Assembly (NCBI GenBank): GCA_021399445.1
Contig: JAJTUQ010000004.1
Span: 6,634,001-6,698,000 of the forward strand
Length of the DNA stretch: 64,000 nt
Origin: Xylogone sp. PMI_703
Taxonomy: Eukaryota; Ascomycota; Leotiomycetes
Reading direction: 5' to 3'
A program made the position numbers and the translations under genes. This document shows, piece after piece, positions 1 through 64,000 of this stretch (position 1 is the first letter of the stretch; every line of letters starts with the position of its first letter). Below the pieces are notes generated by a model that was given only the letters and a program-made list of their open reading frames with translations, had not been told where the DNA came from and made no database searches.

Positions 1-393
1 TACACGTAGCTACACTACAGTAGGCGAATACGCCCAGTGTAGTATTCATGTGCCTGTGCCAAATGAGGGAACTTGGTGAGTTCTCACACCACTATTCTCT
101 ACGAATTTTAACCTTACTAACAACCTAGTACATAATAGAGTTGTATGTCGAATAGCATCAGCTGAGTAAATGGCCAGTGTGGAAACTAGTAATAAAATAA
201 GCAGCATTTGTCTCGATTGCCGAGATCAGCGCCTCCATTTATTCCCTGCCGATAGCTGCTATTGTTATGGTTGATCCTAGGCAGCAGTATTGTAACAGCA
301 AAAGTAGCTACTAGACATTATTGATACATTATTAATACATTGCTGTTTCATACTCTAAAATAATTAACACACAGTTAACACCTTTCATGATAT
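1..393. other. Left edge, no gene seen
   Basis: No open frame with recognisable protein similarity. It lies downstream of the acetolactate synthase stop and probably holds its 3' untranslated region. A short imperfect inverted repeat (TACACTAC / GTGTAGTA) sits within the first 50 bases; its meaning is unknown. Confidence 0.4.
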
Positions 394-2690
394 TCAAACA
401 ATAAACTCATGCAGCGAAGCCCCAGGGGGGACCATGGGCAAAACAGCCACTTTGGAATCTGTTCTAACCTCAAGCAGCGCGGCTCCCTTGCTGTTGATCA
501 ACCATTCCAGGCTTTTCCGGACCTCAGAAGGCCGCGTACACCGTTGAGCCTGGAGCCCCATTGCCTGAGCCAGCAGCACAAAGTCGGGATTCCTCAAGTG
601 AGTATGCGAGTATCGGTGGTTGTAAAATAGATCTTGCCATTGTGTCACCATTCCAAGCTCGCTATTATTAAGTATTAATACTTTGATATCAATATTATAT
701 TGCATTGCGGTCGATAGCTCAGTTAGAGTCATGTTAAATGACGCATCGCCATCTATGTCAATAACAAGAGCGTCTGGACGAGCAACTTTCGCCCCAATAG
801 CAGCCGGAAGTCCAAATCCCATCGTACCTAATCCCCCAGAAGTAATTAAAGTACGGGGACTACGCCAACGATAATGTTGAGCGGCAAACATTTGATGCTG
901 ACCAACCCCGGTGGTAATCACTGTGGCAGATTTTAGAGTAGCGGTAAGATCGCTTAGTCTTTCTATCACTACCTGGGGCTTAATTGGGCCATCTGCGTCT
1001 TCTTTTGTATAAAGTGAGAGAGGATACTGGGTCTTCATACCATTAGTCTCAATATTCCCAACTAGTCCATTGCGATGGAAAACAGGCAAGGTGATAAAAG
1101 AAACGAGAGTCACTCTACCTTCCAGCTCATAATCTGAGTGAACCACTCATACCGGTCCGGGATATCATCCACCAGTGGAAGTAGATGGGCCAGATTGTCG
1201 ATACAGTCGCCCTCAATGGCTATGGTGACAGGAACAATTTTGCCAATATTCTGCACATCAAAATGAGCGATGCCTCCACAACCCTCCACTGCAGCCTCTC
1301 TCGCTTTGGGAGCGAATGTTGAGAGATCTCCTGTCACTCGATCATCAAAGCGAGCGCCAATTGCTATGATAAGGTCTGCTTCTTGTATAGCCATATTTGC
1401 ATACCCAGTTCCATGCATTCCAAGCATTCTCAACGATTTAGGATCGAGCTCATCATATGCCCCTAGTCCTAGGAGGGTTGTCGTGACCGGAATTGATGCC
1501 TTGTCTGCAAGTTCCTTCAACAACCTAGGACCATCTGGGCGGGCCATGATACCCTGTCCGGCGTAAATCACAGGTCTTTGAGTCACACTGATCAGCCGTG
1601 CAAGGCGGTATACGCCGTCCGGTATAGACTTTGGGCGCGTATAACTGGGAACGGATAACAGTGCAGCAATACGCTGGTCTAGGGCGGTATAAGTGAAGGT
1701 CTTGATAGTTATATCTTTGGGGAGCTCAATTAGAACAGGCCCGGGCCTACCAGATGTGGCTATCTTGAATGCTTTAATAATCGATAATGGAAGCTCAGCC
1801 ACATCTTGAACTCGATAGCTCCACTTAGAACACGGCCGGGATATACCAACCATATCAGCCTCCTGAAAGGCACCAGTACCTATAACAGTAGTTGGTACCT
1901 GCCCACAGAAAACAACAATGGGAGTCCCGTCCGACATAGCGTCTTGCATTGGCGTAATAATATTTGTAGCTCCTGGTCCCGAAGTAACGAGAATTACACC
2001 TGGTTTTCCGCTGGCACGGGCATAGCCTTCTGCCATGTGACCACCACCTTGTTCGTGCCGGGGAACAATGAAATTGAAATTGGGCGAGTTATAGATGGCA
2101 TCAAATACTGGTAGAATGGCCCCTCCTGGGTAACCAACTAGCACTGTTATTAGATGATTACCCTGACGTGAACCTGGGGTGTTGTGACTTGCATATATGT
2201 TCAACACCCTGTCTAACCATCATCTCGTGAAAGATCTCACCCCCCGTACGTCCCGAAAGACTATATAAAGTAAGACTAATTATTGTAATATTCCTTCAAA
2301 TTGTCCACTGACTATTAACGCACCATTGGTATAATTCTGAAAGGTTGGCATTGGTAGATGGTATTGGATTAGCAGGAGCTTGCTCTGGTGGAGAGAACGA
2401 CGCTGGTAGAGATGTACGCGTTCGTGATCTACATATACATAGGTTAGCTCATTCGAAGTTGTTCAATATATATCAGGTGGATCTGCATAACTTACTTCGT
2501 AAGTGCATCGGATAGAGCCTAGAATTGGATTGTCACACGTTAGACTCATGTGGCGTTAAGCATGAAAAGTAATACCTACAAGGTCTTTATTTACCAAACT
2601 ATCAGCCTCTATCAGGCTTGGATGGATATCGACTGTCTCAAATAAGTCGCGGCCATCTATTGGGAACGGAATGAGTGGCTGAAGAATCAT
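394..2690 (-). CDS. Acetolactate synthase catalytic subunit, probable paralog
   Basis: ThDP-dependent enzyme that condenses two pyruvates (or pyruvate and 2-ketobutyrate), the first common step of valine, leucine and isoleucine synthesis, normally in mitochondria. My model has six exons: 2690-2580, 2518-2496, 2428-2324, 2260-2193, 2137-1119 and 1032-394. They sum to 655 codons (654 aa), close to fungal Ilv2. Seen: GGEIFHEMM then GYPGGAILPV at the N-domain start, GQVPTTVIG, ARFDDRVTG, the ThDP motif GDASFNMTLTE, and GMVTQWQDLFY near the C end. The intron at 2192-2138 has a GC donor (GCAAGT). The C end stops just after LHEFIV, earlier than yeast Ilv2. Odd: the usual GTDAFQE reads GTGAFQE and ISRSCTKW reads ISRPCSKW, beside the inhibitor-site proline. 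The first two exons are the least certain, and I see no clear mitochondrial presequence. Divergent from an MFS exporter 2 kb away. Confidence 0.9.
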
Positions 2691-4756
2691 TGTAATACAA
2701 TACGTTTACGGAATAGAGATAGATTTCAGGGGTCAAAATATGATTTGTAGAGAGGTATACTTGATACAAGCCGTGAGTATGATATATACGCAAAATTTGG
2801 AGTGGCAAAACTGGCTTAGATAGTATTTTCTTAGCAAATGAGCGGCTTGATTTAGATCACACATAGTACATTGGAGAAGACCTGTCTAATTTCCGGCCGT
2901 TCTCGGCAGCTTCTATGATACACCGTGTTCGTTAACCATACAGAGCTACAATGTCCAATAAAACAGAGACTAAATGATCACTGCAGATAGTGTTGATAAA
3001 GGTAGTAACTTTGACGGGTCGTCAAGGACTGGAAACCTAACACGGTAAGTATGTTCAGCTACAAGGTGTGGATAATAAAAGGCTTACCCGCAAACGCCCC
3101 ACCCTTGAAGATGCTGTGACAAAGATTCTGGAAATCGTAAGCTACATCGTCCCGTCCCCTGTTCTATGGGGCAACTGCGTTAATGTTGCTGTATGGTGAG
3201 ATAGCTAGCCGCTCATTCAACCCTGGACAATCCTAGTTGCAGAATCTTACCAACCTCGCGAATAGCTGCTAGGTTAAAGCGGGGAAGCTATTTGGGCTGT
3301 AATCAGCTTCCAGGAGCTACTCTAATGATTGGTGAGATAATTACTATTCCTCCATTCGAGCACCACTCCAGGTTAAGTAAATTAGATTCGGTGTGACATT
3401 TGGAATACAATATCTGATAAGCGGATAGCTCTGGGCAAAATCATACAATTGAAAGCATATCGCGGATTGTTGCACTTGCATACAGTATGCTATCTACGCC
3501 AGACTAGTTCAGACTGCAGCATAACCTGTAATAGTCCTAGTCAGTTGGTCCGAAGATAACCTACTACGTTTGATAGAGTATCAGGCTATGTAGATCACTT
3601 GTTCATGTTTGGCTCGCGATTTTCTCTAATTACCGAAAAGGTATTCCCCAAGATATTTCAGAGCCCGAATATATCCGCTTCTCTCTATCTCCGAGCTGTA
3701 TGAATGATCCTACAATGGCTAGCTCACTACTTCCTTATAAGAGGGGCCAGATGTATCCAGTTCAATATTTCACAGAGCGATAGTGCAAACTTGATACTCT
3801 TATCCGTACATTACCTCCTTACGCTGGAAATGTCTGTGGCGATCCAGAATTGGCTATGGCAACCTTACCTCCATCTTCCTAGATATGTGGCGTATGAGAA
3901 ATAGACATGAACTTCCTATTCTAGAAAAATCCCGTGTTTCGGTCTTAAAATTGAACTCATGTACGGAACAACTAGTGGATAACGGACTTATATTGATCTC
4001 AAATCATGCATCTTATAGTTTCTATAGGCTGCTTATCTTACTCAGCATATACGAGATAGTTAGTTAGTGCAGTAGCTCGGGAGCCATTCCGTGTGGGTCG
4101 GCGCGAGCATTGCGGCTGGGGTGCAGCGAACACCCAATACACAAGTACCGGAGAACAGTACGAGCGCCGATGGCACGGCCGTCACGGCCTAGAAACTTGC
4201 AAAGACCCCCTGATTCCGTCCTCGTGTTGTGCCGGGAATCTGATCGTTCCAGCCTTATTAGGACCCACCATACTCTTCGGGACGTACTAGCTCTGACAAC
4301 TTATTCACGCCATCCTCTATTGAGCAATTACTGAGTGAACAATGCATCCGCTTATATCGACTAATGAGACTTTTCAATTTTGGACACGGCACAATAGTGG
4401 GAAGCTAGCTAAGCTAGAACATGAAATGAGGTGGATAGGTGGAGCAAAAGATAAACCATGAGATGAATGTTACTCTCCTGGTTTTGAAGCTAGATCAATA
4501 GTAGATTGAGCCTGAGTACCTCCGTACTCGTGAGGATTCCTAAACTTTAGAGGTGGCAGTAGCTCATCAGGGGCTGTAGTCAAGCGCATGACCACAAGTA
4601 CCTACTTCAATACTAGCATTGGATCCAAACAGGAGGCTTGGTTCATGTCTCCGATATTTGGCTCGGCACTTTGGCACACTTAACGATGCTTTGTTTCAAT
4701 ATCTTCGTTTAGTACTTTCCAAAGTCTCAATTCACTCATGAAGTAGGCCTAGATGC
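2691..4756. other. Long intergenic region between ALS and MFS genes
   Basis: About 2 kb holding the divergent promoters of the two flanking genes. No frame shows a recognisable protein. A GC-richer patch near 4080-4330 has overlapping short open frames with no recognisable similarity. I see no tRNA or repeat that I can support. Confidence 0.4.
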
Positions 4757-6335
4757 ATGATGAATGACATTAAATACCATGATGGTATTACCATCACCAT
4801 ATTCGATGCAAGCGATGAAGAATCGTCACAACCAATTGAGCCAAACATCCGAAACAACCCCTATAACTGGACTAAGACGCGCAAGGTTTTCTCAACCATC
4901 CTGCTGATTCTCTTCCCTCTAGTCACAAACTTAGGCGTCAGTATTCTAAATCCTTCGAACTCAGTGCTAGCACATGAGTTCAGTGTAGATCCTGAAACGG
5001 TAGTCTTAACTACTGCACTGTTCATGGTGGTAGGGTTTTCCGCAGTCCAGTTTCTCCCAATTGTATTCTATCACTAGATGCTGACTCCATTCAGGGCTTC
5101 GCCGTGGGTCCTCTCATCATCGGTCCTCTGTCTGAACATGTGGGAAGGAAATATCCACTTCTACTTGGGACACTCTTATTCGCCATCTTCTGTATTCCAA
5201 CAGCCGTAGCAAAAAATATAGAAACAGTTATTGTGTGTCGGTTCTTGAGTGGGTTGTTTGGATCATCAGCATTAGCAGTCGTTGGAGGGGCTATTTCTGA
5301 TATTTGGCAGTCTCCTGTGAACAGAGGGATTGGTGTCGACTTGTTCACGGCGGCCGCTTTTCTGGGTCCTCTCCTAGGGCCAATCTGTGGAAATTACATT
5401 ACCACCTCATCTTTAGGTTGGAGATGGAATCTCTGGATTCTGGCTATTTCCGGGTCGTCCCTTTCAGCAGTCACATATTTCCTGTTGCTAGAGACATACG
5501 CGCCTTTATTAGCTAAACTGGAGACACGTAGAATCCGACGTGAAATCAGCTCACTATCCCAGGACAGCGTATTAAAGCAAAAGGCAGACTTCAAACTTGA
5601 TCTAGGAGCGTATCTCCTACGACCCTGGAGTAAGTAGCACCAGTAATCCTCACTTGAGTAGAGAGAATGCTGATACTTCAAACTGCAGAGCTTATGATGA
5701 CGGAGCCAATCCTTGTCCTTATAACTATTTATATCAGTTTCATCACTGGATTACTCTTTTTATTCTTCGCGGGCTATCCTGCATCATTCGGTGAAGATCG
5801 TGGTTGGGCTCCTCAAACCGCATCTCTATCTTTTATACCATTAATTGGAGGAGTGTTCCTAGGAGTTCTGTGTAACGTTTTATATGCTCTACTCGTCTAT
5901 AAGAGGCAGATAGCATATGACAGTGCTAGCATAATTCCTGAGAGACGTCTACCTCCCATGATAGTCGCTTCATTTGTTCTTCCCGCCGGTCTGTTCTGGT
6001 TTGCCTGGACAAGCGCAGCAGATAGGCCATGGGCAGCGCAGATGTTTTCCGGGATACCAATAGGCGCTTCAATGATTGTCATATTAATGCAGGGTTTTAA
6101 GTACATCGTGGATTTATACCTGAGCTGTGCTAACAGTGCAATGGCTCTTAATACATTTGCCCGCAGCAGCGTTGGTGCGACCTTTCCATTCTTTGCGTCG
6201 GCCTTATATAGGAACCTTGGTGTTAAGTGGGCCAGCATTCTGTTAGGTTGTATCTCAGCGGGTCTGGCTCCGATTCCCTTAGTATTCTTTATACTGGGAC
6301 CAAGAATTAGGGCGATGTCTAGGACTATCACGTAA
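4757..6335 (+). CDS. MFS multidrug-type exporter (DHA1 family)
   Basis: Proton-coupled plasma-membrane efflux carrier with 12 expected helices, of the fungal drug:H+ antiporter-1 type. Exons 4757-5029, 5095-5629 and 5689-6335 give 484 aa. After a hydrophilic N-terminus the first helix begins near FSTILLILFPLV. The splice at 5030 restores LFMVGFAVGPLIIGPLSE, and GPLSEHVGRKYPLL is the conserved loop 2-3 motif. RFLSGLFGSSALAVVGG is the family helix 4, GWRWNLWILAI helix 6, and the splice at 5630-5688 gives RPWKLMMTEPI, a hallmark of this group. A second ATG lies one codon downstream. Its neighbour is the acetolactate synthase paralog, so it could export a compound that the paralog tolerates; that link is inference. 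Confidence 0.9.
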
Positions 6336-6812
6336 TATTTCTAGGCTTAGATACGGCCCGAGTAACGAAGACACCACGATTCCAACTCCTTTGGGTTTCT
6401 TACAGAGATCAAAAGCAATGGTGAGGTGAATCAACGTTGCTATACGAGTATGAGAGACATATTTCAGTGTCTGGCCAACAGTGTCATTACGTCATGCTTT
6501 TGTCTCGCACGCAAGACCCCTTATTATTAAGGTCTGATATACAAAATACTTCACAATGCATGAGAAGAGATGATCAAAGTTGAAGACACAGGAGCAATTA
6601 TGTTAGATTTAAGTGGTATCTAACTTATGTGTATATAAGTAGACAACCCAGCTCCGACCTAGTAGCAAGAGATCTTGCTTTACACTATTGCAGTTTAGCT
6701 CATTGATGATTAAGTCGAGCATTGCAATATGATGCTTTCATTTTATGACTTTTAAAATATCAAGCATAATCCCTCCTTGTGCTTGCCAACTCCTGCACTT
6801 TTTATAATTTGA
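6336..6812. other. Convergent intergenic region, nothing seen
   Basis: Lies between the stop of the MFS gene and the stop of the small minus-strand gene at 6813, so it probably carries both 3' ends. No coding similarity or repeat recognised. Confidence 0.4.
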
Positions 6813-7247
6813 TCATGGCTGGGTATCTTTCTTCAATCCTTCAGCAGTCCGCACACTGCTTTCCACACTCGCAGGTTCTCTCAATGCGCTGTTGTTTTCT
6901 CCAGCAATTGGTCCCTCGCGTGAACCACCTTGGCCTGTACCGGTTCCTTCTTGACTCAAAGACTGCCAGTCGCTTGCCACTGGGGGCTGCTCTGGCAAGG
7001 GAAGGTTGGCTTTGCGCTCCTCTATTTCTGCGGCCTTATCGGTGTTCTGGTCAATTATAGACTAATAGCAGTATTGTGTCAGTCATCTTCCATTTCACTG
7101 GAATATTTATCATCTAAATATTTATATACTCACCTTTAAGGCGGAGACATTTGAGTCAGCTGGAGTTTTGCCGTGGTGTGCCTTCGAGACCTTGGACTCT
7201 GGCTTGCGGATTTCTTCCTTGACGCGGTGATAAGTAGCTTCCGACAT
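6813..7247 (-). CDS. Small conserved hydrophilic fungal protein
   Basis: Two exons, 7247-7134 and 7046-6813, give 115 aa. The intron starts GTGAGT and ends CCAG. The protein is highly charged with no membrane segment or signal peptide. The first exon carries KPESKVSKAHHGKTPADSNVS; the second has KANLPLPEQPPVASDWQS, a Gly/Thr-rich run and LREPASVESSVRT. From memory this pattern (KPES..HGGK.PADS, then NLPLP.QPP.ASD) is widespread in small unannotated Aspergillus/Penicillium proteins, some stress- or conidiation-associated. The function is unknown and I assign none. The start is the first ATG in the frame and the splice keeps phase. Confidence 0.8.
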
Positions 7248-8515
7248 GATGAGGACTTAAATGAAAATTGGTAATTTGGAAATAAGACTCGGATGATAAC
7301 TAATTAAATCTGAAAGTTCAAGAGTTGATTTGGTATTGAGTTGAGGGAATACATCATTTCGACAGACCCTTTAATATTTGGTGTTTGTGAACGCCTGAGG
7401 CAGCTGTGACGTTAACGTTGTTAAGGGACCAGACAATGACGCCATGCGATCTCCGCGAGTGGAAACCACCCGACGAGTCCACTCGTTTCTAGTTGCTACT
7501 GAGGCTCAATCGAGATGCAGCTCTGCCTCGGAAGTGGCTCCTGCAATACGTCAAGTCCATCGATCCTGAGCGGATACGGTTCCAAACTGCTACCGTACAT
7601 TGCTGTACATGCACGTGACATCTTACCATATTCCAGCGTGCCAAGGTAAAACCAACAAGGAGTGTTAGGTAAACAAGGACACATCAATCCAGTCCCACAA
7701 ATACTTCTTTTTCCAAGATGGCCACTTGTCAAACCACGCCAGTGATCCATAACCTCAGACGTAAAAAGTATCTAAAGTATCTTTGAGTTGAATAGCCAAG
7801 CCAAACGCTACAGTACGGCAAGTGTCTCAAGTATTTACTAGTCACGTGAAATCTCGCTCTTCTTTAGCGCGCCCGTTACTATTAGGCCTCGTCCCGTGAT
7901 GCGAAAACCCCACTGTAAAACTGACGACATCTATTGAATTGCAAACCGATACATCAGAGATACTTTTATTTTTACAACTTTCTAATTAATATTATTGCTA
8001 TCCAGCATATAATATTTCATTCCTCTGTTGGTTTTCCCTATAAAATTTGTTCACTGGCTGAGTAATTGGATGCTAATGGCTTTGCAGTATTATCTCCCCA
8101 AGAATAAGGCAAACAAGTTCTTACCTTTAGGCGTAATCCAGTCAGCTGAAACTTTAACAGAATTTAAAAAAATGCATCCAGTTAATAGACGAAAAACTCT
8201 GACTACCGTCGTATGCCTACGGTTTTAGCCACAATAGGTTACGGGGGAGAACTGGGGGGTTGTTATCAAAACAGAGTTCTTTCCCCGTCTCCCCCGTGTT
8301 CCAATAATCGAGCTTTCATCGCCCCTTAATAATCATAAAAGGGATTATCTGAGACTTCTAAATCTTACCGTGGGTCTGGGATATTCTCCACAGATTTCTA
8401 CACAGATCTCGGTTTAATTGGCCGTACAAATCGCTATCCTCACTAACACTTCATGGCAATTTAAATCCCCGCCTTTTCTTAACTAGCATCCTAATATGTT
8501 TGTTCAATTACCCTT
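7248..8515. other. Intergenic, nothing recognised
   Basis: Contains the promoter of the small gene ending at 6813 and the 3' side of the large minus-strand gene. Short open frames at 7496-7750 and 8028-8228 have no recognisable similarity or splice partners. Confidence 0.4.
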
Positions 8516-11500
8516 CTATACCATAAGGTATTCCATACCTAAAACGTCAGCAGACTGAGGGTTCTCCTCGTCTCTTGGGACCAACTCCTGATAGGGCACA
8601 CTACCGCTAATCCTTTCCGACGGAAAATCATCTGCCATGAACTTTATGTTGATCTCATCTTCCGATTTAGCCCGAATCATAAAAGATGATCCGGTTTCAC
8701 AAGGAGCACGAAATCGCCCTTGCTCACTCATGACTTTGAGAGTATCTATATGAAACTTCCAAAGAACCTCAGAGCCGCGGACAAACCGTGGATTTTTGAA
8801 ACGAGAGATCTTACTACCAAAAGCCCTGATGATTTTGGAAGTTTCTTTGAAACGGCATTGAATGTGACCTGATGACATATTAATACGAACCCAGCGCATG
8901 GAAGACTTATTTTCAAGATGGCGTACCGTATATAATCCAACCCCCCTCTTCGCATAACTCAGATGATGTCTTATCGAAGTAGAAGATAGTCGATATCAGT
9001 CGGCGAGCAACCAGGTCAACCTTGTCATCAAGATCTCTCCGCGCTAAGTCGCCACCTCGTAGAGAACAGTTTGTCAGGCCCGATACATAATCGGCGTTAG
9101 GCAGCGGAGACTTCTTCGAGAACTCGGGACATAGCCGAATGTATCTATCCGGCTCTTTCTGCGACTTTTCCTCAAAGGCCTTGCTCCACACGACTCCTGT
9201 GCTGGTGCAGTCCCTCGAGTTCCCCGAAGTTGCCGAGGCATTGTGGCCGCAGCCAACAGAAACAAGAACATCCGGTCGACCTACGTGCGGCCAGAGAGAT
9301 CGTAACTCGAGGAGAGTCACCTCAGCTGGACAGGCGAAGTCCTGAGCGCCGCCGACATAGTCGCTGCGCATCTTATAGGGGCCGAAGAAAGGTTCAAAAG
9401 AAGCGGTCGCAATTGCGGCTTTGCCAACAGAGCAAGCCTCAGTATATTGAGGATCTCCTAGACTCTTCTGGGCATGGCTGAGATCTTGGATTTGATCTTG
9501 GTTGATGTCAACCTTTTGTCTGCGATAGTTCGTCAGAAGTATTCCTCCCGATATCTTCCTACTCGAGGTCACAAAGACCCGTATCGGTCCGCTCCCGGTT
9601 TCAGTTGCTCTTGACTAGGACTCACATTAACAATACTCAATTTGTATAAACTATGGGGCAATCTCACAAGTGATGTGGTCATCTTCTCTTCCGAGTCCTG
9701 GCCGAAAGCATCTTGGATACTTCGGGTGAGGCCATCTGGAGAGTACAAATTCTTCTTCTGGCGCCTCAACAAAAAGTCGAGGATCGACCAATCTTCTGTC
9801 ACGAATGCCCTAGGAACTACTTCCTTGAACTCCTTGATAGTCGTGTGAATGTCCCATCTACTGATGCCCAGTCCTAAAGCGTTAATCCCGCCAATGCCTG
9901 TTCCCCCGATCAGGTCGAAACAATCTTGTATAGGAATTTGTTCCCCGAGGCAGGCTTGAATGTCGGCTAGGAGTTCAAGTTGCAAGATCCCCCTAACCCC
10001 TCCCTCGTCGAGGCTGAGAAGTCTTCGCCCGACGGTTTTGGGAAGATCGAGGAACTCGAAAGGTGGGACGAGTTCCATACCTCCTCCAGGGTGTTGATCG
10101 CAGCGTTCGACAATGACCGCCCTGCAGTCATCTTCGCTTCTACTACCAATTTCAACCACGCAAGATGAGCAGATCCAGTGACCGCATGAAAACCTTTCGG
10201 TAGGGAAATTTTGCATGCACCAGACGCAACTGGGGAGTCTCCGAAGATCTACCTTTGGCGCCAGGTCGTGCAACTCTCTGATAGCTTTCCTGTGATGATC
10301 CCACAGATCGAGCAGCTTTACGGTATCTAATTTATTCATCTCTCCCGCCAGAACGAAATCCCACTATGCTGTAAACCTCTCTTCGAAAGACGGATCAAAT
10401 GAACCGGATCCAAAACGGACACCGTTTGCATCCTGATGCGAGCCGGCTTCATGACTATGGGATTTCCTATTGTTGACACATATTCTTTTCTTACCATCAG
10501 AGCCTGCAGACATGTAACCACATGGTAAGACGCAGTCGGCAAACTCCTGGAGCGCTCTCTCAACAGTACGCTCGTAGGAGCCGTCTCGTACCTTCTGGTT
10601 ACTTGATGGAAGTTCAAATGTACCGGCTCGGAAGATGTTGGAGAAGATGCCCGGGACCTGACTTCGATGGCTGTCTATGGCAATACCTGAGCAGATTAGC
10701 GACACCACGGCTTCCATGAGTTCGTTGGTGAAAAGCTGGTGACTTGATGCCTGGTTTTCGGGTTTGACGGCCTCAAATGTTGCTTGCAACAGCCCCCGAA
10801 AGTTGCTCCAAAGGTCGGCTGGAGAAGGGTGGACCGTGAAGAATGCTTCCATAAAATTGAATGGAGAAGTTGTCGACTTAGAGAAATGATCAAATGTGAG
10901 CTGATATACATTATGCAACTGCTCTTGGGAAAGAAGCATGTTGTTCTCTCTCCTGCTGTCATGTGCATTCTTCGTCACTCATCGCATACAGTTCCTGGAA
11001 TTGTGACCTCAGCCGTGATATATTCTTGGCAATCGGAAGTCGAAGAAATTTCACCGCCGCGTAGGAGTTACTGAGGATATCTTTAATGCTCTTATGTGGC
11101 AGATTAAAATTGGCCAGTTCGTCCCTGCGGTTCTTGATCGTCTTATTCATATCCATCAGGTATGCATTCTCCTTGAGAATCTGGTCCGTGGTCTCGTCTG
11201 GCCTCCATTCTTTAGCCCTGTCCAGGTCGCATTTATTGATCAAGATGATGAGTGATGGAAGGGACATCCTGTTTACAGAAGATATCTCCGCTTTCTGGGA
11301 CCATTTCACAAGTTTCTCGAGGACTTTACCCATACTCTTGAAGTTCCCTTCGTCCACGACGTACACGACAACATCTGAAATGTTGTACACGAGCCTTGGG
11401 AAGAGCTCCTCCACGGCTTTACTACGGTCAATATTTGAGTCGGACCAAGTCAGATTACGCTTCATAAACCTCATGGTCTTATCGAAGGTATTCCTCGCCC

Positions 11501-12376
11501 ATCCCTTGCGCTTCATGGTATCATGCTGTATGTGGTCCGGTGCCTTTTTTTCCATGTCTTCTATATACTTGTCCTTACTCTTCGCCTCAGCTGAGTAATC
11601 CGCGGCTTCGAAGCCTTCATAGTCTGCAAAAAGCAAAGGGCTTTCGGGGTTTATCTTGCCTTCAATTTGATCACGGTAGAGGTGGATATCTGACGATGTC
11701 GGCACTGAGTCCTGATTTCCGACTACCGGGAAAGGAGTACCGCAAAGATCTTCGTCAGTAATTCTAGAGTCCCATAAGTGACCCATGAGTACCTCTATCA
11801 ACGAGCTTTTCCCAGCGTTCGTGTTACCGAGGAAGGATATCAGGCGAGGGTAGTACTTTATGTTTCTATTTTCGCGTTGCCGCTGGTCTTTCTTACGGTG
11901 TTCTGCCATGAGATCTTCGAATCTAGGGCGTTCATCAAATGAGAGTGAGCTACTATCGGTATCATCAGAGCTGACAACCGCAAGCCATAGGGTCCTTCAC
12001 AGGTCCTGGTGCCGCTGGTTCTCCTGGGCGGTGGTTGCAGTATCTTTGTAGAATACCTGTTTGAGCCGACGGCTTCATGTTGATGAAAAGTAAGATACAG
12101 CTGCACGTCTTGATCCCATCCTTTATTTTATGGACAGGGGAGGTTCAGTACATACAAAATAGGGGTGAGATCTTCCATTGGTGAACCCCATATCCGCACT
12201 CGCTCGTGTTCCCCCCTCAAGTGCGGCCCTGGGTATGCCCAACAGTTATCACAATATACTCTGTTGCACTCGAGACAGGATGAGGTCGCCACTCGTCGTT
12301 TCTTTTTGGGGCAATCTGAGCAGAGGGGCGACGAGGATATTGGCTCCGCAGCCCAAACCTCCCGCTCGAGGCTCAT
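8516..12376 (-). pseudogene. Zinc-finger / P-loop GTPase / RING / patatin-like protein, apparently disrupted
   Basis: One long gene read from several exons. Start ATG at 12376; a B-box-like cluster follows (CSDCPKKKRR..CLECNRVYCDNCW). Then comes a GTPase core: P-loop GNTNAGKSS near 11818, DYEG as G3 and NKCD as G4. A RING-like motif (CVWCMQNFPTERFSCGHWICSSC) lies near 10240, and a patatin domain follows from LLSLDEGGVRGI to SVGCG. Two introns are clear: one (about 53 bp) near 9620 that restores PIRVFVTSSRK, and one (58 bp) near 8920 that restores YGHIQCRF. Lesions: TGA at 11999-11997, TAG at 10366-10364 inside a frame that continues, and a frame change near 10970 (short intron or frameshift). 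The patatin nucleophile motif GxSxG reads GTGIG and the usual DGA/DGG reads VGGA, so even an intact protein might not be a lipase. The architecture recalls fungal immune-like NLR proteins, but with a dynamin/AIG-like GTPase instead of NACHT. Confidence 0.7.
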
Positions 12377-13608
12377 GCTGACTGTGGCCTCGACGATCGG
12401 TATAAATGAGCGGAGGGTGTACTTGACGCCTGTGTCTGAAAAGAATCGAGAATCGAGATAAGTAATCGTAGATTTCTTAGTACCTTGAGCACTGCTGAAG
12501 TAGGATAGATGTCGGGAAGGAGCTTCAAGACAAAAAAAGGAGCCCCGCAAACCGTTGACGCCTAACTCCTACAGCCTACTTCGCAATGAGGACGAATAAC
12601 CCTCCATCTGGTCCTGGCAAGTACTCACAGTCCTACTGGCTACGCTCATTCTCCGGCCATGATGCAGTTGGCCAGAGAGAGCAGGTGGTGCTCCCCGCCT
12701 CTCCCCAATAATCGTCCCTGTATTGCAACACGACGTGTCAGCATGGGAACAGGTGTCGGAAACTGACACTCCGATCACAGTTTGAAGCAAAGAATTGGTT
12801 GAGTTGTCTATACTACTATGCAACTACAGTACCATTTATAGTAATTAGTACACTAGTGGACCAAGAAATAACCCCGCAACGTAGGCTTTTGGAGAGATTT
12901 TGCATAATTTTCCATATTATAGCCATTTTAGGAATGGTACTGATATCCACTCATATGCATACTGGGCCCATATTGCTCCGACAGTAGTTTTACAGTGCTG
13001 CCCCACCCTTAGTGAGCCGGTGAGGTATCCCACAACAGATCTTTCTACTGTATTTAACGTCACAATCATTCCGCAGGCTGCCGTTAACACAATTTCTCTA
13101 TACCGATAAACCACCTCACTAGCGTAGCTACCTCAATTATCACACATAACACTTACACATAAGATTCGATGGCTAATAGTTGCCACTACAGTGTAATGCC
13201 GGTATATAGTGGCAGCTGTATATTTGTGACAGCATCGTGGGAGATTCAAGGCGGTTGCTATAAAATAGATTTAAACTGCAACTCTGTGCGCGGAGAGTAA
13301 CTATCATTCACTGATTACATTGATAACATTGAGTTGAATATAGAGCTGTGATCTATCAAACATTTCACAAACACATGCAATATGGATCCAGGCTCCTTTG
13401 GTAATGCTTCAACCGGTCGGCACGCGCACAGAACTGCATTCATATCGTACTACGTAAACTACATAAACGATCCTGTAAATATCCAATCTAACCTCTGAGC
13501 TAGTTTATAACATAAATACCACTAAAACCACGCTATACAATACATTCCAAGGTATACCCAAATCAAATATACACGCATACCCAATGCCTTATTCTGAAAA
13601 CATTCCAA
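12377..13608. other. Intergenic, nothing recognised
   Basis: The first part is the promoter side of the large minus-strand gene; the last part follows the GH64 stop. No frame has recognisable protein similarity. 12830-13200 is AT-rich and unassigned. Confidence 0.4.
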
Positions 13609-15285
13609 TTAATCAGCTTTACGACCTGGTCGCAACTTCCGCAACACCTGCTTTGGCCGGCGTAGCAGCGCCGTCTGAGAGTTTCTAACCGTAGTCAAAG
13701 CCCGGCTCAGCGTTCCAGGAGAAGAAAAGGTGAACCAGTGAATGTTAACAAAGTCCGCCGGCTGGCCGCTGCTAAAGACCAGATAGACCGTATGCTTTCC
13801 CGTAATAGTGCTGATGTTGGCGGAAACTGTTTTCCAAGTCTGCCAGCCCCCAGTACTGGCGATGGCAAAGCTCCCCACGGGCTTCGCAGTTGGACTATCA
13901 AGCGCAACCTGCACCAGGCCGCTGATTCCACTTGCTGCGCCGGAAGCAACTCGAGCAGTGAACTGTTTTGCGCCGCTGCTGCCAAAATCAACATTGGCAT
14001 AGCCAAGCCAGCAACCATTGTGGATCCAGCCCACGTCGGAGCCACCACCAGTGTCGGTTGTGGTCTCTGTCTGGGTTCCATTATTGGAAGTGTGCGATGC
14101 CGCTTGTATTTGTGAGAATGCACTGATTCCGCCGACTGTGTTGTTGTTCCCGCCGGTTCCACCAGTCCCGCTGGATGAGGATGAACCGCCAACGTAAACC
14201 GTGAACTGAGCGGGATTGGGATCATATACCGTTCCAGCCTGGTCCACACCGCCATCAGGGACGACGTCGTCAAAGGGGAAAGCATAGCCTCTACCGTCGG
14301 CGCTGACTGCATGTATTATGCGCGAATAGTGGTTCGTGACTGGATTCTTATAGTATTCCGTTGGGCTTCCACTGGGCTGGACCGAGCTGGTCAGGAGCGT
14401 GGAACGGTTGAATCCAGCAGCTAGTCGGGGCGTAATCGCAGCAAGCGCTGGAGGAGTGAAGACAAACGGGCCAGTGCTGTTACTAAAGATGTCTCCAGTA
14501 CTAGGCTTAGCATAGCTACCTGCTCCCTCGAAGACCAACAAACCGCCCTGAACACGAGCACTGACCGTGCCGAATTGGGCTTGAGTGTTGACAGCGAATG
14601 ATCTAGTGCTGTACTGAGACCAGACTTGGTTGACATAATTATCGTAATACCCCGAGAACAAGGAGGGGTTCATTACGATACCCATGTTTGGGCTCAAGGC
14701 CCGCAGGTTCTGTCCGCCAGACGTGACAATAAGCTTATCCCAGCCGGCACCGTCTGCCGCGTGCTGTGCCGAAAGCTGGGCACAGACTTTGTCGAGCCCG
14801 CCGGCCAGTATACCAGAGACATGCTGTGTTGAGCCTGATGTATTGGTGAGAGACAAGGAGATGGGAATGGATAGGAAGTCGACGTAAGTGATGTTGGCAA
14901 AGAGCTGAGCACTGTTGTAGGTGAATTCACAGAAGTCCCAACGAATCTGAATGTTTGGATCCGAGGCGTTGCTGACCGAAGGTTCCACCAATGCAGGTCC
15001 AGGGCTCAGCAGGAAGACGAGTGGTTTGTCAATCGAAACCCAGATCCTTCCACCCGCGATATGCGGGATCGTAACCTGGACGGTGTTACCAGGTGCTCCC
15101 AGTGGGATGGCGCAGTTCGCACCCAGCTGGGAGAGTGCAGAGGCCGGTGACGCAGGATAGTATGGGGTACGACCGTCGGCTTGAAGCAGAAACAGGGCAT
15201 TGTTGTTGTCGATGGCCTGGCCGGTAATGTAGGCATACACGGTGCTGGAAGTCGTGGTGTTTTGGAGTTTGATATTCAACGACAT
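13609..15285 (-). CDS. GH64 beta-1,3-glucanase with C-terminal CBM6
   Basis: Single exon, 558 aa. Residues about 1-380 form a GH64 (thaumatin-like fold) laminaripentaose-producing type beta-1,3-glucanase: IPHIAGGRIWVSID, IQIRWDFCEFTYN and the C-terminal GRGYAFPFDDVVPDGG are characteristic. A Ser/Gly/Asn linker (about 380-400) joins a CBM6 domain: IQAASH, WLGYANVDFGSSG, FTARVAS, GGWQTWKTV and GKHTVYLVFSS. No signal peptide is visible; the protein begins MSLNIKLQNTTTSS. It may therefore leave the cell by another route, act inside on walls or spores, or have a missed upstream exon. It would cleave beta-1,3-glucan in the fungus's own or another wall. The cutinase gene 1.7 kb to the right is in the same orientation, but nothing shows co-regulation. 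Confidence 0.92.
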   Translation of the reverse strand: MSLNIKLQNTTTSSTVYAYITGQAIDNNNALFLLQADGRTPYYPASPASALSQLGANCAIPLGAPGNTVQVTIPHIAGGRIWVSIDKPLVFLLSPGPALVEPSVSNASDPNIQIRWDFCEFTYNSAQLFANITYVDFLSIPISLSLTNTSGSTQHVSGILAGGLDKVCAQLSAQHAADGAGWDKLIVTSGGQNLRALSPNMGIVMNPSLFSGYYDNYVNQVWSQYSTRSFAVNTQAQFGTVSARVQGGLLVFEGAGSYAKPSTGDIFSNSTGPFVFTPPALAAITPRLAAGFNRSTLLTSSVQPSGSPTEYYKNPVTNHYSRIIHAVSADGRGYAFPFDDVVPDGGVDQAGTVYDPNPAQFTVYVGGSSSSSGTGGTGGNNNTVGGISAFSQIQAASHTSNNGTQTETTTDTGGGSDVGWIHNGCWLGYANVDFGSSGAKQFTARVASGAASGISGLVQVALDSPTAKPVGSFAIASTGGWQTWKTVSANISTITGKHTVYLVFSSGQPADFVNIHWFTFSSPGTLSRALTTVRNSQTALLRRPKQVLRKLRPGRKAD

Positions 15286-16962
15286 ACTTGCGCGTTTTGA
15301 GATTACGTGTCACTTGCAGAAGATTTCAGGTCTTCGACATTCTTAAGGGGTTTATCTCGGCTGAACAGTTGTTCTTGATTTGTTGCTTTTGATGTTTCAA
15401 AGCAAAAACAAAACAAATAGCACTTCTATTAATTATGCATCTCCTAGGCGATTCAGCTATGACTTATATGCGCCTTGTCCTGCTTGTTTTGCTCCCAGCC
15501 TTATCATCCGAATCTCTTTGATTCCTTAACTTGTACTACACACTCCTCAGTCCGATGGCAAGATCGGATGATGAGGATTATAGTCTTGTGAACTCCATGC
15601 TCGGAGGTTGGCTGCACCACGTGGACCATACCCCAGGGCGGGGTCGGTAACAGGGGTTTTTATTGCGTAGGAATGCGACATCCACCAGCCACACATCTAC
15701 AAGAGCGCGAATATGAGGGTGTGCATTATTTCCAGAAGAAAGTATGCATCAGAGTAAGCTTGACAACGAGAGACCGTCTATGAATCAGATGCCTTTCGTT
15801 CGAGCTGTTGACATAAAAGTATGTTTAGGAGCGTCTGTCACTGGTTTCACATTGATACAGCTGACCAGCTTTCGAACTTTTTGATACGGTTTCAGTACTT
15901 TGATCTACAGTCCAAATGTCTGTCTCGATTCCTATAGCCAAAACAGGCTTCTGGAAGGCCTTCGTTGGAGCTCTGCCACTATAGGGCGAGAAAAGTGCAA
16001 ATTCAAGTTTCGTTCAAAGCGTGCCCCGTGTCCACTAAGCATCAGCTTGGCTCTGAGCATCTTTTGACAGCCCTGTCATCATGCAGCTAAAGATGCAAGT
16101 AATGTCTATCCTCGAGTCCATACCGGGGAAGCGCACGCAGAAATCTTGCCTACGGGTACCATGGATACCGATGCTTTGGGACTCAGCCTGACCAGGTTAA
16201 ATGCTATGACTGAGCGACGGAGCCCCAGGCCTTTATGTCAGGGCCACATAGCCTTTTAGTACAAAAGAATAAAAGTGAGACATCTCGCATGTAAGGCTGG
16301 TTCAGATCATGAAATTTTCGATAGATATCACGGGTACTCCTCGGATCCTGGCATTTTGACAACACAGGTAGAATTATTGTCGCTGTGTTTGTCAAAACGA
16401 CATATCGGTAAAAGTACTTGTAAATTATGAGTGTTGTAGTACAAAAATTTAGTATATCCATTCGGTACTCTGTTTCTGTTTCACAAGCCAATCCACGCTA
16501 TTATCTTTACCAACGTACCTATTACCTATTAGCCCAAAGCTTAGGAAGGGCTTCTTAGACTTTTATATTACAGAAGCAAGATAAAATTCCCACCCGATAA
16601 AAGTAAGAGAACGAGATTATCCACGAGTTAGTATTTGCATGTTGTTGGAGTTCTCTGGACGGGTAAAGTATCTGTAAATGAAAGTATAATTAATAGTATA
16701 CCTATTCTCTACAATACCATTTTTACGTCGGTACGGCCGAGATTATATGGATAGAGTACTTCTACCGCTTATGTTCAAGTTTAAGATACCGGCTGGGCGT
16801 GGTTAAGCGGTAAGGAGTGGTAAAGCTGAAAACATTGTAGAAAGGGAAAAGAAGACAAACAATAAACCAGGAAACTCTAATTACGAGTTCACAGTACTTA
16901 CTATAAAGACGACCCAAAGACTTCAATATTACTCTTTTTCAGCTTAACAATTTATATTCTTT
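15286..16962. other. Intergenic, nothing recognised
   Basis: Upstream of the GH64 gene and downstream of the cutinase. The open frame at 16204-16491 shows no recognisable domain. Probably promoter and terminator sequence only. Confidence 0.4.
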
Positions 16963-17755
16963 CTATGTACTATGGCTAACAATAAATTGAACAGCTGAGC
17001 TACCCCAGGTAGGAATCTCCTGACTATGAGCTGATGTATCCGTGCCAGAAGCACAGTAGACGTCGCCGACGTCGCAGTAGCTTCGAAGCTTCGAAGCGTA
17101 GGTATTCAAGAGAGCAAGACTGGCGCCACCTTCCGAGCGGGCGAAGATCTGATCATAGCAGTCAGTACAAGTAGTCAGAGTATAACTAAAAGGGGAGCGC
17201 TTACGCCATCGGAGGAGGTATCTGTGCCAGCGTCGAAGGATTGTCCGTGAGTGAAACTTGGGTCACCGAAGACGGTGATGGCGGAGACTAGGTTATTATT
17301 AGGAATCCACTGCGTCTAACTCTAGTGCTTGCAAGGTACTTACTGCGCTGAACGTAGCTGGGGGCAATTGGAGTGGGCTTATCCACGCCTCCTGCAAGTG
17401 CATCGGTGATGACATTTCCTCCCTGGCTGAAGCCTACTAGGACAATCTTGCCAGAGCAGGAGTTCACGTAGTTCTCGATCAGGCTAATCAGGGCATTGAT
17501 ACCATCTGTAACAGAATCGGGATACAGAGGATCAAGCCACGACGCCGGGTAGTCCAGAGCAATGCTTCCAGAGCCCGGGATAGCAGCCACAACAGAGGTG
17601 ACTACGGAAGCTGTGCTCCCAAACCCAGGGTCCTCTTCTGTGCCACGGACACCAATGACATAGACACCGCTGTAGCAGGTCTGGCGGGTTTCCAGTGCAA
17701 CTGGTGCTGCTGACCCAAGGGCCGCGAGAGAAAGGAGGAGTGCAGAGAAAAGCAT
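16963..17755 (-). CDS. Secreted cutinase / CE5 esterase
   Basis: Serine esterase of the cutinase family, which hydrolyses cutin esters or acetyl groups on xylan outside the cell. Exons 17755-17344, 17287-17205 and 17148-16963 give 226 aa. Residues 1-16 are a signal peptide (MLFSALLLSLAALGSA) followed by a propeptide ending LETRQ. The catalytic Ser is in GFSQGG; the spliced C-terminal exon supplies the Asp in the Cys-bounded CDVGDVYC and the His in TSAHSQ, completing the triad. Cys pairs bracket the active site as in the family. Both introns have GTAAGT/GTAAGC donors. A TATA-like site lies about 110 bp upstream. Acetylxylan esterase is the main alternative activity in this family. Confidence 0.92.
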
Positions 17756-17864
17756 TGTGCAAGACCAATTGACTTAGGACAGCAAGGACAGTGAGGACAG
17801 ATCTAGAGTAGTACTACCCGGCAGAACTCTTGAATGAGCAGTGCGGACTGCCTCGGACGGCCAT

Positions 17865-17871
17865 TATATAC
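17865..17871 (-). promoter_or_regulatory. TATA-like box of the cutinase gene
   Basis: TATATAA on the minus strand, about 110 bases before the cutinase start codon, a usual distance for a fungal core promoter. Assigned by sequence and position only. Confidence 0.45.
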
Positions 17872-18580
17872 TTTTTTTTCCTGGAGGGAGATTTAGAAAT
17901 GCCGGTCTTGAAAGAGGGGGAATTGATTAATTAATTCGATGGACGCACATCTACCTTCCATACCCAGTCAAGCTTCGGTGCTGTTCATGCTGCATCTTGC
18001 ATCCTACATCTGCATCTGCCATCCTTCGTTGTGAGCGGTCCTGTTCTACACCACCCACTGCAGCCATGTGGACGGAGTTGCACGGAGTCGTGGGGAGAGG
18101 GCTGTCTGTTATTGGCAAACCCGGAGGCATCCGTCTACGGCGGTTAGAGGTAGCTGCAGCAGTGTCGTGCTTTTTCTATGGCGACAGGGCGATGCAGCAG
18201 AGGGAAGTCTCGGGCCTTAATATGTTTCTGGAAATGTTCTTAAGCTAACAGCCGGACGATGTAGCCCATTCGGGGGATTCACAGCGGGACACCCCCAGGG
18301 CACGAGGCCTTGTCGCCGATTGCCGCAGGGAACTCATCACAAGTCACCACCAATCACCACCACGGTCATCGATCACCGTAGCACGCGCTCCGGTCCGCTG
18401 CAAAAGATCGACAAGTTGATGTCTTGGTTCGGATGTAGTGGGCGCCAAGCTCATGATTTAGAGTCTTCGAAGAAGGAGCTAGGAAGGTCGACTTCTTTTT
18501 GCGATGCCATGTTCCAGTACACGTGTGCTGCGTAATCAATCGTTTACCGTATCCATGGGGTTCTCCGAACACGAGTACTA
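17872..18580. other. Intergenic before the transposon, nothing recognised
   Basis: Cutinase promoter region followed by unassigned sequence up to the TA at 18579-18580 that flanks the mariner element. Short open frames on both strands show no recognisable similarity. Confidence 0.4.
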
Positions 18581-18681
18581 CTGTCATATCCTAAATATGC
18601 CTGTTTTTCGCCAAATTTGGCCCCGTGCACCGCGTTTTGGTGCGCGTACCATAGAAACGCGATGAGTTAGGATAGAATCAA
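18581..18681 (+). repeat. Left terminal inverted repeat
   Basis: Begins CTGTCATATCCTAAATATGC and matches the right end over about 101 bp with one visible mismatch (C here, T in the right copy, at base 49). It includes an internal near-palindrome around GGTGCGCGTACC. Confidence 0.92.
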
Positions 18682-18788
18682 CTAATTATCGGCCATAACT
18701 CCACCAATTCTGTCTTAATCGTTATTTTTATAAGCTAGAATGATTCCTTAATACAAATATTATCTTCTTTGACGCGTATTTCACGAAT

Positions 18789-19805
18789 ATGGGTCGCAAA
18801 CTCCCCAAACACACGGTCGAAGCAATCGAATTTGCTCTCCTGAATTCCGACGATAGCAAAGAAGCAATTGCCACCGATTTCAACGTTTCTTACGAGACTG
18901 TACGATATATTGCTCGAAGGATACGAGTCAACAAGATAGCAGGATTGGATACAAGGAAAAGTAATGGTCGTCCCTCAGTTATAACACCAGAAATCGAACA
19001 AGCGGTGACCGATTGGTTGATAGTACGAAGTGATCTGTTTCAAGATAAAGTGGCAGACTATGTATATGAAGATTTTGGTGTCAAACTGTCACAATCCATA
19101 GTTTCTAGAATACTAAAGAAGCTGAATATTAGCCACAAACGCCTTGAATATATAGCTGCTCAGCGAAGTCAGTCTCTTGTTGATGATTGGCTCATCGAAT
19201 CGAATAACTGGACGGCTAGCCAACTTGTATTTTTAGACGAATCTGCAAGCAATGAACGCAATGGAAAGCGGAAATACGGTTGGGCACCTGTAGGAAAGTC
19301 AGCGAAAGCCAGAAGGTGGCTGAAATCGTCAGAGAAGTGGTCAGTCTTGTTAGCATATACTTTGGAAGGTTATATCACTGTAGTCTCCTTTCAAGGGAGT
19401 ATTACTGCAGAGATGTTTGAAGAATGGGTTGCTACAGACGTATTACTGTCATATAATCCTTACTCATTCGATCGATTAATATTAATACTCGATAATTGTT
19501 CAATTCACTGAAAACAATAGCTTAAAGCGCTATATGAAGAAAAAGGAATATTACTTAAGTTCCTTCCACCATATTGCCCTTTCCTTAACCTAATAAAAGA
19601 AAGTTTTCATGATTTAAAGGCTTAGATTCGTCGTAATTACAGTTCTCACATTCGTGTTAGTTATTCTTTCAAGGAATTCTTACATATCAGTGTTAAAACG
19701 GTCGGAAAGCGTGGCTCTCCTAGAGCCGTAAAGAACGTACATGGCCACTTCCGGCATGCAGGTTATAAAGGAGCTGAATATGAAGATGATAATGATGAAG
19801 AATAA
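18789..19805 (+). pseudogene. Tc1/mariner transposase, stop codons and lost catalytic Glu
   Basis: DDE transposase read as one frame. 240 aa are open from ATG 18789: an N-terminal helix-turn-helix (EAIATDFNVSYETVRYIARR), a second (ITPEIEQAVTDWL..SIVSRILKKL), the first catalytic Asp in FLDES and the second in LDNCSIH. After IH the frame has TGA, TAG and later TAG, but homology continues: LKALYEEKG, FLPPYCPFLN, ESFHDLK, to GYKGAEYEDD near 19795. By comparison with relatives from memory, the stops replace Arg (CGA), Gln (CAG) and Trp (TGG), and NPIEES reads NLIKES. This loses the third catalytic Glu of the DD34E triad through G-to-A. All are transitions of the RIP type. Confidence 0.9.
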
Positions 19806-19839
19806 GAGGAAAGAATCTAGATTTAATAACTTCTTGAAT

Positions 19840-21533
19840 ATCTATGTAATTATAATTATCTAATTCTGTGGAAACAAGTTTAGAGAGTTGTTAGAAAGAT
19901 TACTTGAAGGACTCGTCTGAATACCTTCAATTCTAGCTTCTTCTTTGTATTTTCCTTTCCATTGATCAATATAAGGTTTCAGATCTTTAATCATTCCCTA
20001 AGGCAAAGAGAAAAATTATATCTGAGCATCATTGAGATTGTTCAGTCAAATAAGAGTAATACTCTGTTCTTTCATGATCTCAAACATTAATCAAAACTTC
20101 TCATCTTTCTAAAACTTAGGTATATTCGTGTATATGTATTCTTCGAAAGATTTAATCTAATCCTCATTACTTATGGTCTGTTGAAGAGGGCTTAATGGGT
20201 AAATAAAGCCTCTAGTTGATAATTACGTTTGAGGTATATTCTCCGGTTGATTAATAGGTCGAATCAGCAAGGTAAGGTCTACGAAAGCCAGAGGTTGATA
20301 CATATACTGAAAGTTTGGTAAAATATATAGTATGCCATGGCTTAAATAATTTCCCATATTGAAAATGATCAGATTCGATGGTAATGGTATTACTTTAACT
20401 TTCGGAAGCTTTGGCTTCTTCTTTTTAAGCTAACTTTGTTGTTAATATTGCTTCTTAATCATTTTCATGACTCTCCTTGATGACTTGTTGACTGTAGTAA
20501 TCTCTTTGCTTATATCAATTGCTCATTCCTTTGCACAATCAACATCAACCAGTATATGTATAACCTCCCCATCTATGTTAACTACGTCCCAACATACTCT
20601 TTTTTCGTAATGATAACAAAATCGTTCAGAACACCGATGAGCACTCATTATAGTATATATTTCAGCACGTTCTGGGTTATCATCAAGTCGTTCTACCAAA
20701 TCGAAATTCTGTCGGTCAGACACTGTTCGAGGTTTCTTGGAAATGGGGGCTTGAGATTGAGTAGTATTCGTTGTATTCGTATTACCTAGGTATATTCGTT
20801 TAAGAACTGGTTTATCTTTTTCTGGAGGAGGAAAAAAAAGTTAAGGAATTGTTGTATCGTCAGGGTCGAAACTGATAGTATATTGAATCTCTATTCGTAA
20901 GTTATCTCCCTTCTTAACAGGCTTATTAAATAATAAATCTTCCACTTCTTTCCATTCTTCCATATCTGTAATATCATATCTAGAAGGTTTCCGTTCATTA
21001 CCATGCTCACACTTTACTCGTTTTCTGCCTCTAATAGCCCCTTGTATATCTTTTTGTTGTATATGTTATTGAACGATCTCATACGACTTCTGCTTGATCT
21101 GCTCATAATCAAGGTGATTAAGCTTATTCAGATCGACAAGGTATCCTTTCGAAGACAATTCAATTCCTTCAAAGAAGATCTTTAGCCTGAACTCGAGATT
21201 ATGTGGCTTTTTGGGCGTGGGGGATGGTGATGGACTTGAAGGTATACTGGCCGGGCGTGGTGAAGATGGGAGAGGGGCCCTTGTCGATGGGTTTGCAGTC
21301 TTTACTGTAGTCTCTACTACAGATTCTGGAGAAGCTGAAGGTTCTGAGGATTGAACAACTATCGAAGAGCCAATATCTACCGGAGCAGGAGTTCGGAGCC
21401 ATATTCGAATCTTTTGCTGTAGAACAGGAGGTGGTGGAGCTAGAGTAGGGGGTTTGCGAGGCTTCCTGAGCGCTCTCGTAGAAGTAGAAGTGGCCTTTTT
21501 AGGTGGCATGATAGCTTTCAATATAAAGCACAA
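19840..21533 (-). pseudogene. Second, antisense gene in the mariner element, unknown product
   Basis: An open frame starts at ATG 21533 (or 21510, MPPKKATSTST) and stays in one frame for about 1.2 kb or more if a few stops are ignored. The N-terminus is Pro/Ser/Thr-rich and basic (MPPKKATSTSTRALRKPRKP, then SPSPSPTPKKP). Later segments read KRVKCEHGNERKPSRYDITD, EEWKEVEDLLFNKPVKKGDN and CWDVVNIDGEVIHILVDVDC. In-frame stops are TAA (after EIVQ), TAA, TGA, TAA and TAG. Several could come from CAA, CAG or CGA by C-to-T. I do not recognise the family; it resembles no transposase I know. It may be an accessory DNA-binding protein of the element or a captured host gene. The 3' limit is approximate. 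Confidence 0.65.
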
Positions 21534-21581
21534 GAATCACGTAAAAAAGGCCAAAAATATGGAATTATAAGTGTTGTTTAA

Positions 21582-21682
21582 TTGATTCTATCCTAACTCA
21601 TCGCGTTTCTATGGTACGCGCACCAAAACGCGGTACACGGGGCCAAATTTGGCGAAAAACAGGCATATTTAGGATATGACAG
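21582..21682 (-). repeat. Right terminal inverted repeat
   Basis: Reverse complement of the left repeat with one mismatch, ending GGATATGACAG and followed by TA. Confidence 0.92.
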
Positions 21683-21684
21683 TA

Positions 21685-22167
21685 TATACCTTTATGCCGG
21701 ACATAACTAAAAATATTCCACGAAACAGTCATCATATTACGGTCAGATGGTAGCTTTTTTAACCACCCGGGAGTACATTGACAAGTTGAGCACGGAATGC
21801 GGAGAATTAAATCCAGGCGACTGCGAGCACTTGTATTAAATTGAAGTGATCTAGCACATTTGTATATATATACAAGCAAATGTAAAGCTGGAGCTTGATT
21901 GTAAGGTTCGCTCTCTCATCGTATTTGCATTTTAGATAATATGACATCGTACAGAGGATGCCAGGATTACAAGAAAAGTTCGGCTTCAAAACACTTGAGA
22001 TACTGCCGTTGCTAGAATATCTCCAGGTATGCCAGCCCTTTCAAGTCTAATCTACCTCTAAGCATTCAAGTTAAGTGGCGAGGTACAGGAAAATGAGTTT
22101 AGCTCGGGAAGCTTGAATGCTTCAATCATACCTATAGATAAAACGTTAGCTAATCTGGTTATATATC
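21685..22167. other. Intergenic, nothing recognised
   Basis: Between the mariner right end and the stop of the amino-acid transporter; probably the transporter's 3' region. AT-rich, no coding similarity. Confidence 0.4.
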
Positions 22168-23995
22168 TCAGCCATCAGAATAGGACGTACCCTCAATAGC
22201 AGCGTACATTCCCAAGCCACACATGGAGAGCGACGCAAGGAAGTATATTACATGCCACACATTAAGGGCGACTTGGAAAGGACCACCACTGAAGAAGCCG
22301 CGTATCCACCGTCTAACTGTAGTTTCGTTTCTAATGACTTCACCTGTAGTCGGATCAAAACCCTCGCCCAGTTCACCCCGAATAGCGTTCCTTTGGATGT
22401 CATAACCCAAAGCAAAAAATGGTGGCAGCGTGTACGTCAGATTCAAGAGCATGGACGCGGAGATGACACTAACAAAGCCAAAGTAATCTGGAATGGCAGC
22501 AGCTATAACGAATGCGACAGACCACCAGATAGGAACAAGAGCAGCGTAGAAAATCTTGCCACGTCTAGTAATTAATGGAGGGGCATTGAAGATATCCATG
22601 AGGATATTATTGTAGAGGACCTTGATACCAATGTTACCGTAAAGGCCCGCCGCAATCAGCGCAGCAACCAGGGAAATCATGTTGCCCACGGTCTGCCATG
22701 CGTAGATGCTGACTCCCTGGTAACTTGGATTAAAGCTGTACTGGCCTTGATAGTGGTAGACATAGCATCCATAGATCAGATACACGGCGTAGATGAAAAA
22801 TTGCGCACCCCACATGGCCTTGAGGAAGTCTACGGGTCGCTTCATCTCCGCAAGAAACTCGACGAAGAGCTGAGCACCAGCATATGCTAACACACCTGAG
22901 AGCAAGCCATTGATAGAGCCTACCAAACCTCCAGACGGAAGGTTGTTGTAGTGTATGATTGGCGGGTAGTTACCGTTAGCATCAGGGGTGATGGTTGAGC
23001 GATCTACCGCGCTGCCGGCGGAGCCAAGCGTTGAAATCGCATAGTTGGGCGGCGAGTGTGCCATGACGCCCATGGTGATGAAAATGACCATCAAATTCAG
23101 CCAGACAGCGAGATTGGCGACCCAGCCATAGGACTTGAGTGTCCGGATCTGGGTGAGGAAGAAACCAGCGCAGACAAAGAGGACAGGGCAGACGACGTAG
23201 CAAAGCTTAAATTTGGAGACTTGGGAGATGTTCTCGCCGAATTGGATGGTGACCTGGCCAAGTAAGAGCAACAGTCCCAGGGCCTGCATGATGTTGGTGA
23301 TGTAGCGGGCAGTGGTGCCCCAGGTGCGGAAACCCAGGTCGCCATAGTTGCGGGCAGGGAATTCGTAGCTGTCGATGCCCAAGAAGACGTGCCAGATCAG
23401 GTAGCCTGAATAGCCAGCCATGAAGCCGAAGATGGTGTAGAATGCAATGCCCGGCCCCCAACCCAGCGTACCCATCGCGAAACCCACGCCATAGGGACCC
23501 AAAATGTCGGTGGTAATCAAGTAGAAGCCTTTTCGCCAGCACATCAGTTATACGGTATATATTATAGTCGCCAGCCAATCTTCCATCTCTGGGGACAACA
23601 ACGAAACGAGCAGGGAATAACGACTTACATGCTCCCCACGACGCGGTTCTGAAGGCGCGACTGGCATTTGTCCACTCCTCGTCCGAGATCTCGAGCCGGT
23701 GCTCATGGTTGGCGAAGTCGTCCTCGGTCAGGTGCGTCGTCGGGCCCAACTCGTCGTGGGCCTGCTTCTTGCGCAGGACGACCTCGCGCCAGTTGAGCTT
23801 GGGCGACACGAGCGTCTTCTCCTCCTCGCGCGTGCGCAGCGCATAGTAGTGGTATTCTTCGAAGCGCACATCAGGATCGTGAGGTTTGCGCCATTGTGGC
23901 TTGATGTAGGAGCTCAGGCCGTTGTTTGCGCTGGGAGCCACCACATCGACGGGCGGCGTACTTGGCAGCTCGGCGGGTTTCTGCTTCTCCTCCAT
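22168..23995 (-). CDS. AAAP-family amino-acid transporter (Mtr-like)
   Basis: Membrane permease of the amino acid/auxin permease family, like the neutral amino-acid transporter Mtr of Neurospora. Exons 23995-23629 and 23528-22168 give 575 aa. The first about 120 residues are a hydrophilic cytosolic tail (SPKLNWREVVLRKKQAHDE). The splice joins SWGACFYLITTDILGPYGVG, the start of helix 1 with its GPYGVGFAMGTLGWGPG signature. About 11 helices follow, including LLLLGQVTIQFGENIS and YAGAQLFVEFLAEMKRP, which is typical of this fungal subgroup. The C-terminus ends in a short hydrophilic tail. Substrate and plasma-membrane site are inferred from the family. Confidence 0.92.
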
Positions 23996-25822
23996 GGCGC
24001 TGCTTGGCGGCGGGGGTTGTCTGTTGGCAGCGGCAGTGAGATGTGTTAAGGTTAATTAATTAAGCTCTGATGGCACTCCAGAGGAAATTATTGACTAAAA
24101 ACAATTCTCCGACGTTGGCGACGGCCACAAAAACGACGCAAGGTATCACCACACGAGCAGTTGAGCAGTTGGTGATGGTTCCGTCGGGAGGATTAAGAAT
24201 GACACAAAAGGCGCGCTGCCCCGGAAGGTGCGGATCAGGGACCAGCGCGAATGCTGCTTTTGGAGAGGATCGTACAATCAGACTGCTCTGTACGGAGGTA
24301 CATCTCCTCAGTGCCTTCCAAACCGCTTCCAGAGCTCTTTCCTCGTCGCTTTTGTTACGTACAACGGGCTTATCGAGGTGTTTGCGACCTTCCTATCTTG
24401 GCGACCTCTCCGTAGGCAGCGACCCGCACGTGACATAAGAGCTGGTTAACCCTTGGGTAGCCGGTGGCTGGGTGCGGGGACCCAATCAGCACTCAGGAAA
24501 TGGTCATGGCCAGCACGGTTGTTACTCCCGTACGGCATCAATCGATTCATAACGCCGAGTGAGTAATACGGAGGAATTGCACGAACACGGCAGTGAAGGG
24601 TTTTCTACTTCTTCTAAGCGTGCACATTTCCTATTACAGTGTTAAGCTGCTTCAAGAGACACGAAGTAGGCTTGAAAGACAGAGTTTATTGTGGGCATGG
24701 CTGTGATCTCGTGATCCCGTGATCTCGTGACAGCAAAGCTCATCTCCATGTTCTCACATATCTTGCTATATAAAAGTAATGAGCAAGTTGAAAGAAGATG
24801 AAATGAAAATATCCACCTGAATAAGAAAAAGAATATTCCAGAGCGGCGGCAGAAGAGATGTTCCGATGCACCCATCACAGAGACATCCCCAGCGCTCCAG
24901 CTCTTCCAGGTACCCGACCCGCTGTCAGACAAGCATCACCCGCGCGAACCACGCAGGAGAACCGGTCAGGCATGAGCGAATACGCTGGCTCTTGACTAAT
25001 GAGACTGCTCAGCGAGGTAATTGAGTACAATCGACATCTTCCAATGAATTTGGCTCTCTGGCCCGTAAATCACATGATGTCTACCTTTGGTGCTCTAAGA
25101 AGAAATTCTTGGATGGGATTGGAGCTAATCAACTGTCATAATAATGCCCACGATGTACACAATACACAGGATGTCAGGATCAATAATTGCTCTTACGGTT
25201 TTCCGTAACATGATATCATTCCTTCATGGTTTTCATTAACCCGTCAATCAGGAACGACAAATTGCTTGCAAGTATATTAATTCATTAAACAGGACAACAA
25301 TTATATTTGAAACCACAATGACAGGCAATCAAGCGCACGAATAGGATCATTTCAATACAGCAAGAACCACAATCTCACCAAGAGACGCCAGCGCATAATA
25401 TTAAAATCTACTACGACAGAGACAAAAGTGCGGGGTGCGGGGTCGTCAACCCTTGAGGGAGGTTCCATTAAATTGAGCCCTGAACACCTGGTGAAGGTAG
25501 CATCCGCCCGCGATCCCCGAGTCGCCATCTTCAAGTGACGATCTTCTTCAATCACGACCGAGCTGGACTTGGCTCATTGACATCTCGGAATATCGAACGG
25601 GAGAAGTCTTCCCGATATCAACTGCATCATGAATCAATTTTCTAGAGTTGGCTTCTCAGCATGTATATATAATGAATTGTTGAGCCATGAGCTTTCACAC
25701 CTCACCTCATACACTCTGTAGTTCTTCATCACCAGCATAAGAGAACATACACTGCAGTTTTTTCTCTGTCTCTTTGAAAAAAAAAAGAAAAAGAAAAGGA
25801 ACAAGAACACAACCACACCACA
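23996..25822. other. Long divergent intergenic region
   Basis: Holds the promoters of the minus-strand amino-acid transporter and the plus-strand GH16 gene. Several short open frames (for example 24070-24438 and 24642-24932) lack recognisable domains. A pyrimidine/purine tract precedes the GH16 start near 25770-25800. Confidence 0.4.
25664..25672 (+). promoter_or_regulatory. TATA-like box of the GH16 gene
   Basis: TATATATAA about 150 bases before the GH16 start codon. Assigned by sequence and position only. Confidence 0.4.
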
Positions 25823-26618
25823 ATGGCAGCGAAACCTCAATACAGCGTGCTGAAAGCATTGCTACTCTCCGCAATCGTCGGCCCCCTTTCGGTCTCCGCC
25901 CAGACGACTCTGATTCCCACCTCCTGCTTCAATGACCAATCCTCTCTGCAGTCCTACTTCTCCTACAACTACCCCTGGGGCGACACCCACAACGGCGCCG
26001 CCATCATGACCTCTTCCCACGAAGTAGCCAGCGGCGGCGTCCTCACCCTCACGTCAAGCTACACCGGCGCCAGCGACTACGCCTGGACATCCGGCACCGT
26101 CTACGCCAAGCAGCACTTCAGCGTCTCCGCAGGCGGCGGGCTGGACTTCACCGCGCAGTTCATCGCTCCCGTGGCCAAGGGCACATGGCCCGCGTTCTGG
26201 CTGACTGCGACTTCGGGCTGGCCGCCTGAGATTGATATTGCCGAGTGGAAGGGCAACGGGGACATTAGCTTCAACACGTTCAACACCAGCAGCCAGGTTG
26301 CCTCGAGCAACATTGCCTACCCGAGCCCGACCAGCTGGCACACGGTGCTGGCCCAGCTGAGGGATGCCGGGAACGGGAAGGACGTGCGGATCCAGTTTTA
26401 CCTTGACGGCGCGCTCAAGGCGACGCAGGTTGGTGCTGGGTATATTGGGAAGGGGTTCTATCTTATTATTGACTACCAGATGGAGGGGAGCAGTGGCAGT
26501 CCTGGTCCTCACTCCAGTAAGTTTTGTGCCAGAATCATAGGGGAGATTGGAAGTACTGATTTGGTTTATAGCTACTAAGTTCCAAGTGAGGAACCTCAAG
26601 GTCACGAGCTATAACTAG
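25823..26618 (+). CDS. Secreted GH16-family glycoside hydrolase
   Basis: Beta-glucanase/transglycosylase-type enzyme acting on beta-1,3(1,4)-glucan or related polymers outside the cell. Exons 25823-26516 and 26572-26618 give 246 aa. Residues 1-26 are a signal peptide ending SVSAQ. The GH16 catalytic signature EIDIAE places nucleophile Glu136, Asp138 and acid/base Glu141, preceded by the substrate-cleft stretch WPAFWLTATSGWPPE. The last exon gives TKFQVRNLKVTSYN, closing the beta-sandwich; without the splice the frame would end in unrelated residues. No carbohydrate-binding domain or GPI signal is seen, so it is probably soluble. Exact substrate not determinable. Confidence 0.92.
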
Positions 26619-27166
26619 AATGGACTTTCTTGGGATCAACTTTATAAGTGCCATTTTCAAAGATTCTTGTTCTGCTTGTGAAGCGAAGGATTGAATGCAT
26701 GTTTCACTAGCTTTTATTTGCGAGAGAATCTAGGTTCAAGTCCGTTGGAAGTGGAGAAAAGTTTCATATTTCTTTCCTTTTCTTTGTTAAATAAGGCTGC
26801 TTCTTGAGGCTTCGGCCCAACTCAGAAACAGACTTGTTTTGCTATTTCGTTAGAACCTAAAACCACTGTCACTACAATCAATACTTTTTCTCTATACCAC
26901 ATGGTGTGTTTATACAAGCACATCATCCGGGTTTTACAATTGTGAGAGAGCCATGTCAGATTTGTATACGTCCCGAATTCACCGCAAATGTCAAGCTCAT
27001 TTAAATCATCCAGGTACAAAACAAAGCAGTAGATTACCATATATTGTATCTCATGGTTTACTTAGAGACCAGCCGGACTCGCTTGATATAGAGACTTTCC
27101 CGCTCAAGTCTACTTAATGCAAGATACTTTCCTGGAAGGCATAGCAATATCACTACGTCAACTACC
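26619..27166. other. Convergent intergenic region
   Basis: 3' flanks of the GH16 gene and the MFS gene. Nothing else recognised. Confidence 0.4.
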
Positions 27167-29034
27167 TCAGAGACTTGCCTTTCCTTGTGACTCGAACGGA
27201 AGCAGAGCCACAAGCAGACCGGCCACAATAAACAATGCACCACTCGTATAGACAGGTGCCGAGGTTTCGAGGTTTGCAAACATGGCAATAATGGGCTAGG
27301 TGATGTTAGAATTTATAAGCATTCACACGTGTGATGAATGCTGCGAAGAGATGAGGGGGGAAAACTTACAGCCATGATACCGAATATTCTGTTTGCCGTT
27401 GCGGTCAGGGCATTACCCGTTCCCCTATCCTTCGTTGGGAAGATTTCAGGTGTATATCCATACAGAACTGCATACATGATATTACTAAAGAAATTGAACG
27501 CGCAGTTCCATCCAAGCAGCGCATTGGACGTAAGGGCCGTTGTTGAGGCATAGAGAAATACTCCCGTCAAGGCAGTCGAAACAGCCAACGTACCCCTTCT
27601 CCCAAATCGAGGCACTTCTACCAAGACACCGCCAATCAAAGCACCCGGAACACCAAGCACAGCAATGATGAGAGAGTTACGGTATGTGATATATGTAGAG
27701 GCGTCGTGGAATTTGGCACCGCGAATATTTTGGAGATATGGGAGGAATGCATTGTAGAGCGGGTATCCCAGACCAATAAACGCCCAGACGAGCATTATCA
27801 AGGTCGTGGAGTAAGCAAGTTTCTTCGTGGCAAATACAGCACGAACGTGTGTCAGATTAACCTTTTCCAAGTTGCGCTTGATGGCAGTAGCAGCATCGGT
27901 GCTTTGGGTGGTGCCGCCGCTCAACTCCTCGCAAGCCTTGAGGTCTTCAACGGTCACTACGGAAGTGTTAGTAATGGAAAGATTTGAATGCCAGGGAACG
28001 GAGCCGGCAAATAAAACGTACAATTTGATGTTTTCCCGTTTCTTCTAGCAACTTCATGAACAACTGCGACCGCCTGCTCATCCAGTCCTTTCCCCATCAA
28101 ATACTTAGGTGACTCGTACACGGTGAAAAACACAAACCGGATGATAAATTCGATCAAGGATATGCCGCCCATGCAAATGACAAAGTATCTCCAACCCATG
28201 TTCTTAGATCTCGTGCATACTTCACCCTCTTGGCACGACAGGTTCCCCAGCAATGGCCAGGCGACCAAATTGGCGATAACTTGAGCAATCGCCCAGTCAA
28301 TTGACAGGATGGTAAGGAGATATTGATGCGACCCCGGCAAGAACTCGAGGAAAACCGCCGAGTCGACAGGTAGATTGCCGCCTACGCCAAAACTCCAGAG
28401 CGCAGCGAAGCATCCAATGGCAGCAAAATTGGGTGATGAAGCAGCGATCATGCCAAAGACGGCCGTCACGCCCAGAGTCAAGTTGAATGCCCAGCGGCGG
28501 CCGAAGATGTCGCAGCCAAAGCCCCAGAACATGGCACCGGCCAAGAGGCCAATGTTCTGCGCCAGGGTCAAGAGCGGCGGGCGCGAGGGGTCGAACTCGT
28601 TGGTGATGGAGGTGAAGATGAGGGAGGTGACAATGGGCCACAGGTTGTCGTTTGCCCAGCCGAAGCCCACGACGATGAAGAGCTGCCACTGGTACCATCC
28701 CATACCGATTTCCTGGATCTAGAATCACATCTTGTCAGCTAGAGAGGTCATAGCCTCGCACACGGTGAAAACGTTAACTGATGGAGATGTGTATGTGTGC
28801 GTGCTTGTGAGAAAGGGGAGAGAGAGCGCTTACAGCGCGGTTCAAGACTCGAGCCTTTGCCTCGTAGACGGGATCGATGGTGCCCTTGGGGATGGCAGCG
28901 TCATCCTCCTGATAGATATCCTGAACGTCCAGCGCATCTTCTCGGGCACGACCCGCCTTATCAATGGGGTCGGCATCCTTGTGGGACGACGAGGAGGCCA
29001 GCGCAGCCATGGCAGCAACGAATGGATTGGTCAA
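27167..29034 (-). CDS. MFS transporter, sugar/phosphate-porter-like
   Basis: Twelve-helix major facilitator carrier. Exons 29034-28834, 28718-28022, 27956-27370 and 27295-27167 give 537 aa. The N-terminal exon is cytosolic (DIYQEDDAAIPKGTIDPVYE) and ends LNRA; the splice gives IQEIGMGWYQWQLFIVVGFG, the typical helix 1 of this fungal group. GCDIFGRRWAFNL is the loop 2-3 MFS motif, and SFGVGGNLPVDSAVFLEFLP is helix 4-5, as in the organic-acid/phosphate-type branch. YGYTPEIFPTKDRGTGNALT is the conserved segment before helix 11. The final exon completes helix 12 and ends PFESQGKASL. An alternative start lies at the next Met, 8 codons in. Substrate unknown. Confidence 0.9.
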
Positions 29035-30270
29035 CGTTGTCTGAAGGTTGCTTGTGAGGTCCTGGGACTGGCTTTTCTCTCGGAGAGAAGAGAAAAGAAA
29101 AGAGACAAAAGACTGAGGAGTTGTAGAACACGGGGCGCGTGTCAGTTAATAAAAGTAAGACGAAGGTACCGTTGCACCGAGACCTGGTTGGAATGAGACT
29201 TGCATCCTGCTTTTTGCGGTGCTCTCCAGCCACAGCGACGCCCCGCGCAGGGATGCTTATCTTGCGAAAGAAGCTTAATGAATGGCGTCATTCCACGCGC
29301 AAGCCACAGCGCGCACCTAAGCGGGGGAAGGTGTTGATGAAGAATTTACCAGCAGAAACACAGTATAAACAAGTTATCATATACATTCTCGTCAATATAA
29401 GAACCGGTGTTGTGGTTTCATCCAAGTATATATAATATACTGGAGCGAGACAACACAGTACAGCACGAACGAAGCCATCCAGAGGAAGCTCAAAGGCGGT
29501 AAATTAGCCCATGCGCCAAGCACTGTCCGTGGGATGGTGGCCGTAGCTGCTACCCAAGTGAGCCAAAGAGGGCTTGACCCGGAGACGCCGATACTCCATG
29601 GCTTCCTGCTCGAGGAATCTGCTCTCCACCGTGGGATCATCATCCGCTGATCTCGATCCCTGGAGCTGAGAGAGATTCCAGATCTTGCGTGCGGCGTATG
29701 TCTATCCATGAAGTTTTACTGTATACCTAGAGACGGCCAACAGGGCACGCGACACCACACCAGGGCGATACGATACAAGCGTCGTCTGGATTTGGATCTG
29801 CCTTACAGAAGGCGTTACTATTTAGCATTACTACACACGTGGAGATGCTGCAAATAGGTGTCTATGGTTGGCTCATGGCTTACAGTAATCACGGTATCAC
29901 CGCAGCAGGTCTGGCGAGCCGATCCGTCGCCCATTCTCCACATGAGGCTGGATGGCGCCTCCCAAGTATATCCCGGCGCGCCATTCCGGTATAAGGAACG
30001 GCCCTCCGTCTATTGTCCTAATGCATGAGAATGCACTTGAAATCAGCAAGTTATCAATGGAAACGGGAGTACAATTTTATCATTGACATCAGATGAAGAT
30101 CTATACATAACTTATTGAAACAGTTGATACAATGACACAAAATCCTCTCATCATCCGTGATCTCGGGTATATTCGCATCTCTAGAGTAAGCCGCCAAGTA
30201 GCATGTATATATACATGGTAGGTCCATTGTATTAACTTCCAATTTTTTCTTTCTTTTTATTTTCCTCTTT
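29035..30270. other. Intergenic, nothing recognised
   Basis: Promoter of the MFS gene and 3' side of the APC permease. Open frames at 29139-29435 and 29392-29709 have no recognisable domain. Confidence 0.4.
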
Positions 30271-31992
30271 TCATTTCTTAGTTTCAACTTCTTCCTCCAC
30301 TGCAACCTCTTCTCCCTCCAGAAGTCCAGCTCGCCTCAAGATACTCGCGGCTTCCTGGTCAACAATCGGGCCTTTGTACTCTCTCCTAGCTCTCACCATA
30401 TACCACAACCCTGCAAAAATAAGCACGCCACCCGTCACCACCACGCTGTAATTCATCGTCGACGCGGTCACTGGCGTCTCCGGCGGCCAGACCGACCAGA
30501 AGATCACAAACACCATGTACACGCACGCATACGCATTGTTCAGGGTCCCAAGCCACCCCGGGATATACCATGGACCCCAGTTCAGTGGTGGTAGCGCGAT
30601 TTCGATCTCATTGCCCGTGGTAGATTTCTCCTCGTCGGTTGCACTGGCGGTGGTGGTGGTGGGGTGTTGCGGAGCCATAGGTGCGGTGTTGGTACCATGG
30701 CCAACGTTTCCTTTGAGTCGATGATAGAGCAACAGCGCTGATGGAACTAGGTACGAGCCGTAGAAGCCCGTGATGGTCAAGGAAATGACATCGTTGAAGG
30801 CCGTCTCCGACCCAATGTAGATCAAACTGAGGAGGCACGCGAGAGTGCACACAACCACGACAGCAATGATGGGAATGGAATTGTACTTCGCAACCTTACT
30901 CAGGTACCGTGAGAACGGCGTGCCTCTGTCGCGCGCAAACGCCCATGTCATGCGTGATGCAGTTGTGGTGATTCCGATGGCGCAGGCCCAGGTGAGGATC
31001 AGTACAACGGCTACCATGGTGACTGCACCATTCATGTTTTGCACCGAGTCGTAAAAGACCTGGATGAATGGAAATCCCGTATTAGTTCCGAGCACCTTCT
31101 CAGCATCACCCAGACAGAAGAGGACAGTCAGCATCATGGTGAATCCAACCAGGCCGTTGAAGATCATGCTAATGGTGATGACCCGAGGGATGCTAGACGC
31201 TGCGTTCTCGACCTCCTCGGCCATGTGCACACTGGCGTCTGCTCCAACAAAAGTTGCGACGTTTCCGAGGAATCCGACGCAGTACGAGAGGCCTTGTGTC
31301 GGCCAGCCGCCTTCGTTGAACGCTGTTAGGAACACATCTGAGGCGCTACCGTGGGGTGCAGTCGCCCAGAGTGCGGAGAGGATGGCGATGAAACCAGCGA
31401 CGTGGAGCACTAGGATGAGGATCTCAAATCGCGGGAGCTGGTCGGGAATTACAACATTGATGAAGACACCAACAACAGTAACCAGCCAGGAAAAGAGGGT
31501 CCCCTGGTAGGGCTTGGAGTCATAGTCGGGATAGCGGAGAATCAGCAGTCCCTGGATCATGGTACCCGCGAACATGGTCTCGGTAGCCACCGTGGCGACC
31601 CAAGCAAGAGAAGTGAGCCATCCAACGAGGTAGCTGAAGGCCTTCTTGTAGTTTGTAGGCGCAAGCATGTACACCCAGTAATACTGGCCCGAGGCAATGG
31701 GTGCTATGGATGCCAACTCCGCGATGACGGTATATACAGAGAGCGTCGAGAGCCACGCGATCAAGAAGCCAAATACGAGACCAGCCGGGCCTCCATTATT
31801 GAAGCCCTGGCTGAAGAGCGCGAGAATAGTCTCCCAAGTGATCAACTCACAAACCGCGAACCCGAAGAGAGTCCAGAACCCAAACCGACGCTTCAGCACC
31901 TGCTTCTTCCCCAGTATCGCAAGTATTTCCGTGTCCGCCAGCTTCACCCCACTGGTTGTTCTCTCCAGCTGCTCTGGCTTCTTGTCAGCCAT
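30271..31992 (-). CDS. APC-superfamily amino-acid / choline-type permease
   Basis: Single exon, 573 aa, 12 predicted membrane helices. It begins MADKKPEQLERTTSG, with helix 1 at FWTLFGFAVCELITWE. The stretch SIAPIASGQYYWVYMLAP is the conserved loop and helix 3 of the fungal amino acid/choline transporter (ACT, GABA-permease-like) branch. Another hallmark is ASVHMAEEVENAASSIPR, the helix 6-7 loop. A long cytosolic loop (GHGTNTAPMAPQHPTTTT) precedes the last two helices, and the tail is acidic (EGEEVAVEEEVETKK). Relatives import GABA, choline or other amines. A betaine/choline-type substrate would suit the catabolic cluster 13 kb away, but that link is speculative. Confidence 0.9.
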   Translation of the reverse strand: MADKKPEQLERTTSGVKLADTEILAILGKKQVLKRRFGFWTLFGFAVCELITWETILALFSQGFNNGGPAGLVFGFLIAWLSTLSVYTVIAELASIAPIASGQYYWVYMLAPTNYKKAFSYLVGWLTSLAWVATVATETMFAGTMIQGLLILRYPDYDSKPYQGTLFSWLVTVVGVFINVVIPDQLPRFEILILVLHVAGFIAILSALWATAPHGSASDVFLTAFNEGGWPTQGLSYCVGFLGNVATFVGADASVHMAEEVENAASSIPRVITISMIFNGLVGFTMMLTVLFCLGDAEKVLGTNTGFPFIQVFYDSVQNMNGAVTMVAVVLILTWACAIGITTTASRMTWAFARDRGTPFSRYLSKVAKYNSIPIIAVVVVCTLACLLSLIYIGSETAFNDVISLTITGFYGSYLVPSALLLYHRLKGNVGHGTNTAPMAPQHPTTTTASATDEEKSTTGNEIEIALPPLNWGPWYIPGWLGTLNNAYACVYMVFVIFWSVWPPETPVTASTMNYSVVVTGGVLIFAGLWYMVRARREYKGPIVDQEAASILRRAGLLEGEEVAVEEEVETKK

Positions 31993-33822
31993 TGTGTGGA
32001 GGGGTAACTTTTAAGAGAATTAGCTGTGCTGTGTGATGATTAACCAATGCATACGTCTAGAAAGAAAAGATAATTTACAAAGGAAAAAAGAATTTTTTTG
32101 ACGAGAGGTGGAGGAACGTTTAAAAAAGAGGCAAGAAAATATAACCGGGAAAAAGGGTTCTTTATTGGGGTTGAAGTTCCGAGGTTAATGCAGATCTCAA
32201 TTAGCACCCGCGATAAGAAGCTAGAAAAGGATTTTAGCTGTTTTCAGGCATTGTCCCTTATCTAACGCTGCTAGCTAGCCTGGGCACTTGCTTATCAGCT
32301 AGATTTTTGACTTGGTATGGGATCTAATTGATATCTACTGCCCTAAGCTCCATTTCCCAACTCTTTGATTTTCTCCCCTATATTAAAAGCCTCATTCACT
32401 ACATTACATTGAACATACCCGCTGCAACGCTGATCGCGTGTGCATGACAGGACCCCGTTAATCAATTATTACCCCAGATTTTCCCCACACGCTAGTTATG
32501 TAACTGTAACGCGCACCACGTACAGTTTTACTCCTTTGGGGCATCGAGAACCACGCGCTGCTGACATGACTAACTGTGCCTCTTCCCACTCTTGACGACA
32601 CTCCGGATCTTTCTCGCAAAACTCTTTTAAGATACTCTCTTGAGTTATAATTATCATCGGGTTTGCGGCTGTAGGTCTTGTCTTTCAGTTACTGCTTCCC
32701 TCCTGGGGTTGACTTTGCGACTCGATTAATGATTTCTCAAAGTAGATGTGAATCCTGATGTAGGCGCAAGGCCAAGATTGAGGCTGCCTTTCTATTAAGT
32801 CAAGCCAAGTCTACGGAACGGCGCCCGGCAGCCTACACCACTGGTGCTCCAAGTTCATCCCTGCTTGGCGCGTTGCTTGTTAACGGTAAGTCAAGCCGTA
32901 AAATCTGGCCAGCAACCGAGATCCATTTCCGTAGGAAAATGAAGGAGAAAAGTAGTATCATCGAATGAAAATGGTAGAACTCGCGGTTGGTGACGACTAA
33001 TTGATGAAATAATTGGTGTCTGCGAATAGATCTGAGAATCAGCACTCAAATCAAACCACTCGCCTTCAGTGTGTCTTTTGCTGGGTGTGTTTATTTTGTA
33101 AATGAACTATAGTTGAAAGTGTGAAGGAAGTGACAGCCAATGGTTTCCAGGACATCAATACAGCTATCTCACGAAAAATTTAGAAACCATCTCGCAGTCA
33201 TAACCATTAAAGTCACCACAGGCCAGATCTCCCGACGAAGGCACATTCGGCTTGGTTTTGCTTCATCTAATAAGTAGTTTTGACTAACTTCTCTAGTAAG
33301 AAAGACCAAGTGTTCTGAGTTGAAGAGCAGTTCTACAAGTATCCCGAAATATTTGTCATTTTCCAATTAATAGCTATGGATAAATTTGGTTGGTAGAGTG
33401 AGAGATGCCTCAAAGGGGACTTAAGGCGTGTGGTTTTTTCAATGAGTGTGTGAGACCGAGCTATCATTATTATCTTGAGTATATACAATAATGCTCATGG
33501 GAATTGCGGCAGAAACGTGCCAGAACACAGATATAGGGTGGTTATAAACAGCCAGTTCAATTGGAGTTCTCCTTTTGTTCTGAGAAAACGTTTGTTGCGC
33601 GGCGAAGGCGGATGAGCATCTCACCGCTGCATAGACTGTAGTGTCGGCAGCGAATCAACAAACACAACGTTAAACATCAACATATGAGTTAAATTGTTTA
33701 TCTCTCTCAAGTTTCTCAGACCTGCCCTCAGTCCTCCCATCAAGCAACCCATCTCATTTATTCTCTCCTCTTCTCACTACTCTAGACCTCTGTACTGGAG
33801 CAGCAACAATATATAAACTATA
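31993..33822. other. Divergent intergenic region, nothing recognised
   Basis: Between the APC permease start and the plus-strand gene at 33823. No open frame with recognisable similarity. Purine-rich tracts near 32080-32160 lie in the permease promoter. Confidence 0.4.
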
Positions 33823-34789
33823 ATGTCTATTATGACCACTGCGATCGCAAGCAAGAGGCCTACCCGTGCAGCAATCAAGGAACTGGATGAGCGCGTGGCT
33901 TCCCACCAAAAGTTCTCATTCACCTCAGAGGACCTACAGTGTCTGTCTATTAAAAAGCTTCTGGTTTCATTTGAGGGTAAAGATGGCGAGCTAAATCCTG
34001 CTTTTTTTGCTCCTTATCTGCAGGGCATGGAGCCGCCCAAGGATAAATGGGTCGGGATCGAATATCCAACATACGATGCAGAAGAGTCAAAACGGTTCTC
34101 TATGATTCATATTGAGCATGCGGATGAAATATGCAATTACCTTAGTGCCTACTTAGTTGGATACCAGGATCCCACATCAAACGACAAGTATCGCACAATC
34201 AAATCTAGCTGGGCATATCAAGAGTACGTCTATCGCTCTCTCTATTACTTCTAGATTCTTTTCCCTTACCGGTAAGTATAGCACCATCGACTTCAGATTT
34301 AAGAGTCCTCTTTTTGAAGATGGCCATACACCTCAAACCAATGAGAAAGGTTCAAAATGTCCTCCAAGATGGGTATTGAAGTCTATCCGATTTTGGGCAA
34401 ACGAACCAGCTCCACACCTAAAATGTATGATGAGATCTGATGTTGAGGGAAAAGATGACCTGCTTTATCGTGCAGAACTTCTTGCATTAATTAGGATAAT
34501 CAAAGGTCGTCTGCACACATCAGTCTTTGCTGGACATGATGTTCACCCGGTATATTCATCTTTCCTTCTTGCCTGGTTGTTTCTAATTGCTCATTGACAA
34601 CTACAGGTTCTGCTTATCTCCTGCATGGGCATCCAACATGCGCGGATTATCCAGGCTCACTTTACTGGTACTGAGCTAATCGTCCAGTACAGCCGGCTTT
34701 ATGATATGAGAGAGCCAAATGATGCTACCTTGCTGTTGCTGGCACGGTGGTATATAGGGCCGCCTTTGCTAGTAGCGAAGGAAGAATAA
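33823..34789 (+). CDS. Hypothetical fungal protein, three exons
   Basis: Exons 33823-34223, 34282-34549 and 34607-34789 give 283 aa. A second ATG is at 33832. I do not recognise a characterised family. Visible segments: a basic N-terminus (SKRPTRAAIKELDERV), PPKDKWVGIEYPTYD, DTIDFRFKSPLFEDG created by the first splice, KCPPRWVLKSIRFWANEP, and a C-terminal LISCMGIQHARIIQAHF. The last resembles the end of small fungal proteins of unknown function that bear on local effects in secondary-metabolite or accessory regions. No signal peptide or membrane helix. It stands 1.1 kb left of the RiPP cluster and could be its edge gene or unrelated. Confidence 0.75.
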
Positions 34790-35880
34790 ACATCATGTTC
34801 CTTACTGGGGCTCGCTATAATAACTAGACTTTGCGGTGCCCCAATAACTATGGATATGAGATCTGTCACCATTATCGCTTCTTCTAGAAAAGCCGTGGCT
34901 TTTGATAGTAATGTACAAACATACAGTTGAATTAAATTGAACTACTGAATTAATTACTGTATACTAGTCCAGTTAAGCCTTATATATGGACTATAAGCGG
35001 TCCACTTTTGGTTCTCAATGCCAACACCCCCCCTTACTTGTCGCTACTGAGGGGTATATAGAAGTGAAATCTTGCTAATTTTGTGATAATATACCAAAAC
35101 GCTTAACCGGCGTAAGGCCATTCCTTGGGCTCATCTTGGCCCGATATTTCACCAATCAGCTTCTTGAAACTTTACAGAGGTAGAGGTTTCAATTAACAAA
35201 TCAGCTATCATACATTCTCTATGGTAATCCGGCTACAGTAAGTCTTTTAACTGTTACCAAGTCCCTTGTGGCAGCTGCTAATATGAGAGAAATCAAGTGG
35301 AAACACCGAGCATCAACAAGAGCGTGTTTGTTAAAGCTCTCTTGATTTAAATCATTTCATCAGAAGCAGCGTTTTATATACAGAGTTAGAACTTCAATAA
35401 TTACTCAATACTTTAAATAGTATTAGAGTTTATCTCTGCTGACACATTTTTTCTTACATATCGGCTGCTTAGCCCACGTTAAGAAATTCGAAGAAGACTA
35501 ATAATCATGTATTCCTCGGAACTAAATCAAAGAATCTGAGGTTGACTGATGTCAAGTAGGAAAGCAACTATTTCGCTTTCATGGGTTCCTTACAAGCTAA
35601 TCATAATACACATGCAGTGGCAATTAGACATCTACTACGGCTGTTTAAATTGAACGAGAAACAGAATTCCCAGAGAACTGGTCTTCCTTTCTTTGCAACA
35701 CTCATCACCATTTACCGTCTTTAGGCTCGCCTTGTCAATCGAAGAACCCTTCCTAGAAAATTAACTCTCTTGTTTTTATTTTTGTAGCAATTTCAAAATT
35801 CATAGCATTTACCAGAGGCATTTACCACCACTACCCTGTGACTGTATTATTTAATATATACGGCTTAAAAACCTCTATCC
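34790..35880. other. Convergent intergenic region
   Basis: AT-rich sequence between the hypothetical gene and the first UstYa-like gene; both end here. Nothing coding recognised. Confidence 0.4.
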
Positions 35881-36883
35881 CTATATCCATTCTTGATCAT
35901 CTACACCGTTTGCCTCTAGGTAAGTATAGATCTGGTTATAATCTCGACATATATGCTTGGCATCCCAACCGTCGCTGCCTGGGTGGTCCTTGCTAGGAAA
36001 AGATGTCTGTTTGCCTTCCAGTGCTGTATCTCCACAGCACATGATACTCTGGCGAAGGTACTCAAAGCAGTGACCACTATGCCAACCTGATGACTCATGG
36101 ACCTTCCCTCCGGTATTGTTGGACACCAATGATGAGTACAATTCTTGGAGTTTATACTAATATTTATACTGTTAAAAATAGACATTCAAGAACCAGGATA
36201 TTAGATCGGCCTTACCAGGCAATGTAGCTGATGGGTTACCGAAGTTGTAAACACAGGATAGTCATACTCTGGCAATGGCGTAGGAAGGTTATCATAGTCT
36301 TCAACATTATCAATCCGAACGTAGCCGAGGCCCTCTATATAACCATCAGGTTCTTCACATACTTCTATGAGGGACACAGAGACTTACTTGGTACAAGGTC
36401 AAGCCATTTTTGCCTAACACGATTGGTAAACCAGTCCGCGGGGTCATCAGGAGTGTAAGATGAGTCGTGGGCAAATGACTTGATCTGTCGTCTAACTATT
36501 TTGCTCAAAATTGACATTAAAATCATACAGAATGCACTATATTTAAGCTAGAGCCCAGATACATGGAATGGTAACTCACTTTTAGGGGCGAAGCCAGTGA
36601 TATCCCCAGAAGTTTCGAGCTCAGTCTTATTACTATCCCTCGTGGCGACAAGAAAAGCTAATATAGAAATAAGAAGGATAGTATCCAGGAAATACCTGAG
36701 TGAAAGAACAGCAGAGAGTACTCTAACAGCTTTACTTGTTCGAGTTTTCCGCTTGGGAACGCGATCTGCCTCTTCATCCCAACTGTCTTGTGCAAGGAGA
36801 GGGTTGCTATCCTCCCGGCTCAAGTCAGAAGAGTCGTGGTTATCTTCTGACTTCATAACTTCACTGGGGCTCCTAGCAGTCAT
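35881..36883 (-). CDS. UstYa-family (DUF3328) oxidase A of the RiPP cluster
   Basis: Membrane-anchored copper-type oxidase family; members in ustiloxin, asperipin and phomopsin pathways crosslink Tyr-containing core peptides, and others hydroxylate or chlorinate. Exons 36883-36580, 36495-36388, 36364-36216 and 36156-35881 give 278 aa. A cytosolic acidic N-terminus precedes one helix (FLDTILLISILAFLVA), giving a type II topology with the domain in the secretory lumen. The stretch ADWFTNRVRQKWLDLVP is the family's aromatic-binding segment. The two diagnostic motifs are HQLHC (end of exon 3) and HSGHC with FEYLRQSIMCCGD (exon 4). Both are intact. It points away from the precursor, with oxidase B between them. 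Confidence 0.92.
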
Positions 36884-37777
36884 CGTTTGTTAGATGTTCC
36901 ATGTTTCTCTATCCCCATGTAGGACTCATACGTACGATTGTGATACGGATGAATAGGGACGGCCTTAAGCGTAATGCCGCTCAACAACCTGAGTCATGCG
37001 GCCAGACGCTTTACAGGCTCCATTCCCACGGAAGACGAAATAAGGAGTGGCATAACTACCCTTTCGAAGATGTGGATACAAAGACGCAAGCGTGGCCACA
37101 CCGATGCAAGCTCTTGGCAGAATCCCCACTTACCAGACTTACTAGTTAGCTGCAGAACTGATGTTCCGATAGCACTGGTCAATTCCAGGATACTATGATG
37201 CGATGGCATATTGTGATGTATTCCCTGCCAACATCTTTGTTAGGGTATTCAACTACAAAAGTGAAGTGTCGGAGCCAGGTAAGTGTGGGGCATACCCCCA
37301 AGCAGCTGATCTTTCATATACCAAGCCGAGGGGCTCAATGCCGAACCAGGATAGGAAGTTTTGGGCAGAAAGTAGTTAGGGATTGCTACGCTGTATGACC
37401 AGGTACGGTAAAAAGCACTGACTCCGGGATTACTATACTTTGTTGTACGGTACTTGCAGAAGCGCTAGCTGTGGGGGATAGTGGCTGACTCGGCCCCGAC
37501 GCTACCGGGCATTCAGGGGTTGACTGTACGAATGCTACCTTCCTGCATACTTTCGTAGATGCTGACACCAAGTTAAAACTATAACAGTAGCGCGTTTACC
37601 ACACACGTGGGCCTTACTCAGAACTATCATTTGTTAGAACAACGTTAACCCGCCCATCCGGACTGTTAATATATGTGACTGGAAAAACTATGGCCTAGCT
37701 CTAAGATCTCCGCTACCTAAATATTGCTGATTGTGCATTTTCCTTAAACAATGACAACTCCCTGAGGCACATCCGAG
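36884..37777. other. Intergenic between the two left-hand UstYa-like genes
   Basis: Promoter of oxidase A and 3' region of oxidase B, both on the minus strand. Short open frames here show no recognisable domain. Confidence 0.4.
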
Positions 37778-38731
37778 TTATTCGCTAGCGCCATAATCCT
37801 CATGCGTGTGCTCATCGTGATGCCCAGCAAGAATTCCTGCCCCAATTCGGTCATTTGCACGATGCTCCTCTGCCCAGGCAAATAAACGATCATAGTCCCT
37901 GCAAACATGAGTGCCGTTCCACCCACTGGTGCCACGTCCAATTGGACTCTGGGGAATAGTGATGGTATCGTCCAAAGTGGGATCCGCGGCGCACTTAATA
38001 GCTCTCCGGAGTAACTCTGTGCAGTGGTATGTATGATATACCTCACCGACAGGTACTTGCGAGGGATCCTGGATAGCCTTGGTGAAAGACTGTTGTATCA
38101 TGTACTGCAGTTTAACTTGTCAGCATACTTTGCATATTCGGGGGTCACTCGAACACAAGCTTACTAAACAGTGCAGCTGATGGAAGACGGAAACAACATA
38201 TGTCTCTTCAGTATCACTATGTGCTGTTTTGACATTCACAAATCCTCGGCCCTCTGTCCATTTGTGGTTAGCTAGAAGGCAATGAAAAAATATGGGCCAA
38301 AAAGATAGGTAAAACACTCACTTGGCATGTCAGCTTCCCAACTCTGCTCTATCTCGGGCGTGATTTCAGCAATGATTCCAGGATCCTTGAAGAATTTAGT
38401 CACAAATGGAACTAAATTTCAGCTTTATTAGAATCCATGTATTCAAAAAAGTTTTCACAGACTTACATTCGGGTGCTAAAAGTAGATTCTCAGGGTGAAG
38501 ATGCTCCAGCATAGATTGAGTCTTTGCTGGTTGGAAAATGTAACCTAGTGCCGAGATCATGAGAAGCAAGAGAAGCAGAATACAGCAAATAGCTAGAAAT
38601 CTAATTTGCCGGCATAACTTCAACACAATTTGATTTTGTGCATGCACAAAATCGCTAGTTGATTCATTGTCCGAGCCACCGCTAACCGGGTGATAGGACT
38701 GCTTCCTTGACGATTTGATAAAGGGATACAT
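37778..38731 (-). CDS. UstYa-family (DUF3328) oxidase B of the RiPP cluster
   Basis: Same family as oxidase A but divergent. Exons 38731-38467, 38411-38322, 38271-38165 and 38104-37778 give 262 aa. N-terminal membrane helix FLAICCILLLLLLMISALGY. Luminal domain: FPFVTKFFKDPGIIAEITPE, IEQSWEADMP, GRGFVNVKTA, then first motif HQLHC and second motif HTYHC followed by LLRRAIKCAADPTL. GWNGTHVCRDYDRLFAWAEE is the family's C-terminal helix. The C-terminal tail is His-rich (GHHDEHTHEDY), which is unusual and might bind metal. Its start codon faces the precursor gene across a 467-bp shared promoter, so the two are probably co-expressed. Confidence 0.92.
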
Positions 38732-39198
38732 AGTTGGAGTAGGAAAACAATGAATTGAGAATGTTCTCCAGAGGATATCAAGCCTCAGCTGAAGAACAAA
38801 GTAGTTTATACTCTATGGCACCAGGTTACAAAATGCTCTATTGGTGACGAAGACTAACCATGCAAGGCTAAGGTGACTATCCTGGCGAAACCTCTTCTAT
38901 GAGTCCGGCCACTCCTGCAAGTTGCCCATGATGCAAGGGTACTATACTAAGGACCTTCCTTTCTTGTCCAATATACCGTCCACAATATATTTATTGGCTA
39001 GCGGATCAGCTTTACAATTCGTGCCTAGATTACGGAAGTATTCGCAGTGCCTGATACCTAGAAAGGCAAAGTATTTCACTCTGACTTTGTATAAAGGATC
39101 CAATTACTACCTGCTTTGTTTCCTTTCTACTGCTTCATATCTCCTCCTCTGTTCATAACTTGTCACTACTCTGCTTCTTCAGAGATTTGATAGTTAAA
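38732..39198. promoter_or_regulatory. Shared promoter region of oxidase B and the RiPP precursor
   Basis: The 467-bp gap between divergent starts at 38731 (minus) and 39199 (plus). A TATA-like box for the precursor lies inside. I see no clear repeated regulator site, and no pathway transcription factor is encoded in the cluster itself. Confidence 0.5.
39090..39096 (+). promoter_or_regulatory. TATA box of the RiPP precursor gene
   Basis: TATAAAG about 105 bases before the ATG at 39199. Supports that ATG as start, since the upstream in-frame ATG at 39160 would lie only 64 bases from the box and would bury the signal peptide. Confidence 0.5.
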
Positions 39199-39699
39199 AT
39201 GAAGTTTTTCAGCACCGTTGCCCTCTTTGGGCTCATGCAAATGGCCATTGCTGCCCCGGTTGCTGAACCAGAGGCTTCTCTTTCTCTCTCCGAGAGACAA
39301 TCTCCTGACCTTGGCTACTACGTCTACTTCAAGAGGGATGCTGCCCCAGCCGAGGTTGAGAAGCGACAGTCCCCAGATCTTGGTTACTACGTCTACTTCA
39401 AGAAAGACGCTCTTCCAGCTCCTGTTGCAACTGAGCTCGAAGAGAGACAATCTCCCGACCTTGGCTACTACACCTACTTTAAGAGAGATGTTTCTGCAGA
39501 GGAACTCGAGAAGAGACAGTCTCCTGACCTCGGCTTCTACGTTTACTTTAAGAGAGACGCCCTCCCAGCTGGCCTTGTAGCCGAGGTTGAGAAGAGACAA
39601 TCACCAGACCTTGGCTACTATGTTTACTTCAAGAGAGATGCCCTCCCTGCCCTTCAGGCAAGACAATCCCCAGACCTTGGCTTCTACGTCTACTTCTAA
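39199..39699 (+). CDS. Kex2-processed repeat RiPP precursor (dikaritin-like)
   Basis: 166-aa single-exon secretory precursor. Residues 1-19 are a signal peptide (MKFFSTVALFGLMQMAIAA), then a short acidic leader. Six copies of QSPDLG[Y/F]Y[V/T]YF follow. Each is preceded by KR, ER or AR; the first five are followed by KR or KK, and the sixth ends the protein. Spacers are acidic/Ala-Pro (DALPAPVATELE, DVSAEELE). Kex2-type cleavage would release up to six undecapeptides of two main sequences. An in-frame ATG 39 bases upstream (39160) would put charged residues before the signal peptide, so I start at 39199. The design matches UstA, the asperipin precursor and relatives, whose repeats are crosslinked at Tyr by UstYa proteins; four such genes flank this one. 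The mature product is not predictable from sequence. A bioactive or toxic peptide is possible but unproven. Confidence 0.95.
   Translation: MKFFSTVALFGLMQMAIAAPVAEPEASLSLSERQSPDLGYYVYFKRDAAPAEVEKRQSPDLGYYVYFKKDALPAPVATELEERQSPDLGYYTYFKRDVSAEELEKRQSPDLGFYVYFKRDALPAGLVAEVEKRQSPDLGYYVYFKRDALPALQARQSPDLGFYVYF
39290..39699 (+). repeat. Six tandem core-peptide repeats
   Basis: Units start with the codon for Gln at about 39298, 39367, 39448, 39517, 39598 and 39664. The protein repeat is nearly invariant while the codons differ at many third positions, so the peptide is under selection and the repeats are not fresh duplications. Variation is limited to Y/F at position 7 and V/T at position 9 of the core. 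Spacing between units is irregular because the spacers vary in length. Confidence 0.9.
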
Positions 39700-41155
39700 G
39701 AAGTAAAATACAAGGTTTGTCGTGTCCATTATTTTTAGCGCCGAGCGCTAAGGTCTATTGCTGATTCAAGTCTATAGTGCGGCGATGTGCATGAGAGAAG
39801 ACGATGTGGAGTAGAGCAAAAGTGGGAGAAGTGAGGGCGTGGAGGCAACTATTGCAGTGGAATTATGAGCATCTGTGTTATGATGAACATGAATGGATGG
39901 TGGGATATCGTGTGATATCATCCGCAGTACATGGGCATCACCTCCACTCATTTAAATGTCAAGTACGAATTTAGCAATGAAATTAAATTTGGTACATTAT
40001 TTAAACATAACTTATATGATATAATAGGGGGACCTTGCCTTAAAAGTAGTATAATCGATATATGCAATAAATAATATAGTTTGGGGCGGTGGAACTGGAT
40101 ACATCTACCGCTAACGAGTCAACTGGTGTCAATAAGGTCGCTTCTCTCTTTCCAGGAAGCATTACATCTTCAAAGTGGGAGATACTTACTCCATGCGGAA
40201 AATACTACAGCGACGACATCTCGCGGAATCGACGATTAACCAGCTGTGGGGACGCTACTTCAGTATCGTTCTCACTGCAACACGGCCCATGCACTTGGGG
40301 CGTCTTGAAGCATGCAAGCTGTATTCGCACTTTTACGGAAGGGTGGGACGCGGAACGCTAGCTGGATCAAATCAGCAACAACTGAAGCTAATTAAATGGT
40401 TTAGAACTCCGGAACTCGTACAATATTACGGCCCAGTTGAGAGACGTATGGTAGCAACCAGGGCTGGCCCGGGGGCCTGGTTCAACGGCTGGCTGAGGCG
40501 CCATCCGGGGTCTAGCTGAAAAGTGCTTGCCGCCCGTGCCACTGCCACGGCCTTTGCCGAGCGGTATTCGCAGTTCCCTCCCGCCAAGCGCCATCCCGGC
40601 CAGCACGTGTTGACATGCTGTGCTCCCAACAGTCTCCTGGTGATGCAAACACAGTTCTAAAGTACATGCCAAGCGGCGAGGAGCTGACTTTGCAGAATAT
40701 GGTTAGTGAAGTCGACCATATCGATCGTAGCAGCCTCAGGAAAGACAACCCCTGTGGAATTCGCAACGCCGATTCTCCTTGTCACAACACTCCGAGCACC
40801 TACCATCTAGAAGTTAATTAATCCCATTACGGTAGGTATACGATTAGTTTAATTACTTCTGCATATGCAACTACAGTATGAGACACGATTTCCCCAATCA
40901 AACCACCTTAGCATCCTCCTTCCTTTAGTTCCCTTAGCAGTCAATATATGAAATGTCCTTTAGAGTGCCCGGTGGCTCCGAAGTCCATGACCGAAACCAA
41001 GTAACAGCCGAAAAGTTGTGAACTGGATGCTCCATTTGGAATATGCTCCGATTATCATTCTGGACGGTTCCTTCCGGTGGTAGTAACTCTCTCCTTTCGT
41101 GGCCTAACAGATCCTTTCCTACAGGCAAAATCTGCTTCTCCATGCAGGACTCATC
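39700..41155. other. Intergenic between precursor and oxidase C, with a GC-rich patch
   Basis: The first 350 bp are the precursor's 3' region. 40090-40800 is richer in GC than its surroundings and has open frames on both strands without recognisable domains (40175-40519 plus, 40388-40672 minus). It could be a remnant of a gene or repeat. The end is the oxidase C promoter. Confidence 0.4.
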
Positions 41156-42350
41156 ATGCTGTTCTCTTTGCAGCGACGACAGCACGACCAAGAAGTTGCT
41201 TATGAACCTCTAGCAGATGAGAAGAATCAAGGAGACGTCCCTCGATTCTCCAAGAGGTCGTCATGGAGAGGTTCATTTTGGGATCTGAAATTCGATTTCT
41301 GGGCTCTCTTATCTTGTGTACTTGCCGCCACGACCATTGTACTGTCTGGTTTGCTCTATAGACAACACCTCATTTTGTCTCAAGGTTCAAGTTTTGAGAA
41401 TGGTTTCGAAACGGACCTAGGTAGCGCCACCCATTATTTCCTCCACCATATTCAAATTCCTTTTGGCTATCAATATTCCTGACAGGTACACTAATATAAA
41501 GTATAGCGCCTGCAAGGCCTGCAGTCAAGCTGGTAGATTTACGATTTACTGGTGAACTGGCAGTAGAGAATGGGAAGTGGATTCGGCGGATCAACTATTC
41601 TATGCCTCAGTATGCTGGGCCACCTAGTGATGCTATAGATAAAGCCTGGGGTGATCTTATACTTCGTATTTGACCTCGGTTTTGTTACCAAGATTTCTAC
41701 TGATGTTGAACCAGCCGTTAATATTGACCTCGAAGGCGATGAGGCTAAGGGACTCGAAGATACGTGGATATGGCCTGGAACGGACAAGCACTATACAGGG
41801 TAATCCAAACAATTTAATATATTCCAGAGTGCATTTTGCTGACTTTATGAAGTTTCACAGTACACCATACTCTTCATTGCGTTGTATGTACCACCATTTT
41901 TTATATTACACATATTTTACGCATACTAACGCTACTCTAGAACATGTTGCGAATGGCCATCTACAAAGATTATTACCTTTTCCCTGATGACATAGCGAAG
42001 AGGGAGTTCACATGGATTCATCTTGGTAAGTCTTCGCGAGACCTAAACTCAAGAGAAGAGAGCAAAGATTCTATTCAAGTCTAATACTTTATCTGTTAAC
42101 GATAAACATTTTTTCAGACCACTGTATAGATTTCATCAGACAAGCGGTGCAATGTCACGCTGATCTAACTCCTATGAGATGGTACTGGTCGGAAGCTGTA
42201 GATCAAGCAGTCTTGAAGGCAGAATCGCCCCATACTTGCCGAAAATGGGACAATATCCAGAAATGGGCTATGGATCGAATTCACGTATTGTCCGAAGCAG
42301 AAAAGGCGAAAATACCGCCACGACCTCCTCATGGAAGTTGGTCTCCCTGA
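41156..42350 (+). CDS. UstYa-family (DUF3328) oxidase C of the RiPP cluster
   Basis: Six exons (41156-41420, 41507-41665, 41715-41799, 41853-41880, 41941-42025, 42118-42350) give 284 aa. One N-terminal helix (FWALLSCVLAATTIVLSGLLY) anchors it. Luminal domain: YAGPPSDAIDKAWGDLILP, then NIDLEGDEAKGLEDTW, first motif HTLHC in a 28-bp micro-exon, and second motif HLDHC followed by IDFIRQAVQCHAD. The C-terminus ends RPPHGSWSP. The tiny exon 4 matters: skipping it or using the nearby CAG acceptor loses the metal-binding motif, so automated models may misannotate this gene. The Y.GPPS..D.AW pattern resembles the UstYb/cyclochlorotine-type subgroup more than oxidases A and B. Confidence 0.9.
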
Positions 42351-43043
42351 GCCTATGATTATTAGATGTCAAAAAACTGCTTCCTTTAAACTAGTAGATG
42401 ATAGATTAGAAGGTATCACATCCATCACAAAGAAGAGAAAATAGAACTTGACACCGTAACTGTCTGTTTACGAATCGCGGAGCAGATATATTAATAAAAA
42501 TTAAAACACTATAGCGAATTGTATTGAGCTTATCTCTTACTCTAACTCCTCAAGCATAAGAGAGAATTATATGGCTTAATGATTAATGAACCTAAGCGGC
42601 TAGTTTACACAACGCTGCATTTCTAACATGCTAAAACTACTTCTCCGAAACACGAGCAATCCAATACAATTAGCTTAAATCCAAATACGGAAAGTTATTC
42701 GGCCTTTACATTCTGTGATAACCTTGCAGACTACCGCAATTACCCTTACCCACACGTGTGTTCGTATGAAGAGGTGTATGGCTCGCCGGTTAGTCGTGGA
42801 TGTGGATTACTATGCACTCTATGACAGTTGGCACACGACAGCCCCTAGCTTAATCCTTGTACCCATCTTTACCTAGATTGGAAGGATGCTAACTAATTTT
42901 CCGGGGTATGGTCAATCATTTGTGACGAATACGGCTATATTTCCCGCAAGTTGGCTGGTGGTTGTTATAGGTTCGGTCTGAGCGTTAAGTCTTCATCCTC
43001 TGCTTGAGAACTTCGTAACTTACTATCAGTGGCATAGAAGCTG
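42351..43043. other. Intergenic between oxidases C and D
   Basis: 3' region of C and promoter of D. Nothing else recognised. Confidence 0.4.
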
Positions 43044-44157
43044 ATGATGGGGCACGCGGAAGAATCAAGTATTCCGTTCTTAGAAGATGACGCGGAGAAA
43101 CACAGTGAACCATCAGAAACGATCGTGAATGAAGTCTCGTTTTCGAAACGGAAAAGAGTCTTGCATTACCGATGGCTTATATTTTGTATTCTGATAGTTG
43201 TCCTGACCAATGTAGTAACCTTCGCAGTCACTGGTCGTATTAGAAACAACAGGCTTGATATGATATGTGGTCTTCATACCTCTCAAGCTCGAAGTAAGCA
43301 ATATGTTGTCTCCTCTAGGGGCTCTATAAGATCCCTTGTCTTACTAATCCTCTTTTTAGCAATTATTCTGGATGATACAGATATCTCATATAGTAGTGTG
43401 GTGTTCAATGGCACCTTTCTGAAAGACACTATCTACCGACAGCCTGCCAGTCCTGAAGTGGATGCAGCTTGGAAGGCTCTGGGAGTAGATTGTAGGCTCC
43501 TTATCACTACAGGTTTTGCAGCCAATAACTATAGTCTAATCTTCTATCTAGACAAACCTATTATAGTACCTTACGAGAAAGGTGTAGCATCAGGCATAGA
43601 GGAAAACCATCTCATAATTCCGGAGCAATACGGCGGTCCAGGGTATCCAGCTGTAGTTGAGTTCTCTCACCAATTACATTGTTTGGTAAGATTATGCGGT
43701 GTAAATAACTTAATCAAACATTTTAACTAACATATAACAGAACCTCATGCGTCAAGCCCTCTACTGGAATTCAGAATATTACTTTAAACTTGGTGAAGGC
43801 CCATGGAGGAATAACGAACCCAGTCTAAGGTCGCATGTTGGTAGGTCGACCGTTTTCTTTTACGTTCTGTCCCCTCGCACTATTAAACCATAATATTAAT
43901 TGCCCTTAATGTTAGGCCACTGTATGGATTCTCTTCGACAAACCCTAATGTGTAATGCGGATATAGGTCTCCTACCGTTCCTCTGGGTTAAACCGAAGGG
44001 AGAATCTCCCCATCCGTTTACCGACTTCTTCCGCCCACATAAATGTCGCAATTTTGATGATATTAGAGCTTCAGCAGAGAAAAGGCAGGCGACATGGGAT
44101 GAGACTATGGATATAACACCTCGTAAAGGTGCGTTGATTTTGGACGACTATCCTTGA
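43044..44157 (+). CDS. UstYa-family (DUF3328) oxidase D of the RiPP cluster
   Basis: Five exons (43044-43293, 43360-43491, 43552-43685, 43741-43840, 43916-44157) give 285 aa. N-terminal acidic tail, then helix WLIFCILIVVLTNVVTFAV. The domain has RQPASPEVDAAWKALGVDY, PYEKGVASGIEENHLIIPEQ, YGGPGYPAVVEFS, first motif HQLHC, NLMRQALYWNSEYY, and second motif HVGHC with MDSLRQTLMCNADIG. The C-terminal segment HKCRNFDDIRASAEKRQATW is typical of the UstYb-like branch. Both HxxHC motifs are intact. A second ATG follows the first directly. Same orientation as the precursor and oxidase C. Confidence 0.92.
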
Positions 44158-44694
44158 GGTATGCTTTGAGAAAGTGCCGAGACAGTGCACGCTCGGAATG
44201 TTCCTCAGCAATTCAGCACATTGTGATACTATAAAGTAGAAGCCCGATAGGGCGTATAGATAAACGAGCTCACATATAATTTATACCAACTAGCACATTA
44301 GCACACTCACTGGATCGATAATCCATTGCTAAGCTCTGGCGTAAGCTAGCTGATAACGGACGTGTAGTGGATCGTTATCACTCTTGGCCCAGGTCTGGGC
44401 TCTGTCGAGATTCTTTCGTACGAGAGACGATGCCGTCTACCGCTACGAAAGTAAGATCTGACAAGTTTCCGCAATTCGGAGACTATGATACCTTGAAACA
44501 AAATTATAATAAAACTCAATTGTAAGATTGCATAGGTACACTTAAATCCATAGTGACGGCCCGGCTCTGAGGACACCACAATTTGGATTTTTGTCTCATA
44601 AGATCCAGCGATCTCATGAGCTTCAAAGCTAGCTTAAAGCCTTGGTCAATTTTCAAATCTTGGATATACAGCCACTTTTAGCCTCCAAATATCA
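44158..44694. other. Intergenic between the RiPP cluster and SHMT
   Basis: 3' region of oxidase D and promoter of the hydroxymethyltransferase gene. Marks the boundary between the two clusters. Nothing coding recognised. Confidence 0.4.
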
Positions 44695-46603
44695 ATGATG
44701 CAAAGCTCCTCTGCTAGAAGAATTGCGCGATCAGTAGGTCTCCATGCAATACGGGGACGGCTTTACGCCTCTCCACGTGTTGCCGGAAACGGGCGAGATG
44801 AGATAGCAAAACGGGCATCATCAACCGTCTCACTGCAGCAACAACACAAGGTTCAGCATATACTACATCATTACAGAGAATAGATAGCTAATTATATATT
44901 ATCGCAGCTCCTTCATGAGGATCTTGCGACTTTAGACCCGGAAGTTTACCAAATAATCCAAAAGGTACTAGTATCCAGCCTGCCATCGACACACATACAA
45001 GAGTATTAACAATTAATACTTAATGTGCAGGAAAAACTTCGGCAAAAGAATTACATCAATCTTATTCCTTCAGAGAACTTCACGTCTGAAGCGGTTCTAG
45101 AGGCTCTCGGGAGTGTAATGCAAAGTCAGCAACCGCCCTTAAAGCCCGATTGTACTAGTGATTTACTGACTACAATGGCTTGAGTATAGACAAGTATTCT
45201 GAGGGGTATCCAGGAGCAAGGTATTATGGAGGAAATGAGTTCATAGACGAAGCAGAAAGGCTGTGTCAGCACCGAGCACTTGAGGCATTTAATCTCAATA
45301 AGGATGAATGGGGTGTAAATGTTCAACGTAAGTCTGTTTCCATATATTTCTCATCTCACAGCTGCAACCTAGTTATCATATTCCAAGTGTCTCAGACATG
45401 AACCGGCGTGATACATTGTTCACTATTCTTGTACACAAACTTATTTTAGCTGTGCCCTGCTAACTAGATGTTGTAGCACACTCAGGATCTCCTGCTAATC
45501 TCCAAGCATACTCGGCTGTTTTGGATGTTCACGACCGCATAATGGGTCTAGACCTCCCCCACGGCGGCCATTTATCTCATGGCTACCAAACACCTACTAA
45601 GAAGATTTCTGCTGTCTCAAAGTATTTTGAAACACTCCCCTACCGCCTTGAAGAATCTACCGGTCTGATAGACTATGAAAAGCTAGAGCAAACTGCTCTG
45701 CTATACCGCCCTAAGCTTATCATAGCTGGTGCGTCAGCATACAGCCGTCTGATCCAGTACGATCGGATGAAACAGATCGCTGATAAGGTAGGCGCGTACC
45801 TTCTGAGTGATATGGCACACATTTCTGGCCTAGTTGCAGCAAATGTCCTACCATCCCCCTTCACACATTCTGATATAGTTACGACGACGACGCATAAATC
45901 CCTGCGTGGTCCTCGTGGAGCCATGATATTCTACCGCAAGGGAGTACGTCGTTCACTCAAAGGCAAAGAGGAGCAGTATGATCTTGAAGAGAAGATCAAC
46001 TCCTCTGTTTTCCCAGGCCATCAAGGTGGCCCTCATAACCACACTATTACCTCACTAGCCGTCGCTCTAGCGCAGGCCCAGACTCCGGAGTTTAAGTCTT
46101 ATCAGCAACAAGTTCTTCTCAACGCGAAGGCACTAGCAGACAGGATAGGCAAAGGTGATGGTGGTCTAGGATATACTCTTGTTTCAGGGGGTACAGATAA
46201 CCATCTCATTTTACTTGACTTGAGGGATCGTGGAATCGATGGAGCGAGACTTGAGCGTGTTCTCGACCTTGTGAGTCTAACATCGAACAAAAATACTGTC
46301 CCAGGAGACAAATCAGCTCTCAAGCCTGGCGGATTGCGAATTGGATCGCCAGCCATGACAACAAGGGGGATGCAGACGGGTGATTTCGAAAGGATAGCAG
46401 AGATCATCCATAGGGCCATAGGGATTACGCAGAGACTGGACAAGGAAGCCAAGGAAGCGAGCATGGAGAAAGGCAGGAAGAATCCAGGAACCGTAGGAGC
46501 GTTCCTAGAGTTCCTGAAGGAGACTGAAGATAAAGACATAGTCAACCTACGAAAGGAAAACGAAGAGTGGGCTAGCACATTCCCTTTACCATGGGAAGCC
46601 TGA
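44695..46603 (+). CDS. Serine hydroxymethyltransferase, mitochondrial type
   Basis: PLP enzyme that interconverts glycine plus 5,10-methylene-THF and serine plus THF. Exons 44695-44850, 44908-44964, 45031-45124, 45190-45327 and 45477-46603 give 523 aa. The first about 45 residues are rich in Arg, Ser and Ala without acids early on ([20 protein letters not shown]), a mitochondrial presequence. Conserved parts: [72 protein letters not shown] and the PLP lysine in [13 protein letters not shown]. Two donors (GTTCAG and GTCAGC) are weak. A second copy of a housekeeping enzyme next to a methylglycine dehydrogenase suggests a catabolic role: to combine the glycine and methylene-THF that the pathway yields. 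Confidence 0.93.
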
Positions 46604-50240
<3,637 letters not shown>

Positions 50241-51537
50241 CCACATAGAGCCACAAGCTTGTAGAGAGTTTAGAGTTATCTGCAGTGATAATGTAGACTA
50301 TGAATTGAGAATTCTCTCAAATGCAAAACTTATACGAGAGAAGTCACGGAAATGATGAGCAAAAGTTGGTGGTAGTGGCATCTAAAGTGAACCTGTGATA
50401 TCTCCGTGTTACCTGCACGTTAGCTTCTGCCGCTCACTTAAATTAAGACTGTTCCGTCGAGAGCAATTCAGAAATCGTACCATTCGCCGAGTGAAATATT
50501 CCATCTTCCGATAAGCCGTTAAGATGTGACACTTGAAGAAAAGCCCAAGTCGGCCATATTATCTGCTAGTAAAATTAGAGTAAGAAGAGAAAAATGAGGT
50601 AATCTCTTTTCCAGTCGGAATGAACGATCGTATGCATCATTACCTTCCTCAAAAGTGACATGCTGTACTGTACCTTACCTACCTCGTACCAAACTGCCAA
50701 TTGTTGGGTGCTATATTAAGGCGGGTTCCTCTTAACCCGTGACCTCATAGCCAAATATATTACCAGTATGATACCATATCGAGTCTATAAAGATATAAAC
50801 ATCAGTTACCATATATTAGTCGCGACTTCAAGCTTTACTCCGAATTGCGTTGGCTGACTGAAGGCGTCTTGGAAATTGTCGCATTGGGAAGAACGCAGGC
50901 GAATAAGTGTATATTAAAGATACTCTAATTAAGTTGTCGCTTTGGGTAGCCGCATATGGAACAGAGTATTGGTGCTTCTGGGTAGTTGCATATGGAGTCT
51001 TGAACCGTAACGGATGGAGTCATTGCACTAACGACTTTCAAGTAGAGCAGAACGGAGTTTGATCGTCTGACACTTAATTATATTGGTGCGAGCTTGTCCG
51101 AACAGTCTTATATCCGAGGACTTCTGTATGAGACGAGCATGAATTTCTCAAATTCCAATTTTTCATCAATATTGTGTGCGGTGAAGAGAAATAACGGAGA
51201 GCACACTGCTGTAGCTGTTAAGGGAGGCCGGCGCTACCATACCCTGTATACAGCCGTAGACGGTCAGGGTGGAATCCAGTCGTAACGTGCAGGAAAATCA
51301 TCGCCCTCACTGAGACTTGACGATTTGATTGATCTAATATCCAAAGAAAGCTGCTGGGATTCATTTTTCTCCTAGGTTGAAGCTCACTGCGGGAGAGACT
51401 ATTCTCCTTTGTCGCTTTCTGCGTATGAGACTCGGTGTTGTGCACCAGGTATTCCGTAGATGTAGAAGAGCTCATAGATAGATATTCATCTCATTTATAC
51501 TTCCGATAAAGTCGTAACGTAATCGTTGGTATGAATA
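50241..51537. other. Convergent intergenic region, nothing recognised
   Basis: Between the stops of the dehydrogenase and the Zn2Cys6 regulator. Open frames at 51094-51285 and 51218-51475 have no recognisable domain. Confidence 0.4.
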
Positions 51538-53822
51538 TTAGAGGTTCCCGAGATCCCACCAGGCGGAACCTGCAGTATCACTCGGATTAATCTCTGAGTC
51601 GAGGTAACTCATGTTTTCCACATTATTAAACTGAGTACCATCTGCCCATAACCATGGGCTGGTACTAAACATAAGAGTATCAGTAGGCGCAATTAATCTA
51701 TCTTGGAAAGCAGTCATTCTTGGTGTATCCACGGCAGAAGAGGATGTAGCCCTGTACACCGGCATGGGAACGGCCTGTCCTCCATCAGCTGTGTCTACCG
51801 TGACTTCTGGTGATGTTGTCGCTATTATCTCCAAGGTAGAGTTATCATCAATGTCTTGTCCATCAGATGCAGGTGTGGCTGAAGGGGGCAATAAGCTGCC
51901 GGTGAGTATTTCCTGGGAATTGTTGTTGCAGTCATATTGCAGGATATTCCACATCAAAGGGATATTTAGATGGATTCTTGACGGCATCCAATCTTCATAA
52001 TCCATACTCTCCGAGCCAGACGCAATTCTCACCAGCTTATCCATAGTTTGATCCTAAAGATAGTCAGCAGCTTGCAGTGCTTAATGCTCTAGTACTCACA
52101 TACCAAGGCTTCACAGGCGCGGGAAAGAGGCACAAAGCTTTTCATGAATCGCCGACACTTCGCGAGGTCTATATTTGATTTGTATTTTAATCTTGGATCT
52201 GCAGCACAGCAAAAGTAAAGCTGCACCGTGGCTGCAATTGCGGCCATGTGGCAAAGTGATGGATCAACAAGTCGCACTTGTTTATCAGAGGCCATGTCAA
52301 TCAGGCGAACAATCCAGGTGGCATGCAACAAGACGAGCTCCGATGATCTTCTCCAGAAGCTGTTCGGAATTGCCAGGTTGGGGTTGTGCTGTGATGCTAC
52401 GATATAGAGAAAGGGGTGGTTAAGTACTGTGAGAATGGCATGGTACACGAACTGAGCCTTTAGCCAAGGGATCCAGTATGACTGATTGAGCCTCAGCTCC
52501 TCTGCTTTACGCTCGTAGAATTTTACCGATTCATACCGGTGGCAAAGAGGAGTCCGGTTCTCGACTTCCATGAGATCTGAGTACACCATTGAGTACATCG
52601 AATCATGCAACCAAGGCTCCTTCAACTTGTTGCTAGCGCAATCAGACATATAGGATCTAATCCTGCTCCAAATCCATCCGAAATAGACTGTCATGCTCCA
52701 AATTCCTGTGTCACTGGACGTTGAACATCCTATATCGTCTCTTGGTAGGGGAGGAGGTCTGATGTGACCCTCACCGGCGGAAAACCGGGGTCGCCAAATC
52801 TCAATCGGGATGCTCAAGAGACCTGTTTGCCGACCATAGCACTGCTCCAGTAGTTGTAGGCTCCAAAACAGTCTCTTTTTCCGCTCTGTTAGCGGATCAT
52901 CAGATGTGTATGTAGACTCGGCGTCCAGCATAGCAGACCGGCATAGCTGAAAGGCAAGCGAAAGATGGAATTGACCGAGATGCTCTTCTCCATCTATTAG
53001 AAATGCGTAAGAAAGTAGACATAGGCTTTCAATTGTCGCAAGCTCCACCGTGCCGTTCGCAACACGGAGCATGATCGATCTTCGTGCGTGATCCCCATAG
53101 TGTTGCCAATTATCGCACTCCCGAGAAAATCGCGAGGCAAGGGCTTGAATGCTCCAAGCAAGTTCATCTGGAAGGTCATCCTGGTCTTCAAGTTCATTAA
53201 TGTTGAAACACCATATTGGTTGTCGGTGGCAGTGTTTAAAGTATAAGTCAATAGCTTTGGAGACTGCTAGCGAAGAGGTGGTAGGTACCGGATAGTCCAC
53301 CCCAAACCCCGTAGAAAGATTATCATGGATAGTGTATCTCGATTCACTGGATGCTGAACGAGTATTTACGGAGATGGATGACTTGATTTCCTCGAGGATC
53401 TGTTCTTGACGGCTTGTCTGAATTGGTCTAAGGGGCTAGTCAGAACAGTCGAATATGAGGGATTTGTGGGTGAGTATGTACATGTTCCCATTCAAGATGA
53501 GATTTACCTTTTCTTCGAGATCCGCCAGTCTATCCTTCTACTCAGAGAGTAAGAGTCCTGAGGTGGGGCAACAGAAAATGGGAGAGGGAATACGTACAGG
53601 TTGGTCACTTAACGGCGCTCTGGGTAGGGGTGCGTAGGAGCACGTTTGGCTAAGGCGTATACAGCAGGAGCAGCTCGGCTTCTCGCCAGGACAACGAATC
53701 TTCTTCCTTCTAGATAGAGGTCAGCCTGAGCATACAGAGATGCGGAGTGGCTCAGAAACAAACCTGCAGTTGATACAAGCGTGATTAGAGCGCAACCTCT
53801 GACGGGTGCCCTCGGACGGCAT
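51538..53822 (-). CDS. Zn2Cys6 fungal transcription factor
   Basis: Nuclear regulator with an N-terminal Zn2Cys6 cluster and a fungal-specific middle homology domain. The start ATG is at 53822; exon 1 ends 53764 and splices to 53709, giving CINCRRKKIRCPGEKPSCSC and then CIRLSQTC. The spacing is C-x2-C-x6-C-x6-C-x2-C-x6-C, exactly canonical. The middle domain (about 53280-52089) includes YAFLIDGEEHLGQFHLSLAFQLCR and RKKRLFWSLQLLEQCYGRQTGL, typical of the fungal_trans domain. The last exon (about 52044-51538) is acidic and Ser/Thr/Asp-rich, likely an activation region. Exons between 53614 and 53300 are not resolved. Its place between the dehydrogenase and the Rieske gene suggests it controls this catabolic cluster. 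Confidence 0.88.
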
Positions 53823-54702
53823 CTTCCAGATAAACGCGCGCAGCGCAAGATGAGAAAGTCTAGACTGTATAGAAGTCAAGCATTTTAGAAGGCGAGAAGA
53901 GAGAGCGAAGGAGACGGCCCAAGAACGGAGTCGAGGCCCTAAGGTTGGCCTTAGCAATTACGTTGACAGAATTGTAATGGCCTGTTGGAGAGCTATGCGC
54001 TGTGGTTGGAGGCGTCTAGATCATGTGGGTGGCACTTTATTCTGTATTCTATTCCTGCCATGACTTAAGAGCCGTGCGTTGTCCTCTCGTGGATGATCTC
54101 GTGCGAGAAGAGTCGCAGAGGGCAGTTTGGATATCTTGTCCGTGTCCGGATAAAGGATCCATTCAATAGCTGTGGTGCTTATCGTCATGCACTGAATACA
54201 ACGCTGCTCACTGGTCCGGAGGCAGTCGCTTAGCTGGAAAATAAGACCTCGAGCGGCCTAAGCGTTCTGAAGGTTTCTGCGGGGATTGTGGGGGAGAGCT
54301 GTCATCTTCCTGCCAAGTCATGAAGCGCTGTACTAGCCGTACAATACTAACTTTAAGAGTGTATCCAATAGCAATGCAACTAATAAACAAAATACTCCTA
54401 GAAAGTCTCTTCTTGGCAGATTGACTAATTATTTACCGAACAGGACCTAAAAATATCTCCTTGTAGCTCACACAGTGCTTTAAGTCATTTAACTATCTAG
54501 AAATTCTATACAGCTTGTAAAACGAGCTGACTTAGTGAGGGTTATCAACAATTTCCCCGAATACGTGCTACGTGAGGAACTAGCTATAATAAAAGTAGGT
54601 TCTAGAAACAGGCTAGGCCATGAAATCAATCCAAATCGCTCATTCCAACATAATAATGACAGAAAATGGTAATAGAAACTAAACCCCTGTCACATTTCTA
54701 CC
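53823..54702. other. Intergenic between regulator and Rieske gene
   Basis: Promoter of the regulator and 3' region of the Rieske gene (both minus strand). Nothing coding recognised. Confidence 0.4.
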
Positions 54703-56035
54703 TTACCACACAGTGCCCTCAACGGACTGCCCGGTAATATTATTAGAACAGCAGTTATCTCCAGCTTGACAAGACAGATTGGAACAAAAATCAACGTCCT
54801 TCTCGCTCACAGAGGCGTTCTTTGGTAGGACCTGTCGAGCCGGCCATATCTCATGCTTCGCCTCTTGTTCACGCTTGTAATGCTCCAGCACCGAATCGCG
54901 CACTACTTTCTGGAAATATAAGGGCCCCTTCTCCATTCGGGGGTGGAGTTCACCGTTGATAAAAACGCCCGCGTTGAGATTCTGCTGTGTCAAGTTGCAG
55001 AGATATTTGTCCTCCGACATGATCCTTTTGTACATGGCATTAACCAATTCAAAATCGGCGTCACTGGAATTCTTGTTTCGGTAGACTTCGTATTTCATTA
55101 CGGCTCTTGTAGGGGACTTCGGCACAAATCGCTGCATGAAGAAAAAGTGCGGTCTATTGCCAGGATTAGCATATGCAGATGATCAATTTACAGGCGGGAT
55201 ATACTAACGAGATGTTCATAGAAGCATTGGGGAAATAGTAAGTGCAAGCAATCCGCAATCCTCGTTCAATCTGCTCGGGCGTGGAATGAGCATCATGAAT
55301 GATGCCGCCATCCTTCGTGCAAACAGAGTATGACGATAAATCGGCCACCTCGGGAATATCAGGGTGTGTTGTTGGACAATGATAGCACTCGTTGTAGTTG
55401 TCAGCCAGAATCTTCCAGTTATAATCTCCTTCCATCTCCCAAGTATGATCGAATATGTATTCCTCGAAGTTGTAGTTCTTGAATCTGGGCTGCAAGTCAA
55501 TCCCCTTGAAATCATCTTCCCATGCAACCTCGGGTTTAGCGCCGGCATCCAAATTGACCCAGATAAATCCGTTATTGTCGACGTGAACGTGGATCTGGAA
55601 AAGGCCATTCTTGCTCTTATCAAAGCTTCCAAGCTCTTGATAACCAGGTGCCTTAGCAAGGTTTCCATTCAAGCCGTAAGACCAGCCATGATATTTGCAA
55701 GCGAAAATTTTAGCTGATCCCTTTTCTTCAGTTACAACAGGAAATCCCCGGTGTCGACAGACATTGTGAAATGCATTGATCTTGCCCTCGCGATCTTTAA
55801 CAATAACAAATTGATAACCAGCCACATCATACCGTACCCAATCACCTACATTAGGAAATCTTGCTCTATGTGTAGTCAGAAGCCATTTTCGGGAGAATAT
55901 TGCTCTTCGCTCAAGCTCGAACATGTCTTGCGAAGTATACCATGAAGCAGGGAGCGCTCTGACTGGGCTATTCTCATCTATGTTGGAGTTTGAGGTGCCC
56001 CGAAGGCCCAGCAAATTCAAAAGTGATGAAGTCAT
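54703..56035 (-). CDS. Rieske non-heme iron oxygenase (choline/betaine-type)
   Basis: Alpha subunit of a ring-hydroxylating-type oxygenase related to choline monooxygenase and bacterial glycine betaine demethylase GbcA. Exons 56035-55209 and 55153-54703 give 425 aa. Rieske [2Fe-2S] ligands: Cys93 and His95 in CRHRG, and Cys113 and His116 in CKYHGW. The mononuclear iron site has DNYNECYHCPTTHP (Asp212, Glu216, His219, His224). The splice restores SMNISPHFFFMQRFVP. It would need a reductase partner, which I do not find here. In this context the likely reaction is oxidative N-demethylation of glycine betaine to dimethylglycine, feeding the dehydrogenase; choline or another betaine such as stachydrine is the alternative. 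No presequence is clear. Confidence 0.9.
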
Positions 56036-57045
56036 TTTAACAGAAGCTGATATTCAACAATATAGGAAGATATCTTCTAAGCGTCAAGTACGATTCATGT
56101 CTTGTAAAAGTATCACTTGAAGATGAATAACTTCATATAATAAATTCTCACACATGTTGAACGCATATCATAACTAGTTCTAGAATATCTAAGCCGGACC
56201 GCCACAGCTGGTGAGGAGCTAAGTCGCCACCGTTGTGCAATGGGTAGGCTACCGATCACAGGACCGGGACGGGCTTCTATCTGCCGGACCGTCCGTTAAG
56301 TCATCTATACAGGGACTGTAGCATTCCTTATCATGTCTGTTGTATTATCCAGCCGCTGAGCGTGGAGAAAGCCACGCAGGGTGGTAGGACGGAACACGGC
56401 TCACGAGCCGCGAGGCTAAAGTATTCCGTGATAAAACGTCACGCACAGCCGCAGACCCAAGAGCTATCAACTTTTAACCAGATACTCACAAGTCAACTAC
56501 TACACGATATTTCATGCAAGGTGACATTGTAGTACTTGCTGGTGCTTCTGAATACCTGGTGCCTCAGATCCGCCAATCATGGCTAAGAGCATTTTCGCGT
56601 ATGTTTACCGCGATATAAGAATATATCTCCAGAGTGATATTGATCTCTGATGCTTGAGACTCTGATTTTACACCGGTAGGGAAGCGCCGTGAGACAGGAA
56701 GATACGGATCTCATCGTAGAAAATCCTGTAAAGAGCAGCAGCCTACGTCGAGCGGCGGCATAGCATGTGATGAATGTGCCAGCAGATAGTGGTACTGTAC
56801 ACGATTGCGTATGGACACGGTAGATATTACGGGGTGGGAATGATGAAGTAAAATTTTCTAAACTAAAAGTTAACCAAAGGATATGATGCTGGCACATAGC
56901 TTAACATGTATTTAAGTATTGACGTGTTAACGTTACAGAGTAGCACTCAATCCTTGTAGTTGAATATCGAAGTCAATAGTTTTTCCCCTCTGGTGAATAT
57001 TGACAGACGATTCATGTTCTGCCAATAAATAGCCAGAATGTTCTC
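56036..57045. other. Intergenic, with one copy of a short dispersed repeat
   Basis: Promoter of the Rieske gene and 3' side of the secreted-protein gene. A stretch at about 56503-56543 (ATGCAAGGTGACATTGTAGT) resembles the pair of repeats near 58.6 kb. No gene recognised. Confidence 0.4.
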
Positions 57046-57743
57046 TTAGCAATTCTCAACACTGGATAACTGGTCCGTGACGCAGAAGTCGTCCCCTGCA
57101 GCATATCGTTGATGCAGGATTTGCGGCCATAAAGTCTGTGGGTCAAAGACTTCATAGAAGAAAGCAGTGCCAGCAACATATCTTCCGCAATGCTTATCAA
57201 TATATCCAAGCGATTCGTCCAAGTAGTAGGTTGGAAAATTAGCGCCTTCAGCAGGAAAACCCGTGTTAACCGGAGTTGGATAATTGCATGCTCCAACGAC
57301 GGTATTTCCACTGATAGAGTAGTACGCCTGGCCCCAAGGAATCTTTACATTGTCGCCGGTCTGAGCTCGCAATGCGGCAGTCGCAGCATCGCACTGACCG
57401 TGGTCCAAAGTAAAGCCGCAGCCACACCAAATAGCGTAACAGCCGCCTTGAGCATCAGCCATGCCGGAGCAGTCGTCTCTGGACGTAAGAGGGTTCTCCT
57501 CGATCGGTTTCGATGTTGACAAGAAGGCTGAGACAACATCCCAATTGTCGGATCCAGTTCCGATTTCATGGACTTCATAGCCAGTTTCATTGATAGAGAC
57601 TCGGTAATTTCCGTCTATATAAATTAGTATCTATATATTGTCTAGATAAAAGCATTACGTATACTTTTGAGATCGGCGGGAAATGTAAAAGCCGCTACAG
57701 AAGTAGTTATCAAAGCAAAAGGAAGACTCTTTGAAATAAACAT
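57046..57743 (-). CDS. Secreted cysteine-rich protein of unknown function
   Basis: Exons 57743-57665 and 57614-57046 give 215 aa. The first exon encodes a signal peptide (MFISKSLPFALITTSVAAF). The mature part has nine Cys, clustered in DDCSGMADAQGGCYAIWCGC and then single Cys to the C-terminal Cys residue. Other segments: YRVSINETGYEVHEIGTGSD, VKIPWGQAYYSISGNT and YLDESLGYIDKHCGRYVAGT. No catalytic motif is seen. The size, signal peptide and Cys content fit a secreted effector-like or adhesive protein, but I recognise no family and assign no function. Confidence 0.82.
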
Positions 57744-58739
57744 GTTGAGATAAGTTTGAATAGTTAGGAGATGTTCTGTTTGCAGTTACTTGAAATGATG
57801 AAGGAAGCTTATAGAGTATATACTCGCAGAGTTACAAGTATATATAGATCTTTCAGAATAACTAATACATAATAATTTATACAAGTCTATGATAAATTTG
57901 ATGAAACCTCTATTATATTTACTCCACCTTCTACCTACGTAAAATCAAATATACACGGCGTATACAATACACTTCAATATTAATGTATTTATTCTTTTGA
58001 ATTTTAGAATTACTTCGCACGTGGTCTTGATTCATTTAGCCATTGGCTTTAAGATTTATTCATATTATTATTGTTTTTGATAACAGGGACAATTGACTTG
58101 ATCTACTGTAAAATCTTCTCAGAATGCAAGGTTAGAGCTCTGACGTGCAGAGTATCCACTTCTGATCTGACAGTCACACCATCCAATCAGTCTTTTAGGC
58201 GAGTACGCTCGCAGAATATGGGCAAGGACCGAATATTTATGTACTTAACTCCTGCAAAAGGCAGCGTACTCGCCAAAGACTCTAAGCCGACTGTTGGTTC
58301 ATACCAGCACGTGCTTATCACGTGCATGTAAGCTAAACCTATTCCGGAGGAGAGCCGTAGCCGTAAGCTATATAACCCCTCCGGCCATACGTAGTAGAAA
58401 CGAAAACCTCTCTCAATATAACGCAATTAGCATACCGTAATTACAGTATTACGTCGTGCCACGCGTTATGAGAGTGTACTGACACTGATCAGTTTATACA
58501 TACAGATCAGGAAGTTACGTAATCGAATACAGGAATAACCGGTTCAGAATTGAGATATTCTATGCAGGGCGACATATTATAGTATTGCCGTGAATACTGT
58601 CAATACTCAACCGACTTTTTTATTCAGGAGTATGAACTTCGGGAATTATGATTTTTATGCAGGGTGATATATTACAGTACTGCTGTGATATTGTCAATAC
58701 TCTAGTCGAAGGGGGGAGATCTCGTATTAATTAATTGTA
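57744..58739. other. Intergenic, with a short duplicated repeat
   Basis: AT-rich. Two related copies about 95 bp apart (58562-58608 and 58657-58702) share TATGCAGGG(C/T)GA and a GTCAATACTC end. No gene recognised. Confidence 0.4.
58562..58702 (+). repeat. Tandem pair of a short dispersed repeat
   Basis: Copies at 58562-58608 and 58657-58702 match along most of their length, differing mostly by C/T and A/G changes. A third, weaker copy is at 56503-56543. They may be pieces of a small transposon or solo repeat; no ends are clear. Confidence 0.55.
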
Positions 58740-60837
58740 CGAAAACAGCCAGTTTTTCTTCAATTGTTAAAACTTCTTGTTAAGTTACAGACAGCTTGCC
58801 TTTGGCCATATTCCTAATATTTTTCACTGAATTCACTAAATTCTACACTCTTTTTCCCTTTAAACTTTCAACTTTCGATTTAAATTTATCTTACTTTGGA
58901 AGTCTTTACTCGACCGAAAAGGGAGTTAATCAGAACTTTCATTTAAGTAGATTTTTCATATAATAGTTATTAATATTAGAAATCTGGAACTAGAGAATAG
59001 CTAAAATATTTTAACTTATGAGTACATTAGGTATACTAATAAATATGCTTGATATCTAGTTATAGGAAAAGAAAAGCAAGAAATAATAATATAATCTTAA
59101 CCTGACTGATATTATTATTGATGAAGACATAAAAGACTTTATAGTTATTAAGATTCATGATTATAAAATCAGAGATAACTTTAATAATAACTTATAAACT
59201 TTATTTCGGGAAGACTTTAAAGATTTCAAGGTTAATACTTTTAGAAAAATATCATCAAAAGTTTATATAAATTTGTAGACATATTTATATTATAATAATA
59301 TATATATATATAATTATATAATTATAATTTAACTATATATTAGACATTATTTAATGTACTTTAAGAAACTGAATTAATATTATAAACCTAAAATAATATT
59401 AATTAAACTATTGCTGATCTCTGAAAAGGGAAAATTATTATATTTTATATCATAAAAATCAAAGACTTATCAGTTATAGTAAGATCAAGGTTCATATTGA
59501 CTATTAAAACAGAGAAGTCATTTCTTCCACTAGTATAGGCTATAAAACATAGAATTGTAAAATATACTTTTGATAAAACTAATATTGTTAATGTTAATCA
59601 AACTATTAAGCTAGAAATCTTAAAACCTATACTTTAACCTAAATTAATTATATTTACAGATTCTAAGTTATTTTCAGAGCTTATTAAACATTATACTAAA
59701 GATATAAAATACAACAGAATTAATAATAACTTTGACCAAAAGTATTATATATTTAAAAATAATTATAAAAAACTTGACATATTTATGAGATTATATATAA
59801 AAGCTTTTCTGATAATGTTGACTAGACTTGTTAAAAATATATATTACACAAATAATATTAACTATCTTATGTATAAAAGAGTATATAATCATATTTAAGA
59901 TTTTTACGAAAGACTAAAGTACTAGATCAATACTTTAACTTTGTAGAATAACATTAATTTAATTTTTATCATAAATAAGAATATTAATAAGAATATGTTC
60001 TAGTATATATAAGAGCTATTTATTATATTCTAGAAGGTTCAGTATAGCCTTGCCCTAAAGTTATAGACTTAATCTTTCTTGATTAACAAGATAATCAATA
60101 CTTGTCAAAGAGTTCTAGTATATAAATATATAATTTCCAAGTCATCTGAACATTTAAGAACCTTGTTATAAAATCTTAACTTATTAATATTAATATATAA
60201 AGTTAAGAATAAGTAAGAACTTCACTTAATAGTCTATTTTACAGACTAATATTATTATAGTAAAAATAACCACAAAAATGAAAACTGCCAGTATCCTTAC
60301 AATAACCTATATTATCAGTAAAGAAATAAGTATTATATATGTTACAAGGAAGACTATTATTCTTGGAACTACTCCCGAGAAGAGCAGGAAGCCAAAAAAG
60401 CAAGATTTAAGGTTAAACTAAGTCATATATATAACCCCAGGAACTACAACTTTGATAAGTTCACAAATACTCAGTTCAGACAATATATTATTGAGTATAA
60501 AGATGAATTACCCAAAGAGGAGTCAGATACAGCCATTAAACTACTCCTGGCCAACGATTATAACTTAGAACCAGAGGAACTAAATATTAATATATCAAGA
60601 ACTTATATTATTTTATATAATGATTTTCCCATGGAATTAGTAGTAAATATAGCCATAGAACTCTTGAATAAAGCTTTTTCATATTACCTGACCATGGAAA
60701 TATTTATAAAGGTAACTAACGAATTAATATTAAATGTGTATAATATAATTACTAAGTATAATACAAATTAGTTCTATGGAATCATAATTAATATAGATAC
60801 TGTGAAGATTATGACCATTAGGCTCATATTATGGAAG
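58740..60837 (+). mobile_element. RIP-damaged retroelement remnant (gag/protease part)
   Basis: Strongly AT-rich sequence full of stops in all frames. Near 60340-60380 the plus strand reads YICYKEDYYSWNYSREEQEA. This aligns with the Gag zinc knuckle of fungal copia elements (C-x2-C-x4-C-x4-H) with two Cys and the His turned to Tyr, each explained by one transition. Just before 60838, FYGIIINIDT resembles the protease site (F.GI.IDTGA). The element is cut there by the younger copia LTR. The rest of it, if present, lies outside the window. The left boundary is approximate. Confidence 0.7.
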
Positions 60838-61030
60838 TGTTGGTTCACTAGGCACTACCGTATTGTAGGGTTGAATAGGCTTATATTGGCTTATACATTG
60901 TATGCTTATTCTTATATCTAGTATTTAAGGGGTTGCACCCTTAAATACTCTCTTACCGGATTATTAGTCGTTCCACTCCGATCGCATAACTACCGAGCGC
61001 CAGTATGCTCTGCTCCCATAATTCCTAACA
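60838..61030 (-). repeat. 3' long terminal repeat of a Ty1/copia element
   Basis: 193 bp that begins TGTTGG and ends CCTAACA on the plus strand, so TG...CA as for LTRs; read on the minus strand it is TGTTAGG...CCAACA. A purine run (GAGTAGGAG on the minus strand) directly precedes it as a polypurine tract. The five bases outside it (GGAAG, 60833-60837) should be the target duplication, testable only with the other end. Confidence 0.82.
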
Positions 61031-61106
61031 CTCCTACTCAGATCATACAGGTGCTATGATGTAGCCTGTGTCAGTCTCATCTTGTCAGTATCACCTCTGA
61101 CCGCTC

Positions 61107-64000
61107 CTACTGTCTCTTAATTGCTCCTACTGTTGCCAGACCAAGTAGTTCCTTGAACCGCATGAACATTGTCTTCTGCAACGGCTTTGTCATGCCATCG
61201 GCTACCATATCTGCTGTGGGAACGTAGCTGACGATAATGCGTTTACGCTCTTCTAGGTCGCGGATGTAGTGGTAACAGATATCAATATGCTTTGATCGCT
61301 CGTGAAGGTGTGGGTTCTTTACCAACGCGAGTGCGCCTTGATTATCTCCCAATATTTGTACAGTCATCGGGTCTGACCCAATATATTGAGGGAATCCCAT
61401 ATCACGGAGTATTTGAGCGATCCATTGGCTCTGCTTGACACACATTGACATTGCAATGTATTCTGATTCAGTGCTTGAAGTTGCCACTGAACGTTGCTTC
61501 TTACTCCCCCAGGAAACAGGCCCTCCGTAAAGCATGGCTACGTTTCCTGAAGTGCTCTTCCGGTCGGTCTTGTCTCCTGCCCAGTCTGCATCTGAATACA
61601 TGACTAGTGTAGAGCTACCGGCTTGTCTGTTGTCGTCATTACTTTGGCGTGACGATTGGTTGGCTTGAATTGGAGTTGGCCCATAACGGACTCGCTGTTT
61701 GATCGTTGATCTGGCATATCTCAAGAGTTCCTTTACGGCACTGGCATGGTGCTCTCCAGGATTACTCATGTACTGGCTAAGCTTGCCTAGAGCGAACGCG
61801 ATGTCTGGTCTGGTGTTTATCATCGCGTACATCAGGCTTCCTATGCGCTCTTGATACTCGGTCAGGTTTGCCTTCTTGTCAAAGTCTGAAGTCGGGCGTA
61901 GCTTGTCATAACTAGAGATTGGCACTGACTTTGGCCTGTGCTTCTCTTGAGTTATTCCATATCGGTTCAAAATGTTATCCAGGTATTGTTCTTGATCTAA
62001 GAATAGTGTTTTCTCTTTTCGATTCCTAGTAACACGGATACCAAGGATCACTTGAATCTCCCCCAGGTTCTTGGTATGGAATCGATCTGCCAATGTCTTT
62101 CCAAACCATTCCAATTCTTGCACTCTTGGTGCAGCAGCAGCGATGTCATCCACGTGAACGAGTAATATGATCTTGCGTTCTTTGTGGATATAAAGGCAAG
62201 GGTCAGCTAAGCTTTGGACAAATCCAATCTTAACGAGATAACTCTTGCAGAGTAGGTTCCAGTCCCGCGCGGACTGCTTTAGCCCATACAAACTCCGTAG
62301 GACACGTAATGCGTACCCGTTCTTTAACTTGGGTACTCCGTCTGGTTGAGACAGGAAGATTCGTTCTCGTAGGTGTGATTCGGTGAAAGCATTCTTCACG
62401 TCATACGAGTGGCATTCAAGGTTTTCCGCTGCAACAATGGCCATGAATATCCGAAGAGTATCCATTCTAACCGTAGGTGCAAACGTCTCAGTGAAATCCT
62501 GCCCATATTTCTGAGAGAAGCCTCGAGCAACCAGTCTTGCCTTGAACCTGTTTAATGTCCCGTCGGGGTTCGTCTTGATAGTGAATACCCATTTGGTGGA
62601 GACCAAGTTCGCTCCTTCCGGGGGTATTTCTTCTTCCCATGTGCCGTTTTGCTGTAATGATGCGATCTCTTCGTCAATTGCCTCCTTCCATTTCTGACCA
62701 TATCTATGATCTGAAATGGCCTCTTTGTACGTCATTGGGATGACAATATCTAGATCTGTTACTAAACTGGCCAGAGCTATCTCGTCTGGGTCTTGGTAAT
62801 CTTGATCTTCCAGCATTGCAAGCATGGCTTTAACTATCTTGGTAGGACGGTCTTCATCATCAGAGTCATCGAGTCTCTGTCGCTTTCGAAGATCGTACCT
62901 CGCTTCCACGGGTTCTGGTGGTGCTTGATTTTCCCCGCCGGACGGGTGAAATTCGATAGGTGATGCTATATTAGCACCAGGTGGTGAATCATGGTTCTCG
63001 GCTTGGGCCTGAGATTGATCCCTAATTTTATTTTCCTCATCTCCCTCATCTCCTCCTGGATGGGACACATTCACGCTTGGATCGCTTGCATTTTCCTGAT
63101 CATGTTGACGGCCGGCTGGGCTGGTTGGATCGTTACGTGTTACCACTGGATTCGCAATGGACGGGATCACAATTTCGAAGTTATTCAAGTCTTTCGGATC
63201 TGGGAATGGCATAGACTCGATGACTTCATTTTGTGGTCGACCTCTTGGTTTACGAATTGCCAGCTCGTTCCTTGTTCCTTGAGGATCACCTGTCCGAAGT
63301 TTCAAATCAACTGTTCCGCCTTGGATGTCTTCATAAAAGCTGACGCGGCTTGATTTGATGACACAGCCTCTGTCTGGCGCATAGACCTTATATTGTTTGG
63401 TCGTGTTTGGATTGTATCCTACAAACACTGCAACCCGTCCATGGTCCATAAGCTTGTCTTTTCTTGATTCCTTCGGGTGCTCCTTTCGGTTGACGTATGA
63501 CACGCATTTACATCCAAAAACTCTGATGTGATCAATGCTTGGGATCTCTCCGGTGAATGCCTGGTACGGGCTAACAACTTTCCCATCAATTGTCGGGCCA
63601 GATGCTGTTCGGTTTCTCAGGTATGCATCCGTTTCAACAGCGTAGTTCCAGAATTCAAGCGGTAAGCTAGCTTCCTTCAGCAATGCCCGAGCATCTGCTG
63701 TAGTTGTCTGGATTGCTCGCTCAGCTGGACCGTTCTGGTTTGACTTGTACCCTGCTGTTGTTTCTGCCCGAATCCCGATCGAAGTGCTCCATTCGTCTAG
63801 TAGTGATAGTAGTTCCGAGGCATTGTCAGTTCTAATGGCCTTGACTTTCTCCTCCGTCTCGTACTCTACTTGGATCTTCCATGTCCTGAGCTTCTCGACC
63901 AAATGTGCTCTTGTCTTTGCAGGAATGTTCCAAATGTAACGAGTGGCGCTATCAACAATTTGAGCAAAGTATCGGTCTTCCTTTATTGATGGTGGGAACG
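61107..64000 (-). CDS. Copia Pol polyprotein (integrase, reverse transcriptase, RNase H), 5'-partial
   Basis: Open to the window edge: the frame continues upstream of the Leu at 63902 with FPPSIKEDRYFAQIVDSATR. In order: integrase core (IRTDNASELLSLLDEWS, then NGPAERAIQTTTADARALL with the catalytic D and E), a charged linker, and the reverse transcriptase beginning WKEAIDEEIASLQQNGTWE. The linker includes HPKESRKDKLMDHGRVAVFVG and an acidic stretch. RT motifs: GFSQKYGQDFTETFAPTVRM, SYDVKNAFTESHL, QPDGVPKLKNGYALRVLRSL, and the YxDD-equivalent LLVHVDDIAAAAP. RNase H: MYSDADWAGDKTDRKSTSGN, STESEYIAMS and DNQGALALVKNP. No stop interrupts about 960 codons, so the copy is probably young and may be active. 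Confidence 0.95.
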   Translation of the reverse strand, partial: FPPSIKEDRYFAQIVDSATRYIWNIPAKTRAHLVEKLRTWKIQVEYETEEKVKAIRTDNASELLSLLDEWSTSIGIRAETTAGYKSNQNGPAERAIQTTTADARALLKEASLPLEFWNYAVETDAYLRNRTASGPTIDGKVVSPYQAFTGEIPSIDHIRVFGCKCVSYVNRKEHPKESRKDKLMDHGRVAVFVGYNPNTTKQYKVYAPDRGCVIKSSRVSFYEDIQGGTVDLKLRTGDPQGTRNELAIRKPRGRPQNEVIESMPFPDPKDLNNFEIVIPSIANPVVTRNDPTSPAGRQHDQENASDPSVNVSHPGGDEGDEENKIRDQSQAQAENHDSPPGANIASPIEFHPSGGENQAPPEPVEARYDLRKRQRLDDSDDEDRPTKIVKAMLAMLEDQDYQDPDEIALASLVTDLDIVIPMTYKEAISDHRYGQKWKEAIDEEIASLQQNGTWEEEIPPEGANLVSTKWVFTIKTNPDGTLNRFKARLVARGFSQKYGQDFTETFAPTVRMDTLRIFMAIVAAENLECHSYDVKNAFTESHLRERIFLSQPDGVPKLKNGYALRVLRSLYGLKQSARDWNLLCKSYLVKIGFVQSLADPCLYIHKERKIILLVHVDDIAAAAPRVQELEWFGKTLADRFHTKNLGEIQVILGIRVTRNRKEKTLFLDQEQYLDNILNRYGITQEKHRPKSVPISSYDKLRPTSDFDKKANLTEYQERIGSLMYAMINTRPDIAFALGKLSQYMSNPGEHHASAVKELLRYARSTIKQRVRYGPTPIQANQSSRQSNDDNRQAGSSTLVMYSDADWAGDKTDRKSTSGNVAMLYGGPVSWGSKKQRSVATSSTESEYIAMSMCVKQSQWIAQILRDMGFPQYIGSDPMTVQILGDNQGALALVKNPHLHERSKHIDICYHYIRDLEERKRIIVSYVPTADMVADGMTKPLQKTMFMRFKELLGLATVGAIKRQ

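Follow-up and report, generated by a model that had tools for sequence, protein, structure and literature searches.

A repeat precursor among four UstYa-family oxidase genes in Xylogone sp. PMI_703: an apparent dikaritin-type RiPP cluster

What kind of peptide is made at a locus where a single Kex2-type repeat precursor lies among four genes for UstYa-family oxidases? The question is raised by a window of 64 kb, the whole stretch of DNA analysed, from the genome of Xylogone sp. PMI_703. As judged from the sequence, the locus is very probably a dikaritin-type RiPP cluster, of which the oxidases would crosslink or desaturate an 11-residue core; clusters of this kind are already known, and the product is probably a crosslinked 11-residue peptide. 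All the genes lie within 8.3 kb, with U1 and U2 on the minus strand, U3 and U4 on the plus strand, and the precursor between them.

The precursor of 166 aa is encoded on the plus strand by a single exon with the ATG at 39199 and the stop at 39699, and has a hydrophobic N-terminus ending AIA/AP, judged by eye to be a signal peptide. A total of six near-identical cores with the consensus QSPDLG[Y/F]Y[V/T]YF are flanked by basic cleavage sites: copies 1, 2 and 5 read QSPDLGYYVYF (39298..39330, 39367..39399 and 39598..39630), copy 3 reads QSPDLGYYTYF (39448..39480), and copies 4 and 6 read QSPDLGFYVYF (39517..39549 and 39664..39696), all on the plus strand. They are preceded in order by SER, EKR, EER, EKR, EKR and QAR, the upstream sites being ER, KR, ER, KR, KR and AR, so that classical dibasic Kex2 sites precede only three of the six cores, the other three having ER or AR; downstream stand KR, KK, KR, KR and KR, and after copy 6 directly the stop codon. 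The stop codon in this position suggests that the core ends in Phe, as does the final core of the Thozetella relative described below. The gene thus shows the anatomy expected of a dikaritin precursor, a signal-like N-terminus and repeated cores between Kex2-type sites, which supports the assignment made in a preliminary description of this DNA. The core is under purifying selection: among the 15 core pairs dS was defined in 10, no value being returned for the other five, and in all 10 of them dN (0-0.125) was below dS (0.36-2.28); of the differing bases, summed over core pairs, 64 lay in synonymous codons against 20 in non-synonymous ones.

Against Pfam every hit of the precursor fell short of the family cut-off, and its own genome contained no second match better than E 0.24; it was the sole repeat frame of such type found by a scan of the 64-kb window. 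Homologues were found in Thozetella sp. PMI_491 (P0001, E 1.5e-20) and in an ENA metagenome (P0002, E 4.5e-19), both of which keep the signal region and carry four core copies each. Their cores, QSPDDGQYIYF and Q[Y/F]PEMG[Y/F]YVYF, differ from those of Xylogone at positions 2, 4, 5, 7 and 9 and follow the common pattern Q-x-P-[DE]-x-G-x-Y-x-Y-F. Throughout the six distinct core variants of the three precursors, Gln1, Pro3, Gly6, Tyr8, Tyr10 and Phe11 are invariant, and position 7 is Tyr, Phe or Gln. The core strings were not found in print in the literature searched, which bears out the earlier description of the cluster as undescribed, and no paper naming P0001 or P0002 was found there; the peptide family appears to be undescribed.

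The oxidase genes were modelled by GT-AG splicing and the proteins were compared with the UstYa family PF11807 (DUF3328), for which the curated Pfam cut-off is 25 bits. U1 (36883-35881, minus strand, 4 exons, 268 aa, HQLHC and HSGHC, 71.2 bits) and U3 (41156-42350, plus strand, 6 exons, 285 aa, HTLHC and HLDHC, 131.4 bits) are our own predicted gene models. U2 (38731-37778, minus strand, 4 exons, 256 aa, HQLHC and HTYHC, 69.3 bits) is identical to NCBI protein P0003, and U4 (43044-44157, plus strand, 5 exons, 285 aa, HQLHC and HVGHC, 169.8 bits) corresponds from its second Met to NCBI protein P0008, the choice of the first Met being the sole difference. All four spliced proteins pass the cut-off, contain both HxxHC motifs and have, as an anchor, a single strongly hydrophobic segment close to the N-terminus. 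The splicing, motifs and anchors altogether confirm the arrangement first proposed, namely a Kex2-type repeat precursor flanked by two minus-strand and two plus-strand DUF3328 genes.

The model of U3 needs a 49-base intron (41666-41714), without removal of which the frame is interrupted, and an AAG acceptor (41852) in order to stay open with HTLHC, and a partly decayed cluster with a non-functional U3 might be read from this short intron and unusual acceptor. Such decay is improbable, because the spliced protein aligns at 131 bits with the Pfam profile from position 8 through its last position, 220, because all four UstYa genes have an intron of identical position and phase behind the first HxxHC motif, and because a CTGAC ahead of the AAG acceptor fits the branch-site consensus.

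Among the four oxidases, U2 is tied most closely to the precursor. The two genes are divergent, 467 bases apart, and homologues of U2 at 57-60% were found in Thozetella, Rhizodiscina lignyota and a metagenome, the four proteins forming a starred clade with 98/97 support in the tree. The Thozetella precursor P0001 and the 57%-identical U2 homologue P0006 are each recorded for a contig of 247,591 bases, and from this equal contig size it is very likely that the precursor-U2 pair is conserved across fungal classes. The membership of U2 in the cluster is well supported, while for U1, U3 and especially U4 only proximity argues for membership. The nearest outside relative of U4 was that of Scytalidium lignicola (56%), followed by Fonsecaea and others, and none of the 10 proteins listed (U4 itself included, three without organism name) was named Thozetella. 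On the point raised earlier, whether the precursor occurs elsewhere without these oxidases, the evidence covers U2 and U4: a U2 homologue accompanies the Thozetella precursor, but no U4 homologue named Thozetella was listed. U4 may be a bystander, since its nearest relatives are in other taxa and Thozetella is not named among the 10. Against PDB sequences U4 gave a single chance match (E 0.56).

The locus could also be read as encoding linear secreted signal peptides, pheromone-like or growth-regulating, next to incidental UstYa genes. Alpha-pheromone precursors share the Kex2-repeat architecture, and most repeat proteins in a published survey have no UstYa neighbour, such a gene lying near 22% of 7878 Kex2-processed repeat proteins (PMC7329392). 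We hold this reading to be quite unlikely, because the divergent layout and the equal Thozetella contig sizes point to a pair, because the pheromone precursors of the survey nearly all lack UstYa neighbours, with three exceptions (available text of PMC7329392), and because the cores contain neither Cys nor Trp, differing in this from the alpha-pheromones that end in PCW, a motif described as well conserved among Sordariomycetes including Fusarium (excerpts of PMC6339444). A pheromone precursor as such was rejected, as none of the six cores contains Cys or Trp. In line with the dikaritin-type reading, Tyr occurs in the survey in 65.6% of the repeats of those proteins that have a UstYa gene nearby and in 38.2% of the others (PMC7329392).

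How many of the oxidases belong to the pathway is less certain. A minimal pathway of the precursor and U2, perhaps with U1, in which U3 and U4 serve another precursor or none, is a serious contender to which we give somewhat under an even chance. Co-occurrence elsewhere was seen only for U2 and the precursor, the outside searches having covered the precursor, U2 and U4, and the named relatives of U4 are in other taxa. Since two genera of these relatives, Scytalidium and Fonsecaea, also carry a type G-3 repeat precursor with UstYa and a di-histidine core (PMC7329392), one idea is that U4 may derive from a type G-3-like cluster. UstYa gene pieces, about 83 in all, are spread over 52 loci in this genome; three loci, the present cluster among them, have four, and with so many of these genes chance neighbours are plausible. 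A branch of 100/98 support parts U1/U2 from U3/U4, but long branches, those of U1 and U3, meet there and the tree is taken with caution. In the upstream regions of the four genes no k-mer of 7-10 bases was common to all (background means 0 to 0.27), and those present in three of the four were near background (10 against 9.69 for 7-mers, 2 against 1.4 for 8-mers). Against the minimal pathway stand the gathering of four UstYa genes within 8.3 kb and the precursor being the sole repeat frame of its type that the scan found in the window, 10 further frames in and next to the cluster being without Pfam match. Elsewhere in the genome PF11807 matches are distant from U1-U4, except for a 58-residue stretch at C5:240972 (60% like U1) and one 51-residue exon at C20:498824 (59% like U4). 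The scan for precursors at other UstYa loci covered 15 of the 52 loci completely, the window included, and 7 more as short pieces; intron-split precursors would escape it because single open frames alone were read.

Apart from the UstYa models and the precursor, 40 frames were scanned against Pfam, out of 134 with at least 90 aa. None of the 10 in and next to the cluster had a domain, so that neither a methyltransferase nor an exporter was recognised there, and no tyrosinase (PF00264) was detected within 78 kb, the nearest match on the contig being 78 kb off; this agrees with the earlier observation that none of the three was seen between the genes. Among the 30 frames elsewhere in the window, the nearest transporters were an amino-acid permease (30274-32010) and an MFS protein (27316-28718). 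The genome has one P_proprotein (Kex2-type) match, covering 57 of 86 profile positions, with a stop, perhaps an intron, inside its six-frame stretch. The five-gene dikaritin definition of 2016 includes a tyrosinase, undetected at the locus, as well as a methyltransferase and a transporter or peptidase, for which the 10 scanned frames in and next to the cluster gave no match. Current use asks for a repeat precursor and, near it, UstYa with two HxxHC motifs (excerpts of PMC12048977 and PMC10512285), and for a product that is an oxidatively modified, usually cyclic core peptide; the first two features are present here, the motifs in all four proteins, and later definitions do not demand a tyrosinase (excerpts of PMC12048977).

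Under the preferred reading as a dikaritin-type cluster, the precursor would enter the secretory pathway via its predicted signal peptide, and its cores would be oxidised by membrane-anchored UstYa oxidases with HxxHC domains presumably on the lumenal side, U2 being the most secure candidate for the core enzyme. Release of 11-residue peptides ending in Phe would fall to a convertase of the Kex2 type together with trimming peptidases, as the cleavage sites suggest. The likeliest sites of reaction would be Tyr8 and Tyr10, both invariant across the core variants, with at least one oxidative macrocycle via a Tyr side chain as the expected outcome; a further crosslink, a desaturation or a hydroxylation may come from U1, U3 and U4.

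Only five dikaritins were reported in a 2022 review (excerpts of PMC10512285), although the 2020 survey had counted a UstYa gene near 1,758 repeat precursors (PMC7329392). The present locus offers a sharply defined core, natural variants of which point to Tyr8 and Tyr10, and an enzyme-precursor pair very likely also present in a distant fungus, in a compact and apparently tyrosinase-free system in which the roles of individual UstYa oxidases could be studied. A bolder and rather doubtful proposal is a UstYa-only pathway, in which four highly diverged oxidases would each make a different bond on the Gln-x-Pro-Asp/Glu-x-Gly-x-Tyr-x-Tyr-Phe core without a tyrosinase, giving a polycyclic scaffold unlike known dikaritins that is kept or exchanged among ascomycete classes.

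The core differs in sequence from those of asperipin-2a, victorin and the epichloecyclins. The phomopsin cluster of Phomopsis leptostromiformis likewise surrounds its single precursor with multiple UstYa genes, five against the four here (PMC7329392; excerpts of PMC10880069), and with two further loci of four in this genome the number is, contrary to the earlier view, not out of the ordinary. Nor do several different crosslinks follow from gene number, because three of the UstYa proteins of phomopsin are reported to carry out desaturation of residues instead (excerpts of PMC10880069). Phomopsin differs in needing a tyrosinase (PMC7329392), in its 15 conserved genes and in its product, a cyclic hexapeptide against the 11-residue core here (excerpts of PMC10880069). 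The ustiloxin system of Aspergillus flavus shares the signal peptide, repeated core and Kex2 sites and has two UstYa genes, but differs in its 16 repeats, regulator and 15-gene cluster (excerpts of PMC10512285) and in the participation of a tyrosinase and an N-methyltransferase (excerpts of PMC12048977). Victorin and the epichloecyclins also come from repeat precursors, likely Kex2-processed, with crosslinks between aromatic and aliphatic side chains; victorin differs in being chlorinated and in linking its C-terminal Phe to Leu (excerpts of PMC9233826). Asperipin-2a of Aspergillus flavus resembles the present system in its repeat precursor and UstYa-driven oxidation, there via Tyr side chains (excerpts of PMC9233826), and, as here, no tyrosinase is noted in the available text of PMC7329392, PMC12048977 and PMC9233826; its pathway has four genes in all (excerpts of PMC10512285), one of them for UstYa (PMC7329392), as compared with four UstYa genes here.

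A Kex2-type repeat precursor of 166 residues is encoded by the open reading frame at 39199-39699 on the plus strand, and carries six 11-residue cores after a hydrophobic N-terminus that, as judged by eye, is signal-like. The cores are followed on the 3' side by KR (four of six) or KK (one), while the last one stands directly before the stop codon, suggesting that Phe is the C-terminal residue of the core. On the 5' side, KR precedes three cores, ER two and AR one, so that within 39298-39696 three of the six have ER or AR ahead instead of a dibasic site. Differences among the six cores are mainly at silent positions, and among the total of 15 core pairs, of which five gave an undefined dS, dN (0-0.125) was lower than dS (0.36-2.28) in all 10 pairs with defined dS. 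Conservation acts on the core peptide of this precursor, beyond the mere repetition of DNA.

The precursor is surrounded by four UstYa (PF11807/DUF3328) genes, U1 (35881-36883) and U2 (37778-38731) on the minus strand, and U3 (41156-42350) and U4 (43044-44157) on the plus strand. All four spliced models score above the Pfam cut-off for UstYa, include both HxxHC motifs and a single N-terminal hydrophobic segment, and share a phase 0 intron located one residue past the first HxxHC motif. Pairwise identity is approximately 24-31% over the aligned parts, in agreement with the preliminary description of four unlike copies. In a tree of 17 rows, a branch with support of 100/98 separated U1 and U2 from U3 and U4, a split to be read with caution since U1 and U3 form long branches. 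Within the same genome, the best match of U1 elsewhere is at C5:240972 (60% across 58 residues), U2 and U3 gave only short matches of at most 51%, and the nearest other long-stretch match of U4 (41%) is at C20:1059368-1059895, adjoining another repeat precursor at the UstYa locus L002.

Protein searches with the precursor, U2 and U4 as queries were performed against a database of approximately 5.8 billion proteins by a method requiring shared five-letter words, and therefore absences are weak evidence. The precursor query gave two proteins at E <=1, P0001 of Thozetella sp. PMI_491 (QSPDDGQYIYF, four copies) and P0002 from ENA metagenome data (Q[Y/F]PEMG[Y/F]YVYF, four copies); the window's own precursor was absent from these matches, and may thus be unannotated in the public record. 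The U2 query gave five proteins including U2 itself, the others being a JGI protein (60%) and those of Rhizodiscina lignyota (58%), Thozetella (57%) and Penicillium fimorum (34%). At the C-terminus of U2, GAG is followed by a tail rich in His (GHHDEH and similar); the three close homologues have such a tail as well, and the Penicillium one does not. This tail is possibly an extra metal site. P0001 and the Thozetella U2 homologue are each listed on a contig of 247,591 bases, and given the equal size and the same organism, they are very likely on one contig. The precursor-U2 pair, therefore, very likely occurs together in two fungi, Xylogone, a Leotiomycete, and Thozetella, a Sordariomycete (Rhizodiscina being a Dothideomycete). 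Among 10 matches to U4, including U4 itself and headed otherwise by Scytalidium lignicola (56%), none of the seven fungus-named proteins found by this five-letter-word search was from Thozetella. The named relatives of U4 include Scytalidium and Fonsecaea, two genera in which repeat precursors of the di-histidine type G-3 are described together with UstYa genes (PMC7329392), and U4 may descend from a type G-3-like cluster.

In the six distinct cores of the three precursors, Q1, P3, G6, Y8, Y10 and F11 are invariant, while position 4 is D or E and position 7 is Y, F or Q. Since Tyr8 and Tyr10 stay constant while residue 7 varies, obligatory chemistry is expected, as read from the sequence, at Tyr8 and Tyr10 and not at residue 7. 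The invariant positions could serve recognition as well.

In the window, 134 open frames reach at least 90 residues, and 40 of them were scanned with Pfam. The genes thus identified are, on the left of the cluster, an MFS protein (27316-28718) and an amino-acid permease (30274-32010), and on the right, serine hydroxymethyltransferase (45464-46600), a protein with dimethylglycine dehydrogenase domains (47655-50237), a fungal transcription factor (52092-53435) and Rieske oxygenase pieces (54706-56053). None of them looks like a member of this precursor/UstYa pathway, and the 10 frames scanned within or adjoining the cluster gave no Pfam match. The serine hydroxymethyltransferase, dimethylglycine dehydrogenase-like and Rieske oxygenase genes lie close together (45464-56053) and resemble a putative betaine/choline breakdown set. 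A Copia-type retrotransposon frame (RVT_2, rve; 61110-63998) and a DDE_3 transposase piece (18744-19508) flank the region on both sides. The tyrosinase match closest to the cluster is 78 kb off, and a Kex2-type P domain gave one match in the whole genome.

The window, at C20:6634001-6698000, comes from Xylogone sp. PMI_703, whose NCBI proteins include one with the sequence of U2 and another that equals U4 from the second Met onward. This isolate has been termed a mycoparasite and ranked in the top ten genomes for genes acquired from prokaryotes (PMC11708051). The searched core strings were printed in no paper within a full-text search that most subscription papers lie outside, and literature searches by family and organism gave no paper on this locus among the matches listed. 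In its main text, a survey of 2020 names neither Xylogone nor Thozetella, and its supplementary tables may hold this precursor type (PMC7329392). The locus is a genuine and probably undescribed cluster of an already known kind.

The UstYa family is very large in this genome: 108 exon matches were merged into approximately 83 gene pieces at 52 loci, a rough merge by which genes are possibly split or joined (for comparison, the survey total is 9,399 UstYa counts in 1,461 strains; PMC7329392). The same survey gives a mean of 1.7 UstYa genes per UstYa-bearing precursor; asperipin-2a has one such gene, ustiloxin two and phomopsin five. A set of four UstYa genes is not novel by itself: phomopsin has five, and three of the 52 loci, including the cluster in the window, are of four pieces. 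Fifteen UstYa loci, this cluster among them, were inspected together with their flanks, and five of these have a repeat-precursor frame, that of L015 being weak; one more such frame is present at L002, in a short stretch of sequence, and none was seen at the other two four-piece loci. Of the four-UstYa loci among those examined, this cluster alone yielded a precursor. Repeat-precursor-like frames adjoin UstYa genes at L011:2222-2797 (DFAEPLLGEDVS), L022:545-823 (EPQYRNADW), L002:236-631 (TDNVASYQWKK) and L015:5166-5372 (weaker GADWK type). At L020:52-657 (C1:8103992-8104597), a repeat precursor with eight QTTGDKSPKYEDYEV[S/T] copies shares its locus with three UstYa pieces and with tyrosinase matches at C1:8096533 and C1:8102267, a layout nearer to that of ustiloxin.

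The precursor would enter the ER, its cores would be oxidized on the lumenal side by the UstYa proteins, and the cores would be released by Kex2 and trimmed. Reported roles of UstYa proteins include cyclization, desaturation, hydroxylation, chlorination and transacylation (PMC10880069; PMC12048977), a range so broad that the individual reactions of U1-U4 are unreadable from sequence. In phomopsin, dehydro-Ile, dehydro-Asp and dehydro-Pro are ascribed to PhomYc, PhomYd and PhomYe, respectively (PMC10880069); as the core keeps an acidic residue and Pro, it is a fair guess by analogy that the extra UstYa proteins desaturate these two residues.
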